Below are positions 1 through 60,978 of a stretch of 60,978 nt of DNA, piece after piece. The stretch is from Stentor roeselii. Taxonomy: Eukaryota > Ciliophora > Heterotrichea > Heterotrichida > Stentoridae. The translations under genes were made by a program, and so were the position numbers. The notes beneath the pieces were generated by a model. That model had not been told where the DNA came from, searched no databases, and saw nothing but the letters and a program-made list of their open reading frames with translations. How positions within the stretch are numbered: the first letter of the stretch is position 1; each line of letters starts with the position of its first letter. The stretch covers positions 1-60,978 of the forward strand of contig RSEH01000277.1 of assembly GCA_006503475.1 (NCBI GenBank), given 5' to 3'.

Positions 1-3000
1 CTTTAAAGAAATCAGTTTGAATATTCATTACTTGATTATTTAACTTTTGATGTTGATCAAGAATATATGAAAGATGTAATGAAAACAAATGATCATATTT
101 TAGATTGGTTTTGAGCTTTCAATAAAATACATGAGCATAAACTTTTATATGAGATTAAACCAAACCAACTAACAACTCATCTCGACAGATTAATCACTAG
201 AATACTGCACACATATGAGCAATATATTGTATCCTTTATTCAAAGAGACTCATCATCTCTAAGTAAATACTTAAGAGAAAAAATAACTGAAGGAATAGAT
301 GAAGAACCTGATAATTTCAACTATGACCCAAAATTTATTGGTTTTACAACTGCTATCAGAAGCATATTAAATGAATTTAAATCTATTAAAATTGGGATAA
401 ATGGAGTCTTTTAGTTATGGGAAAGGCTGTTGGAAAACTACCAAGATCCATAACTTCAACAGAAAAATATAAATCTTATTTTGGATCTTATGAGTTTAAG
501 ATATTACCCATTGGACAGTCTCGTGAATCTCTGCCAAAACTGCTTAATGGCGGAAGAAATCTATCATATAAATTTATTGAGTATGCTGAAAAAGCTACAT
601 CATTTGAAAATGAGGATTCCAAACTTGCTATTGTTGAATGCATCAGATCATCAACAGGAAGTGGCTCCGAAATAATCAAAATCCTAATCGAAAAATCAAT
701 TTTCAAAACAATACTTCCATTTAATTTTGTACAGAACTTCAGTCATTGATATGATATAGATCGTAAAAGAGTTGAATTCAGACCAAGAGAGTTCAAAAAG
801 CATAATTTTTCAAGTGATGTAAAGTATGTACTTGATTTAACAAACAAAAGTTTCTTAGATACTAATGGTAATCAACTGTAAATTTTAACTTCATCCGTTT
901 TCCAAGAGTTCTTCAAAAATTTTTTTTCAGACTTGATAAAGCAAAATACCTTCATATATCATTTATCAAGGATGGTAAAAATAATAAAACATTCGAAATC
1001 CATTTATTCAGACATAACTTAAATTTTACCTTTGATTCAAATGAAGGTCTTATTTACTCTAGAAAATTTTCAGGCTTTTACATTAATAAGACCCAAAACT
1101 TAAAAACTTTACACAGACTTAAGTCTGGCCTGCTTTTAGTAAAAAATCCGGAAACAAACATGTTTTCACAATAAAAAAATTGATTTTTCCTCATACTTAT
1201 ATTATTTTGAATAACTTTAAAGATGAAAAAGCCGAAAAATCGAACTCAAATTCAGGAAATTTCTAAAAAAATGTAAAAATCAATGAAGAAATCGAAAACG
1301 AGAGAATTTACTGAAGAATTTGATAAAGTTCATCGTAAAGTAAATCTTCAGTTTAAAAAATTAAGTTCTCCTACATTTTTTGTTTATGAAATCAATGAAG
1401 AAATGAAACTAATCAATGCTTATGAATCTCACGAGGCTTGGCTTTACCTTGCTTTGCTTCATGCAAGTACCTCTACACTCATTAACGACCCTTTATTAAA
1501 CTCCTGCGGAGTAGACCGGTCTTTAGACATTCTAAGATCAGGGAGTTGCTTCAGCTGTGCGCCTTTCAGCAAACCAGCACAAGAAATTTTAAAGTCAAAA
1601 AAAAATCTGTCTCCAAATAGAATTGCTAGTTATAAAGATTATCGAATAATGGAAAAAATCGAATGGCCAAAATATTTAAACTCGTTTGTTGCTCTTGACT
1701 GCTTCGAAGAAATTGCAGATGACCTTAAACAGTTTAGTGAAATTATGTCTGAATCTTTGAAAATTGAACAAGATGAAAAAATTTTAGAGAACCTGGGAAA
1801 AATACACATTTTTGGCAAAAAAGCTGAAAAAAAAAAGTCAACTTGAAATATCGGATTAGATTTACTGATACAGAGAAAATTGAAAGTAACGATTTGATTA
1901 ATTTTCCGGAAGATGAAAATGTTTTACAGAGAATTCTTAAAATTTTAAAGGATTTGCTCCTTGCTTTCCTTCAACAAATATTCAAGAAAACTTGCAAAAC
2001 GCTTTTAATTCACCAATAGAGGAATTGAATGCTAATAGTTTTATATTGTTTTGTTCAAAACTACTTGAAGAAGTTTCTAATGGATCAGAAGACTTTTCGA
2101 ATGGATCAGATAACGACTCAGATGAGGAGGATGAAGGAATTTATTTTAACAGAGTTGATTAAGATTCTTATTTCTAAAGACAGTGAGCATTTCTTTAGAT
2201 TATTTTTATCTTATCTTGCTTAAAAATCTAGATCTTGATGTTCTTTACTTTTTGTATCAAGTTCATCATAACCGAGGGCTGGTTGACATAGAAAATCTTC
2301 CTGAAAAACAAATAAAATTCGATATAAGCCAAAGTGAATATTTACCTGAAGTCATAAAAAAAATATTGATTAAATCTTTCGATCCTGCAAAGACTTTCAA
2401 TTTCAGAAATATACCCAAATATACCGGTGAATTCAATAATTCATTCAACATAAGAGTAACAGGTAATGATATCGATGACAAAAAATTATTAATTGATCAA
2501 GCTGAAGTTTATATTTCAAACCAATGGCCTAATAGTTTTTTGCCTAATTTCGATAATCAGTATTTTTTTTATAAAAAAATTAAATCAAAAGTTTCGGAAT
2601 GGTTTCAAATTTGGTCAAGAAACAAAACCTTTAAGGAATTTTTGGAAAAGTTTTTACCAGATATTGAAGAAAATGACTATTCCAATTATGATCTAAATAG
2701 AAATCCTTTAAATTTGAATTACTTTAAATCGTGTTTCAAAAAAATCTACTCTTTTAAACCTAACTTGAAACTTGTTTTAGATGAAAAAACATTGGAAATC
2801 AGAGATGAATCTTTGAAAATTTATGAAAATTCTGAAATTGTGCAAGAAAATAGCCTAGAACATTATGTAAACTCAACCAGGACTCCTTCTATACTCGAAA
2901 TTCCAGAATTTCCCTTCAATCAATCCAGTGATAGCTCCGAGTTAGAGATCAACTATCTTACAGACCTTTCAAAAAGTTGGGAATTTTTTCGAAATTCATC

Positions 3001-4559
3001 TAAAACAACTTCTCCGATAGTAGAAAAGGAATATTTAATCGAACTTCTAGAAACATACCAAAAAAGAATAAAATTATTTTCAGATTTTATCTCAAATTTA
3101 CTAAAAAATTTTCAATTTTATTATCTTCTTCAATCAAATCTGATACCAAGTATAACACCTTGGAATATTCAAAAAGTAATTTTGAATGATTGTCATTTTT
3201 TCTTGATTGATTCTGAATCGCTTCCTATTTTTGGTTGTCTTTGCGTGTTTTGGACATTAGAACATCGAATAATCAGATGTCTAAGATTGTCTTATGATAA
3301 AAACCAGTCAACTGCTCTAGATCGAGAACTGGATAACAAGCCATACAGTAACTGGAAACCTTCTAAACATCCAGAATGGGTAGTTCTTCAATTAGAATGC
3401 AACATGATGATAAGGTCAGTTCAAGTCGAAGTAGCAAACCTAATGATAAACCCACCAGACAATAAAAGTGCTCTGACTCAGCTGAATATGGGTGAAGGTA
3501 AAACTTCTTTAATCATTCCAATGGTGATTCTCGTTTTAGCTCAACAAGATTCTCTAGTTCGACTGACAATCCTTAGATCTCTTTTCAATACAAACAAAAA
3601 AGCTTTAATGCACAAACTAGGAGGAGTACTCAATAGAAAAGTTTTTATCTTGCCTAGTAAGAGAAATTTTAATTTTGACTTAAATCGAATCAAAAACATC
3701 AGAGACATGCTTGAAGAGTGTTTGAATACGAAAGGACTTTTGCTTACTAAACCTGAATATAGACTTTCTTTAAAGTTAAAAGGGGTTGAACTGTGCAGTT
3801 ATGATTCGACCGTTGATGCTGGAAAAGCGTTAATACAGATGCAAAATGAATTTGAAATGATTACTAGAGATCTTATTGATGAAAGTGACGAAATTTTAAA
3901 CCCTAATTATGAACTTGTATATACTGTTGGAAAACATACAATGGTTGATGATGGGATAGTTAGGTGGAAAGTGGTTCGAGCTATTTTAGAACTAGTCAAA
4001 AACAACATCAAATTATTTAATACTTCTAGTTTGATAAATGAAGGAATTCATTTGATACCTGATGATTCCGACAAACCTGAATACTCATTCCCTCATTTTA
4101 GATTAATGTCTTTAGAAACTCATAACAAGCTCTGTGATCTGATCACTAACGATTTCTTAAACAATAAAAGCGATGTTTTTCCTTTCAAACAAGTCACAGA
4201 TGCTGAAAAAACTAAAATAAAAGACTTTATTTTCAATAATTTCTGTGAAAATTTAAAAAATGACATTAAAACCTTACTCGGTGAAACTTCACATGATTTT
4301 AAAGCAGTTCTTTTATTGCGCGACATGTTTAAATTTGAGCTTTTGTTTAAAGTTTTCCATAAGATATGGAAAGTTGCCTATGGAATAGACAAAATCAGTA
4401 AATTTCTTCTACAAGCTGTTCCTTTTAAAGCTAAAGATGTGCCAATTGAGAAGTCCCAATTCGCGCATGTTGAAACAATGATTTTTTTGACACATTTGAG
4501 TTATTATTAGTGGAATTGATTTAATTCACCTTATCCAAGTCATAACAAAATTAAATTAA
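1..4559 (+). pseudogene. Decayed DUF3638-family large protein gene (P-loop NTPase-like), 5' end outside window
   Basis: Pieces of one large protein are read in changing frames: about 7-395 (frame 1), 390-880 (frame 3), 881-1174 (frame 2), 1283-1836, 1845-2160, then a long clean stretch 2183-4510, with a last piece at 4509-4559. The 1430-1720 stretch resembles the family region around 'LNDPL...G...L.ILRS...LSP.R' and the 3360-3930 stretch is the DUF3638 core, with a Walker-A-like GEGKTS and an acidic DESDE. The break at 4507-4510 interrupts a SYYYSG-type family motif by one base. Two in-frame TGA codons (112-114 and 747-749) sit where Trp reads well (DWF-W-AFN and FSH-W-YDI), but they may simply be decay. 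Intact relatives are very large proteins found in fungi and protists; their function is poorly known. No 15-nt intron explains the frame changes, so a pseudogene is the best call. The C-terminal half of the family is absent. Confidence 0.8.
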
Positions 4560-4594
4560 AACCAATCGAGGTCCCTTTAGTTATGATTTCGGTC

Positions 4595-4828
4595 TTAATA
4601 TACCAAATTTTTATGTATTTCAGAACTCAGATGTCTTTTAGTTTCAATTAGACTATTTTTAATCAGTTTTTCAAAGACATTCATCGGCCATGAATATGTT
4701 TTTTCTTGATATATTGAATACCTTTTATAGTACTTATATATATTCTTTTTCAGCTTAGCTTCTTCGCTGTCATCATAATCTCGAGGAATTTTTTCTCTCG
4801 CTACTATGCATGAACCAGATTTCGCCAT
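4595..4828 (-). CDS. Small hypothetical protein, 77 aa
   Basis: I do not recognise this protein. It is short, charged (Lys/Glu rich) and starts with a TATAAATGGC context like the confident genes of this window, which is the main reason to list it. It lies just downstream of the DUF3638 pseudogene on the opposite strand and is followed by 2.1 kb without genes. There is no signal peptide, membrane segment or repeat. Composition is protein-like rather than low complexity, but at this length chance is possible. Confidence 0.4.
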   Translation of the reverse strand: MAKSGSCIVAREKIPRDYDDSEEAKLKKNIYKYYKRYSIYQEKTYSWPMNVFEKLIKNSLIETKRHLSSEIHKNLVY

Positions 4829-6952
4829 TTATAGAATTAGATTTTCAAGCCAAAATATGCATTTAATAATTTATACTAAAACTTAATAAAAAAGTTATAA
4901 TTATCTATCTTCTGTTGTAATATTAGTTTAATACTCTTGTAAATTCAATATATAAAACTTCAAGATTGTTCCAAAGGTAGGCAAACAATTCAGGAGCTTA
5001 CTAATTTACTCAGTTGGTCTTAAAATCAAATACTGAGTTATAAAGCGAGTTCAGATTGATCTTCATTCAAATCCTAACAACAAGCTTCAAATTCCAAATC
5101 GTCATATATAAATTATTCTTCTAATTTAATCTATAGAGGATTTTGATATATTAGTGTCTTTTTTTTGTTTAATCATCAAATATAATCTTAGTATCGATTA
5201 GCTTACTCTGATTGTCTTTTCCACCAGTATTCCAAAATTTAATGAGAAACTTGAAAGGCAATGTTTATTTTGTATTTTTTGTCCGATGTTAGTAAATCTA
5301 GTTTTTGCTTGCTTATCACTATTGTGTGCAATTTCACGTTTTAATTAATTTACATAGGTTATTATTAAAAAGCTTTGAGAGTTAATTAGAGAATTAGTGT
5401 ATTTCTTCGAGTTTCAAATCAATTTCTTCTGGGACTTACAAAAGTTCTATCGATATTCCTCAGTGTCAATAATGATGAGATTTCAGCCAAGAAGATTATA
5501 TCGTAATCAATCCAGTTAAAAGACAAAGAACAATAATACAATATAGTTGAAAAGAATTAAGATTTCATCATCAACTTATTAAATCAAGTTCAATACTACA
5601 AAAGAACAAGAAAAAAGTATCAACAATAAATATAAATCCAATATAACATTTAAGTATAAATGAATAATTAAAGATTAATCAAAGATAGTAAACATAATAA
5701 GCTCATAAATAAGTAGATAAAAATTCTAAGTTATGATACTTACACACATCTGGACTCGGATTTAAGCAATGCAAAACTTTAATTTGTTTATGATTATAAA
5801 TCAAGTAATATTTCGAAAAAATTATGGGAAATATACTTCATAAATCTAAAATTCAATAATATGTTTCTAATCATTACAAAAAATTGTATTTTTAAACATT
5901 CTAAACAAAATCTATCATTAGCTTTATAATTTACTAAAGCTCATATTTATCCTCACAGGATAGGACCAAAATGTTTACTATTCAGAATTTGGAATTAGTT
6001 TATCAGGAAAATATAACACAAAGAAGTCGAAAAATTTATGCAAGTATTTTATTTTGTCAGAAAATGAGTAGTTTTTCCAATATGTTAATCTGTAAACTCG
6101 AGAGCCTGAATATGATGTTAATCAGATAGTTTTAGATTCTTTTATATACAAGTGTAGGTGATTGGAATATAAAAAGGATTTATTGAATTAAACATGTTCT
6201 AATAAATATTTTCATCCTTGATTGAAACTTTATATATTAAGAGAAGAGGAATATATTATTATAGATTACTTATTTATACTAAGATTAATTTTTCTCAACT
6301 TTGTCAATCATTTAACCAGTATACTCGATTTAAATTTCTATAACAAGCTACCATTCAAATAATTATAGATTATCCTATATTTTTAGAAATATAAACTTCT
6401 GATTCATTTCTTAATGCTTCTCAATTTAGAAGTTTCATAAAAAAAATTATTATCATCTTTAATAATGACCTTTTTTGAGTTATTTCATCAATATAGAAGC
6501 AATAAAAGCTCTCATTTCTTTAGTTTTCTGTATTTTCTTTATAAAGAATTTCCTTCAAAAAAGTTTAATCATACGAGACTATTTTCAAACTTTTCAAGAT
6601 CAATTCTTCTATTGTCAATTTATAACTTATTTAATTCATTAGAATTTTATTGGAATACCTATGGTAATATAAACAATTTGTAGCCCAATCTAAAACTAGT
6701 ATATCTTAACATATTTGTCTATCATATACTGTTAAATCTTAAAGCGTAAATCCATGGATTTCAGTAGTGATTTTCCACTGTTTAATTAATCAATAATAAT
6801 ATAAGAATCACCAATGATCATCGCAAATATATAAGTTAGATATCCCAATCCTTTCTAATTAAACTAAAATAATAAATTTAGATCAATCTTTAAATAAAGT
6901 TTGATCTGCATCATGTAATGAAAAATTGTTAATACTTCTATAAATTAATAAA
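4829..6952. other. AT-rich gene desert
   Basis: About 2.1 kb of very AT-rich sequence with short random frames in all directions. I see no family-like protein segment, no tRNA-like T-arm in a convincing context and no tandem repeat. A 72-codon frame at 6465-6683 is Phe/Ser/Leu rich and looks like chance. Confidence 0.6.
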
Positions 6953-7990
6953 CTAATAATTAAAACCTGTAATAATGCTAAAGATCCAGTCTCTTAGAAG
7001 CCTCCATTTCTTCCTACATAGATCCACATGCTGCGTATCTGTACAGCATTTAAAACAAAATTTTTTTATCAGTTTTTTTATATCCTTTTCAAATAAAATT
7101 TCCACAAAAAGTTTAAAGTTTTCAGTTCTCGCCTCATTTCCTTCAAATAGCCCATTATACCACTTATTAGTTTTGCTACTTCCTTTGATTTCTTCGATGA
7201 TATCTTCAATAAGTTCTTGATTACTACAGGTATGATCAACATAAAACTCATGATTCAAGCATAATAACTCATCAGGGCAATTTTTACTAGTTTTCTTCGG
7301 TTTAGTAATAAGTTTGATGCTCTTTGCATATAATCGAATAAGTTTTATTTTGAAAAAAGCAAGTTTTGGAAAACGTATTTGCATAGAATCACTTGAACCT
7401 TTCATCATTTCTTTAATTGCTTGCTTTGAATCATCAATGAAATAAGCAAGAACATTCCCCCTTTTGATCTCTGAATATTCATTAGTTTCAGAAATTTCTA
7501 ATTCCATGGATTCATCATCATTACTAGAAACTTGCCTAACGGGATCGGGAACGATTATGACCTTTGGCACAACTTGAGGCGTAACTTGAGGCTCAGCTTG
7601 AGGCTTGAAATGAGGCTCAGCTCGAGGCTTGAAATGAGGCTCAGCTCGAGGCTTGAAATGAGGCTCAACTTGAGGCTTGACTGGAGGCTCAACTTGAGGC
7701 TTGACTGGAGGCTCAACTTGAGGCTCAACTGGAGGCTCAACTTGGGGCTTGACTGGAGGCTCAGCTTGAGGCTTAACTTGATTAACTTTGGTTTTTTCTA
7801 ACTGAATCTCATCATTTATGGAGTTGAGGTATTTTTCAATTGATTCGAATCTACTGTGCAATATCGTGAAAACACTCTTAAGCTCGGAAACCATGCCAAT
7901 CAAATAACCGGTCTCAGAATTCCTTGGGGTCATTGATTCATTATACTTTGAATTAGATTTGAATTTGTCTATATTTTCAAATCTCTCCAT
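6953..7990 (-). CDS. Coiled-coil protein with 8-residue Pro/Lys/Glu repeats and Cys-rich C-terminus, 345 aa
   Basis: Unrecognised. Residues about 25-70 look helical and coiled-coil prone. Residues about 72-140 are roughly eight copies of an 8-residue unit of the type PVKPQVEP, drifting to HFKPRAEP in the second half, which matches a 24-bp minisatellite in the DNA. The C-terminal ~150 residues form a conserved-looking domain rich in Lys and Phe with two Cys clusters (CPDELLCLNHEFYVDHTC and FCFKCC...C) that could bind metal. The start has an AATAAATGG context. The gene stands alone between two AT-rich deserts. The layout suggests a scaffold or linker protein, but no function can be assigned. 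Confidence 0.65.
   Translation of the reverse strand: MERFENIDKFKSNSKYNESMTPRNSETGYLIGMVSELKSVFTILHSRFESIEKYLNSINDEIQLEKTKVNQVKPQAEPPVKPQVEPPVEPQVEPPVKPQVEPPVKPQVEPHFKPRAEPHFKPRAEPHFKPQAEPQVTPQVVPKVIIVPDPVRQVSSNDDESMELEISETNEYSEIKRGNVLAYFIDDSKQAIKEMMKGSSDSMQIRFPKLAFFKIKLIRLYAKSIKLITKPKKTSKNCPDELLCLNHEFYVDHTCSNQELIEDIIEEIKGSSKTNKWYNGLFEGNEARTENFKLFVEILFEKDIKKLIKKFCFKCCTDTQHVDLCRKKWRLLRDWIFSIITGFNY
7568..7775. repeat. 24-bp coding minisatellite
   Basis: On the plus strand, blocks of the type GAGGCTCAACTTGAGGCTTG recur every 24 bp for about eight to nine units. They encode the PVKPQVEP-type repeat of the gene at 6953-7990. Copies near 7610-7670 (Ala/Arg/His/Phe version) form one homogeneous subfamily and those near 7670-7770 another, suggesting two bursts of duplication. 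Length variation between alleles would keep the frame. Confidence 0.85.
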
Positions 7991-9100
7991 TTATTGATTA
8001 TAGTGAAATGGGGGATTTTTTAAATAAAATTAATAACTTTAGATCTTTGAATCAGCTTAGAGTCTTATGGATTTGGAGATAAGATTAGCAGTAGATCTTT
8101 TAAATAATCATTATGCAACTAGCAGGTTTTTTGAGAGTGATAGTGAGCAATGATATGTCCTAGAATTACAAACGCTGTTCTGATTATGAGTCTTACTCTG
8201 TGCAATAGGCTTATTTTGATAATTAATAACTATTGTAATTAATTATTCTTTTTTCTTTGATTAGTGCATAATAGTTTTACATCTTTTATCATTTATAATA
8301 AAATTATTTTTTTCAGTTTAATCACCTTCTGTTTGGGACTCAAATCTAAACCTTCAATAAATTCACCTTTTGTGCAATATTGATCAAAGAGTTGAGACCT
8401 ACAATTGGATTGCTCAATAAGATCTTTCCTTAAAAAATATTCCAAAGTTTAAATTACCTATAATTTCGATAATATTATGAAATTTAAATGTGACACAGAC
8501 AATTAATTCAATAAGATGCTAAATCCTCAATTTACCCACATTCTTATTTATAAAAATATATTATGACTGAAATTATAGTCAAAACCTTAAAAGAAATTTA
8601 ATTCCTGATTAATTATTAATCTGTTATTTAATCACCAAACAAATTGAATCGAAAAACTCAATCACAAGAAAAGTATACTAATGTAGATTAAATGTAAGGA
8701 TTGTATTTATTAAAGTAACTAATAAACTATTAATAATTGATTTTTATACTTATACTAATACTATTATCTCGAAAGAGTAATATTTACTACAGGAGCTGTT
8801 CCAAAAAAATTGAATATATTGATTATCAAAATCTTTTGGTTCAAATTTCGATAGTCTTTTAAAGCCTTTCAATTATTAATATCTCCGGTAGTTTGATCAG
8901 CTATTTCTACAAAGTAATGCCATTTTAGAATATTTAGTAATATTTCTTTAGCTCTGTGCACTATAAACACAATAATCATCTTCATATCAGTTTCTTATAT
9001 GTATTCAAATATTAAATTGAATACATTTACATGCCATCAATTATATGCACTTATTTTATTTTAATTTTTAAGCCTTAACTTATTTACCTAATCAAGTTCT
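7991..9100. other. AT-rich intergenic region without recognised content
   Basis: About 1.1 kb. A GGTTCAAATTTCG string near 8840 is tRNA T-arm-like but has no acceptor, D or anticodon arm around it. Otherwise I see nothing. Confidence 0.55.
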
Positions 9101-10201
9101 CTATTTAAAATAATCTAATTCCGGGAAATATCCTCTGAGTTTATGCCTAACTTCTAAATCAGTACAAAGGTAGATATAATTTTTGTTTTTTATGGAAAAG
9201 ATTTTTATTTGTTTTTCTACATCTTTCACAATTAAATGGTATAAATTCTGGCTTGGGATCATTTGGTCAATGATTACGTTTTGAGTATCAAACGTGATTA
9301 CTTTTTCGTGAGTCGAGGTTGAGAAAACCATAATATGATTAAGAACTGACCTTGTATAAAAAAGATAAGCCGAGTCAGGAGAAAAAGCTATCAAAGTTGT
9401 AACGAAGTCACTTTTTTTATAATCATCAATTTCGAATGACTGAAATTTACTAAAATTAATGAGGTAGAGTTTGTTACTTGAGATTGCAAAATATTCATTA
9501 TCAGGTGATCGCAATATTTTTTGTATTCGGTCGAATTTTAAAAGTTTGGTGAAATCCTTGTAAATGCTAAATTTGAATACGCTGTTATCTGAATACCCGA
9601 TGAAATATTCACAGTCTTGGTATGAGTATAAATTATTTAATCTCAATATCTTCCCTTCATACATTGGCCACCATTTGAATGTCTCTTGTAAATATTCGAC
9701 CTTATCTATTAAGCTTTCTAATTTGTTGAAATTCTTACATTCTTCTGACAAAAGGAACTTGATTTCATCTAAAGTATTTTTAGGCTGAGTATCAATTATT
9801 TCATGAATTTCTTCTATCTCTGTTTGGAATTCAAGATCTTCACAATCTTTATTATCTTGTTCAAAGTCTGGTAATTCTGATTCAGCCAAATCATTCGGAA
9901 GATTCTCTGAAGTAATTTTCCAAATTTCACTTTTTGTAATGAAAAAATAGATCACTAACTGTTGAATCAAAATTACAAGCAAAAGCAAGAATAATATAAA
10001 TTTTTGCTTTTCATTCAAAGCTGAGATTTTATTGATTTTAGAATCTTCAGTTTGAGAACTTACTTCGCAGCTGTTTATCATTTCGAGGGCTTTATCATAA
10101 GGTTTTAGATTGTAATCATCATTTGAAATTTTTTCTGAGTTTTTCGTAGGAGTTTGAATATGTCCTTTTGACTTTGAATTGTCTGACGTCACCTTTTTCA
10201 T
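9101..10201 (-). CDS. Single-pass membrane protein with propeller-like C-terminal region, 366 aa
   Basis: No family is recognised with certainty. Residues 1-67 are polar and likely cytosolic, 68-90 are a strong hydrophobic segment (FILFLLLLVILIQQLVIYFF) and 91-150 are very acidic. From about residue 170 there are recurring beta-strand patterns such as YFIGYSDNSVFKFSI, YFAISSNKLYLINF and LIAFSPDSAYLFYT, which is the rhythm of WD40-like propeller blades (SPDxxYL is typical). It ends at TAG. Best description: tail- or signal-anchored protein with a degenerate beta-propeller. It is flanked by deserts on both sides. Confidence 0.7.
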   Translation of the reverse strand: MKKVTSDNSKSKGHIQTPTKNSEKISNDDYNLKPYDKALEMINSCEVSSQTEDSKINKISALNEKQKFILFLLLLVILIQQLVIYFFITKSEIWKITSENLPNDLAESELPDFEQDNKDCEDLEFQTEIEEIHEIIDTQPKNTLDEIKFLLSEECKNFNKLESLIDKVEYLQETFKWWPMYEGKILRLNNLYSYQDCEYFIGYSDNSVFKFSIYKDFTKLLKFDRIQKILRSPDNEYFAISSNKLYLINFSKFQSFEIDDYKKSDFVTTLIAFSPDSAYLFYTRSVLNHIMVFSTSTHEKVITFDTQNVIIDQMIPSQNLYHLIVKDVEKQIKIFSIKNKNYIYLCTDLEVRHKLRGYFPELDYFK

Positions 10202-11139
10202 ATTTAATTATAAGTTAAAATGCTTAGAAATTTTATAGTTGGACTGATTATAATCTAAAATTTGTCTATAAGATAGCTTATGAATCTTTAGTGTAAAAGG
10301 ATTTAATTTAACTTATGAGTTTCATCCAATAATAATTTGAATTAGACATTCAAATAAGGTGACATGATGTTATTTAAATAAGCTTTCTTATCGTTATAAG
10401 GAAATATTTATCTCATGAAAGATTTTTAATTGTTTGATTACATGTCTGTTAGAATATAATAAATTTGAAGCTTTCATTCTAAGGAAGCCTGATTGTTCAG
10501 AAGGAAACTGAATTTAAATATATGTTATCCAAACAATATATTTAAATTCACACGCTGAAATTAAGACCCAAGTGTTCATATTCTTTGGAATAAAAAGAAA
10601 AATTATTCAACATATTATCAGATGCAGTGATTCAGATTTTGTTGAAGAAGAATATAGTTAAATCTCGGAGGCAAATTAATTTTCTGTTTCTATATTACGA
10701 AGGAAGATATGACTTTCAAGATTTTTGAGATTATTGATGTTTTTACTCAAAGTGTAAGAACTATTATTTTCCAACGATATTGGATTTTATCTAAGAGTAG
10801 AAGATGTATTATCTTCACCTATAATAATTAACTAAACATAAAATCTTAAAAATTTGACTTTAGAATTTTTGCAGAGCTTTCTAATCATATAAATGAATAA
10901 GTGTATCGACCATTTTATCAATTTGAAGTATTCATAGTTAAAATTTTATATTAAACATAAAAACTATTATAAGTATAGGATATTTCCCAGGATTATTCAA
11001 TAATCTCTAATCAAATTGATTTTGGAATATGGTTTATTTCTGCATATCTCAAAATGATTATGATGCCTACCTTCCTACATTCGGATATCTGATTAAGTAT
11101 TGAAAAGCGAAGAATAATATTGAGAAAGAATCTAATTAC
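10202..11139. other. AT-rich intergenic region, nothing recognised
   Basis: About 0.94 kb between the propeller-like gene and the 3' end of the asparaginyl-tRNA synthetase gene. All frames are short; there is no repeat or structured RNA that I can support. Confidence 0.55.
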
Positions 11140-13020
11140 CTAAAACTCTGCATGTCCAGGCCATCTTGGGAATGGAATGACATCTCGAATGTTTTCAACT
11201 CCTGTAACCATCATGACCAGTCTTTCAAATCCAAGTCCAAATCCAGCATGAGGAACAGTTCCATACATCCTAAGCTGTCGATACCACCAATAATTTTCCT
11301 TATTCAATTCCTTAAACTCAATCATGCCATCCAACTTATCAAGTCGATCCTCCCTAACAGATCCTCCAATGACTTCTCCAATTTTCGGTACTAAAATATC
11401 CATAGCCTGTACAGTTTTATCATCATCATTGACCTTCATATAGAAGCTCTTGAGTACTTTAGGATAGTTATAAACAATGACAGGTCCCTTGACGACTTCC
11501 TCACTGACATACCGTTCATGTTCAGACTGAAGATCATCTCCCCACTGAGGCATGACAGAGAAGGTCTTTCCACTTTTCTGCACAATTTCAAGTGCTTCAG
11601 TGTAAGTCATTCTAGCGAAAGGTTTCTCGAGGACATTTCTCAAACGGCTGATGAGTCCAGGCTCGACTGAGGTTTCGAAGTGTTGCAAGTCGTCGTAGCA
11701 GTTGTCAATTGCGTATTGAAGACAGAACTTCAAGTAACTTTCAGCGCATTCCATGTTGCCTTGCATGTCACACCAGGCGAGTTCGGGTTCGATCATCCAG
11801 AACTCGGCTAAATGTCTTGTCGTGTGAGAGTTCTCTGCTCTGAACGTCGGGCCAAAGGTGTACACGTCGGATAACGCACAAGAGTAAGTCTCCACGGCAA
11901 GTTGTCCAGAAACCGTGAGATAAGCTTCTCTTCCGAAGAAGTCTTCTGAGTAGTTCACCACTCCATCAGTATTCTTTATTTCTGAAATGTTTTTCCCGAG
12001 TACTGTTGTTACTTTGAACATTTCACCTGCACCTTCGCAGTCTGAAGCCGTGATGATCGGAGTATGGATATACAGAAACCCTCTCTTGTTGAAAAACAGA
12101 TGAGTGGCAAAAGCGAGAGCATTGCGAACCCTGGCAACAGCTCCGATCAAATACGACCTAGGCCTGAGGTGAGCGATTTCTCTCAAATACTCTAAAGTGT
12201 GTTCTTTTTTAGCCATGGGGTACTTGTTCTGTTCACAGTCTCCTACAATGTTGAACTTATGAGTTTCAACATTCGAGATCTGCATCTCAACAGCTTGGCC
12301 TTGTCCCTGAGATTCAATGAGTTCTCCTTCGCAAATGACTGAAAACCCTGTTCCTGTGATTCTTGCAAAGTCAGGGAACTTGGAGTCAACAACGACTTGC
12401 AAGTCCTTCACAGTGGAGCCGTCATTGAGCATGATAAAAGCGAATTTTCCTGTCGAACGACTCGTCTTGGCCCATCCTGCGACTTTTATGACTTTACCGA
12501 CGAGCTCCGTTGTCCGAAGCACATAGTCCAGCCGGTACCTGCCGCCAGTGCCGTAAACGACTTCGAACTGTCGGCTTGTTTCTTGTTTTTTCAGCTGCGG
12601 GACGTACTTGCCCAGGGTTTTCTGCTCTCGTAAGAAATTTAGATAACGGGAAACCTTGTAAAAACTCGAAGCTGTGTCGAATACTGAAGAAGTGTCCACA
12701 AGAGCAACTATCAAAAAGTCAACAATTGATTGGTCACTTAATGCGAAGGAAGAAGTTGATGGAAGAAGAGAGTTTAATGTGCTTAAGAAGGACTTTGTAC
12801 CTTCTGATGTTCCGAGGTATGGGAATAAAGAGGTCAATTTGTGGATCCATGAAAATGCCACTGCTTGACGCTCTGCTGAAGGGGGAAGAAGATCTGATTT
12901 ACGACCTAGGTACTTCGTGTTCGTCGCTACTAGACCTGGAGAAGCTGGAAGGTCGAAGAAGAGACCTGTCGACTCGGCGACTAAGTCACGTAAACGCTCT
13001 GATACTTTACCTGGATCCAT
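11140..13020 (-). CDS. Asparaginyl-tRNA synthetase, bacterial/plant-type catalytic core
   Basis: Attaches Asn to tRNA-Asn. The 626-residue protein has an N-terminal extension (about 1-165) with GST-C-like helical character, an OB-fold anticodon-binding domain (about 172-255, starting GKVIKVAGWAKTS) and a class II synthetase core. Motif 2 is FRAENSHTTRHLAEFWMIEP, whose AEFWM..E is typical of AsnRS rather than AspRS. Motif 3 is GFGLGFERL at 593-601. The C-terminus DVIPFPRWPGHAEF is the bacterial/plant-type ending, whereas as I recall the usual eukaryotic cytosolic enzyme ends ..YPRF...CxP. The start has an AATAAATGG context. The gene is visibly richer in G+C than the flanking deserts. No organellar targeting peptide is obvious, so it probably serves the cytosol, though dual targeting cannot be excluded. 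Confidence 0.95.
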   Translation of the reverse strand: MDPGKVSERLRDLVAESTGLFFDLPASPGLVATNTKYLGRKSDLLPPSAERQAVAFSWIHKLTSLFPYLGTSEGTKSFLSTLNSLLPSTSSFALSDQSIVDFLIVALVDTSSVFDTASSFYKVSRYLNFLREQKTLGKYVPQLKKQETSRQFEVVYGTGGRYRLDYVLRTTELVGKVIKVAGWAKTSRSTGKFAFIMLNDGSTVKDLQVVVDSKFPDFARITGTGFSVICEGELIESQGQGQAVEMQISNVETHKFNIVGDCEQNKYPMAKKEHTLEYLREIAHLRPRSYLIGAVARVRNALAFATHLFFNKRGFLYIHTPIITASDCEGAGEMFKVTTVLGKNISEIKNTDGVVNYSEDFFGREAYLTVSGQLAVETYSCALSDVYTFGPTFRAENSHTTRHLAEFWMIEPELAWCDMQGNMECAESYLKFCLQYAIDNCYDDLQHFETSVEPGLISRLRNVLEKPFARMTYTEALEIVQKSGKTFSVMPQWGDDLQSEHERYVSEEVVKGPVIVYNYPKVLKSFYMKVNDDDKTVQAMDILVPKIGEVIGGSVREDRLDKLDGMIEFKELNKENYWWYRQLRMYGTVPHAGFGLGFERLVMMVTGVENIRDVIPFPRWPGHAEF

Positions 13021-13243
13021 TTATTGGCTCAGAATAGAATAGTTCCAAATGGAATATAGGGAGGTTTTAGAATTTTAGGGTAGATGGGAGAATGTGAGAA
13101 AGGATTTATTTTTGGAAGAATTGATAGAGGATCATGATAATTTTTTTGTATTTTAGAGTTTTTGTGATTGTATGGGTGTATATAGTTGGGTTGAAGGATA
13201 ATCATGTAAAATATACAATAAAGACTTGCTAATACTAAATAAA

Positions 13244-14818
13244 CTAAATTTTAGGCAATCCCCAAAAGATTCTTTCAACTAAACCCTTCACTTTAGTCTG
13301 ATCAAGAAAATCTGAAGGTCTTTTGATTCCTTTTCTTGTTTCATAAGTATAGTTCTCAACCTTATCTTTCCACTCTTGAGGTAGATTTTTATACCCAACA
13401 TAAGCTCCGATCATAGCTCCCACAATAGCAGCATTGGTATCAGTATCTCCTCCAAGATTCAAAACTCTTTTCATGCTCTCATAAAAGTCGATATTCTCCA
13501 TTGTTAGTTCTCTAAAGCTATGATCAAATGCGATTTTGACAAAACCCATATTAGGATTTCCAGGCATAGCCTTTAAAGGATCAAAACAATCATAAAACCA
13601 TTTTTTCGCATCAGCTCCACATTTGGAATCTACGAATTCCTTTGTTTTTTGAAGAGCACCGTCTCTATCTTGAGGGTGCTGAATGAGATGAGCGATGCAA
13701 ATAATATAAAGAGTTTCAGTTTGATGTATGAGTGAATTTGAGTGAGTCATTGATGCGTCATCTGTCACGAACCATTTAATCAAATCTGGCTGACAATGTC
13801 TACAAAAGACTGCCAAAGGAGATGACCTCATGAAACTTCCATTGCTTAAAGATGATTGATTGTACATAGATGAGTCACGTTTAGCCACTTTAGATAAATT
13901 TACATATTCAGCTCCAGGTAAAGATCCAAAACCTTGTCGAGTAGTCATTCCGATGTCGAATGGTTGACTTATAATCCACCTCCTGTAATACATAGCCACT
14001 GAATTGGCATCCCAGGCTGGAAGGCTGTCATTTATTCCATTCAGCAAGCACATTGCAAGTTCAGAGTCATCAGTGACTTGTCCAGGACCATTTCCGAAAA
14101 CTCCACCTTTCATAGAAAGAGCCCTCTGGAGGTCTTCAGGAGAAATATATCTTTGGAATTCAATAGCAGATCCAAGAGCATCTCCGATAAAAGCTCCAAT
14201 AACTGCTCCTAAGGCACAATCCAATTGTTTTTCATCATTTTCATCTTTTAATCTGTATCGTTCTTGATTAATTGCTAAGAGATTCTGATAAATTTCATTG
14301 ATTTTTTTGTGATCTCTAATGCTTTCACTAACATTCAGTGAGTTGAATAGCTCATTTAATAATTGTTGTCGAAGTTCTTCAAGATTATTTATCTCAATTC
14401 TTTCAGACTGTATTTTTTTTTCCTCAGAAGAATCCTTATTTTTACTTTGATCAAACGTTCCATCTACTTGGCCAATTAAATCAACTCCAGCCATTTCAAC
14501 ATCGTTTAGAGGTTTATCCGGCTTTGGGGACCCTGAGTCTCTTCTTTCCGATTTTTCTGTATTTTGAGGTGTTTCTTTGATGTCTTCATTTACTAGGTCA
14601 ATGCTTTTTTCATCTTTAGCTTCGACCTTCTTTGCAATCATTTTCGATCCATATTCATCCTCATTTATATTTGAAGACTCTGTAGCCATTTTGTCACTTA
14701 TCTCTTGATTATCTCCTTCAGGTTTACTCAATAGAGACTTTTCAAGGTTTTGTTTTTCTAATAAGACATGTTCAGATTGAGAAAACTTAAGATTTTTTTC
14801 AGAGTTTCCTTCTTCCAT
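13244..14818 (-). CDS. ADP-ribosylglycohydrolase family protein with disordered N-terminus
   Basis: Family enzymes remove ADP-ribose from modified proteins or related substrates using two Mg ions. I start at the ATG at 14818 (MEEGNSEK), not at an upstream in-frame Met at 14860 that adds a hydrophobic leader out of keeping with the rest. Residues 1 to about 185 are charged, Ser/Glu/Lys rich and probably disordered. The catalytic domain follows with GAFIGDALGSAIEF, the metal motif TDDSEL and the C-terminal motif GGDTDTNAAIVGAMIGAYVG. All key acidic residues are present, so it should be active. The length (524 aa) exceeds the usual ~350 because of the tail. It lies upstream of, and co-directional with, the AsnRS gene. 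Confidence 0.92.
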   Translation of the reverse strand: MEEGNSEKNLKFSQSEHVLLEKQNLEKSLLSKPEGDNQEISDKMATESSNINEDEYGSKMIAKKVEAKDEKSIDLVNEDIKETPQNTEKSERRDSGSPKPDKPLNDVEMAGVDLIGQVDGTFDQSKNKDSSEEKKIQSERIEINNLEELRQQLLNELFNSLNVSESIRDHKKINEIYQNLLAINQERYRLKDENDEKQLDCALGAVIGAFIGDALGSAIEFQRYISPEDLQRALSMKGGVFGNGPGQVTDDSELAMCLLNGINDSLPAWDANSVAMYYRRWIISQPFDIGMTTRQGFGSLPGAEYVNLSKVAKRDSSMYNQSSLSNGSFMRSSPLAVFCRHCQPDLIKWFVTDDASMTHSNSLIHQTETLYIICIAHLIQHPQDRDGALQKTKEFVDSKCGADAKKWFYDCFDPLKAMPGNPNMGFVKIAFDHSFRELTMENIDFYESMKRVLNLGGDTDTNAAIVGAMIGAYVGYKNLPQEWKDKVENYTYETRKGIKRPSDFLDQTKVKGLVERIFWGLPKI

Positions 14819-16122
14819 TTTGTCTATATTATATACAAGTTTTAATAAAATGAAAATCAAACATTATTCTCAGAACTTAGAATAAACAGAACAATTTTTT
14901 TTGCAGGTAATTTCAAACATCATTACTTTCTATCAATATGATAAAGTTTAAATCATTTAAAATTAATTGAAATCGTTTTCACATCCATTCCTATTAAATA
15001 TATCATACTTTACATAAGGACTGACGACCCTAGCGATATCTTTCTTCAAAATCATACAAAAAATTATTAATTTCTCAAAAAAATTAAATAAAAACACAGA
15101 TTTAACAAAACATCCAGTTTTTCTATATCATCAACAAGATTTCAACACTTCAGGTATCTTCAACCTTAATTCACCAATTAAATTAAGGTCTATTACAGAA
15201 AAATATTCAAATCTCTGATTTCTGAACTTATCAAATAAGAGTCTTCATGCATTAACTTTAACTCTGTAATATTCAAGCCTTTTATCTTCATTTGAGTAAT
15301 TTAAAGTAGTGTTTAAATTAAGGGCTTCTTAACATAAGCTCGTGTTTATTTTAAGATTTTTAAGTTGTCAGTACTCAAGTGATACAAGGGTTTGGGCATG
15401 ACTTAATGCTCAAAGTTATCCGATGATTTTCTTAAACTAGAGATTCCCAAGTTATTTTAGTTCTTTTATATTCTAGTATTTTTTTAATTCGCTCTAAAAT
15501 AAGCCTTTCATATACTTGATTATTGTTAAGGTGCAATAATGGTATCAATGAAGTAATTATTTGAACAATTGTGAAGCTTAAAATCTTTTCAACTATTGAA
15601 TTAGTGCTCATTTAACTTTTCACCCATTCCCTGGTAATGAGTTCTTGTTTTTTATTTCCTCAGTCCTTTAAACTTAAAAAAGATTGATAACTTCAATAAT
15701 CATTTTTTTAGTTGTATATATTCGAGTTCACTTGCAAGTGTTTTATCTCTAACTTTCATTATCTCTTAAAAAATTATTATTGTTAAATCTTTGTTTGTTT
15801 AGTTTGAAATCGGAGCAGTTATGCTTTAGATGATATGCTAAAATTCTAATAGTAAATTTTTTATTTAACGGTAGATCAGGACCTTAACATTATTTCTGAG
15901 TATCGTGCTTTGGTCATGGCCTATGCACTCTTGGGCCTTTTAGATTAAAGTATATTTAATTTAAATGGATTTATTAGACTTAGTAATAGCTTTTTAGTGG
16001 TGTGAGTAGTACTACTGAAAGCTATTTAACCATAGTAATTAACTTTGATGGATTAAAGGGATCAGAAATTTATTCAAAATATAATTAGAACCAAATAATC
16101 TCCTAATTTAATCAAATCTAAT
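14819..16122. other. AT-rich intergenic region, nothing recognised
   Basis: About 1.3 kb with no open frame of note on either strand, no tandem repeat and no RNA gene that I can support. Confidence 0.55.
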
Positions 16123-17370
16123 TCATAAATCTAAGTCTTGCAACGAATGAAATTCACTGATAAGTATATTTTGATATTCATTTTCGATGTCACACTTAAT
16201 ATTATTGCTAATTTTTAACGAAGTATTGAATGTTAGCTGGTCTTGGTCCTTGAAATAACGAACACACTCATAAATGCCTTTGAAATATATATCAACTATT
16301 GAATATTTATAAGTAAACGATTTTCTACCATGTGTATCAATTTTATTTGGTGGAAGGTCAATCATTGCTGAATTTTGATAAAGGTCTAGCTCTTCTTGAG
16401 TTACAATATCAGGGACTAGAGCGTTTTCGAAAAGAGTGAATAAAAGTGAAAAGTGTGAAACTTGATAATAATGATCGAGTGTTTTCAAGGATTTAGCAAG
16501 ACTGAAAGCTTTCAAATAGTCATCTTTTAGTAAGCAGTAACAAATTTTTAAGAGTTGCCTCTGTCCAGGAAGTGGAGGACCTCCGACGTAAATTCCGCAG
16601 ACCTTACCTTCAGCTGTAAATGTTGGACTGCCACTCATCCCATTGGTTGTGGAACATGATATATCAATTGAATCTTGACTAATTCCCTCTATCTTTCCAC
16701 TAGCGAAAACAAGGTTTTTAAAATGATGAAACGCTTGTTTGATTAATCGATACTCATCTTTTCGAGCTATTGGACATATATAACCTATAGAATATGGTTT
16801 TTTCGGATAGCCAGCAATAACACAGTCGTTCCCAATACTAATTTCGTTGTTTTCAAATTCAATAGCAGTGATATTTAAAATCTTTTTGGTAAAGAGAGCT
16901 AAAAGGGCTATATCATTCGGAAGGCAGTATTCTTGCATATTTATGGCCGAAGCCGATAAATTCCCATACACAGATGCATATGATTTGATGGGGATTGCAT
17001 AGCACAGTTTTTTCATTATTCTGATCTTAAATCTTTTTCTTCTATATTTATTCTCAGTAAAATCGACAATCACATGGCAAGCTGTCAAAATCAATCCTTG
17101 AAGAAATAGCTCGTTTTTCTTGATAGGAGGATCAAATTTTTTGACTATAAATCCTGATCCTCCACAACAAAATTTGACAATGACATCAGGATTAATGTTC
17201 TTAGGAGGCTCGAGGTCAGTTTGTTGAACATATAAACTTGAACAGTCTAATCGCTTACTGATCAGGATATCTCCGAATCCGATAGTCGATCTGAGTATTT
17301 TATCATAAGTGACACAAAATTTACTTCTAGGATAATCAAATCTTTGACTTGCAGAGCAACTTGAGAAAGA
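16123..17370 (-). pseudogene. Trypsin/HtrA-like serine protease, no start codon found (broken or unusual 5' end)
   Basis: The catalytic triad context is complete: His in LTACHV, Asp in NDIALLAL and Ser in NGMSGSP, preceded by the family's GSGFIV strand at about 17150. The frame is open from 17370 to the TGA at 16123-16125. If UGA were Trp it would run five codons further to a TAA at 16108. No ATG precedes the conserved domain in this frame, and a TAG lies at 17371-17373. A second frame further upstream (about 17374-17500) encodes a plausible Lys/Ser-rich N-terminal piece, so one frameshift seems to separate the two. A 13-nt GT..AG stretch (GTTGCTCTGCAAG) would join the frames, but that is not the 15-nt intron size seen elsewhere. 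Pseudogene or sequence error are the simplest readings; the domain itself looks functional. Confidence 0.6.
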
Positions 17371-18547
17371 CTAATCTCTTCTCTTCCAGGGAAATCAATT
17401 TAGCAGGCTTTTGCAGTAAAGATTTCGAAAAGTTTTTATTTTTGGAATTGCTCACGGACAAATGATCGAAGAAATCCAGAGAACTTGCTTTACGGTTAAT
17501 AATTGATTATTCACCGGATATAAATTTAGGTGATGTGGTGTATGTTATTCGCTGAAGGTGTTTTGAAAAGGGTTTCTAGAACTGCACATGCAGATGCTTT
17601 TGAAGAAAAAACGATTCACTTCGATAGCTGTTAGAAGAATTCAACCTTAGATGAATGATATGGTGCTCCAAGCCAAAGATTTTAAGCTCTTTAGAGATTA
17701 CTAAGTTATGATTTGTACAAGTTCATCTATCGTTAGCCTCAGTCAATGCTTCTAATGATGTTGAGTGCTATTTTCAGATAATTCTTCATTTTCTCATCTC
17801 TTTTGCGGAAAATTAGTAAGCTTTCGAAATAATCATAAACAATAACAATAATTCACATTTACTACTAGTCATTCAATCACTTCTTCCCATTATCTTTTCA
17901 CTTTGGCTCTTAAAAATGTCAAATTTTCGATTTTCTCATTTTTTGCTTGAAATTTTGAAATTTTTCTAAATTTATCAAATTCGCTTATTTTCTTTTCAAT
18001 AGTTCCTCTTTCATACTTTCACTGAAAAATTATGACTTTCCATGATTCTTTCTCAACACTTCAACTTTTCATTTAATGCGATTTTTCTAAATCATTCGCA
18101 ACTATTTGTTCCTTCACTAATCTTATTTGTTCGAATTCGAGTTATTCATTGTTCACATTGAAAAATTCATAATCAACTCATAAAAAGTTGAATATTTTTT
18201 TAGTTTTTTTAACGTCATGAAGCTGAATTCAAAAAAACTCGATTTTCCAACTCAATAACTATTTCATCTATTTATGATAGACTTCACCACGAATAGCTAG
18301 CAAGACACCAGCAACGATAAAGCAATTTCCAATCAATTTATATTGATGATTCCAGAAAAATTACCTAAAATTCATGAGTTTTACTAAATTTCCATAGATA
18401 CTATAACCCTAATAACCTTCTTATGGCCAGCCCACTACTAAAGTCGTTATTTTTCTCTTTAAAAAACTCTTTCTCTTAAAAATTACTTCCACGTGAAAAT
18501 CCGACACTTCTTAAACATTACCTAAAATATAAAAAAAACATCTAAAA
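17371..18547. other. Intergenic region with remnant of the protease 5' end
   Basis: The part next to 17371 (to about 17500) holds the possible out-of-frame N-terminal piece of the protease on the minus strand. The remainder to 18547 is AT-rich with no supported gene. Confidence 0.5.
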
Positions 18548-19102
18548 ATGGGCTGCTGCGCGATACGACTACCTAAAACTGCAAAGTCAGCAGTGACCAC
18601 AGCTTCCAGCACCCGCGAGCTGAGTTTCCAAAGAGAAGAACTTCTTTCAAAAATCTTTTTCCTTCACAATTTGATTCTGACTTGCAATAACCAAATAGAA
18701 ACCTTTCTAATAAATGACAAAAAAGACCTGGCGTTTCTCCTGAAATCGAAAAAGTTCTGCATAAAGGAAAAGTCGAAAGATCTTCAAAACTTGATCTCGA
18801 GAATTGATGAGCATCTTGAAGAAAACCCTCAGAATAAAAATGAAAGGCGTGAAATTCGAGCTCAGGTCTGCCTTGTTTCGAAAGAACTTGAAAACAATCC
18901 GATTTTTGAAGAGAACGTTGATTTGGAAGAGAAGAGTCAAGATTATCTTCAGAATTTGAGAATCGCTATTCAAGCATTTGATGTGAATGAAGAAATTATT
19001 GAGAAGGAGATTCAACTGGAAATGAACGAGTATAAAAAAAAAACTGATGAACGGGGCACTGTGGTGAGGAGAAAATATGTGAAAGCTAGAAAAACTGCTT
19101 AA
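18548..19102 (+). CDS. Probable ESCRT-III (Snf7-domain, CHMP6/Vps20-like) protein, 184 aa
   Basis: Begins MGCCA, a candidate N-myristoylation plus palmitoylation signal, as in Vps20/CHMP6. Then come a long basic helical region (QREELLSKIFFLHN), an LAFLLKSKKFCIKEKSKDL helix matching the Snf7 'A..LKrKK..E..L' pattern, and an acidic second half, the usual basic-then-acidic layout of ESCRT-III subunits. The length (184) is slightly below the family norm of about 200. Family members bind endosomal membranes and nucleate filament assembly. Similarity is by pattern only, so a generic myristoylated coiled-coil protein remains possible. The start has a CTAAAAATGGG context and the gene ends at TAA. Confidence 0.6.
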   Translation: MGCCAIRLPKTAKSAVTTASSTRELSFQREELLSKIFFLHNLILTCNNQIETFLINDKKDLAFLLKSKKFCIKEKSKDLQNLISRIDEHLEENPQNKNERREIRAQVCLVSKELENNPIFEENVDLEEKSQDYLQNLRIAIQAFDVNEEIIEKEIQLEMNEYKKKTDERGTVVRRKYVKARKTA

Positions 19103-19256
19103 TTTAGTCATGGTTTCAACCATTAAAATGGGTTTAATTAGGATGATTAAGAATCTAATCAACTTCAGAAAATTAGAAATTTTGCTTGTTTAAATTGAAT
19201 TTAAGAACGAATTTTGAAAGGGTAGAGAAATTCAATAAATGAAAGGGTTTAGGTAA

Positions 19257-20183
19257 ATGTCAACTCTTTGGTATTTTGAACTTGTTGGCGTCATTGCTGC
19301 TGGATGGATGTTTTTTGATTGGACTTGTGAGAGCTATTATTATATTAGGGCTCTTTGTGCTCGGAAAGACCTGGACAAGTATGGAAGAGGCAGCTGGGCA
19401 CTCATTACTGGCGCTACTGATGGAATCGGTCTAGGTTTCGCGCAGGTATTAGCAAAATCCGGTTTCAACCTAGTCCTAATCTCTCGAAACCAAGACAAGC
19501 TAGACCGTGTGGCCGACGAGTTAAAATCCCATTCAATAAACGTTCTAACAATCGCAAAGGACTTTTCCAAATGTCCCGAAAACCCTTCCGAATTCTTCAA
19601 CAGTATCGACGACAAAACCCGCGAGCTCGACATCAGCATTTTAGTAAACAACGTCGGAACAGCGACCCCGGGTTACTTCCACACTCAAACTCCTCAAGAG
19701 TTAAGCACTCAAAACGCATTAAACCTCTGGCCAATCGTATACCTAAGCAAAATTTACCTACGTCGCATGTTGAACCGTCCGAAGCCAAGCGCTTTAATCA
19801 ACATAAGCTCAACAGGTTCAATTTTGCCTTGTTCAGGTCTTACCGTTTACTGTGCAGGGAAAAGTTTCGACCACCTGTTCACTTTAGACCTGAACGAAGA
19901 AATCCGTTACTTGGTGAAGCAGGAGAAGCTGCAGGGCGTTGATATCTTGAGTTACCAGCCAGCTTTCGTTGAAACTCCTCTCACTTCAGGATTTTCCAAG
20001 AAGCCACTTGTGATCACTCCTGTTCAATGTGCTGAACGTGGACTGAGCGTGTTGGGAAAGTGCAATTATTCCAGTGGACATTGGAAAAGTTTGATTTATT
20101 CTATGTTCTATCGAAATGTCCCTTGGTATATCAATGCCAAGTTGACTTTGGGTGTTATTAGGAAGGACTTTAAGAGGAAATAG
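19257..20183 (+). CDS. Very-long-chain 3-oxoacyl-CoA reductase / 17-beta-HSD12-like SDR
   Basis: Short-chain dehydrogenase of the microsomal KAR/HSD17B12 group, which carries out the first reduction in fatty-acid elongation at the ER. An N-terminal hydrophobic segment (about residues 5-30) is followed by the NADP-binding TGATDGIGLG, the NNVG motif, catalytic Ser in INISSTG and the YxxxK pair in YCAGK. The length (308) equals the family norm. There is no intron. It ends with TAG four bases before the ATG of the next gene on the same strand. Substrate could also be steroid-like, but housekeeping lipid elongation is the likelier role. Confidence 0.92.
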   Translation: MSTLWYFELVGVIAAGWMFFDWTCESYYYIRALCARKDLDKYGRGSWALITGATDGIGLGFAQVLAKSGFNLVLISRNQDKLDRVADELKSHSINVLTIAKDFSKCPENPSEFFNSIDDKTRELDISILVNNVGTATPGYFHTQTPQELSTQNALNLWPIVYLSKIYLRRMLNRPKPSALINISSTGSILPCSGLTVYCAGKSFDHLFTLDLNEEIRYLVKQEKLQGVDILSYQPAFVETPLTSGFSKKPLVITPVQCAERGLSVLGKCNYSSGHWKSLIYSMFYRNVPWYINAKLTLGVIRKDFKRK

Positions 20184-20187
20184 GTAA

Positions 20188-20919
20188 ATGATGGTAAGAG
20201 TTGGAAGTTTCAATGTTTTAAATACCAGTTGCAGGTATCAACAGAGGAAAAGTCTTATTCGGCAAGCGATTCGTGAGATGCAATGCGATGTTATTGGCAT
20301 ACAAGAAGTAAATATTGAAGAAAATCCTCGAGAATTCGAATTGGAAGAGTATCAGATGTTTACTGTACTTCTTCCGCAACCTATGCTCAAAGCGGATCCT
20401 TCTTTTCGCATTGATGGAAACTGCCTGCTGGTGAAAAAAGACTGGAAAGTCCTCCAGGAGAGCAGGTTTGTTTATAGTGATCAGCAGAGAGTTGCGCAGA
20501 TTTTGAAGATATCGAAAAATGACGTGAGTTTCACAGTCGTCAACACGCATTTAGACCATCTCTCTGATGTGACTCGAGAGATTCAGTTGAAAGAACTTCT
20601 GGAACATTTGTTTTCTTTGGAACTGGAAAATATTGTCTGCACTGGAGACTTCAACTTCTTGCCTGATAGTCGACCTTATGAGATTATCAGCAAGTTTTTT
20701 ACTTCGGCGAGTTTTAAAGCTAATGGAAAAGAACCTCAGATCACTTTTCCGACTGGACTTATTGGAGAATATGCAGATGTTGATGAGTATGGATGCTTTG
20801 ATTATATTTGGGTTAGGGGAAATGTTTCGGTTAATAGTTGCATGGTTTTTAGAAGTTGTGGAGGGGGAGACTTGTGGGCAAGTGACCATTACCCTCTCTA
20901 CACTGACCTAACCCTCTAA
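20188..20919 (+). CDS. Endonuclease/exonuclease/phosphatase (EEP) family protein, 243 aa
   Basis: Metal-dependent phosphoesterase of the DNase I/sphingomyelinase superfamily. Hallmarks in order: FNVL near the N-terminus, GIQEVN (metal-binding Glu), NTHLDH, GDFNFLP and the final SDHYPL (catalytic His). It is compact, without transmembrane segment or signal peptide, so probably soluble. The substrate (phosphoinositide, sphingolipid, RNA or DNA end) cannot be chosen from sequence. The start lies only four bases after the stop of the SDR gene (TAG-GTAA-ATG), so it either shares the SDR transcript or its promoter lies inside the SDR coding region. An immediately adjacent second ATG makes the exact start uncertain by one codon. 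Confidence 0.88.
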   Translation: MMVRVGSFNVLNTSCRYQQRKSLIRQAIREMQCDVIGIQEVNIEENPREFELEEYQMFTVLLPQPMLKADPSFRIDGNCLLVKKDWKVLQESRFVYSDQQRVAQILKISKNDVSFTVVNTHLDHLSDVTREIQLKELLEHLFSLELENIVCTGDFNFLPDSRPYEIISKFFTSASFKANGKEPQITFPTGLIGEYADVDEYGCFDYIWVRGNVSVNSCMVFRSCGGGDLWASDHYPLYTDLTL

Positions 20920-20937
20920 ATCCAAATCTTAACTAAA

Positions 20938-21636
20938 CTAGCACTTAAAGGCAGGTTTACCATTATTTTCCTGAGCCTTTTCAAATGGCATGGTCATATA
21001 CCCATGTCTGGCAGCAGCGTCATACATATGAGAAAAAATTCCAGTTTTCCTATAAAACACTCTCGGTTCGGCACTAAGCGCTTTAGTATAATCCTCATTG
21101 AAGTTCGGGTTAAAAGGTCTATTCAAGTCAGCAAACTGAGTAATCCCTTTATTCCTTCCAGCTTGAATATTAGTAGTTTTCCTAATAACCGCATGTGGGT
21201 TATCATTGAAATTGATGATATTATAAGCAGTGCTTTGACAGTTGCTTAAAGTGAACTTCGACCGAGGCGCGACCCACCCTTCTTTAGTCGTCGTCGACTT
21301 GGTGTACACCGGGGCAGGGGGTGGTCCCTGAATGGTGTGAGTCGGGGCTTGGAAGGAGATGTGGTCGGTCGGGATCTCATAAGGCACAGGTTCTTTCATC
21401 GGCTTCTCCACTGCGATCTTCTTCGTGCAGCCCACCGGGATCTGGCCTTTCCTCGACTCTAGATCATCAACTCTTTTAACCGTATCTCTGTGAATATCGA
21501 TGTTTGTCACCACGTCTTTCTTTAAAAACTCGATAAAAGCGCCTTTCGGGTCGATACCTGTCCCGAATTCTTTCAAAGCTCCGAAGCGGTTCGCTGTTTT
21601 CTTGATTCCTGTTCCGTGATGGTCTCGTCTTGCCAT
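20938..21636 (-). CDS. Hypothetical protein, possibly ciliary, 232 aa
   Basis: Unrecognised. It is basic, rich in Pro, Thr, Asn and Tyr, with little predicted regular structure and no membrane segment. Features: a start MARRDHHGTG, a Pro-rich middle (TIQGPPPAPVYTKS) and a C-terminal part with NRPFNPNFNEDY and HMYDAAARHGYM. Such extended, aromatic-rich basic proteins are often microtubule inner proteins of cilia, but that is an inference from style only. It ends at TAG 18 bp from the convergent EEP gene; its start is 35 bp from the Rpn2 stop. Confidence 0.75.
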   Translation of the reverse strand: MARRDHHGTGIKKTANRFGALKEFGTGIDPKGAFIEFLKKDVVTNIDIHRDTVKRVDDLESRKGQIPVGCTKKIAVEKPMKEPVPYEIPTDHISFQAPTHTIQGPPPAPVYTKSTTTKEGWVAPRSKFTLSNCQSTAYNIINFNDNPHAVIRKTTNIQAGRNKGITQFADLNRPFNPNFNEDYTKALSAEPRVFYRKTGIFSHMYDAAARHGYMTMPFEKAQENNGKPAFKC

Positions 21637-21671
21637 AGTTTATTTGAATAGAATTCAAAGTTTTCATTATT

Positions 21672-24440
21672 CTAACTAAAACCTCTTTTTTGCACTTCTG
21701 GGTCGAATTCGAACTCTTCTGGAATTTCTGTTTCGATCTCGAATGACTGCATTTTTATGTCTTTGCTTTCTGATTCTCGTAGTACTATGAAACCTGAAGT
21801 CTTGGCAACCACTGGGGCGAACTTGCTGTCAGGGAGAAAGCGAATGAATTTGGCTTGTGAGGGGAGAACTCGTGAAGGGTTTTTAAGGACTTCTTCGTTG
21901 GGTTCTTCTTTGACTTCTTTTTTCTCTTCAACATTTTCCCCTTTTTCTCCTTTTTCTCCTTTTTCCCCTTTCACCTCATCAACATCCATTGTTTTTTCAG
22001 GTTTCTTTGCAGCAGCTCTGGCTTTCGCCTTATTCGTCGTACTAAGCACTGCAGAGGCCGTTTTTCCTCCTTTTTCATTGCTAGGCGGTTCAAGTTTCGG
22101 CGGATAAGCAAAAAGACTAGGCTTGGCAGTACTGACAAACTGAAAGCTATTAACAAGTGCCAAATTTTTATCAATTCCTGCCAAACAAGTCGGTTTAAAA
22201 GCAAGCGAAATCATATGCAACATAGGAAACCAGTACCAAAACTGCAATCCAAGAACAATGCCGACAGTAGCAGGTGCCCTGTTATTCCCACTCGACGAGT
22301 CAAGACTAATCGTAACATTTCTTCCTCCAGCATCTAAAATGCCGAGTCCAACAATGGCTCCCATTTTCGTTAAAATATCCTGATTTTTCTCAGTCATCAC
22401 TTTTTCAATTCTTTCACGAAACTTTTCCACCCTGGGGCAAGACTGTTTGTTGCTCTGGACTAAAACCATGGCAGTTGCTACAAAAGCTGCTTGACGAACG
22501 AAGTTCGTCGAGTCTGACAAAAGCGTTTCTAAAATGGCCAAAGCCTCAGGAAGCGGGTTCCCTGCGCAGGCAATGCCGATGGCCATGGCTGAGCCTTGTC
22601 TGACGTAAGGATTGTAACTTTCTGACAATAAAGCCACGATTCGAGGGACCTGGTCAGGTAATCTGCATAAAACAAAGCCGATCGCTGTGACTGCTGCTTT
22701 ACGAACATCGTAATCCACGTCGCTTACAGCGAGATGTAAAAGATTTTTAATGATTTTTGTGTTGGCGGTGCCGATGTAGGCCGTGGCGATGGTATAAACG
22801 CCTCCATATCTTAAAATCGCGTCTTTTTCTGTGAGTAGCTGCGTGATTAGAGTATCAGCTTCTTCTTCTCTTTTATACATGATCAGTGCTAAAGCGATTC
22901 CTAAACCTCTGATGATTTTTTCGTGCTGGGTCTCGTGTGCGATGTTTAAAATGTCAGTGATCGCTGTTTCATTTGCAGAGCCTAACATGACCATTCCGAT
23001 CCCATAAGCGGCAGCTTCTCCAGAGTTGGCCTTGTCGTTAAAAATCACATTTTTGAACTTTTCGTAAAGCTCCAAACTTCCAGTGCCAAGCGCAGTGAGT
23101 CCAAGTCCAAGGCAGGCCCCGTGTTGGATGGGTTCTGAATTCGGGTTTAAAAGCAAGGTCCTGTCAAGCAAGTTCAAAATTTCTGGTTTCGCGTAGTTCG
23201 TGTGGATCAGCCCCAGGGCGAAGAGTGACCCGCCCTCCGCGTATTGGTTCGAACTAGAAGAAGCAGTCTGCTCTGGAGGCATATACGGCTTTAAGATCTC
23301 AATCGCCTTCGCCAGGTTTCCCTTGTGAATCACTCCTAAACAACCTACTGCACTGAACTTTCCCCAGTTTGTCGCTTTTGCCACCCAGCTTAAATTTTCT
23401 CTTAAAAACGAGTCGTCAGCTGTTCCCGCACACATGAAAGAATTAGCGAAAATCACTGAACCGTGAGTCACAGAAGCTTTTGAATCCACTGAAGTCTTGA
23501 TTTTGTTTATCAGTTGTTTGTCAGTGTTGCTTTTTGACTGGAGAAAGTTTAAAGTCAAGTCAATGTTCACCAGTCCTCCTAAGATTTTCAGAACGTTTGT
23601 CTTTTCTACGCTGGTTTCTGGGTTTTTACTGAGAAAAGTACTGACATGGTTCAGAAAAGTCTGCTTCTGGTTATCGACCAGGTCCAGACAAAGCTGATAT
23701 GCGAGTAAAGCGTCGGTTTTAACGATTTCTTGAAGAAGCATGGCGAGGGCTTCTGGGTCGTCAATGAGGAACTTGTACTCAGAGACACTGACAAAGTCGA
23801 GATGTTGTTGACTCATGTGTAGTTTGACCAGAGTGACGAGAATTTCATGTTTAAGCTCTTTGGGTAAGACAATTTGCTTGACAACGTCATAAGTGTACTT
23901 CAACAGGCCGGAGTCCCCTGACCTCACAATCGCTTCTTCAAGTTTGTCAAGTCTTCGAGCTTCGATGGCAATGCCGATGGCTTCTCGGAACTCGCGGTTG
24001 TTGTAGCACTTTTCAAACATCTGCTCAACAACGTAGATCATCCTTGGGGGGATCTCGACTCGGTCCTCAGGAAGACGAGCTGAATAGTTTTGGACTTGCT
24101 TGCTGATGTACTCGCTTATGCAATGAGACACTAAGGTTCGGACGTAGTCTGAATTGTCGAAAATGTTGAATTTTTCACCTGATTCTAATGCGAGGGTCAG
24201 TGCTTCTTTGTAGTTTTCAAGGTGATAGTGAACTAGTGAAGATAGGAAAGCCGCGTCTTTCTGGTGACTAAAGGAATGATCGATACCTAGGTTCTGGATT
24301 TGCTCCAGGATTGAAGCGATTTCGTGCCAGGAATAGTCGACTACTTCGATTAGCTTTACAAGCGCAAAGGCTTTTATTTCGAGGTCTTTGTGGTTGAATT
24401 GACTGAGTAAACCACGCGCACTTGAACACACCACCGCCAT
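21672..24440 (-). CDS. 26S proteasome regulatory subunit Rpn2 (PSMD1)
   Basis: Large non-ATPase scaffold of the 19S proteasome base. The 922 residues compare well with animal and yeast Rpn2 (about 945-953). N-terminal helical repeats (1 to about 370) are followed by the proteasome/cyclosome toroid with glycine-rich repeats such as GLGLTALGTGS, YGIGMVMLGSAN and GLGIALALIM up to about 770. A charged linker then carries three GEK tandem repeats (KGEKGEKGEKGE), and the conserved C-terminal segment contains NPSRVLP and KFIRF. No intron is seen. The start context is TATAAATGGC. An array of ~100-bp repeats containing telomere-like units lies immediately upstream of this start and may influence its expression. 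Confidence 0.97.
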   Translation of the reverse strand: MAVVCSSARGLLSQFNHKDLEIKAFALVKLIEVVDYSWHEIASILEQIQNLGIDHSFSHQKDAAFLSSLVHYHLENYKEALTLALESGEKFNIFDNSDYVRTLVSHCISEYISKQVQNYSARLPEDRVEIPPRMIYVVEQMFEKCYNNREFREAIGIAIEARRLDKLEEAIVRSGDSGLLKYTYDVVKQIVLPKELKHEILVTLVKLHMSQQHLDFVSVSEYKFLIDDPEALAMLLQEIVKTDALLAYQLCLDLVDNQKQTFLNHVSTFLSKNPETSVEKTNVLKILGGLVNIDLTLNFLQSKSNTDKQLINKIKTSVDSKASVTHGSVIFANSFMCAGTADDSFLRENLSWVAKATNWGKFSAVGCLGVIHKGNLAKAIEILKPYMPPEQTASSSSNQYAEGGSLFALGLIHTNYAKPEILNLLDRTLLLNPNSEPIQHGACLGLGLTALGTGSLELYEKFKNVIFNDKANSGEAAAYGIGMVMLGSANETAITDILNIAHETQHEKIIRGLGIALALIMYKREEEADTLITQLLTEKDAILRYGGVYTIATAYIGTANTKIIKNLLHLAVSDVDYDVRKAAVTAIGFVLCRLPDQVPRIVALLSESYNPYVRQGSAMAIGIACAGNPLPEALAILETLLSDSTNFVRQAAFVATAMVLVQSNKQSCPRVEKFRERIEKVMTEKNQDILTKMGAIVGLGILDAGGRNVTISLDSSSGNNRAPATVGIVLGLQFWYWFPMLHMISLAFKPTCLAGIDKNLALVNSFQFVSTAKPSLFAYPPKLEPPSNEKGGKTASAVLSTTNKAKARAAAKKPEKTMDVDEVKGEKGEKGEKGENVEEKKEVKEEPNEEVLKNPSRVLPSQAKFIRFLPDSKFAPVVAKTSGFIVLRESESKDIKMQSFEIETEIPEEFEFDPEVQKRGFS

Positions 24441-24446
24441 TTATAA

Positions 24447-24845
24447 GACTGATGAAGGTGGATTTGAAGAGGATTAACACCCTGGGACTTATGAGAACTT
24501 CGAGTTTTTCAACTGTTTCTCAAGACGACCACTGCTATTATAGACAGATGAAGGTGAAGATAATTAACACCCTAACACCCTGGGTATTATGGAAACTTCG
24601 ATTTTTTCGAATGTTTCTCAAGATAATCACACCACCGTCAATATAGACAGATGAAGGTGAATAGAATTAACACCCTAACACCCTGGGTATTATGAAAACC
24701 TTGAGTTTTTCAACTGTTTCTCAAGACGACCACTGCCATTATAGTCAGATGAAGGTGAATAGAATTAACACCCTGGATCTTATGAAAACCTCGAGTTTTC
24801 GACTATTCCTCAAAAAATATTGTGCAGTACTCAACCTTCTTCATC
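24447..24845. repeat. Four ~100-bp tandem repeats with telomere-like CCCTAACA units
   Basis: GATGAAGGTG blocks begin at 24451, 24547, 24650 and 24748 (periods 96, 103 and 98). Each is followed by a TTAACACCCT element, a (C/T)TATGxxAAC run, a TTCAACTGTTTCTCAAGACG-type segment and a CCACYGYCATTATAG segment. In the two middle units the core is AACACCCTAACACCCTGGG (24566-24584 and 24669-24687), two telomere-type units. The outer units have only one. The array fills the gap between the 14-3-3 stop and the Rpn2 start. Confidence 0.9.
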
Positions 24846-24877
24846 CCTTCAGCCTTCCAATCCTCTAATCTCTTAAA

Positions 24878-25624
24878 TTAACTATCAGCTGGTTCTCCTG
24901 AACTCCACAAAGTCAAGTTATCCTTGAGCAACTGCAGAATAAGCGTTGAGTCCTTATAGTTCTCCTCTGAAATATTATCCAGTTCAGGAATTGCTTCATC
25001 AAAAGCGCTTTTCGCCATGACACAAGCCCTGTCCTGTTCAGCCCTAATCTCATAATAAAAGACTGAAAAGTTAAGAGCAAGGCCCAGTCGAGTGGGGTGC
25101 GTCGGGGGCAGCTCGTTTTTCGCCAGGTCGTAGGCAGTGGTGTAGCTCGTCTCCGCATTGTTCGTCGCGTTTGACTTCTGCGGACCTTGCGCGAATTCTG
25201 AGATGTAGCGGAAATAGTCCCCTTTCATTTTGTGGTAAAAGACTCGTGACTCCGAACTCGCTGCTTTAGGCACCAGGTCTCGGTCGATAAGGGCTAAGAC
25301 GTCGTTGCAGTAGTTGAGAAGCTCTTGTTCCACTTCTTTCTTGTAGGTTGAGGCTGAGGACTTGTTAGTGGTGTTGCTTCGACGATCTTCTTTTTGCTCG
25401 ATCGAGTTTAGAACTCGCCAGGAAGTCCTTCTAGAACCTACTAGGTTCTTGTAAGCCACTGATAGGATGTTTCGCTCTTCGACTGATAAATCTTGAGGAG
25501 TCTTTGATACGAAATTTTTGACATACTCAATCATTTCTGGGTATCGTTCAGTTTGCTCACATAACCTAGCTAGGTAGATAAGTTCTTCACGTTCCAGAGC
25601 TTCAGGGTTGCTGATATTCTTCAT
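24878..25624 (-). CDS. 14-3-3 protein, 248 aa
   Basis: Dimeric phosphoserine/phosphothreonine-binding adaptor. It has the family signatures NILSVAYKNLVGSRRTSWR near residue 45 and, near the C-terminus, the LNFSVFYYEI helix and TLILQLLKDNLTLW. The binding-groove basic residues (SRR in the first signature) and the tail NLTLWSS are conserved, so ligand binding is expected. The length is standard for the family and the acidic tail is short. The start context is ATATAAATGAA. It sits between the anoctamin gene (divergent, 5' to 5', about 180 bp between the chosen starts) and the telomere-like repeat array. Confidence 0.98.
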   Translation of the reverse strand: MKNISNPEALEREELIYLARLCEQTERYPEMIEYVKNFVSKTPQDLSVEERNILSVAYKNLVGSRRTSWRVLNSIEQKEDRRSNTTNKSSASTYKKEVEQELLNYCNDVLALIDRDLVPKAASSESRVFYHKMKGDYFRYISEFAQGPQKSNATNNAETSYTTAYDLAKNELPPTHPTRLGLALNFSVFYYEIRAEQDRACVMAKSAFDEAIPELDNISEENYKDSTLILQLLKDNLTLWSSGEPADS

Positions 25625-25804
25625 TTATATTATGGGAATAAGCGGCAATTTAGATGACTTAAAGAGAAAAGTTAAGAAAATCTAGAAAAGTATTAAAATG
25701 CAAGAACTTGAATAGCTATGAAAAGATATTCTTGTCCTTTATTTTACTCATTTTATTTAATTCATGATTGCAATCTTCTAAATATTACTGAATCTTATAA
25801 TCTA

Positions 25805-28800
25805 ATGGAACTTAGTCCAGATTCAATAAATGATTCGTTTAGAATTGGCTCTCCCGATTCAAAAGTAGTGAAACTTCCTCCAATAAAGAAGACTTCTTCT
25901 ATCATCAGTCCGGGTAAAGACGAAGAAAAAGATGCTTTAAATCAAAAAAACGACTTACAACAAGATTCAGATGAACATAAGGCTACAGATGATAAAAAAG
26001 ATTCAGATGAAAAAAAAGAATCAGAAAAAGAACAACCTCCTCCTAAAGCTGCAGAAACTATTAACAAAAGCCGATCCATAAGACACAAAAAGACTGAAAG
26101 TGGTGAAAGAAGCTTAGTCCCATATCATGAGGAGTCAAAAGATCTAAGTCAGATGTTAAACGACGCTTCAATCACCGGAGTCACTCACCTAAAAGACCTA
26201 TTCCTTGGTAACTTCCCAGAGAGCTCAGGAAAGTCAAAAGTGATAATCAACGAAGCAGTCTGGGACTACGTGATAGTTGTTCACAACCCCGATTTCGACC
26301 CAGACGACCAAAAGTCAGTAAAACCTGAAGAAGCCGAGCAATTTTACAAGAACTCCTTCCGAGCGAAAAAACAAGTAAGTGCCCATCAACAGACAATCGG
26401 CTTTCAAAACGAAATTCTTGCCTTTACCGACGCCTTTAAAGAACTGGAAGATTTACCTCCAGGGAAAAAATATAAAAACGGCGGAACTTACGAAAAATTT
26501 GAAAACGGGTTTAAAAGACTCCAAATGAAACCAAAGGACTTTATAGGTCTTTGCAACAACACGATTTTAGTAAAGCTAGTCTCTCATCTGACTTTAAAAG
26601 TGAAAAATTTGATTTCCACTGATGGGCGGTACTTATTTTTCATAATTTCAGCAGATGAGGAAGACCTAGAAACAGAAGCTGAAAGGATTCGATATCGAAA
26701 AGAACTGGAATTAGCTGTCACGGACGTTATTTCAATGTTTCCCTGTGATGACTCTTTAAGACCTTTTCACATGCTCAAGTGTGAAGTCCCTGAAGTCTCC
26801 TTAAAAGAGCCAGGTCTCCAAGAAGAGATGCAGAAATGTCAGGCAGAAATCAAAGAAACAATGAAATCCGTCAAAAAATTCGTCTCCCGCGCATTGTCCT
26901 TAGCGAAAAACACTGAAAGAATCAGCTACAAGTACACCCCGAAAGGAGTCACCCTTGCCCAGTGGCAGGCTTATAAAGTTTACCTCGGACTCTTAAAGGA
27001 CGGTCTTCCAAGAATTGAAAACGAAATAAAAGAACATAAAAATCAGATGCTTCTTTTCAAGGCTCTTCTGAAAAACTCGCTTTGTAAAGTTAACACTGGC
27101 CTTCCTAAAGGACAGAAACTTAGAACTCTTTGGGATCGGCTTGGGTTTGATGGCATGTTTGCACCTTTTGCGGAATATCGACGAGCTGGAAAGCAGGATG
27201 AGTTGAATTCGCTTTGGCGCACTCATGAAATTGACCCTTCTGGAAAGAGGTCTTTGTTTAAGAATATTGAAAGGATTCGTCTTCTCACTTCTTATATTTA
27301 TACTCAGATTAATTTGAATTCTTTGATTGAAGCTGATGTTATTGTTGCACATTTTCCTTTGCATAACTCTTGGATGTTGCTTGGGACTCAGATTAGAATT
27401 GTTAAAAATACGAATGAAGAAGAGATTAATATGAAACTTATATCGACTGAAATTAAACAGAATGATACGAATAGAAACACCTTAGGTCAAAACTGGAAAA
27501 CAAGTATAATAAACCAAAAAATTCCCTTAAGTCGAATCCGTAACTACTTCGGTGAAAAGCTCGCTCTTTACTTTGAATTTTTAAAATGCTTTCAAGTAAG
27601 TCTCGTGCTGCCATCAATAATAGGACTAATAGTTTTTACCTTGCAACAAGTCTACAGTGTGAGTCATCCCGTAGTCCTAACAGCGAACGCGTTATTTTGT
27701 GTCTTCATCACAGTCTACGCAACAATATTCCTAGAGTACTGGAAACGTCGAGAGTCAGGTTTATCAGTGATGTGGGGCACAACCGAATACGAAAAACTCG
27801 AAATTGCACGGCCTCAGTTCAAAGGAGACCTGAGACGATCTCCAATAACAGACGACATGGAAGAAGTCTTTTATCCAGAAAGAAGCCGTTTCAAGTACTT
27901 CATCTTATCAGCCATTTTCTCCATCGGGATAATCTGCATCATTATCGCAATAGTAGCAGGACTTATCATTTTAAAAGGTAAGGACTACATGATTTCAAAT
28001 GGTTATAACTATGCCGATGCGGTTTGTTCAGTGATAAATGCGATACAAATCCAGGTTTTCAATATAATTTATTCAAAAGTAGTGAAAATCTTGACGAACC
28101 TTGAAAATCATAAAACTCAAAATCACTATGAAGACTCTTTAGTTGTGAAAACTTTTCTTTTTCAGTTTGTGAATTCTTTTAACTCTTTGATTTATATTGC
28201 GTTTATCAGGTGCAATGTTAACAATTTAGATGAACAGATTTGTGTTGATGAGCTCAGCACGCAACTTATTTCGATATTTTTAGTTAGTTATGGAAAGAAT
28301 ATTATTGAACTTGGATATCCTTATGGAACGTTTGTGTTTAAGAGATGGAGAAAAACGAGGAAACAGGTTGTTGATAGTGAATATGAAGAAGGGGACTTGA
28401 GAAGTGATATTGAAAGTCAGTTAATGCAGGAGGATTATGTGACGCTTGAGAATGATGGGACTATTGATGACTTTTTGGAACTTGCTATTCAGTTTGGATA
28501 TATTACTTTGTTTTCAATTGCTTTTCCACTTTCGACGACTATGCTATTTATTGGATTGTGGCTTGAAATGCATGTTGATAAACTCAAATTGCTTAAATTG
28601 GTGAGAAGACCTATACCGATGCCTACTAAGGATATTGGAACTTGGTATGATATCTTTTCTCTTATTTGTACCTTGTCAATTGTATCAAATTCAGCATTAT
28701 TCTGTTTCACCCTTCCAACATTCCAGGACTGGTCAGAAGCATTCGACAACCGTTACCTAATATTTGCAGTAGTTGTCGCCTTTCTGTTCATTTTCCGTTC

Positions 28801-28966
28801 ACAGCTGATGAGTTGGATTCCAGACGTGGAGCAGAAATACGAGATAATCCAGAGAAGACACGAGTTTATCGTAGAGAAGTACTTAAGAGGTGCTCCTAAC
28901 CACAAACAAGTGGATGACGTGGAAATGTTTGACACTTGTCTTTATTATGGAAAAGATTCTAAATAA
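25805..28966 (+). CDS. Anoctamin (TMEM16) family membrane protein
   Basis: Ca-activated lipid scramblase or ion channel family. I take the ATG at 25805 (MELSPDSIND); an upstream in-frame ATG at 25718 would add a 29-residue hydrophobic-looking leader unlike the family. An N-terminal disordered acidic/basic stretch (about 1-120) is followed by the cytosolic anoctamin dimerisation domain and ten membrane helices from about residue 620. The calcium-site acidic residues of the family appear conserved: KNIIELGYP, DFLELAIQFGYITLF and LEMHVDKLKLL, followed by the PIPMPTKDIGTWY loop. The protein has about 1,053 residues. Whether it scrambles lipids or conducts ions cannot be told. There is no intron of the 15-nt type in this long frame. 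Confidence 0.93.
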   Translation: MELSPDSINDSFRIGSPDSKVVKLPPIKKTSSIISPGKDEEKDALNQKNDLQQDSDEHKATDDKKDSDEKKESEKEQPPPKAAETINKSRSIRHKKTESGERSLVPYHEESKDLSQMLNDASITGVTHLKDLFLGNFPESSGKSKVIINEAVWDYVIVVHNPDFDPDDQKSVKPEEAEQFYKNSFRAKKQVSAHQQTIGFQNEILAFTDAFKELEDLPPGKKYKNGGTYEKFENGFKRLQMKPKDFIGLCNNTILVKLVSHLTLKVKNLISTDGRYLFFIISADEEDLETEAERIRYRKELELAVTDVISMFPCDDSLRPFHMLKCEVPEVSLKEPGLQEEMQKCQAEIKETMKSVKKFVSRALSLAKNTERISYKYTPKGVTLAQWQAYKVYLGLLKDGLPRIENEIKEHKNQMLLFKALLKNSLCKVNTGLPKGQKLRTLWDRLGFDGMFAPFAEYRRAGKQDELNSLWRTHEIDPSGKRSLFKNIERIRLLTSYIYTQINLNSLIEADVIVAHFPLHNSWMLLGTQIRIVKNTNEEEINMKLISTEIKQNDTNRNTLGQNWKTSIINQKIPLSRIRNYFGEKLALYFEFLKCFQVSLVLPSIIGLIVFTLQQVYSVSHPVVLTANALFCVFITVYATIFLEYWKRRESGLSVMWGTTEYEKLEIARPQFKGDLRRSPITDDMEEVFYPERSRFKYFILSAIFSIGIICIIIAIVAGLIILKGKDYMISNGYNYADAVCSVINAIQIQVFNIIYSKVVKILTNLENHKTQNHYEDSLVVKTFLFQFVNSFNSLIYIAFIRCNVNNLDEQICVDELSTQLISIFLVSYGKNIIELGYPYGTFVFKRWRKTRKQVVDSEYEEGDLRSDIESQLMQEDYVTLENDGTIDDFLELAIQFGYITLFSIAFPLSTTMLFIGLWLEMHVDKLKLLKLVRRPIPMPTKDIGTWYDIFSLICTLSIVSNSALFCFTLPTFQDWSEAFDNRYLIFAVVVAFLFIFRSQLMSWIPDVEQKYEIIQRRHEFIVEKYLRGAPNHKQVDDVEMFDTCLYYGKDSK

Positions 28967-29023
28967 ATATGATGAAAACTCGTAAACTGACGTTGACTGA
29001 GTAATCTTCTCACTGATTTATCA

Positions 29024-29656
29024 TTATTGTTTAAGTTTTTTGCTTCTTTTTGATTTGTTCTTCCATTTTTTCTCTTCTCTTGGTGTACTTGACTTGTTCC
29101 TGATGACTGAAAATGATTCTGACCGACAAGGTGACTTTTTCTTGATTCTTTCTTGTAGCTCTTTGATGATATTGTCAATTTCATCGTTTTTCTGTGGATT
29201 TGAAGGCTTTTTCAGCTGCAGGTCTTTGTACTCCTGTTTAAGTCCTTCTTTCAGCTGATGCACTTCTTGTTGAAACCTGGAAGAAAACTCTTTTTCTTTA
29301 CTCTTCAGATTTTCCTTTAAATCATTCATACAAACCTTGATTTTTTCATGAGTTTCTTCGAAGTTCTTCTTCAACTCTCCAGAAACAAGTTTTTTTTCTA
29401 ACATTTCAAGTCTTTTTTCAATATTTTCCAATTTCCCAGCAAAAAAATCATCATTTTCTTGAATCTTTATCATTTTTTTTTCAATTCTTTCAAAGCACCC
29501 TTCAGAAGGTTCATCTTTGTTGATCTGTGCCCTGATTAAAGTAGTTAAACTGATAAGTCTCGCTTCAAGTCCATTGCAAGTCCTTTCAAGTCGTTCAATT
29601 CTCAGTTCAAGGCTGGTGGAAAAGGAATTCGACAAGTTGGTAAAAGAGCGGGCCAT
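29024..29656 (-). CDS. Coiled-coil protein, 210 aa
   Basis: No family recognised. Residues about 15-150 show continuous heptad character (IERLERTCNGLEARL, LENIEKRLEMLEKKL, FQQEVHQLKEGLKQEY). The C-terminal 45 residues are basic and Ser/Lys rich, perhaps binding nucleic acid or tubulin. The start ATG follows the stop codon of the LITAF-like gene by three bases (TAA-ATT-ATG), on the same strand. It is probably a structural or cytoskeletal protein; that is inference from composition. Confidence 0.72.
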   Translation of the reverse strand: MARSFTNLSNSFSTSLELRIERLERTCNGLEARLISLTTLIRAQINKDEPSEGCFERIEKKMIKIQENDDFFAGKLENIEKRLEMLEKKLVSGELKKNFEETHEKIKVCMNDLKENLKSKEKEFSSRFQQEVHQLKEGLKQEYKDLQLKKPSNPQKNDEIDNIIKELQERIKKKSPCRSESFSVIRNKSSTPREEKKWKNKSKRSKKLKQ

Positions 29657-29659
29657 AAT

Positions 29660-30364
29660 TTATACATCGACTTTTAGTTTAATGTTGAAAATAATCTCCT
29701 CACAGACTGAACAGATGTGACTGAACTCGCGTAAATTCGAGCTTGAAGTGCAAAAAGAACAGAAAAGACGTTCCCAGAAGGACCCCGGGTAAAGGTTTTC
29801 GATTACCTCGGTTTTTGTGTTTTCGAGACATTTGTTGCAGAAGGCGACTACTGGGGATAAAAGGGAATGATTACTTGAAAGTTCTTCTTCGGATTTTATG
29901 TATGCGTTTTCAGAGGATAGTGAAAAACTTGATGATGAGGAACTTGAGGATACTGTGAAGATTGTTGAGTAACATTCTCCGGTTGTTTGAGGCTTTTGAA
30001 GGAAACTTTTTGGATCCATTGTGGAGTACATTAATGATTTGTTTAACTCGAATGGCTCACTGATTAGTGAGCAGCTCAAGTCATCATCTTCAATCACCTT
30101 CCCTCTCTTTTCATTCGAATCCGCCATGAATCTATAAGAGTTCGCAATATCCTTAATAATCGTAGTAGGACTTCTTTGATGTTCCTGATCAGGTTCTTTT
30201 TGATTTGGACAATATTCAACTTTAGGTGAAGCAAGTAATTCTTCTGTGATAGTCCTAGAAGACATGGAAAGACTGAAGCGGCTTTCCTGACAAAATTCAA
30301 TTTTATCAGCATTTCGAGTCTTCAAGTTGGCTTTTTGACAATTTTGTAAAGCCGAGTTTTTCAT
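29660..30364 (-). CDS. LITAF-like zinc-ribbon protein with disordered N-terminus, 234 aa
   Basis: The first ~170 residues are polar and Ser rich (including a run of Ser), with no known domain. The C-terminal 65 residues carry paired cysteines: FCNKCLENTKTEV, then a segment with an aromatic/hydrophobic core (YPGSFWERLFCSFC), then HICSVCEEIIF. The CxxC ... HxCxxC arrangement with an amphipathic hydrophobic middle is the plan of LITAF/SIMPLE domains, zinc-stabilised peripheral membrane proteins of endosomes. Spacing is slightly unlike the classic consensus, so a different zinc ribbon is possible. The start context is ATTATAATAATG. Confidence 0.6.
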   Translation of the reverse strand: MKNSALQNCQKANLKTRNADKIEFCQESRFSLSMSSRTITEELLASPKVEYCPNQKEPDQEHQRSPTTIIKDIANSYRFMADSNEKRGKVIEDDDLSCSLISEPFELNKSLMYSTMDPKSFLQKPQTTGECYSTIFTVSSSSSSSSFSLSSENAYIKSEEELSSNHSLLSPVVAFCNKCLENTKTEVIENLYPGSFWERLFCSFCTSSSNLREFSHICSVCEEIIFNIKLKVDV

Positions 30365-30558
30365 TATTATAATAGTGGCTGGGTGTTATATGGACTTTCT
30401 TACTAATATGAAAGTATCTCTTCCTAAATCCCATCATTCTTTTTCTCTAATCCACAAAATCTTTTCAATCTCAACCCCCAAAACCTTTAAAATAATCCGA
30501 ATTTCAAAAATTTACAAATCATTAAATCTAAAACAACTTGAATAAACTAATATAATTA

Positions 30559-30918
30559 TTATGATATCTCAGGCCTAGCAGGGTGGTTTTTGCTGACATG
30601 CTTCTTCAAGATGTACTTATTTGAAAACATCTGTCCACACTTGGCACAAGTGACCTTTGAAGGCTTTTCATGAATGTTTTTATGATGAGAGTCAGCAGTG
30701 GCTTTAGTTTTAAAGAACTTGTTGCAGGACCTGCACTTGAATTCTTTGACAGATTTGTTTTCTGAGGAGAAACTCGGCAGGTTCAGGTCTTGGGTGCTGA
30801 TCAGAGGTTGACTGGGTGTTAGGGTGTTGTCTGTTGGGTAGTAGAAGCAGTAGTAGTAAGGATAATTAGAGTCTCCTGCATTCATTTGACTTAAGCTATC
30901 AAAAAACATTATATCCAA
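30559..30918 (-). CDS. Two-finger C2H2 zinc-finger protein, 119 aa
   Basis: Two classical fingers occupy residues 59 to about 112: FKCRSCNKFFKTKATADSHH and VTCAKCGQMFSNKYILKKHV, each with CxxC and H-x(3-4)-H spacing. They are joined by a long HEKPSKVT linker close to the canonical TGEKP-type. The N-terminal half is Ser/Thr/Pro/Tyr rich and may be an activation or interaction region. DNA or RNA binding is likely but the target is unknown. The coding sequence includes two telomere-like units (30814-30828, read as CCCTAACACCC on the coding strand), translated as NTLTPS; probably chance or low-complexity drift. The start context is GGATATAATG. Confidence 0.85.
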   Translation of the reverse strand: MDIMFFDSLSQMNAGDSNYPYYYCFYYPTDNTLTPSQPLISTQDLNLPSFSSENKSVKEFKCRSCNKFFKTKATADSHHKNIHEKPSKVTCAKCGQMFSNKYILKKHVSKNHPARPEIS

Positions 30919-31123
30919 TACTTAAGAGGATAAATGGAATTCGAATTTTCTTAAAGACAGGCCAAGTCCACCTAAGTAAAAAAAAAGCCTTTTGTTGAGT
31001 TTTTTTCATCCTTTAAAGGAATCAGGCTGAAAACTTTTGACAAGTCTTTAAGTCCAGATTTTTTTTTGATAGTGAAACAGCTAGGCCCCCAAGGAAAATA
31101 ATAACATAAGGAAAGATTATCAC

Positions 31124-32296
31124 TTAACTATGACTTGGTGCTGATTGGACGTAGTTCAAAGCATTTCTATGAAGAATATCGTCTAATTTTCCAATCATCC
31201 TCTGAAAAGCTTTTCTGTTGAGACTAACACATTTCAACTCACTTGTTGCAATGATGCTAGCTGCCCTGTTTTCCCCTTTCAAAATTGCGATTTCTCCGAA
31301 GTAATCTCCAGGGAAATACTCTTTAACCTGCACTTCAGGTCCTCCAGTGTAAAATCGTTTCTTGGCAATGGCAGTTCCAGAGACAATTAAATAAAAAACG
31401 TCTCCCCAGTCACCTTGTTTGATGACATATTCATCTTTCTCATAATTAGCAGACTTCAAAGCATCAGCGATTTGAGCGCGTTCATAAGGGTCAAGGCTTT
31501 TCAAGACTTTTACATTTCCTAGAAATTCTTCATATTTTTCACGTTTTTTCATTGCAGCGTCTTTCACAATATAGTTAAAAGTGCCTCGGTCGAGTACCCA
31601 TAACTTGCAAAGAGTCTTACAAGTGATCGTCGCTGCTCGAGGCGCATTATACAAAAGAGCCAATTCCCCAAAAGCCTCTCCAGAATGATAAACTTTTAAA
31701 CTCCTCGCTTCAGAAGCACCTTCAAAAACTTTAGTACATTCAAGTTTCCCTGAGTCAACAACATACAACTCATTTCCTTCTTCTCCTTGTCTAATAACGA
31801 CTTCTCCCTCTTGAAATTCCTTCTCATCCATTGCATCAATTACGATATTTTTTTCATGTTCTTCTAAAACTGAAAACATAAAAGACTTGCTGAGTCTTTC
31901 ATGAATTCTCGTCTTTTGACTGTCACTTTTCGCGATCACTCGAGGGTGGAAGTCTTCTCGTTTGTTGTGAGCTCCAAAGGCTTCTGCGCTAACTGACGTC
32001 CGATGTGTTGACAGTCGAGACTTCGCTGGCATGGGAAGTTCATCGACTTCATCATCATCACTGTCAGAGGAGCTGCTGGTTTCTTTGCCTTTTGAGTGAT
32101 TTTTAACGAAAGACCTTAAAGACAAGAGTTCTTCATGTTCTGACTCAGAAAGAACCAGGCCAAGGGCCTGGTTGAGAGATTCGAGGAAGTACTCGGGGAG
32201 GTTGTCAGGTTGATCGATGAGAGCTTTGGAAGTGAATTGTTTTAAAAAGCTGTCTAAGCGGGCCATGTAGTTTTTATGATCTTTTCCTGAAGACAT
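31124..32296 (-). CDS. cAMP-dependent protein kinase regulatory subunit, 390 aa
   Basis: Contains two cyclic-nucleotide-binding domains with phosphate-binding cassettes FGELALLYNAPRAATI (209-224) and FGEIAILKGENRAASI (333-348). Both keep the Glu and Arg that hold cAMP or cGMP, so both sites should bind. The inhibitor region is RLSTHRTSVSAE with Ser101 as a substrate-type site (RTSV). It lacks the second upstream Arg of the usual RRxS, which may weaken inhibition. The N-terminal ~50 residues are helical and could dimerise. It starts with a TATAAATGTC context only five bases from the divergent start of the next gene. The fold and length fit PKA-R; a cGMP-dependent variant cannot be excluded. 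Confidence 0.95.
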   Translation of the reverse strand: MSSGKDHKNYMARLDSFLKQFTSKALIDQPDNLPEYFLESLNQALGLVLSESEHEELLSLRSFVKNHSKGKETSSSSDSDDDEVDELPMPAKSRLSTHRTSVSAEAFGAHNKREDFHPRVIAKSDSQKTRIHERLSKSFMFSVLEEHEKNIVIDAMDEKEFQEGEVVIRQGEEGNELYVVDSGKLECTKVFEGASEARSLKVYHSGEAFGELALLYNAPRAATITCKTLCKLWVLDRGTFNYIVKDAAMKKREKYEEFLGNVKVLKSLDPYERAQIADALKSANYEKDEYVIKQGDWGDVFYLIVSGTAIAKKRFYTGGPEVQVKEYFPGDYFGEIAILKGENRAASIIATSELKCVSLNRKAFQRMIGKLDDILHRNALNYVQSAPSHS

Positions 32297-32301
32297 TTAT
32301 A
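32297..32301. promoter_or_regulatory. 5-bp divergent intergenic TTATA between two start codons
   Basis: The sequence CATTTATAATG contains the minus-strand ATG of the PKA-R gene and the plus-strand ATG of the small membrane protein with only TTATA between. It reads as a TATA-like element in both directions (TATAAATG and TTATAATG). If both annotated starts are right, at least one transcript begins inside or essentially at the start codon, or the promoters lie within the neighbouring coding sequence. Confidence 0.45.
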
Positions 32302-32595
32302 ATGGATTTATTGAGATTTATGGTAAAGTTTTTTAGCTTTAGTGTCGTTCATGCTGTGATTATTTGGATTTTTTGCTTTTTTTTTCATTTGGATCATGTC
32401 TTGGCTCGAGTCGCTCCAAGGGCCTTGAAAGAGTTCGTCTCTGGTGAAGATGGAGAAGAAAGGAGGTTGAATGGGTTTAGGAAAAATAATGTGGGAAGAG
32501 CTTTAAGGGCTTTTTTACAGATGGTTGTTTTAGAAGTACTTGCCGCTCCGATTTTAGCGATTTTTAGTGTTGGACTTGCTTTGAGTGATTATTAA
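32302..32595 (+). CDS. Small two-helix membrane protein, 97 aa
   Basis: Unrecognised. Two hydrophobic segments: about residues 7-30 (FMVKFFSFSVVHAVIIWIFC) and 70-95 (FLQMVVLEVLAAPILAIFSV), separated by a charged loop. No signal-peptide cleavage motif is obvious. Its start is five bases from the divergent PKA-R start; a second in-frame ATG at 32320 is an alternative. It ends at TAA one base from the convergent stop of the coiled-coil gene, so it is squeezed completely between neighbours. Clean composition and fit between neighbours argue that it is real. Confidence 0.65.
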   Translation: MDLLRFMVKFFSFSVVHAVIIWIFCFFFHLDHVLARVAPRALKEFVSGEDGEERRLNGFRKNNVGRALRAFLQMVVLEVLAAPILAIFSVGLALSDY

Positions 32596-32596
32596 A

Positions 32597-33781
32597 CTAC
32601 TTAGGAAATGCTTTTTTTAGTATCCAGGAACCGAGTTCTTCGCTGACTTTTCGCTCGATTTCGGATTTTTTAAGGTTGAATTGATTTTCAAGGATTTTTT
32701 CGTTGGAATTGTTGAGTTCGAGGATTTTTTTAAAGGTTTTTGATTGGATTGAAGATAGATGATGATTTGATGGTTTTCTTGTTGGAAGGGTTTTTAATAT
32801 TAGGTCCTGAGTGGAGGTTACTGAAAAGGACTTTAGGTTTGAGATTTGAATGGTTTTTTGGGTTTTTTGCTTGATGTTGGATAGTATTTGGGTGTTCACC
32901 TCTGAGAGTTCCATTAATGAGATTTCTAGTTGTTTTTGGGATTTTCGACGCTTTTCTGTTATTTTTGAAAGGGAACTGTGAAGGTTTTTACTGGTTAGGT
33001 TGTGGATTTTTAATGTTTCTTCTTTTTCTTCGAGTTTTTGCTTTTCGGTTGTTATTGATGGGAAGTTTTTGATGAGACTTTTTAGCTCTTCACAGTCTGA
33101 AGAGAGACTTTTTATTGAGTGAATGATTTTGTCGCTTTCTTCTTGAACTTTTGAGATTTTTTTATCTGTTTCTAAAGCTTTTTCTTCTTCTTCTGGAATA
33201 GGATTTAAAAAAACTTTAGTATCTTCATAATTTTCTTCCTTTCCTCTAATTTTTTCAATAAAAGAGTCTTTTTCCTTAACACTTTCCAATTTTTTCCTAA
33301 AACTTTGATTATTTGTTTCCATCTTTAATGAAAAGTTTTGATATTTTTTCTGAATTTCCTCATTTTTCAGCAAATCATTTTCATTTTCCTTAAATTTCTC
33401 ATTTTTTTTTTCAAGTTGAGACTTAACACCCAGATATTCTTTAACAGAATCTTCTTTAATTCGAAGTTGCTCCTGAATAGTTCTAAGTAATTCTTTGAAT
33501 TCTTCTTGAATTTGATCAAATCCAGAGTTATCATCAGGGAATTCGAATATCTCTACACTTTGAACTTTCCCATCTAAGACCCTATTAGCGAAGTCCAAAC
33601 AAGCCTCATAAAGAGTTTTAGCCTCATGATTCAAAGTAACTAACTCAATTTTTAACTCATGGTCACTCTGTGTCTGTTTAAGTCTTTCTAAAGCAGTCTC
33701 AAATGCAAGATTTTTAATATTCTTGAAAATCGCTTCAGCTGACAAGTACTTCAAAGGATCGTCACAGGTACTTTTTTTCAT
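32597..33781 (-). CDS. Long coiled-coil protein, 394 aa
   Basis: Not assignable to a family. Nearly the whole protein is Lys/Glu/Leu/Ile rich with heptads (for example LERLKQTQSDHELKIELV and IQEEFKELLRTIQEQLRI), broken only by an acidic patch around residue 195 (PEEEEKALETDKK). The first 95 residues look like a small helical domain that could bind partners. No membrane or zinc motif. The start context is TCTTATAATGAA. Likely a cytoskeletal, ciliary or basal-body component; that is inference from the coiled coil alone. Confidence 0.75.
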   Translation of the reverse strand: MKKSTCDDPLKYLSAEAIFKNIKNLAFETALERLKQTQSDHELKIELVTLNHEAKTLYEACLDFANRVLDGKVQSVEIFEFPDDNSGFDQIQEEFKELLRTIQEQLRIKEDSVKEYLGVKSQLEKKNEKFKENENDLLKNEEIQKKYQNFSLKMETNNQSFRKKLESVKEKDSFIEKIRGKEENYEDTKVFLNPIPEEEEKALETDKKISKVQEESDKIIHSIKSLSSDCEELKSLIKNFPSITTEKQKLEEKEETLKIHNLTSKNLHSSLSKITEKRRKSQKQLEISLMELSEVNTQILSNIKQKTQKTIQISNLKSFSVTSTQDLILKTLPTRKPSNHHLSSIQSKTFKKILELNNSNEKILENQFNLKKSEIERKVSEELGSWILKKAFPK

Positions 33782-33805
33782 TATAAGATACGAATCATTA
33801 TCTTA

Positions 33806-34534
33806 CTAATTTTGTTGATGTTTACTTTTACTTAACTCAAGATTCAATTTTTTTAATGGTTTTCCTGAATCAGAATCGAAAAAACGAGGAGAATTCGACT
33901 TGTTCAGGTACTTCGGAGGCTTAATCTTCATAGCTTCATCACATTTTTCAATAATCGAGTCAATCAATTGAAAATGTTTCACATTTGAATGCTCTTCTTT
34001 CCCCGTCTTTAAATTCGGTAAAAACCTGGGCGAAATCGGCGGAGTATTAAAAAATTCAGGTTTTTTTTCAGTATGTTGGAAAAACTTTTTCAAATTCACT
34101 TCCTTCAAAATCAATTCTTTTTGGTATTCTTTTCTTTTCGTTAAATACGCGTCGACACCTCCTGCATTTTGAATAATTCTCTTCTTATTGTTAGTCATCA
34201 TAAAGTCTGTGATGTGAATCGTGCTTCGACGAGCGCGCTCGTCGAGTTCTTTGTAATGAGTCATTGGTTTTGAATTGGTAAACTCGGAAAAACAGCCCAT
34301 TTCTTCAAGACCTCTGAGTTTTGTATGCTGAGTCAAATCTGGGTGCTCTGGACTTGGCCTGAATGAAGGAGTCATCGTTTTTGGAAGGGTTTCGAAGAAA
34401 TTTGGACTGAAACCCGCGTTTTCTATATTTGTTATCGGAGAGTTATTGCAAGATCTGCATTTTTTTGGGGTTTCTGGACCGAAGGTCATCTTTATGTGTA
34501 AATGAGGAGAGATTTTACTTTCCAGGTTTTCCAT
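33806..34534 (-). CDS. Hypothetical basic protein, 242 aa
   Basis: Unrecognised, largely disordered: Pro, Ser, Asn and Lys rich with several short motifs, such as FFNTPPISPRFLPN and NKSNSPRFFDSDSG, that resemble SP/TP phosphorylation sites. A CRSCN pair near residue 27 is not enough for a zinc finger. The middle segment from about 100 to 150 is helical (ITDFMMTNNKKRIIQN). The start context is CATAAATGG. It lies 24 bp upstream of the coiled-coil gene at 32597-33781 on the same strand. Confidence 0.7.
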   Translation of the reverse strand: MENLESKISPHLHIKMTFGPETPKKCRSCNNSPITNIENAGFSPNFFETLPKTMTPSFRPSPEHPDLTQHTKLRGLEEMGCFSEFTNSKPMTHYKELDERARRSTIHITDFMMTNNKKRIIQNAGGVDAYLTKRKEYQKELILKEVNLKKFFQHTEKKPEFFNTPPISPRFLPNLKTGKEEHSNVKHFQLIDSIIEKCDEAMKIKPPKYLNKSNSPRFFDSDSGKPLKKLNLELSKSKHQQN

Positions 34535-34664
34535 TTATGGAAGGGTTTTGGTGGGATTGGGGTTTGATGTTTTAATTAAAGAGGAGAAGGGATTTGGAAG
34601 GGGATTAAAGGAGGGAATGGAGGAGGTTTAGGTGATTTATTTGGTTTGGAGTTATGGTTATAAT

Positions 34665-35054
34665 ATGGGCATTTGCAAATTTAATAGGGCGAATGGTGCT
34701 TATCATGAGAATACTGAACCTGAAGGTGAGGCTTATGATCTTGGTTTTGATGTCAAACAGGGAAATGTTGTGGTTTTTGTCGAACCTGGGTGTAAGAAGA
34801 GTGAAAAAACTCTGGAGGTTCTTAGATCTGTTAATGTGAGGCCAGTCATTCAAGATATCTCTCAGTCCTCTCGACCCAAAGCACTGAAAAAAGCTTTGAA
34901 AGAAGCTTCTGGGTCTTCTTCATTTCCAGTTGTTTTCGTCGTTGGTAAGCATTACGGAAGTCTGAGTGAGGTAGAAAAAGGAGTGAATAACCATACAATT
35001 CAAAAGCTGATCAATTCAAATCTAGAAAGAATGGGAGGAAGACTTGCGAGTTAA
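34665..35054 (+). CDS. Glutaredoxin-like protein with monothiol CxxS motif, 129 aa
   Basis: Thioredoxin-fold redox protein. I start at the ATG at 34665 (MGICKFNRANG). The first residues MGIC could be myristoylated at Gly2 and palmitoylated at Cys4, which would attach it to membranes. The active site is VFVEPGCKKSEKTLEVL, CxxS rather than CPYC, so a monothiol exchange mechanism is expected. The cis-proline strand is SSFPVVFVVGKHYG, and the last helix region starts around HTIQKLINS. Monothiol glutaredoxins of the iron-sulfur type usually have CGFS, which is absent here, so the specific role is open. Confidence 0.8.
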   Translation: MGICKFNRANGAYHENTEPEGEAYDLGFDVKQGNVVVFVEPGCKKSEKTLEVLRSVNVRPVIQDISQSSRPKALKKALKEASGSSSFPVVFVVGKHYGSLSEVEKGVNNHTIQKLINSNLERMGGRLAS

Positions 35055-36005
35055 GTTTATTCAGTAAATTACACAAAACTAGTCCTTTATATATATTTTT
35101 GGGCTCTAGTTTAAATAGGATTAAAGTATTTTAGTATACTCCTATTCAAATTATGTTATTTTAGCAAATGAGATTAATAGTTTGCAACTTTAGAAAATTT
35201 TAATCTTATAATTGAATTACTCTTCAATTTTCGAACTTTATATAGCATTACTATTAATTTAATGAAAGAAGAATTATTTTCATTCAAACTAATATTTGCA
35301 AAGCTATCTAAGTTACAATAAATTTTATTCTTTTACTATCTTATTCTATACAAACTTATAAATGTTAAAGAACTAAAATAATTTTACACTCTTTCTTTAA
35401 CTAAAAATTTTAAAAACTATCCATCTTCTCTAATTCGTATTATTTGGTGCTTGAGGGGAAACTCAAAAGTTTCTTGAATTCACTCATTGTAAGGTTAATT
35501 CATTATTACAAATCAGGTATAATTGAAAATATGATATGAGTATCGTTTTTTCTGTTATAATGTCTTGAAACTTCTTGATTAACAACACTAATTAACCATT
35601 ATAAGCATCTTAAATATTTGTTCTTAATTAATCAGATTGGTTTTTAACTTAACCTGGAATTCATTGAAATTAAAAATATTATAATTATATCCTTAGAAAT
35701 GTATTTTTCTAATAATAAACTAACAGAAATCTTCTCATGATACTTTTAAAATCCAAGTAACTTATCCTTGCTGAAATCTTTAAACATATAAAAATCAAGA
35801 TTAAATTCTTTAAAAAACTCTAACATTATTTCAAAATTGTGTAATTTCAATATCTAGAATGAACAATATAATAATAATATCACTATTCATTCTGAATTAA
35901 AAATATCTTTTATACATTTGAGAGAAGAATGAAATAATTCAGTTTAAGTTATAAATATAAAAATTTCTCTTTACTACAAAATATGAAAAATATAGGTGCA
36001 TAAAT
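35055..36005. other. AT-rich intergenic region, nothing recognised
   Basis: About 0.95 kb of strongly AT-rich sequence with no sizeable open frame. It marks a change from the compact housekeeping block to a looser region. Confidence 0.55.
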
Positions 36006-36635
36006 ATGAACTGTGATTGTGGAAAAGAGGCGCAAGTTATGTGTAAGAATTGCCCAATATATAGATTCTTTTGTGATGTGCATCTTTTAATGCATATTAG
36101 AGAAACATCTCATCCTATTCATCCTATAGATCAAAGAGTAGTTAAAGAAGAATCAATAAGGTCACTTGGGATATGTATAAACAATTACATAAGTCAAATC
36201 CTCTTAGATACACAAAATATTATATCCATGCTGCTAGAGGCATCGAAAGAGTCTATAAAAAGGCTTAAGACTATGAAGAAGAGTATCAAAAATATAACAG
36301 ATTTAAGACTTTATTGGTTTGATAGGAAAACTATTAACTGTTTTATTCAAGAAACTAATATGATTATTCAAGGACTGAAAAATTCATCTGAGAGCCAAGT
36401 TTGTAATTCTATGAGAATTATCGTAAAAAATTTGAATGGAAAAGAAATCCATTTAAATGTTGAACCTTTAGACTCGATATCTACTGTGAAGCACAAAGTT
36501 AAAGACAAAGAGGGTATATCAATTGAAGAACAAACATTAGTTTATAGGGGAAAACAACTTCAAGACGAAAGATCATTAGACTACTTTAATGTTAGACAAG
36601 ATTCAATTCTTTGGTTAGTTTTAAGACCTAGATAA
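36006..36635 (+). CDS. B-box zinc-finger and ubiquitin-like domain fusion, 209 aa
   Basis: Residues 1-45 hold a B-box-like pattern: CDCGKEAQVMCKNC then FFCDVHLLMH and a final His, giving C.C...C..C..C..H..H spacing. A helical linker follows (46-135). Residues 136-209 are a ubiquitin fold beginning MRIIVKNLNGKEIHLNVEP and ending LWLVLRPR. Compared with ubiquitin the Lys27, Lys33 and Lys48 positions are kept, but Lys63 is Gln, the Ile44 patch is altered (Val, Tyr, Arg) and the C-terminal Gly-Gly is missing, so it is not a conjugatable ubiquitin. It is probably an adaptor recognised by ubiquitin receptors. It is isolated between AT-rich stretches. Confidence 0.82.
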   Translation: MNCDCGKEAQVMCKNCPIYRFFCDVHLLMHIRETSHPIHPIDQRVVKEESIRSLGICINNYISQILLDTQNIISMLLEASKESIKRLKTMKKSIKNITDLRLYWFDRKTINCFIQETNMIIQGLKNSSESQVCNSMRIIVKNLNGKEIHLNVEPLDSISTVKHKVKDKEGISIEEQTLVYRGKQLQDERSLDYFNVRQDSILWLVLRPR

Positions 36636-37105
36636 TATTATTGAAACAAAATTTATCTTGATTTCAAATATCAATTATTTCAGTTCTTCGAATGAAAGAA
36701 AACTTATAATCAAATATAGTGAACTTTTTAAAGTTAAATTAATATTAAGAAGTAGAAGATTATGTCTTATCTTAATTTCTCACAATAATAATGCAAAAAT
36801 TCATCAGACTAACATAAATTATTCATTTAATATGATTATCATACTATCTTATGAGTATACAAATAGCAGCAGAAAGACATCTTTTATCATTCAGAGTTAC
36901 TATAAAAAATCACAATAACTACAATAAATCGACTCTTAAAATAAAAATAATAAATTCCCTTCTCAACATGACAGAAATACCATCTGCTTATTTTTCTAAT
37001 TCTCTTATTTATTAATAGAAAATTTCCACTAAACCAAAAATTCTACCTTTCAAATCAAAACCAAACAAAAAGCCATTAACCTTCTTAATACTTCATGAAA
37101 TAATT
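36636..37105. other. AT-rich intergenic region
   Basis: About 470 bp with an 86-codon plus-strand frame (36658-36918) that is low complexity and starts without the TATAAATG context; I do not count it as a gene. Confidence 0.5.
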
Positions 37106-37948
37106 ATGTCAAGCATTCATGGTTTCAAAGATCGAAGCCTTTACGATGCTCCGAGGAGTTCATTTGCAAATCCTCCAAGTCTCAGATCACCAGCGCGTAG
37201 TTTAATAAAGTATTCCCACACAGTCAACCCATCAAAAGAATCAATCGAAAGCTCAGTGATTCGGCTGAAGTCGCAAAAAAGTTGTTACTATGAATGCAAA
37301 AATAGTTCCAGTAAAAATTTAGATGACTCCTGCAACTTTTCATTCAATCAGTCAAATCTTAGATGTTTTTCTCCAGGACAAGATGATAACTTAATCACGG
37401 AAAAAAGTGAGGAACTTTTGATTGACTGTCAGAAAAACTTTGAAAAATTGAACTTTTCGAATATTAACCCTAATATTGAAACACTTCCGATACATTTATG
37501 CAAAGGGTCAGAGAAAGATCATTCGATAGATGAGATACATACAACAGAAAAGAAAAATTTCTATTATTTGACACAGACTGAGCCATCAAGTCCTAACTTC
37601 TTATCTCGTCAACTAACAATCCGCGAAAATCTGAAAGAATCAATAAAAAACTCAGACAACTGCGAAGTAATCGACTTTTACCAGGCCTTTCAAACTTATT
37701 CAAGCATCGAAATTTCAGATCTCAAGAAAAAAAGACTCTGGAAAAAACAGTTATTTAGTAAACTTTGCAGTTGTTTTAGAAGAACTTCAGAGATGGACTA
37801 TCAAACAACTGAAGTTTGTGAAAAATTCGTCGCTTTTGGATATTCAGAGTTCAACCATTTTTCGGTCTTTCATAGAAACTTGTTGATTTCTGCAGGTTTG
37901 AATATATTTGACGAGGGTCTTGTTGGTGATTTGGACTTTGTTTATTAG
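37106..37948 (+). CDS. Hypothetical protein, 280 aa, ending at a TAG with the same frame open beyond
   Basis: Unrecognised. The first ~180 residues are Ser/Asn/Lys rich and disordered. The last 100 are more folded, with a basic KKKRLWKKQLF stretch, paired Cys (LCSCF) and an aromatic end (EFNHFSVFHRNLLISAGLNI). Translation stops at TAG (37946-37948), after which the same frame continues for 127 codons, including a probable membrane segment. No 15-nt GT..AG intron can remove the TAG. Either two genes lie end to end, or the gene is truncated by a nonsense mutation, or the stop is read through. Confidence 0.65.
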   Translation: MSSIHGFKDRSLYDAPRSSFANPPSLRSPARSLIKYSHTVNPSKESIESSVIRLKSQKSCYYECKNSSSKNLDDSCNFSFNQSNLRCFSPGQDDNLITEKSEELLIDCQKNFEKLNFSNINPNIETLPIHLCKGSEKDHSIDEIHTTEKKNFYYLTQTEPSSPNFLSRQLTIRENLKESIKNSDNCEVIDFYQAFQTYSSIEISDLKKKRLWKKQLFSKLCSCFRRTSEMDYQTTEVCEKFVAFGYSEFNHFSVFHRNLLISAGLNIFDEGLVGDLDFVY

Positions 37949-37999
37949 GTTTTGATTAACAGAATTCGATGTAGAAATAGAATCATTTTAATCGTTTTC

Positions 38000-38332
38000 A
38001 TGAATGTTCTGTTTTTGAAGTCTTTTTTTGCAGGGGTTTTGGAAATGTTTAAAGAACGGGTTTCTGAAGATGAAAGGATGAGGGTTTTTTATAAACTTTC
38101 TAAGATTAATGTTGATCTTTTAAGGAAGAAGAAAATGAATTCTGTATTGAGGAAGACACAAAAGACTTTAGAACATATTTTTTTTGTTTTTGCTGGGCTT
38201 TGCTTGTACTATGTTCATATAGTAAACGACAAAAAAAGCGACCCATTCAAACAACTAAACAAATTCGCAGAAGGTAGACCCGAAGATATTTTATCAATAT
38301 CCAGAAATTTTTACATCCATCATAATGAATAA
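38000..38332 (+). CDS. Possible separate small gene or readthrough extension, 110 aa
   Basis: This frame is in phase with the 280-codon gene that stops at 37948. The first ATG in it is at 38000 (MNVLFLKSFFAG), giving 110 residues with a hydrophobic N-terminus and a second hydrophobic stretch (IFFVFAGLCLYYVHI) near residue 72. It ends at TAA (38330-38332), 15 bp from the end of a convergent gene. The codons between 37949 and 37999 are odd (rich in Arg and Ile), which favours a separate gene over readthrough. Confidence 0.5.
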   Translation: MNVLFLKSFFAGVLEMFKERVSEDERMRVFYKLSKINVDLLRKKKMNSVLRKTQKTLEHIFFVFAGLCLYYVHIVNDKKSDPFKQLNKFAEGRPEDILSISRNFYIHHNE

Positions 38333-38347
38333 CCTTCCAATTACATA

Positions 38348-38728
38348 TCAAACCAACCCGAAAGTCCCATTAAACTCAATCTTCTTAATAGCCGTCTGCA
38401 AATTTCCCTTCAAAAGAGGAAGTTTCTGCTCCGAAATCCTAACCTGAGGCCTTCGATCAGAATTAAAGCTATTAACTTGCATTCCATTAATCGAAAATTG
38501 TTTAAGTCCTTCAAAAGCATTAAAATCAAATCTCAAATCCTTTTGTGACCTGCGATTTAACAAGCAAGACTCTTGAAAGACTTTAGCCCTTAAAGCATCA
38601 GCACTTCTCGTTTGGCTTAAAGTATGAACAACGGGCATAAGTCCTGGATTTTTATCTCTCTTCGAAACCATCTTCGCGAAAGGGTCGACATTTCGAGATT
38701 TCTGGTAAATTAAAGGATTTTTTTTCAT
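38348..38728 (-). CDS. Hypothetical basic protein, 126 aa
   Basis: Start taken at MKKNPLIYQ (38728), whose context TTTAATAAAATG fits other genes; five more upstream codons exist from 38743. The protein is basic and mostly polar with Arg/Asn/Ser patches. No domain recognised. The terminator is TGA (38348-38350). If UGA meant Trp the frame would run about 20 codons further, overlapping the end of the convergent plus-strand frame. It lies 42 bp from the stop of the TBC gene on the same strand. Confidence 0.6.
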   Translation of the reverse strand: MKKNPLIYQKSRNVDPFAKMVSKRDKNPGLMPVVHTLSQTRSADALRAKVFQESCLLNRRSQKDLRFDFNAFEGLKQFSINGMQVNSFNSDRRPQVRISEQKLPLLKGNLQTAIKKIEFNGTFGLV

Positions 38729-38770
38729 TTTATTAAAAATCACGATAATCTTTAATGTTAGTTTAAGTAT

Positions 38771-40816
38771 TTACATTAAAGCACAGTTTTTATTTGAGCA
38801 GGTCCGAAGACAGCTTTTTGACTTTTTCAGATAATCATAAGCGAAACCTGAAGTGTTGTTAGGCTGAGTCATTGGCAGGTCGATCGGGGTTTCTGACAAG
38901 TCGTTTATTTTCTTTTGGGTATCTTCTTCATATATATAGTCACTTTTACTTACTGAACTGAATTCTGATGGAAAATTCGGATGTTTGTTGTCCTCAAAGT
39001 CATCTTTATCATCATTCTTCAATACTTCTTCAGTCCTTACAACAAGTTCATTTCCAGGATTTCCTTTGCTTGGATTTAAATACTTATCAATAAACCCATT
39101 AAATCCACTTTTTTTTCTCGGCCTTTTGAAATTATCACGGCCGAATACCCAGTCAGGTCCATCATCTTCCATTCTCATCACTTGAAAATTCTGAGGTTTT
39201 TCATGATCTTCTTCTGTTTCTAGTTCATCAACTTGAAACTTTTCAATCATTTCATCAGAAAAATGAAACTGCCGTAAAAAACGATATTTTCCATGGTCTT
39301 CAGTGTCAAGAAATTCAAGACATTCTCGAAGTCCTTTGAAAACTGTGTGTTTCATGAAAATCTTTGGAAAATCTTTCACTTTTAAAGTTTTAAATCGTTT
39401 CCAGAGGCCTTTTGGAGCTTTTTTTAAGCAGTTGTTGCGGTTGTCAAAGAGTTCTTCGAGTTTTATCATTAGGAGTCTGAGCTTTGAATGGACTATTGAA
39501 GAGTTTTGAGATGAGTCTAAACATGATTGAATTAGTTTGAGCTTTTGGGCCATTCCTTTTTTAAGGATTGCGAAACCGAGTTTTATTGAGAGGATGCTTA
39601 GGAGATCTGTGCAGTTTTGATCGAATGTTACGAAAAATGATGTTGAGGCTTTTGTGCTTAAGAGAATCATTTTTTGGCATAAGGTGCAAAAGGAATCTCT
39701 TGATAGTTGAGTATCGTTGTTATGGCTGTCAAGGTACTTGAAAAAACGGAGGAGGTCTTCTATTGGGTACTTCATCATCTCAATCATCCCCTGACTCTGT
39801 CTCAATTTAGAAATCCTCATTTCTGAAGTCTGTTCAAGTACACGACTATCTTCCAAAACTCCATCCGTATCGACTTCCTTATAATTTTGTTTCTTAACAA
39901 CTTTCTTAATAATCCTCTCAACATCATAATTATCATTCATGACCATTTTCCTAACCGCATTTCCCGAAATAGCCAAAGCATCAATTTTTTCACAAACATC
40001 GAATCTCACGATTTCCTTTCGAACGCCAATCAAAAAAATCGATTCCAATTCACTAAGCATAGCCAAAGCGATTTTCCTAACAAATTCAAATCCAAAAACA
40101 AAAGCATTATCCCAAACGCGAAGCAAGTCTTTTTCTTCAAAATTCAAGCAAAAAAGATTCAAATACCATATTTCAGCGATTTTTTTTATAACCATTTCAA
40201 AAGCAAACTTCTGTAAATTTTTCTCATCACAGTTAAAACTTAAACATTTCAGTATTTTCGGTCTCATTTTTTCCACAAGCATTGAAAAACATTTAAGTTC
40301 TGAGTAAAAACTTGCAGAATTTTCCTCTCCAGTGAAAAAATCCTATTTTTTTCTTACTTTCGGGTAAATTTTTTCAATCAAATGTGCAAAAACGATGAAA
40401 GTATCTGATTCTGACTGATACATCTTAAGAACGACATGAAGTAAAGAAATCATTCCAGCTTTATAAACGATTTTCGGGTTACGTTTAAAGAAAACAGCCA
40501 TGATCAGCAAAATTGTTGGATTTGAGTCTTGGTAAGAGTAAAACATCGCATTTTTCGCAAGGTCTTCACGTATTCGAGCAGCGAGGCCATCAGCTAAGAC
40601 GATTGACTTATCCGCTCGAGCTGTAGAGAAAAAATCAGAAGCTTCTTTCGCGAAACTAGGCTCGACAAGGCTCATCCAAACGCTGAGTTGTTATTACAGC
40701 TGACGCTCGATTCCTGGAGATTTTAGTTGTAAGTTCGAGGATTTTAAATAATTCACTTTTGTACTGTGTGGCAAGGAAGACTTTAGGAATTCGTTCCAGC
40801 TTTTGAATGATGACAT
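38771..40816 (-). CDS. TBC-domain protein lacking both GAP fingers, with C-terminal CaaX box; two 15-nt introns
   Basis: Coding exons: 40816-40698, 40682-40358 and 40342-38771 on the minus strand, totalling 671 residues. Both introns are 15 nt and without them the frame is broken. The TBC domain spans about residues 30-200: SWNEFL, SPGIERQLVWMSL (the GIP..R..VW start), IREDLAKNAMF, NPKIVYKAGM, a DTFIVFAHL strand and the final LRVWDNAFVFG. The catalytic Arg of the I..D..R motif is Lys and the Gln of Y.QG is Ala, so both Rab-GAP fingers are missing. The rest is helical, with a long acidic, disordered C-terminal third. The last four residues CALM form a CaaX prenylation box, suggesting membrane attachment. 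Likely a Rab-binding pseudo-GAP. Confidence 0.85.
40343..40357 (-). other. 15-nt intron in TBC gene (intron 2)
   Basis: On the coding strand the intron is GTAAGAAAAAAATAG. It contains the stop TAG that otherwise ends the upstream exon at KVRKK. Removing it joins ...EKIYPK to DFFTGEEN in frame and completes the TBC domain. Confidence 0.88.
40683..40697 (-). other. 15-nt intron in TBC gene (intron 1)
   Basis: Coding-strand sequence GTAATAACAACTCAG, with two in-frame TAA codons. Its removal gives ...SPGIERQ-LVWMSLVEPS, restoring the start of the TBC domain and linking the ATG at 40816. Confidence 0.88.
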
Positions 40817-41003
40817 GAATTATTAGAATTTTCTTGATAAGGATTTTTTGGTTTTGAAGAAGGTTTTTTATTATTTAATTTTAGAGATGGTTTGAGATTA
40901 GGGCCATTTTAAGTAGTTTAAAACGAATACAAATGGCTGAAGGTTTACCAATAATTATGGAAATTTAGGTTTTGGGGGTTGGGGTTAGTGTAAAGATTTT
41001 AAA

Positions 41004-41474
41004 TTAACAAGGCAGTCTGTTGTATTTTATTTTTCGGAGTAATGCCAGGGATTCTTTGTATTTACCGTTGTTTATAAAGTCGTGGAAGTGAAGGTTGTGG
41101 TTTGTGACGATGTCTGTGTTTACTTTTGAACCGATATTTAGAATCGCGTTTACTGTTTTCAAGTTTCCGTTTCGCATTGCACAGTATATTGGAGGACACC
41201 CTGAATCATCTAATGCATTAACATCAGCTCCACATTTTAGAAGATATGCAATTGTTCTACCATCACAAAACTCAGCAGCTAAATGTAAAGCTGTTTTTCC
41301 TACAAAGTAAGGCATTTTATATTTCACATCAAATCTACTAGGTATGAATTCTTTAATTTGTTCAAAATCGTTTTGCTTTAATATAGCATATATTTGAAAT
41401 TGGTACTTTTTACTGTCTTTATTATAGTCTTGTTTCTGCTTTTCACCTTTTTTTCTGCTTTCAGAGCAGCCCAT
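41004..41474 (-). CDS. Short ankyrin-repeat protein with N-terminal acylation signal, 156 aa
   Basis: Start taken at MGCSESRKKGEK (41474), whose context TATAAATAAAATGGG is strong; an upstream in-frame start at 41549 adds a short leader. MGCS is a candidate myristoyl/palmitoyl signal. Three ankyrin units follow: KTALHLAAEFCDGRTIAYLL, then GADVNALDDSGCPPIYCAMR, then GNLKTVNAILNIGSKVNTDI, after a first degenerate unit. The small membrane-anchored repeat protein may dock a partner at membranes. It ends at TAA. Confidence 0.85.
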   Translation of the reverse strand: MGCSESRKKGEKQKQDYNKDSKKYQFQIYAILKQNDFEQIKEFIPSRFDVKYKMPYFVGKTALHLAAEFCDGRTIAYLLKCGADVNALDDSGCPPIYCAMRNGNLKTVNAILNIGSKVNTDIVTNHNLHFHDFINNGKYKESLALLRKIKYNRLPC

Positions 41475-41758
41475 TTTATTTATAGTCTTCAAGTATAAAC
41501 ATTTCTCATCTATAAGAGAGAACCTCTCAAGCCTAAATCGATTTGACAAACCCTCTAAACCTCTTCAAAACCTATCTCAAAACTCCCAAAATCCAATTTT
41601 AAATCCACAATCAACCAAATCCAAAACCCTAAAAAAAACCCCTTCAATAAAAAACTTCAATCCTCAATCATTCATCCACCGTTAATCTCCACCTAATTCA
41701 AAATCAAAAATCTTTCTCCTTCCCACCCAGAAGCTTAAAATTTCTATGAACTAATAAA

Positions 41759-42574
41759 ATGAATAAAAATCCATTAGAATGTACAAAACTATCCAGTCGA
41801 GGCACAAAGAGTTCTCTAAATTTCATTTCAACCCTTATTCACGACCCAGGCCGAAAGACCCCCAAATCCAAGCAAATCATAAACTACTCAAAAGTACTCA
41901 AACCTTCATTCACTAAATTCGCCAATAGTCTCTGCAACAATGATTTAAAAGCCAAAAACTTAACATTTACTGAAAATCATTTGAAATTAACGAAAAATAC
42001 TTCAGAAGTACTCGAAAAAATCAGAAGTCTTTCAGATGATTATAATTTAAGTCCTTTTATGAAGGTCAGGCAGGAGTATTTAAATAATAAGCAAAGGATC
42101 TTAGTGGAAAAAAGGGCAAAAGAACTTGATTTTCAGGAAAAAATCAGGGTTTTAGAGGAAAAAAGAAAAATTTTAACTGAAAAGGCTTCTCAAAAATGTA
42201 GAAAATCTGGGAAAATTGATGAATTTCAGCAAATTGATTTAGAGGAATATCTGAAAAAGTTTTCGAGAAATAAGAAAATGTTTAACGACCAAGAAACCGT
42301 TGAAAATTTAATGAAAATCGTAAAAGATATGAAAAATTCTGAGAAAACTAATAAAAACCAAGCTCTTGATAAAGTTTTTTCAAAAAATCTAAAAAACACT
42401 TCAGAAGGTCTTATTTCTTCTCTTTGCAAGAAAATTCTAAAAGAAATAGAAACTTCCAAAAAAATCCATGAAAAAACCTTCCAAGTTTCCCAACAAAGGC
42501 TAGAAACCTTAAAAAAAGTCGAGAGTTTCAAGACTTTCGATACAAGAACATCTTTAAATTCAGTGTATTATTAG
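41759..42574 (+). CDS. Coiled-coil protein, 271 aa
   Basis: Unrecognised. The N-terminal third is Ser/Asn/Lys rich; from about residue 85 to 215 long helices dominate, with clear heptads (LVEKRAKELDFQEKIRVLEE and KRKILTEKASQK). No zinc or membrane motifs. It stops at TAG seven bases before the start of the next gene on the same strand. Likely structural or ciliary by composition only. Confidence 0.7.
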   Translation: MNKNPLECTKLSSRGTKSSLNFISTLIHDPGRKTPKSKQIINYSKVLKPSFTKFANSLCNNDLKAKNLTFTENHLKLTKNTSEVLEKIRSLSDDYNLSPFMKVRQEYLNNKQRILVEKRAKELDFQEKIRVLEEKRKILTEKASQKCRKSGKIDEFQQIDLEEYLKKFSRNKKMFNDQETVENLMKIVKDMKNSEKTNKNQALDKVFSKNLKNTSEGLISSLCKKILKEIETSKKIHEKTFQVSQQRLETLKKVESFKTFDTRTSLNSVYY

Positions 42575-42581
42575 AATAAAA

Positions 42582-43001
42582 ATGAAAATATCTTTTTTCT
42601 TTTATTTCTTACTTTTTCTCTTCGCTCGTTCTGCCCTGGACTCTTTAAAAATTCTTGCTGAAGTCTTAGAAAAAGTTGGAGCAAGTCAAGAAGAAGCCTT
42701 GTTAGTAGCTGCTGAGTATTTAAAGGTAAAAGATGTGGATTCCAGAAATATTTTAAATGAGTTCTTGTTTGGAGATTTTCAAGAGTTTTGGAAAGAATGG
42801 AGGCTTGGACTGTTCAAGGATAGACTTAAAATCAATTTGAAAGGCTTAAGTGAAGAAAATGCTTTAAATTTACTTACTTTCGAAATGTTTAAAATTATGA
42901 CTTGGAACTTCGAGGACTACCTAAAAACTCTAGATCTAAAACCAAAAAATGAAAAAAATCTCAAATGTGCGAATGAAAAACATTCTTCTTTTCACATCTA
43001 A
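42582..43001 (+). CDS. Secreted or lumenal small helical protein, 139 aa
   Basis: A clear signal-peptide-like start MKISFFFYFLLFLFARSALD, then a soluble helical domain with conserved-looking aromatic/acidic residues (FGDFQEFWKEWRLGLF) and a Cys near the C-terminus. Unrecognised. ATG follows the previous stop by seven bases (TAG-AATAAAA-ATG). Role unknown; secretion into the ER/vesicle pathway is expected from the leader. Confidence 0.7.
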   Translation: MKISFFFYFLLFLFARSALDSLKILAEVLEKVGASQEEALLVAAEYLKVKDVDSRNILNEFLFGDFQEFWKEWRLGLFKDRLKINLKGLSEENALNLLTFEMFKIMTWNFEDYLKTLDLKPKNEKNLKCANEKHSSFHI

Positions 43002-43148
43002 ATTTTAATAAAATCAAAGAATTCCAAGTTTTTCTCATAATTTACCCTGAATTTACTTTTTCCCTAAAATTTCATCTCTATCAAATATCTTTACCCAAGG
43101 CGGTTCTCTAATTAAACAACTTAACATGATTCTTAGATTAAATTTAAA

Positions 43149-44213
43149 ATGAACTCTTTCACAGAGGAGCCGAAATTTTCACTGAATCCATCCAAACCTT
43201 CTTCAGAATATGAAGATTCTCTGACTTCTAAACTCGATAAAGTCCTTCACACGTCAGATGAAGTAGACGGTTCTCAACTAGTTAACCCTTCACATGACCC
43301 TACTGAAATTAAAGAAGTGACTTCGAAGCCTGAAGAAGGAAGACAAAAATTTAACAGTAATAATTACATAGAAAGAAAAAGTGCAGGAAGTTATGCAAGT
43401 CTTGGAACAGTCATCAGGCACGAAACTCCAAACATTAAACTAAAACCTCATTTCAAAAGACAAGGAAGTAAAGGACTACGAGTGTCTTCAAGCCGGAACT
43501 CTTATCTAGAAAAAGAAATCTGGCAGTTTTTCAAGAAAATCATAAAAAAAAACCCAGAATTCAAACAAGTCGTAACAAAAGATAAAGACTTTGAAGACTT
43601 CTTTCAAAAAAAATTCTCTGAATTTGAAGAAATGCTTCAAGTTAACCTAAATTCCAGTCTTTCTTTAAAAAATTCGAAAATTTCTTCAAAAAATCAAGAA
43701 AAATCAAGAAAAAGTGAAAAAATTCAAAATAAGTTGCAAGATGAAGAACTTTCAAGAGTAAAAAAATCATTTAAAAAGTTTGAAAATAACTGCAAAGCAC
43801 GTTTGAAGCAGGTGATCGACTCTAACTTGAAAAAGTACCAAATTCTTAAAAATGTTGAAGATATTCGAGCAGAAAATGAAAAAACAGCGCGTGTTCGTGA
43901 ACAGAGACAAACAATCATCGAGAATATTCGAAATTATTACAATGATAAGATCAGGCTCTTTAAAGATAAACTTAATGAAAGAAAAACATCGAAAGCACTT
44001 CTTAACTTTGAACAAAAAGTCGTGTTTTCTGAAGCTCGAAGAGAAAGATTTAGAGAGTCGAAAGTTAGACATGAAAAAAGTCTTGAAAATATTTATCAAA
44101 AGGTGCAAAAAATGAAACTTGAAATGGAAGATGAGACTCTTTCTATACAGGCGAAGATTCTGAAGTTGTATAAAAACTCGGCTAAGTCTATTAAAAGTTG
44201 TAATTTTCGATAA
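43149..44213 (+). CDS. Coiled-coil protein, 354 aa, with repeat-derived C-terminus
   Basis: Residues 1-110 are polar and disordered; about 120-340 form a strongly charged coiled coil (KKSFKKFENNCKARLKQV and MLQVNLNSSLSLKNSK regions). The last residues come from the first unit of a 39-bp tandem repeat that continues past the stop into the gap. Function unknown. Start context ATTTAAAATG; stop TAA. Confidence 0.7.
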   Translation: MNSFTEEPKFSLNPSKPSSEYEDSLTSKLDKVLHTSDEVDGSQLVNPSHDPTEIKEVTSKPEEGRQKFNSNNYIERKSAGSYASLGTVIRHETPNIKLKPHFKRQGSKGLRVSSSRNSYLEKEIWQFFKKIIKKNPEFKQVVTKDKDFEDFFQKKFSEFEEMLQVNLNSSLSLKNSKISSKNQEKSRKSEKIQNKLQDEELSRVKKSFKKFENNCKARLKQVIDSNLKKYQILKNVEDIRAENEKTARVREQRQTIIENIRNYYNDKIRLFKDKLNERKTSKALLNFEQKVVFSEARRERFRESKVRHEKSLENIYQKVQKMKLEMEDETLSIQAKILKLYKNSAKSIKSCNFR

Positions 44214-44441
44214 AAATCTGATGGGTGTATTAAAAGTTGGAATTTTTGATAAAAATCTGATGAGTGTATTAAACGTTTTAATTTTTGATAAAAACTTTAT
44301 CAAAGTTTAATTTTTATAAAAATTCTACCAAGTCTAATAAAAGTGTAATATTCAATAAAAACTTTACCAAATGTATAAAAAGTATACTTTTCAATAAAAA
44401 CTTTACCAAGTATATTAATGTTGTAATTTTCGATAAACATC
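44203..44441. repeat. 39-bp tandem repeat array at gene boundary
   Basis: Units begin at 44203, 44242, 44281, 44310, 44348, 44387 and 44426 (periods 39, 39, 29, 38, 39, 39). Each starts ATTTTTGATAAAAA or a variant, then CTTTACCAAGT, then TATTAAAAGTTGTA. The array begins inside the 3' end of the coiled-coil gene and ends a few bases before the ATG of the B-box gene. Thirteen codons per unit keep the frame, suggesting the array grew from the gene's own C-terminal codons. Confidence 0.88.
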
Positions 44442-45452
44442 ATGGATTCCTTCAGCCAAAACAGGTGCTCAGCTCATAATTCTGACTTTTTTTACTTCTG
44501 TGAAACATGTGAATTGAAACTATGTCAAGACTGCGCTGTTTTCAATCATTCAAACACGACACATCAAGTCACCCGTCTTTTCAACTCTGATAAACTCGAC
44601 TTAAAACAAATAATTTCCAAATACGCTGCTTTAGGAAAGTCACTCAATACTTTAAACTTTTTACTCTCATCACTCTCAAAAAAACTTGAAAAAATCAAAG
44701 AAAACTACCGAAAAGAAAAAAATTCCTTACAAAGTGTTCAAGATTCAATGCAAGAAACCCTTGACGATCTTTTAAAAAAACGACTTTCAAGACTAGAAAC
44801 TAAGAAAAACTTGATATTAAATGAAAAGATTATCCTAGAGAAGATATTAAAAACCATTCAAACAGAAATTGACCTTTCAAGCCAAGTCCAAATGATAAAC
44901 AATTCACAGATGCTTTTAGAAAAAATCAGAGAAATCACTTCTGTGCCTTGGACTGAAGAAGTTTTTGTTGAAAAAACAGAAAAGTTCAGGAATCCGGTCC
45001 TGCCGTCTTTTAAAACTTTGACTTTTTCTATTCAGAGGTTCTTGGAATGTGAGGATTGTCTTAATTCTCAAATTTTGAAAGCTTATTTGAACTCTTGGCA
45101 ACTTAAAGTTTATCCTCGTGGAAATGGAAGTTCTTCTGGAGAATATGTTTCTGTGTTTTTGAAACTTGTTGATTGTGTCACGGATGATCAGAATTTTGAG
45201 TTTAGGATTGAAATGGTTCATGAGAATTGCTTGCTTTCTGTGGTTAAGGAAGGGAATTTGAGATTTAGTAGGGGAGAGTGTTGGGGGTTTAGTAGGTTTT
45301 TGATGATTAGTCAGGTCAGATCTGGATTCCTCATAAAAGATTCAGTAACTTTCACCTTATCAGTCCGTCCCTCAAGTTACCAACAAATATCATCAGACCA
45401 ATCCAAGCTAATCACATCTCTAAAGAATTCAAACCAACTAAAACTAATCTAA
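44442..45452 (+). CDS. TRIM37-like B-box, coiled-coil, MATH-domain protein, 336 aa
   Basis: Residues 7-45 carry a B-box zinc finger (CSAHNSDFFYFCETCELKLC, then CAVFNHSNTTHQ). Residues about 60-180 form a coiled coil. From about residue 220 a MATH/TRAF-type beta-sandwich starts with NSWQLKVYPRGNGSSSGEYV and continues with VFLKL and a WGF segment. This order is that of TRIM37-type E3 ligases, but the RING finger is missing at the N-terminus, so it probably acts as an adaptor rather than a ligase. It stops seven bases before the acylphosphatase start. Confidence 0.85.
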   Translation: MDSFSQNRCSAHNSDFFYFCETCELKLCQDCAVFNHSNTTHQVTRLFNSDKLDLKQIISKYAALGKSLNTLNFLLSSLSKKLEKIKENYRKEKNSLQSVQDSMQETLDDLLKKRLSRLETKKNLILNEKIILEKILKTIQTEIDLSSQVQMINNSQMLLEKIREITSVPWTEEVFVEKTEKFRNPVLPSFKTLTFSIQRFLECEDCLNSQILKAYLNSWQLKVYPRGNGSSSGEYVSVFLKLVDCVTDDQNFEFRIEMVHENCLLSVVKEGNLRFSRGECWGFSRFLMISQVRSGFLIKDSVTFTLSVRPSSYQQISSDQSKLITSLKNSNQLKLI

Positions 45453-45459
45453 TAAAACA

Positions 45460-45747
45460 ATGGAAATTGTGAGATTAACCTTCGAAGTGACAGGAATTGT
45501 TCAAGGAGTTTGTTTCCGAGCCTATACAGTCGACTACGCGAAAAGCCTTGGACTAGTGGGCTGGGTGAAAAACACAATAAAAGGCTCAGTGCAAGGAGAA
45601 GCAGAAGGCTCCAGACACGAAATCGACCAGTTAAAGCACTGGCTTCGTTTCGTGGGTTCACCAGCGAGCACCATTCACGATGCCAAATTCGAAGAATTCA
45701 TTCAAAACGCGCGAAGCTTCTCAGGGTTCACAGTGAGACATGATTGA
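45460..45747 (+). CDS. Acylphosphatase, 95 aa, terminating at TGA
   Basis: Hydrolyses acyl phosphates. The active-site motif GIVQGVCFRAY (catalytic Arg) and the WVKNTIKGSVQGEAEG segment with the catalytic Asn are both present. The length matches the family (about 98) and the final strand FSGFTVRHD corresponds to the usual ending F.IRY. The stop is TGA (45745-45747). Reading it as Trp would extend the protein by about 40 residues to a TAA at 45868, antisense to the neighbouring cyclase gene. Family length therefore argues that UGA terminates here, a point at odds with the giant gene of this window. Confidence 0.92.
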   Translation: MEIVRLTFEVTGIVQGVCFRAYTVDYAKSLGLVGWVKNTIKGSVQGEAEGSRHEIDQLKHWLRFVGSPASTIHDAKFEEFIQNARSFSGFTVRHD

Positions 45748-45771
45748 ATGTTGAATAATCTTAACTATTGA

Positions 45772-46485
45772 TTAAAGAAAAGCCACAACTCTCGCCATCA
45801 TTTCAGGAGCGCCCTTTACCTTCAAAGGCAAAGCAAGAAATGTGAACCCGGTTGGTGGAAGGTCCTCTAAGAACATGTTTTCTACTTGGTATTTGTCATT
45901 TCCGAGCATTATGAGATGAACGTCGAAAGTTGATGAAATTCCGGAATCTAGGGATAAGGTGTCGATTCCTACTCCGTGTATTGTTCTTTCTTTTATTAAA
46001 AATGATGCACTTTCTTTGGAAAAACCTGGAAAATGCATCGTTCCTCCAGAGTAGCAGGGATGTGGCTCGTTTCGGTTGAAGTTCATGTAGGATTCTGAGT
46101 CACTTGCCTTGGCTCCCCACCCTGTCCTCATGCAAACCAATGCACCATCAGGAATGACTCCGAATTGCATTTCAAATTCTTGTATATCAGCGACAGTCAG
46201 TTCATAGTCAGGGTTTTTTTCACATTTTTCTCTTACATCAATCACAACTCCTGGACTTCTCAATTCTTCTAAGGAAAGTTCATCAATAAGCCTCCCGTTT
46301 TCGATAAAGTGACCTGGTGAGTCGATGTGGGTCCCGATTCTCCCTTCAAGGTTGTAATTTTCGCCAAAGTAACCATCTGGGGTGATCTTGCTTACTGGGC
46401 ATCTCGAGAAACCTACTCCTCCTGGCCATGCTACTGTTGACTCGCATATCAAATGAGAACATTCAATCATTCTTTTAGTTTCCAT
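45772..46485 (-). CDS. Putative cyclase / kynurenine-formamidase-like metal hydrolase, 237 aa
   Basis: Cyclase family (PF04199-type) with the metal motif GTHIDSPGHF (HxDxPxH) at about residue 51 and the second strand HGVGIDTLSLDS. These enzymes use Zn or Mn to hydrolyse amides or esters, with N-formylkynurenine as the best-known substrate. Length 237 fits. The C-terminal strand FTFLALPLKVKG is conserved. The start context is AATAAATGG. It converges on acylphosphatase with 24 bp between the stops. Confidence 0.88.
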   Translation of the reverse strand: METKRMIECSHLICESTVAWPGGVGFSRCPVSKITPDGYFGENYNLEGRIGTHIDSPGHFIENGRLIDELSLEELRSPGVVIDVREKCEKNPDYELTVADIQEFEMQFGVIPDGALVCMRTGWGAKASDSESYMNFNRNEPHPCYSGGTMHFPGFSKESASFLIKERTIHGVGIDTLSLDSGISSTFDVHLIMLGNDKYQVENMFLEDLPPTGFTFLALPLKVKGAPEMMARVVAFL

Positions 46486-46712
46486 TTATTGGGATCTAGG
46501 CGTTATTGGTTTGGATGCTTTATGGTGAATGGATTATCGAGAAAAGAAGTTTTAAGTTAGGTGAGGTGGGTTTCTTTAGGATCAACGTTAAGAGGTTTAT
46601 TTATTAAACTTGGTTATTTAAATTTATTAGACTGGAAAAATAGAGGGTTTAAAACAATTCTTTTACAGGATTTTTTTATTAAGTGTTGGAAATTATACCA
46701 TAATCTAAAAAT

Positions 46713-48374
46713 ATGAAAAGTATCGATTTCCAATTCCTTCTAACAAACGCCGCCTTTCCAGCAACCGTAATCCTAACAAGATCAACCCTCCGTCTAGACT
46801 TCCTAGAAGTTCCATGTGACTTTACCCTTCTCGAGAACAGTCAAGTAGTTCATTCCTTGAAATCGACCCATAGTCAATCCCAGCACAACCCAAGCCTAAC
46901 AATCGAATACTCAAAGCCCTCAACCAAGCTTTCGCTAATCTTTTCCTTAAAAGAATTCTGCACACAAGGAAGATCCCAAATGCACGACCTTCCAAGCACA
47001 ATAGAAAAGCAGATGAATTCAATGATGCTTCACACTCGAGTTATTTCAAACCACTTAGAATCCGCGATATCTTCTTTAACTTCCTCATACTCAATGCGAA
47101 TAACTCACTTAAGCCACTCATCATCAACAGTCTTAATCGATTCAAAGTCCTTCGGAGAAGTGGAAGTGAAGACCAGGTCAAAAAGTTCATCTCTTTCATT
47201 TCAATCAATTCTGTTAACAACTCGACTTTTCGAGCATTATTTTGACCTGAACAAGCCGGTTAACTTGTCAGAGACTTTCGAACAACTGGCGATAAGCTGT
47301 GAGTTTCAGCTGATTTTAAATGAAGTGCTGAAGACCCTTGCCCTTCAAGCGAGTCGCCCTTATACAAACGGGTCTTATTCACTCTTTGGACTAACCTGCA
47401 CTGCGAATTATTACAATGAAGTTCACTTGTGTTACATGAAAGAAATCATTGTTAAAATACGTGTCAGTTCTTTTCCTTATACTTTAGAAGTACTTGACAT
47501 GCACCATTTCAATAAAAATTTAATGATTGTTAGAAAACTTGAAGGATGTTTACATCATTGTGTCACTAAAGCACTTAAAGATGAAGCTTTAGCTGGAAGG
47601 AGAAATACTGTCGATGTTAAGAAAGAACCTGGACTTTTTCAGGTGTTAGAGCTGCATAAACCACAACATGTAAAAAATGCGCTGATTTTAATCATTAATT
47701 ATGTCCAGCTTACTTTTATTTTCGAAAAAACTAGAACGTTTTTAACGGAATATGCAAGAAACTTGCAATTTATCTCTAAAGGAAATTTCGCTGTTTATCA
47801 AATGCTTGATTTGAAAGCTGACTTTTCACTTGCACATGAATTGAACTTTGCCTTGACTTTAAAGATGAAGCCTCTTGAAGTAGGACTTGACATCGACATT
47901 GATATCGAGTCAAAGCCTTCAAAAGAAAACGAGCAAGAAAGGTTAGAACAATGGAAGAAAACTCTTTTATTTTACTTTAACACCTGTTTAAAAGAGCACA
48001 TTCGAGGTAACCCTGACATAATGCTCGGTTTCATAAAACTTTTCCTAATAAAATCAAGATACCTCAACACCTTCATCGAGATCATAGAACAAGAAATTCA
48101 CTATAAAGACCGTTTAGAAGTAATCTGGCCAGCATTTTCAATAAAACCTGATTTTTACCGAATTTTTATCAGAGTCTGGGACCTGCAAGGCCGTAGTTCA
48201 GACCTGGTCTTTTCCCTTAAAACAAATCAAGGCGAGCCTGAAATCACGACAAACTTCGACGCGACAGTCCTCGCTTCTCTTAACTATTCAAACTGTAGAC
48301 CAGTGGACGTCTTGAAACTCGCTCTTTCAAGACGAGCAGACGAGATGAAGCTCACAAGAACCAATGAAAACTAG
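46713..48374 (+). CDS. Hypothetical 553-aa protein
   Basis: Large, intact and unrecognised. The N-terminal half is mostly beta-like with alternating hydrophobic residues (FQLILNEVLKTLALQASR, KEIIVKIRVSSFPYTLEVL); the centre contains helices and an acidic stretch (DIDIDIESKPSKENEQE), and the C-terminal ~100 residues return to strands (FSIKPDFYRIFIRVWDL). The alternation recalls transcription mediator tail subunits such as MED14, but I cannot support a name. The stop codon TAG shares the palindrome CTAG with the TAG of the convergent NAA50 gene. Confidence 0.8.
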   Translation: MKSIDFQFLLTNAAFPATVILTRSTLRLDFLEVPCDFTLLENSQVVHSLKSTHSQSQHNPSLTIEYSKPSTKLSLIFSLKEFCTQGRSQMHDLPSTIEKQMNSMMLHTRVISNHLESAISSLTSSYSMRITHLSHSSSTVLIDSKSFGEVEVKTRSKSSSLSFQSILLTTRLFEHYFDLNKPVNLSETFEQLAISCEFQLILNEVLKTLALQASRPYTNGSYSLFGLTCTANYYNEVHLCYMKEIIVKIRVSSFPYTLEVLDMHHFNKNLMIVRKLEGCLHHCVTKALKDEALAGRRNTVDVKKEPGLFQVLELHKPQHVKNALILIINYVQLTFIFEKTRTFLTEYARNLQFISKGNFAVYQMLDLKADFSLAHELNFALTLKMKPLEVGLDIDIDIESKPSKENEQERLEQWKKTLLFYFNTCLKEHIRGNPDIMLGFIKLFLIKSRYLNTFIEIIEQEIHYKDRLEVIWPAFSIKPDFYRIFIRVWDLQGRSSDLVFSLKTNQGEPEITTNFDATVLASLNYSNCRPVDVLKLALSRRADEMKLTRTNEN

Positions 48375-48841
48375 TTAGTTAAAGTCTTCTTCAACACCAG
48401 GGCTGATTGAGGTGTAAGGTCTTGGTAGTAGTCAGGGATTTCTTCTTCTAGTTCAAAACCTAAAGCTTGGTAAAACTTGAAAGCGTCGACACTCGCAGTC
48501 CAAACATGAAGAAAAAGCGTTTTAAGACCTGATGAACGCACTTTTTCCATCAAGTGCTCCATCAGAATTCGCCCGACTTTTAGAAGACGGTATGGCTTTA
48601 ACACGCTGCAGGTCATCACGTATATGCAGGTCTCTTCGTTGCGCTGCTCTCGACGAGCGGAAATGCTTCCAATCGCCACATCGCTTAAGTACCCGAGAAA
48701 TGTGAATTCTTGCCATTGGGAGGTTATTGCAAGGTAAAACTTTTCGCTGTAGCCTACTTCTAAGGTGGACTCGTTTATCTTCTTGAACTGTCCTAGGTTC
48801 TTTTCTGATATTGGACCGAAGCTTAGGACAAGTGGCTCCAT
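48371..48841 (-). CDS. N-alpha-acetyltransferase 50-like GNAT protein, 156 aa
   Basis: Close in layout to NAA50: GYLSDVAIGSISARR, IYVMTCSVLKPYRLLKVGR, FLHVWTASVDAFKFYQALGF, and the NYYK-like EIPDYYQDLTP. The acetyl-CoA loop R-x-x-G-x-G reads RLLKVG, with Lys in place of the first Gly; that could reduce catalysis, as in partners that have lost activity. It normally works with the NatA complex on Met-starting proteins. The last codon is TAG, overlapping the stop of the convergent gene. Start context TTAAAAATGG. Confidence 0.93.
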   Translation of the reverse strand: MEPLVLSFGPISEKNLGQFKKINESTLEVGYSEKFYLAITSQWQEFTFLGYLSDVAIGSISARREQRNEETCIYVMTCSVLKPYRLLKVGRILMEHLMEKVRSSGLKTLFLHVWTASVDAFKFYQALGFELEEEIPDYYQDLTPQSALVLKKTLTN

Positions 48842-50016
48842 TTTTAAGGATTATTTTTGGATAGGATAAAGTTGAGATTAAGGTTATGAATGTTGGGGTT
48901 TTTTTGGAGATTTGAGATTTTTTTGTTTTGAAGGGTTTTTTAGCTGAATTATCTTTTTTTGGGATTTTTGAAGATTTTTGAAAGTTTTAGAGGGCATTGT
49001 GAGTTTATTGAAATTTAACTGGTTGAGATTTGAGAGTGGAACTTGAGCTTATTTTGGGATTTGGGATGAGATAGAAGTGAATTGTTTAGATTATCTGTTT
49101 GGAATTCAGTTGATTAGGCATGCTTAAGTAGGTATGAAAATGAAGGTCAATTTTTTCAAGGGCTTTTTGCAGATTTCAACTTTTTTAAGTAACTAAAGAA
49201 CTTTTATAAGCTAATAGTTTAAAGAATCAATAACTTGAATATCTGGATGAGACTAGTGAATATCTAAAGTCTATACAATCCAATTAATCCTTGAGACTTC
49301 CATCATATGTGATAATAATTTCCTTAATTCATCTCTTCTCACAAAAAGGCTTCCGAAATCAAATCCTATAAAAATGGGATCAATTTAATATATGTTTATA
49401 AAAAATCCTCTAAAGCACCTCAAAACAACTATTTTAAAGAAAATCAAGAAAAAAAACTTACAAATCTCTTTTGTTTTTTCAGTAATTAATCCTCAAAAAA
49501 CATCAAATTTGAGAGATAGCCCAAAATTGAAAAAACTATCGATTAGTAATAAATTATCAAAAATATCATCATTGATTCTAATAGTTGTTTATAACCTATT
49601 CACGCTCTTTTTCAGATAAATTAAAGAACACATAGATTCCAAAGTCTCATCATTAAATTCTTCCATCCTCATCGGTAAATAAAACTCAGTCCATCTTCAC
49701 TCCAAAAGAAATCCATTCTAAAATACAATCAAAATTTTCTAATCTCAACAAATTCACCTAAAAAAAATCCAAAAAATCCATTAATTCGATAAATTAACCT
49801 AAAAAAATCCATTAATTCAATAATCCTAGTCAATAACCCAACCCAATCCCCACCACCTCCAAATAAATCCTAATAAATCTCTTCAATCGCCATAAACCTC
49901 CAAATCCTTTCAAAAATTCATAATCAAATCGATTTAAACTCAAATTTTCACCTTTCCATCATCTGTATAATTAAAAATTTTCACAAGATTGATAAATCTC
50001 TGATATTAAAGCAATC
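48842..50016. other. Intergenic region, purine/pyrimidine-skewed, nothing recognised
   Basis: About 1.2 kb. The first part is G/T rich on the plus strand and the part after 49600 is A/C rich, with short direct repeats of AAAAAATCCATTAATTC near 49755 and 49800. A 75-codon frame at 49392-49619 is Lys/Ser/Ile rich and not convincing. Confidence 0.5.
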
Positions 50017-50448
50017 ATGGCTGGAATAACAAAGAATCGATGCAAGTCAGTCCCAAAAGAGTTCATTCTTGAATTCTGTGAAACGAAAATGAGTGAATAT
50101 ACCTCACAAATTTTCAAAGCTTTTGATGAGAACGACTGGACGGCACTTGAAGAGCTTTCAATGAGTTATGAAGCGGACTGCTACACGATCGGTGCAATTG
50201 AAATAGTTGGAAAACTAATCAAACTTAGACTTCAGCTTCATGAGAGATGTACTGATAAGTCGATTATAGAGAATACTTTGAATGGAATTTTAGAAAATTC
50301 ATCAAAAGTTCAGCAGTTTTTAATCAAACATCTGGAAAACCAGGAATGTCATGTTGCATTAAATAGACTACATTATGTTACCCGGCCTGTAAATCAGGCT
50401 GAGCTTGGAAGAAGGAACTGGATGTACAACAATTGTAATGTGCAGTAG
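50017..50448 (+). CDS. Small helical protein, possibly a degenerate HPt-like domain, 143 aa
   Basis: Residues 35-100 show a helical bundle pattern with CYTIGAIEIVGKLIKLRLQL, similar in rhythm to histidine phosphotransfer domains (A..LKGSS..IGA..L....LE). The phospho-accepting His is missing, so it would be a pseudo-HPt or an unrelated four-helix protein. The C-terminal tail is basic and aromatic (LGRRNWMYNN). It ends at TAG. No neighbours within 400 bp on either side. Confidence 0.6.
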   Translation: MAGITKNRCKSVPKEFILEFCETKMSEYTSQIFKAFDENDWTALEELSMSYEADCYTIGAIEIVGKLIKLRLQLHERCTDKSIIENTLNGILENSSKVQQFLIKHLENQECHVALNRLHYVTRPVNQAELGRRNWMYNNCNVQ

Positions 50449-52233
50449 AGAGGCTTATAATTTATAGTATAAAATTTTAGTTAATTGATTTGTGACCCTT
50501 TCAGTCATCTTCAGTCCATATTCATTTAAAATTTGTAACAAAATGATCAGAAAAGGACTTTACTTGGGATTGGCATTTGGAATCTTTTGATTTTTTTCAG
50601 GTTGGAGGATTGAAAGGGTCTTGTGGAATGGTTTGTGGAGAGAGGGGAAATTTTTATGGGTTGGAAAATTTTTAAGTTATTTTGGTTTTGTAAGAATTTT
50701 TAGTGTTTGAAGTGATTTTTTTGTAATGATTGATGATTTAGAGGTTTTTTAGCATTTTTGGTATTTTTTCATGTGAAGATTATTTGTAGTTATCTTTGAA
50801 TTCTAAATGGTTTCATCTATTATAGATTAGTTTAAATTTTTAAAATCTGGTGTCAGGATCTCTTTGTTAAAGTAGTGAGCTATTTAGAGATTAGAAATAA
50901 TAATGATATTTTAAAGGATAATTATAATTAGTTATTTCAAAGAAAAGAAATTTCAGAAGTAATATAATTTCACATATCGTTTAGGAAAAAGTTGTTATTA
51001 TAAAATTATGAATAAATTTACTTATATGAACTTCTGATTATTTATACAGTATATATTTTGTTTTATTTCAACTAAATTAATAATTTGTATGAACTCTTTA
51101 TCTCTAAAATTGGAAGATTTTTGAATTATAATTGTTAAGGTGAGAGATGTTTTTCCCAATAGTGCCCTCCCTACAATTTCACTATTATTATTCTCATGCT
51201 CGTCTAATTCTAAGATATTTCATAATGTAAGCATATTATAAGAATTCAAAATAAAGTGTTGCATCATAAAAATAAAATTTACTCTTTAACCTTGAAATAT
51301 TATTTTTATTTCTTTAAGAGTTGTCGTTATTTATTATTTTATTGGAAGAGCATTCATAATTTTTGAAGCTGCCTCTGAATTTAAGCCTTTGTTGAAATAT
51401 TCAATATTTTATAATGTTGAATTTGCAAGTTTAAGATGTTTCTCTGTTTTTATAAAATTTTCATTAACGATTATTCATCTGTTTCTTCCTTAATAAAATC
51501 AAGTTAAAATGTTTAATATATTCATTACCAAAGAACTCTACACCCATTTCTAATACAAGACATCAAGAATTGTTCATTCATTAACTATCCCAGAGTATAC
51601 TTTGAAATTCTATCTTAATTTCTAGATATTATCTCATCAAGTAATTTAAATTTTCAAGATATTAAAAAAATTGTAAATTTCAATAAATTTTATTAAGATT
51701 CAAAGCCTAAAACAAATTAGGCTGATCATCTGATTTTCAAACTAATTTGATTAGGTAAGCCAAATAAAGAAAAACTTCTCATATATTGACTTAAAGTTTT
51801 CATTGTCTGAACAAAATTGAATATTTTTCAAAAGATAAATGAAATATAAGTACAATCCCATATATTTCATTGAATCACTTAGGAAAATTTAGAAGAATCA
51901 GAAATATTCATTCAGATATGTATATAAAAAGCAGAATTAAATGAAACTAAGGTACTATAAGTTAAATTTTTTGATAATTGTTGTGAAATTTTTACAAAAA
52001 ATTTCAATAAAAAAGCTTAAAAACTTACAATCTCAAGCAATCTAAAATCAAGACTTAAGTTCAAGTCTATTGAGTACTAAAATAGCTTATTCAATTTAGT
52101 TCAGCTATCAATATGAAAGTAAATAAATAACTATTGTGGAGTAATAACTTTTAAATAATTGGCCAGGTGACTTCTAAAGTCCTAGACTGATTCCAAATTC
52201 AACACCCTAAATTATTCATTGTACAGATTAATA
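50449..52233. other. AT-rich region upstream of the giant gene
   Basis: About 1.8 kb with only short frames. Immediately before the start of the giant gene is AACACCCTAA (52201-52210), a near-telomere unit like those of the array near Rpn2. No other element is visible. Confidence 0.5.
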
Positions 52234-55200
52234 ATGATTCTTTTCATCTTGATTCTCTATCTACAGCATGCTTCATCAAGCCACATGAAGTCAGTCTGTC
52301 ATTTAACCTACAGTTCCGTCCCTTTAATCAGCTGTCCTTATTCCTTCACTAGAATCAATACCTCCTGCAATCTTCACTCCGAACAAACCATCTTCTCCAT
52401 CAACTTTAAAAAACTCACCAAAATTCCTAATTTCCGAAATATCGACCTATTCTCAACACTACTAAAAAAAAACCTTCATCAAAGTGACCCGAACAGTCTT
52501 CCGATCCCAACAGTCGACAGAGGTCTTTACTTCGAAAAATCCACTAAAATCATTTCCGAGCGAAAATTGACCCCGGCTCCAGACCTTTCACTTGATTTGA
52601 TTCTGAAAGTTTACGAAGAAGGCGACATCCTCACATTCGGAAGTGAATCAAAAGTTTTAAAGATTTTAATAAAAGACTCAAAAATCGTGTTTTTGTTGAA
52701 GTGCAGTTGTTTGGACTTAACTAGTCAATATGAAGTGAGTTTCAATTTAGAAAAATGGGTTTTTGTTGAGATAAGATTGAGACTAGAGGAAAAGTTTAGC
52801 TTTTTAGAGATCATGGGGCAGAAGTTCAGTCTTGGAAGAAGCTACTTGACTGGAGATTTTGAAGATTTCTGGGAAATTGGAGGATTTCGAGGGTTTTTTG
52901 GGTATTTATCGGTGATTAACAAGGTAATTGGGAGGAATGAGGTCGTTTTCAAGAGTAATGACTGTGATCCTTATGAGTTTTATGAGCCAATCACAAAGGT
53001 TTGTGTAAAAAGTGAAGAAAGATGCAAGTCTTTCAGTCTTCCTCAATGTTCATTTAACCTGCTTGGTTGTTCACAGTCATCAGGGTTCTTAGACAGTGAT
53101 TGTATTTTATGTAAAAATCTAAAAAATTACCCTCATTGTGGATGCGGGTCTAGATGTTTAGAATGCTTCAACCAGATCTCAACTCAATGCGAAAAATGTC
53201 TCCCAGAGTACTTAAAACTTAACAATTTATGCATTTTACCTTTTTACAACTGGAGATTTCCAAGTGAATCTCAAGAATTTTTATTCGATTTCAGCAGAAA
53301 TTTAGAAATAAACGGATTTTTAAGAAAAAGTGAAAAAAAAGTTTTTATTGTAGATCAGAAGTGGTCAAGAGGAGTATTTTTTGATGGGTCTTGGAATTTG
53401 ATATCTTTTGGATATTCTCTTGCTCATAGAAACCTGCTTGTGCTTTGGTTTTTTCCTTTAAATACCGGGTGTCTCCTCTGCAGTCCTCACCTAACAATCT
53501 ATGCAAACGGGTTCTTCGAACTAGTCACCTCGAATGACTTTTCAAGTCTCAGTCATCATAACCAAAAACTATTTTTTCACCTTGAATGGACTTTACTTCA
53601 ACTAAGGCTTGATTATGACCAGGGAAGAACTGAAGTGAGGACTAGTTTTAATGGAAAAGAATTTGAAGTCCTTTCTTTTGAATTTGCTTTGATTGATTTA
53701 AAAGGACTTACAGGGATTGCAGGTCGAGATTTTGAGAGATTTGAAGGATTTGAAGGATTTGAAGGATTTTTTTATAAAATGATGCATTTTTGGAACCAAG
53801 ATCCAAGAGTTTATTTTTATCATGAAGAATTTAAAAGAGAAAGCAAATTTCTTGATATTAAAGGAAAAGTTTCCAGGACTTTACTTGGATTTTCTAAATG
53901 CTATCAAGATCCTTTAAGTAACCAGACAGATCTTTGCGGATGCTGGAATTCAACAAATGAAACTCTTTTAGTAATCGACGAGTGCTGTACAACGATTTGT
54001 CCAACAGGCTTCGAGTTGAATTCAAACAACTCCTGTATTTTAATATCAGAAGAAATAGCAAATTTTCTGTTTACTTCTTTCAACACTTCAACTTTTCCAG
54101 ACTCTAAAAGCCAATTATCTTTTTTTGTATCAACCCCTGGGCAGGTCTACCCAACCATATCTCCATTTCGAGGTATTTACTTCTATAAGAACACTTTAGC
54201 AAATATCTCAGAATTGATACTTTCCTACAATTATTCAATAAGTCTTTGGATCAACATAAAGACATCAGGAACGATTTTTTCTTTCAAGAACATTTCTTTA
54301 GTCTCTACTTCGAGTTCATTGAAGATGTCAACTGATGAGACAGTCATTTATCTCGATTTTAATCCTTTCACTTGGGTTCAAGTCATTCTAAGCAGAATAA
54401 AAAATACTTGGAACCAAACAGAATATTCTCTTAAAAATAATGAAAATTTCATTTCTTTTAATTCAAGTTCAGAACTTTGTGAATTTTCAGAGATTGTCTT
54501 GAACCTTGGAGATATTTTTTCTAATCTTTCAGGATTTTCAGGTTTTATCTACAGACTTTCAATAAATCTTTTTGCAAGTAATAGTGAACATTATTATTTT
54601 CTTGAGACCTGTGCTGTAAATCAATATTATTTTAACAGTAGTTGTTTTCAATGCAAGTCAAACTGCCTAACATGTGCTTATCGAGACACTTGCAACGTTT
54701 GTAGTAGTCTTGCATGTAAAAGCTGCTTTAATACAACGACTTGTAAAGACTGCATCGAAAATGCATTACTTGAAAATGGGACTTGCCGATGTTTTTCTCC
54801 TTTTTCTTTAATTCAGAATGTGACAGGAGAAGCAGTTTGTTCCATGTTAAGAACTCAAAACAACTGCTTATCATCAAATATTTCTTTCGAATTTTCATTA
54901 AATCTCGACATTCCCAGTAGTTTTTACACAAATGGAAGCCTTTCAATGAAGACAAATGATTTGACAAAATGCATCAATTCTCCTTTTCGAGGTGTTTACT
55001 TTAAAGATGGGTGTCTTTTGACTTCCAGCAAAATTCTTATTGATCAACCTTTCCTAATTTCACTTTGGCTGAAAATAGAAAAGGAAGGAGGGATTTTAGC
55101 CATTCAGGACTTTCTTATATTGATAAAAAACGCAAGTATTTCAGATAAAGCTGAACTTTTACCATATACAACTGGAAAAAGCTACCCTTGGCAGGTCTTA

Positions 55201-58200
55201 ACTATTGAGAATAGAATGGAAAGTACGAATTTCGTTTCAGTTATTTTAAAAGACGTAAATGGAATAAAAAATGAGTTTTTATTTCTTAGAGACTGTCTTC
55301 AAATCGAAGGGTTTTTAATGTTAGGCTCTTTTCATTGGGCTTTTCAAGGGTTTAACGGGTTTATCTGGAAGATTAAAGGACAAGAATATATTTTTAATTC
55401 AAGTCAAGATATTATTTTTTGTGATAGTTTGATTATTGAAAATTGCATTTGGAACGTATCATTAAATGAATACTTTTTCAACGGGACTGCTTTTAAATGT
55501 AACTTAGCTTGCACGACTTGTAGAAGAGAAAGTTCTTGTGGAATATGTAATAATGATGCTTGCTCAGTTTGCAGTAGTTCTTATAGTGTTTGTGATAGTT
55601 GTATTTCAAATGCGTATTTTAATGATTCAGCTTGTTTTTGTAATGATCGTTTTGTCTTGGTTAGTAAATTCAATGCGGCTTCTACTTGTAAGGAACTTGG
55701 GTATTGTACTAGTGACCCTGGACAGAAGAAGATTGATAGTTGTTGTTATTCAGTTTGCCCGAGTCAGTTTGTAGATTATAATGGGAACTGCACTCAGGCT
55801 TCTGATATGTTTGTGCATATATCTGGGAATGAATTAATTGAAACATATTTTAAAGATCAGTTTAATAATGATATCTGGATTTATAGTCCTCCTTATACCA
55901 TCAAGCAGAGAGGGTATTATTTTCCTCATAATTATTATATTCATTTGGTTAATGAGATTGTTACTTCTCATTCGTACATGTTTCATTTTTGGATTAAGAT
56001 TTTAAATCCATTAACCACCCTATTAGACTTATCATACCTGTCCATATCTTTAAGTAAAAGTGCAACTTCAGTATCAATAAATGATGTTAAAACAGATTTT
56101 AACGTAATGCACTACGACTGGAGCATTTTGATATTCAAAAGATATACAATAGGAAATCAAGGGTATTTTTCAATTCAATATTATCCTCACTCTTTAGTTT
56201 ATAAAGCGGAAGAACCAACATTTTGTAATTTTGAACGAGGAATAATCAATATTTACGGAAATTCGATGTTTTTAAGAAGATTTCAAGCTTTTAACCGAAT
56301 TTTCGATTTGGAATCAAACCCAATAAAAATCTGCTCAGCTACCCTGATGAATGACGATTGTATTATTGACTGCTCTGAAAATAATTATTTTAATGAAAGT
56401 TGTTCAACTTGCTTGGGAAATTGCTCAAGAGGGTGTGTTAATGGATACAATTGCAACCTTTGTTTTAATCCTCTTTGCATTGATTGTTCTACTTTTACGG
56501 ACTGTCTTAAATGTGACTCAAATTCAACAATGATTAACGGGTCCTGCAAATGTCAGGGAAAATTTTACCTTGATCAACAAAATAATGGAAAAATTCAGTG
56601 TCTTGGATGCAACCCATTTTGCAATAATTGTGCCGGGCCACTCCCTTGTGACTGCAATGAAACAAACAGCACTGGAAAATTCAATGTTATTCATTGTTGT
56701 AGTAAATATTGCCCTACAGGGTTTGAGATCAACGGAAGTACCTGCAGCCGAAAAAATAATCTAGCTGCAAATTTTTCCTTTGACACTAAGAATCTTGTAT
56801 ACTTTGATAGTTCAAATCAAATAATTATTCAAAATGCAGTTCAAGCCCAAGGAAGAGGAGTTTTCTTTCGGGTAGACTCTTATGGAAAAAGCTCAAACTT
56901 CATTTTTCATTACGAACTTTCATTGATTTTTCTAATAAAAGTAGAAAAAGATGGAAATATTATCGGATTTGGAAGATTTTTACTACTATCAAACAATACC
57001 TTGTTGTTTTTAAATGATAACAAGAGTTCAGACCTAAGTGCAAGTTTTAACTACGATGAATGGTTTTATCTTAGCATCCAGAAAGACATGTCTTTCACTT
57101 TAAGTACAATTTTCTTGACAGTAAACAATTTCCAATCAAAAAAATCCTCAGAAGTCTTCTGCGATATTTTCGAAGACTTTCTAAACCTTGGCAGTAATTC
57201 TTCAAGTTTTCAAGGATTTCTTTACACTTTCCAACTTTTTACCATTTTACAAGACCTCTTCTTATCAACCTGTTCAAATCAATCAAACTGTAACTTACCT
57301 TCTTGCACAATAACTGAAACCTTGATCAACTCAACCTGTTATCCTTGCCTTTCTGAATGTGAATCATGCATTTCAACAGTAACCTGCAGTCTTTGTTCAA
57401 ATTCTCTTTGTGAGTCTTGCCAAAACTACTCTTTTTGTGATGTTTGCACGAAAAACTCTAGTTTTAATGAAAGTTTGAAGAGTTGTGAATGTGATGAGTT
57501 GTTTTTTGAAGAAAAAGTGAATAAAACGCATTCAAGATGTGAGAAATGCAGCAGGTTTTGTGGAGGGTCTTGCTTTGGACCACTTCCTTGTGACTGTAAT
57601 GGTGAAAGTGGAGTCAATGTTGAAGACTGTTGCTCTAGTTCTTGCCCTGATGGGTTTTTTAATGATTGAGGGAAATGTTTTAGGGAAAGATTTAAAGTTG
57701 TTGATGTGGTTTTCAAGAATTTTACATGGAATTCAGATATTTTTAAAAATGAGTTTTGGATGAATAGTACTCCAGCTTATCAAAGAGGACATTATTTTGA
57801 TAAAGGTTCGAATGCTAGGAATTTTAAAGATGTTGTTTTGAATTATCAAGCAACTTTAGATATTTGGATCAAAGTAACTGGAGATGGGAAAATTTTTAGG
57901 TTAGATCAAGTTGATTTAGGGTACTATAGCGGAAATTTTGTTGTTAGTTATGACAATCACACTGTTATTCATCAAAATTCAATAAATATCTGGACTTGCC
58001 TAAAGATGCAGTTTATAATTCAAAACAATTTCCTAGTAATTTCAGTATCCAACCTAATCACTCAATACTGGTCCAACCAAGCAACAACCAAAACCTGCAA
58101 TTTCCTAAAAGGTTCCATCCTTCTCGGAGAAACCCAAGATTCATTCACAGGATTTCTCTGGAAACTAACTTTATTCAACTCTCCAGAAAACCTTTTCTCA

Positions 58201-60978
58201 ACTCTCGATTCCTATTTTCTCAGTGATTGTGAAATCAACTATTTTCAGGATGGTTCATCATGCAAACCATGCCCAATCCCCTGCAAATCATGCAGAAGTA
58301 GCCAAAACTGCAATCAATGTTCATCTCTTTCTTGCACCTTCTGCGAAAATCACGAAACCTGTGAAAATTGCGACAATTCTTCAATAAAACAAAATTCAAA
58401 ATGCATCTGTGCATCAGGTTTTACATCAAAAAGTCTTGAAACCCAAGAATTTTGTGATCTTTGTGAAAAAAAATGCAATATTTGCAGTTCTTCTGATTTT
58501 TGTCTTGAATGTAAAGCTGGTTGGGAAGTTTTTAAAGGAAAATGCGTTTGTCGAAATGGACAATTTTTGAATGGTTCTGGTATTTGTCAGAATTGTTCAG
58601 AAAAATGTTTGACTTGCGCAGGTCAAGAGTTTTGGGAATGTCTTTCTTGTGATGAAAAAGTTTTAATTGATGGGATTTGTCTTGAGATGTGCCCTTTGAG
58701 TTTTAAAAATGTGAGTTTTCGATGTGAAATTATTAGAAATGAAGTGGTTTATTATGATTTCTTGAAGATTCTTGGAGTTTATTATGATGAGGTTTATGGA
58801 GTGCCTATGGGTACTGGAGTTTCAAAGGGATTTAAGGGGGATCAGGGTGGGAATTATCCTATTCCTGTGAAAAATCGAGGAATTTATTTTTTTGAGAAGA
58901 GTTTTGTGAGTTTTCCTTATGAGTACTCAGATTTTTTGTTACTTTCTGATAACTTCGTGATTGAAATGTGGCTTTTTCCAGAGAATCAAGGGGTTTTTTT
59001 ATCAGAATCTTTAGGTTTTCTTAAACTTGAACTAAAAGAATCAGTTTTGATGTCAATTATGATAAACAACAAGATTTCTATTTTTCAGTCATTTATTTCA
59101 ATTAAATATAATCATTGGAATCATTTGATGATTATTGTTAAGTTCTTTAAATTTACAAGTTTATCAACTTTGATTAATCTTGAAAAATCGGATTTTTTCA
59201 CTGTTGAAGAACCTTTTGTTCAAAAAATCAACTCTTTCTTAGTTTTTCCGACTAATGAACTGGAAAAAAATAGATTTACAGGGTTTTTGTTTACTTTGAA
59301 AATTTCTGTTTTTTTCAGTGATTTTATTTTGCCGATTAAATGTAATGAATGCGGAGTTTGTTTAAATGATGGAAGTTGTTTAAGTCCTTGCCTTTGGAAT
59401 CAAACTCTTGAATGTGAAAATTGTTTAGAGAGTTGTGTTAATGGATGTGTTTTTAATGATTCTTGTATTTTATGTGCTGATCAGAATTGCTTGAAATGCA
59501 CGGATTTTGAAACATTTGAGTGTCTTGAATGCAACTTTCCGTTTATTATAGTTGAAGGGAAGTGTGTCAGGAATACATTCAGTGCAACTCTTTCTGTTTT
59601 AATGAACAATAGTTTATTATTAAAGTTTTCTGAAGAACTTTTAACACCAGTAGAAAACTGTTCAGTAGAAGTTTTTTTCAATCAAAAGGAAATTAAATAC
59701 TCTTTAAAGAAAATCAATGATCAAGAATTTCTTATTTCTCCAAAACTTAAAAAGAATTTTATAGAAAAAAGCAGAATCCAAGTTAAAATTAAAGAAAAAT
59801 GTGAATCAAAAAAGTTGAATATTTTTGACCAAAATGAACTTTCAGCCAGTTTATTTCCACCTGAAAACATTGAAGATTTACCACTATCAAATCACCAGTC
59901 TTTAGTAATATATTCTTCAGCTTTAACACTTACCTCAACTACAGCATCTTCTTTATTTAGTGGAAATCCATCATCTTTCTTCACATTTTTATCAGTAATC
60001 GAGATGTACAACTACATTCCATTGCTTGAAACTAATATTTCAATGCAATTAATAGATATGCTGAGCACTTTAAACATCGACTCTATGATTCCTAATGTTT
60101 TTGATAAAATCACAGAATTGTATCCAGATGAGCAGGTTGAGAAAAGATTTGAGCTTTTTGGAATGAAAAATCACTTCTTTTTAGTTAACTCTGGTATATA
60201 TATAATGACTCTGGCTTTTGGGGCTGCTCTTTATCTTATCGCGTTTGTGGTTTCTTTTATACCTGTTCAATTTATTAAAGATAAAGCATCATCCTTTTTA
60301 AGTTCATTTCGATATTCATACTTACTAAGAATGGTCATTCAATCATATCTTGACATTTTGATTTTTTCATTAATCACTCTGACTTATTCAAAACCTTCCG
60401 ATACATTCAAATACTTTGACTTGATTATAAGTGGTATTTCATTACTAATTATCATTTTTTCTTCTCTCTTAATAATTTTCATTCAGCTTTTCAGATCAGA
60501 AAGACTTCAAAACGAGGTAGTTTATAATAAAAAGTTCTATTCAATTACAGAAGGCTTTATAAAAAATAATGGACCAAGTATTTATTATTTGCTATACTTT
60601 TTTAGAAGATTAGTCTTTGCCCTAAGTTTAATATTCATTACAGACAGATTTCTCCAGGTTATAATAATTTTTACAGCATCTTGTCTGGTAATTTTTATTT
60701 AGATTCCTTTTTATCTTTTTTATTCAAATGTTTTCGAGTCGCAAAGTCTTAGATGGTTTGTTATTTTTAATGATATTTTGTTTTGTGTGTTTCTTGGGTT
60801 GATTTCTATCGACTTTATTGATAACAAGCCTTTAATGTCTGCGAATGTTAAGAATTACTGTATTAATATTATCTTGGTTTCATCATTTTCTGGTGTCGTT
60901 CTCTCTTTTTTTGATATTGGATACAAAGTCATACAAAAGATTAGAAACCTTTGCAAGAAAAATAATAGGGTTTTACCC
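52234..60978 (+). CDS. Giant cysteine-rich, LamG-like multi-module membrane protein, 3' end outside window
   Basis: Join 52234-60687 and 60703 to beyond the window; at least 2,910 residues. A signal peptide (MILFILILYLQHASSS) is followed by eight modules. Each module is a LamG/concanavalin-like beta-sandwich beginning with RG(I/V/L)YF (starts near 52518, 53370, 54166, 54984, 55907, 56854, 57781, 58876) and, with variation, a Cys-rich block of CxxC units of the furin-like or ciliate surface type. A region from about 59580 without Cys then leads to a multi-pass membrane part (helices from 60190 on: about six visible), so the C-terminus is a membrane anchor or channel-like domain. TGA at 57667-57669 reads as Trp in CPDGFFND-W-GKC, matching CPTGF..N...C of other modules. 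Likely a large surface receptor or adhesion protein. Confidence 0.85.
57667..57669 (+). other. In-frame TGA codon read as Trp (or nonsense mutation)
   Basis: The surrounding text is CCSSSCPDGFFND then TGA then GKCFR. Parallel module ends are ICPTGFELNSNNSC, VCPSQFVDYNGNC and YCPTGFEINGSTC: the Cys spacing is identical only if TGA is one sense codon. No 15-nt intron can be drawn here. Confidence 0.7.
60688..60702 (+). other. 15-nt intron in giant gene
   Basis: GTAATTTTTATTTAG, phase 0, containing the in-frame TAG that otherwise ends the frame. Joined exons read SCLV-then-IPFYLFY after losing the intron, a continuous membrane helix with 92 further open codons to the window end. Confidence 0.9.

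Follow-up and report, generated by a model that had tools for sequence, protein, structure and literature searches.

What kind of protein is encoded at the right end of the 60978-nt contig analysed here, the whole of which is referred to as the window, and what could a ciliate use it for? A sequence-only reading had described a single giant chain, in which eight RG-Y-F modules alternate with Cys-rich blocks ahead of a multi-pass C-terminus, and had considered it a rare design for a mechanosensory, adhesion or mating receptor. Heterotrichs, Blepharisma and Stentor among them, are classic objects for the study of touch, contraction, feeding and mating through cell contact. From the frame, the motif counts and leave-one-out profiles, the giant modular protein is confirmed, with corrections, and can tentatively be regarded as an adhesive, possibly mechanosensory, receptor-channel of a large heterotrich surface-receptor family.

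Gene structure

Read under translation table 4 (TGA as Trp), the frame starts, on the forward strand like all features reported below, with an ATG at 52234 and continues until the contig ends at 60978, i.e. at least 2910 aa with no stop reached. The start codon and a signal-peptide-like hydrophobic N-terminus (MILFILILYLQHASSS), the latter judged by eye, lie at 52234-52290, in line with the signal peptide proposed earlier. Exon 1 is open over 52234-60687 with a single in-frame TGA (codon 1812, 57667-57669), read as Trp, and is followed by a 15-nt phase 0 GT...AG intron (GTAATTTTTATTTAG, 60688-60702), the splicing of which removes the sole TAG of the frame; paralog loci are spliced at the same place, the equivalent intron being found in 13 of 29. 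Exon 2 (60703-60978) stays open to the edge of the contig (C204) and encodes the remainder of helix 5, helices 6-7 and the start of a basic cytosolic tail; from paralog comparison, the contig stops within this last tail. It is on this open frame that the grouping of all modules as one putative unit rests. The heterotrich origin is borne out by the reading of TGA as Trp, the 15-nt intron and the CCCTAACA telomeres, which fit Blepharisma as described in the consulted part of PMC9942806.

Modular organization of the ectodomain

The motif RGx[YF]F occurs eight times in the protein (aa 96, 379, 646, 919, 1226, 1541, 1851 and 2215), whereas 2000 shuffles contained it 0.046 times on average and never more than twice, and the modules share a signature of invariant R, G, F, W, F and F. 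When each module was scored with a profile built from the other seven, all eight exceeded every one of their 500 shuffles (19.2-61.1 bits vs. at most 12.3 bits), modules 1, 2, 5 and 8 scoring lower than the remaining four. Regarding the blocks in between, 42 CxxC motifs were counted vs. a shuffle mean of 10.1 and a maximum of 23. Both kinds of module stand as first described in one open frame, on what would be one chain; their alternation is less regular than first described, considering the short spacer after module 2 and the four weaker modules.

All eight LamG-like modules are recognized by profile. Module 1 (52369-52989), placed with paralog module 1 in the tree (87/75), precedes Cys-rich spacer 1 (52990-53232), and module 2 (53233-53901), the most divergent with 19.2 bits vs. 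8.7 for its best shuffle, precedes the short Cys-rich spacer 2 (53902-54030; about 43 aa by the boundaries set in the analysis). Module 3 (54031-54609), modelled jointly with its Cys block, and CxxC-rich spacer 3 (54610-54834) are followed by module 4 (54835-55467), which is closest to module 3 (96/85, with a long-branch warning), and spacer 4 (55468-55764). The series continues with module 5 (55765-56349) and spacer 5 (56350-56739), module 6 (56740-57318) and spacer 6 (57319-57663), then module 7 (57664-58245), the start of which adjoins the in-frame TGA, and spacer 7 (58246-58680), the longest. The membrane-proximal module 8 (58681-59349), grouping with paralog module 4 (95/91), and spacer 8 (59350-59559) complete it, spacers 4 to 8 being CxxC-rich as well. 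Spacer 7 also bears a weak similarity to R-spondin-2 (E 0.21-0.73).

As for the fold, one of the eight modules was modelled, the other seven serving as alignment rows. The AF2 model of module 3 with its Cys block, of moderate confidence (pLDDT 64, pTM 0.52), is predicted to form the LamG-like beta-sandwich initially suspected, its top Foldseek matches being laminin-G/lectin sandwiches (best E 1.1e-5), including agrin LamG, neurexin LNS and lectins. While a Pfam scan of the window protein gave zero matches at E<=1, Laminin_G_3 included, this domain (PF13385) was found at 117 places in the genome, and the three ectodomain-bearing paralogs scanned against Pfam (L041, L042 and L043) exceed its cut-off of 27.6 bits with 27.8, 51.1 and 32.5 bits, the best stretch sitting inside an RG module each time. 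Taken together, eight LamG-like modules of the concanavalin-A type, alternating with CxxC spacers, are supported. The modules would have the beta-sandwich in common with Laminin_G_3/ConA-like lectin domains (agrin LG3, neurexin LNS), but differ from these by the missing Pfam match in the window protein itself, by their signature and by their alternation with CxxC blocks on a single chain.

Membrane-embedded region

Downstream of the modules come a membrane-proximal domain (59563-59880), delineated by paralog conservation and showing strands in a low-confidence model, a weakly hydrophobic hairpin with a conserved FFxFLNxxE-type motif (59902-60036, from the paralog alignment) and the first part of a seven-helix bundle (60163-60687; helices 1-4 and most of helix 5), which contains conserved RR and Q. 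Seven hydrophobic peaks occur downstream of aa 2650, in agreement with the "at least six" helices first counted; a further peak at aa 2350-2368, within module 8, is taken as a beta-strand. The paralog average displays six hydrophobic cores, one of them within a 57-residue stretch fitting two helices, and the hairpin upstream of them. Of the cysteines, 168 out of 172 lie upstream of the bundle, as do all 53 sequons (shuffle mean 35.1, maximum 52), which places the modular part outside the cell, and the net charge amounts to +4.1 after helix 1 and +4.9 after helix 7. Seven helices oriented N-out/C-in are thereby supported, and so is the overall architecture: behind a signal-peptide-like start, a Cys-rich ectodomain that can be glycosylated leads to the conserved membrane-proximal domain, the seven helices and a basic tail.

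Comparison with polycystins and the TRP family

The polycystin-like membrane part initially proposed is not found in the strict sense: at E<=1, Pfam detects neither REJ nor GPS nor PKD_channel in the window protein, and among the 123 genome places with PKD_channel (PF08016), the 20 sharing a contig with a scored tail, selected by hand from lists, show no overlap with it. The proposal fits cousin proteins instead, since two others encoded in the genome (L099 and L100+L111) bear the same modules on polycystin-1-like ends, REJ (E 1.4e-26 in L099) or GPS-like. The tail profile, run against L099 and C335, found neither.

Another family comes into view through intermediates. PF06011 (TRP) matches 34 genome places at E<=10, of which 4 are at scored tails. 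In the six-frame search, the membrane-end relatives L101, L102 and L103 reached 30.7, 28.5 and 28.5 bits and were flagged over the cut-off, covering a large part of the profile (positions 139-422, 139-401 and 152-366 of 426, respectively); a profile built from 25 of 30 tails finds these three at 4e-51 to 1.5e-70. In another scan, L101 and L103 stay just below the cut-off of 28.5 bits (27.9 and 26.1 bits; E 1.4e-6 and 4.7e-6). These matches suggest a weak and indirect tie, across a long distance, between the window membrane end and the fungal FLC/Pkd2 TRP family rather than PKD_channel. Several results tell against a receptor-channel: no Pfam family, PF06011 included, matches the window tail itself at E<=1; PF06011 matches other Cys-rich multi-pass proteins of the genome (L104, L105) about equally well; the structure model of the tail is unusable (pLDDT 44.9); and in solved structures, one search with the tail profile returned no match and another only MscS-type matches of no use (E 0.51-0.91). 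Besides, seven helices and a weak hairpin were counted here, whereas fungal Pkd2, in the portion of PMC11277609 consulted, has nine helices and a lipid-binding domain. At E<=1, the window tail matched no ML-like/TRP_N domain (PF14558, PF02221); a conserved domain does lie upstream of its bundle. One fungal group of the FLC/Pkd2 TRP family mostly does without ML-like/TRP_N as well, according to the part of PMC9600462 used. An extracellular domain ahead of the bundle is nevertheless common to the FLC/Pkd2 TRP family and the window protein, and S. pombe Pkd2 provides a mechanosensitive precedent (PMC11277609, same portion). In contrast to the window protein, no giant lectin-like ectodomain is mentioned for fungal members in the extracts of PMC9600462, PMC8618638 and PMC11277609.

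Paralogous family and alternative functions

Besides the window copy, the genome contains at least 107 copies of the membrane end, which makes at least 108 tail places: from 274 candidates, 108 were scored and all 108 match (E <=3.7e-15), the paralogs having introns and conserved columns in common. The design can thus hardly be called rare as regards its tail; the qualification survives in part for the eight modules, since four are usual in the few paralogs sampled (5 of 6 with a window-type tail), so that eight probably represent an expanded variant. The expansion probably took place mid-way in the usual four-module layout; in the tree, the end modules of the window protein group with paralog modules by position.

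With so large a family, repeated adhesive modules and a bias towards contig ends (39 of 79 members within 15 kb of an end vs. 19.1 expected), a surface-coat protein has to be considered, in which the seven-helix end would serve for anchoring alone and the eight lectin-like modules would build up a coat, protective or adhesive, that transmits no signal; coat and antigen genes of other protists do form large families biased to ends. This is rather unlikely, since the tail is conserved about as well as the adjoining 500 aa of ectodomain (median identity 41 vs. 40 percent over 45 pairs, a sample selected on the identity of the tails and hence biased in their favour), polar residues are conserved in the membrane part, and dN/dS, at 0.16-0.26 for ectodomain and tail in two unsaturated pairs, is 0.25 and 0.16 in the tails. 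Such conservation of the membrane part and its polar residues is more than an anchor requires, and the ratios show purifying selection on these two close paralog pairs.

The N-out, seven-helix, C-in topology below a giant LamG/Cys ectodomain and a membrane-proximal domain would also suit a GPCR-type receptor operating like an animal adhesion GPCR, and the PTX-like domain of human ADGRG4 ranks 26 among the Foldseek matches of the module 3 model. That is very unlikely, however, as the window protein has no 7tm/GPCR or GPS/GAIN Pfam match at E<=1 and the profile matching several tail relatives is PF06011; layout alone is common with adhesion GPCRs, with no sequence match. A variant surface antigen system with mutually exclusive expression could draw on the at least 108 copies, the same contig-end bias and the Cys-rich repeats, but is highly improbable in view of the multi-pass end instead of a simple anchor, the low dN/dS in both parts of the two close pairs and an adjoining ectodomain no more divergent than the tails; no hypervariable ectodomain was found in this comparison, which covered the tail-adjoining ectodomain. 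The least probable is a protein of a secretory organelle, be it an extrusome or a pigment granule: exocytosis in ciliates does involve LamG membrane proteins, such as Tetrahymena Mdl1p of the MDD complex, which resides in the granule membrane and takes part in mucocyst docking, but this protein, as characterized in the passages of PMC9159632 consulted, has 346 aa, one LamG and one predicted helix, and only LamG in common with the window protein.

Proposed mechanism and significance

As a receptor-channel, the window protein would bind glycans or other surface ligands through its LamG modules, whether these are carried by prey, by a partner cell, by the substrate or by the coat of the cell itself. 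The Cys spacers may form a long arm stiffened by disulphides, and the TRP-like bundle may convert ligand binding or arm pull into a cation (Ca2+) signal, a large diverged family supplying a repertoire of ligand specificities. In its broadest and quite unlikely form, the proposal is that the genome encodes more than 100 TRP-like receptor-channels with lectin arms, preferentially located near contig ends, and that contact with glycans or pull gates their LamG-Cys arms, the length of which varies. If true, this would be a heterotrich parallel to polycystin-1/2 and adhesion GPCRs, in which two or more kinds of membrane end have received one common module, and members could include heterotrich touch receptors or the one that recognizes gamone 1, a mating glycoprotein whose receptors are still called putative in the extract of PMC10892320.

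No such family is named in the titles and abstract openings of the open-licence papers retrieved in a limited literature search. At least 108 genes with a lectin-like arm and a possibly TRP-like multi-pass end offer concrete candidates for touch, mating or feeding receptors, and the presence of one module on different membrane ends within one genome is a natural experiment in the coupling of adhesive arms to membrane sensors.

Gene structure and genomic setting

The gene starts with an ATG at position 52234 (forward strand), its reading frame spanning 2818 codons up to 60687 and staying open beyond a 15-nt GT...AG intron (60688-60702) until the contig end at 60978, which yields a product of 2910 aa without stop before the contig end. 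TGA is read once as Trp; this single codon accounts for the gap at 57669-57706 between the table-11 ORFs, and a split into two genes was rejected. Likewise, the TAG at 60700-60702 was rejected as a true stop, as it lies inside the intron; 13 of 29 paralog loci also have an intron spliced at this position. In the tail, i.e. the membrane-proximal domain, hairpin, helix bundle and basic cytosolic end common to this protein and its paralogs, introns recur at two conserved positions, close to tail residues 296 and 380 and in phase 0 in all cases, the second being spliced in 14 of 30 loci, window locus counted. Splicing reaches a stop in 24/29 paralog loci, their tails measuring 484-545 aa when counted from where the tail query begins; the window tail, counted likewise, measures 471 aa, so that the gene is probably missing just a short cytosolic end beyond the contig edge. 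Four tails (L023, L024, L030 and L032) stopped early in splicing and the end of a fifth (L029) is odd; these five were excluded from the tail profile and the hydropathy average.

The window is one complete contig of 60,978 bases (C204) and belongs to a genome of 44.4 Mb in 522 contigs, where the exact two-unit pattern of tandem CCCTAACA matches 271 times forward and 389 times reverse, the reversed control of this pattern giving no exact match in the genome. As described for Blepharisma stoltei, UGA encodes Trp, introns are mostly 15 and 16 bp, telomere repeats are CCCTAACA and the genome amounts to 41 Mbp (PMC9942806); the TGA read as Trp, the 15-nt intron and the CCCTAACA arrays each correspond to this description and point to Blepharisma or a near relative as the probable source.

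Elsewhere in the window, an anoctamin-type protein is encoded at 25718-28966 (+; PF04547, E 8.6e-109, 1082-aa frame). The scan of 10 of the 37 listed window ORFs gave ordinary neighbours, namely a DUF3638/DUF3645 protein (3404-4510, +), a class II aminoacyl-tRNA synthetase (11140-13020, -), an ADP-ribosylglycohydrolase (13244-14818, -), the RPN2 proteasome subunit (21672-24440, -) and a cyclic-nucleotide-binding protein (31124-32296, -). Repeats comprise a 24-bp array (7566-7781), a 98-bp unit repeated three times in tandem (24475-24774) on the 3' side of the ORF at 24878-25624, and 39-bp arrays (44170-44437).

LamG-like modules

The motif RGx[YF]F occurs eight times in the protein, whereas 2000 shuffles averaged 0.046 occurrences with no more than 2 in any one of them. 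In 8/8 leave-one-out tests, the module left out outscored every one of 500 shuffles against a profile of the other seven; R, G, F, W, F and F form invariant columns of the module alignment. In module 2, a 9-bp direct repeat at 53738-53769 encodes an FEG-type run (RFEGFEGFEGF) adjoining the conserved F.GF strand. The Pfam scan of the protein returned no match at E<=1, the protein being too divergent for Pfam. Three paralogs passed the Laminin_G_3 (PF13385) cut-off of 27.6 bits, namely L041 (27.8), L042 (51.1) and L043 (32.5), the best stretch in each falling within an RG module; genome-wide, Laminin_G_3 matches 117 places (134 candidates). Regarding structure, AF2 modelled module 3 and its Cys block as all-beta (pLDDT 64, pTM 0.52). 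Foldseek returned 44 matches for this model at E<=0.001, with agrin LamG on top and neurexin LNS, legume lectins, sialidase lectin domains and pentraxins among the others. Since this model, of one of the eight modules, is all-beta and matches LamG and lectin structures, it speaks against an absence of beta-sandwich in the RG-Y-F segments, and the LamG-like fold proposed in the sequence-only reading is supported. The PDB profile search with the modules gave a single match (E 0.35), taken as chance, as was a Tmpp129 match on L005 (E 0.044); the NCBIfam search gave no match.

The same modules are also found on other membrane ends. On contig C335 (about 6149-21817), loci L100 and L111 encode a relative of ~5162 aa with 11 LamG modules but a different C-terminal membrane part, which has a PKD-domain match below cut-off (E 3e-5), a Cys/Trp motif that looks GPS-like by eye, and several hydrophobic helices, a combination resembling polycystin-1-like proteins. 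On contig C106, locus L099 joins five module matches to a REJ domain (E 1.4e-26), so that this module type is carried there by an end of polycystin-1 type.

Topology and identity of the membrane end

Upstream of aa 2641 lie 168 of the 172 cysteines and all 53 N-glycosylation sequons, the sequon count being above all 2000 shuffles (mean 35.1, maximum 52). Downstream, seven hydrophobic peaks are present, in agreement with the at least six C-terminal helices noticed earlier; the hydropathy average of 25 tails displays six cores, including one that sits in 57 residues able to hold two helices. In the tail average, the net charges following helices 1, 2, 5, 6 and 7 are +4.1, -0.6, +1.4, -0.1 and +4.9, respectively, and the segment separating helix 3 from helix 5, with helix 4 counted in, carries +1.4; these values fit an N-out, C-in orientation of the bundle. 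The bundle is preceded by a conserved domain of ~105 aa and by a hairpin of weak hydrophobicity bearing an FFxFLNxxE motif.

The Pfam scan of the window tail gave no match at E<=1. In the genome, PF06011, the fungal FLC/Pkd2 'TRP' family, matches 34 places at E<=10, four of which overlap scored tails (E 0.0019, 0.156, 0.459 and 1.28); fission-yeast Pkd2 itself presumably carries this domain. The three best places (L101-L103, on C254, C86 and C53) were marked over cut-off in the genome search, and whole-protein scans gave E 1.4e-6 for L101 and 4.7e-6 for L103, both slightly below cut-off. Within a small set, six proteins plus 306 decoys made by reversal or shuffling, the 25-tail profile found L101-L103 at E 4e-51, 1e-54 and 1.5e-70 and L106 (C64) at 3.1e-20, but neither L104 nor L105, both matching PF06011, at E<=10. 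Since the tail profile finds PF06011-matching proteins, a distant relationship of the tail to this FLC/TRP-like family is likely, albeit not proven. L104 and L105, whose PF06011 matches have E 4.1e-6 and 4.7e-6, are multi-pass proteins rich in Cys but of a different kind, and L105 has DUF7630.

The polycystin-like membrane part suggested earlier, taken as PKD_channel (PF08016), was not upheld: of its 123 genome places, 20 lie on a contig that also has a scored tail, with no overlap in any case. For a 44-Mb genome, 123 places (114 candidates, E<=10) is a large number; many are within one frame and may be repeats inside a protein. As for solved structures, none usefully matches the tail, the PDB profile search with tails giving 0 matches and MscS-type matches to the tail profile (E 0.51-0.91) being too weak for use; the AF2 model of the tail alone (pLDDT 44.9) was of no use, and a MethyltransfD12 match on one tail relative (E 9.5e-4) was taken as chance.

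Family size, module number and conservation

Among 274 candidates, all 108 scored places match the tail query (E<=3.7e-15), so that the number of tail copies is at least 108. Counting the 79 tail places on contigs >=60 kb (29 on contigs under 60 kb being dropped), 39 have a contig end no more than 15 kb away, against 19.1 expected and a highest value of 34 in 20,000 random placements; in a kinase comparison set, 33 of 135 matches hand-picked as on contigs of known length, this holds for 3/33. The start of L041 lies <2 kb from a telomere, yet contig ends are assembly ends, not proven chromosome ends, and telomeres are on just some. In Blepharisma, telomere addition at many alternative sites is described (PMC9942806). 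A limited search of open-licence papers found no description of such a family.

Eight modules are not the family norm: in a non-random set of six other members with a tail and a long open frame (L041-L043 from the best tail matches, L112-L114 from the longest open frames), four modules are found in five (L041, L042, L043, L113 and L114) and one weak match only in L112. In a tree of 36 modules, with 16/33 inner branches open, bootstrap unsettled and long-branch warnings, window module 8 clusters with the fourth module of L041-L043 (95/91) and window module 1 with the first module of these paralogs (87/75, under the starred level), and window modules 3 and 4 pair (96/85, long-branch warning). 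Most simply, the ancestor would have had four modules and the window gene would have gained more in its central part; for dating this, the tree is too open. The sequence-only observation of eight modules in one open frame is sound, but the gene is a larger-than-usual member of an extensive family, built from a known fold and with a membrane end touching a known family.

Regarding selection, the two of five pairs unsaturated in both parts (dS <1) gave dN/dS of 0.26 and 0.16 in the tail-adjoining ectodomain and 0.25 and 0.16 in the tail, the remainder giving 0.10-0.29 or no estimate. Over 45 pairs with tail identity >=33 percent, from 28 of 30 loci (L011 and L029 dropped) and covering just the 500 aa of ectodomain adjoining the tail, median identities were 40 percent (ectodomain) and 41 percent (tail), with the tail ahead in 30/45. 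Both parts thus appear conserved, which speaks against a hypervariable antigen; antigenic variation is not favoured and is quite improbable.

Possible function

A pure coat or adhesion role is possible though doubtful, a GPCR-type receptor is improbable, slightly less so than antigenic variation, and a granule protein is the least probable of all. Lectin-type modules outside and a multi-pass end, both conserved, are supported. Fission-yeast Pkd2 is classed among fungal FLC/TRP-like proteins (PMC8618638; PMC9600462), and its activation by membrane tension, with Ca2+ influx, is described (PMC11277609). The leading, still tentative, reading is an adhesive receptor-channel, in which the LamG-like modules would bind glycans or other surface ligands, the Cys spacers would form a long arm and the TRP-like bundle may pass on the signal.
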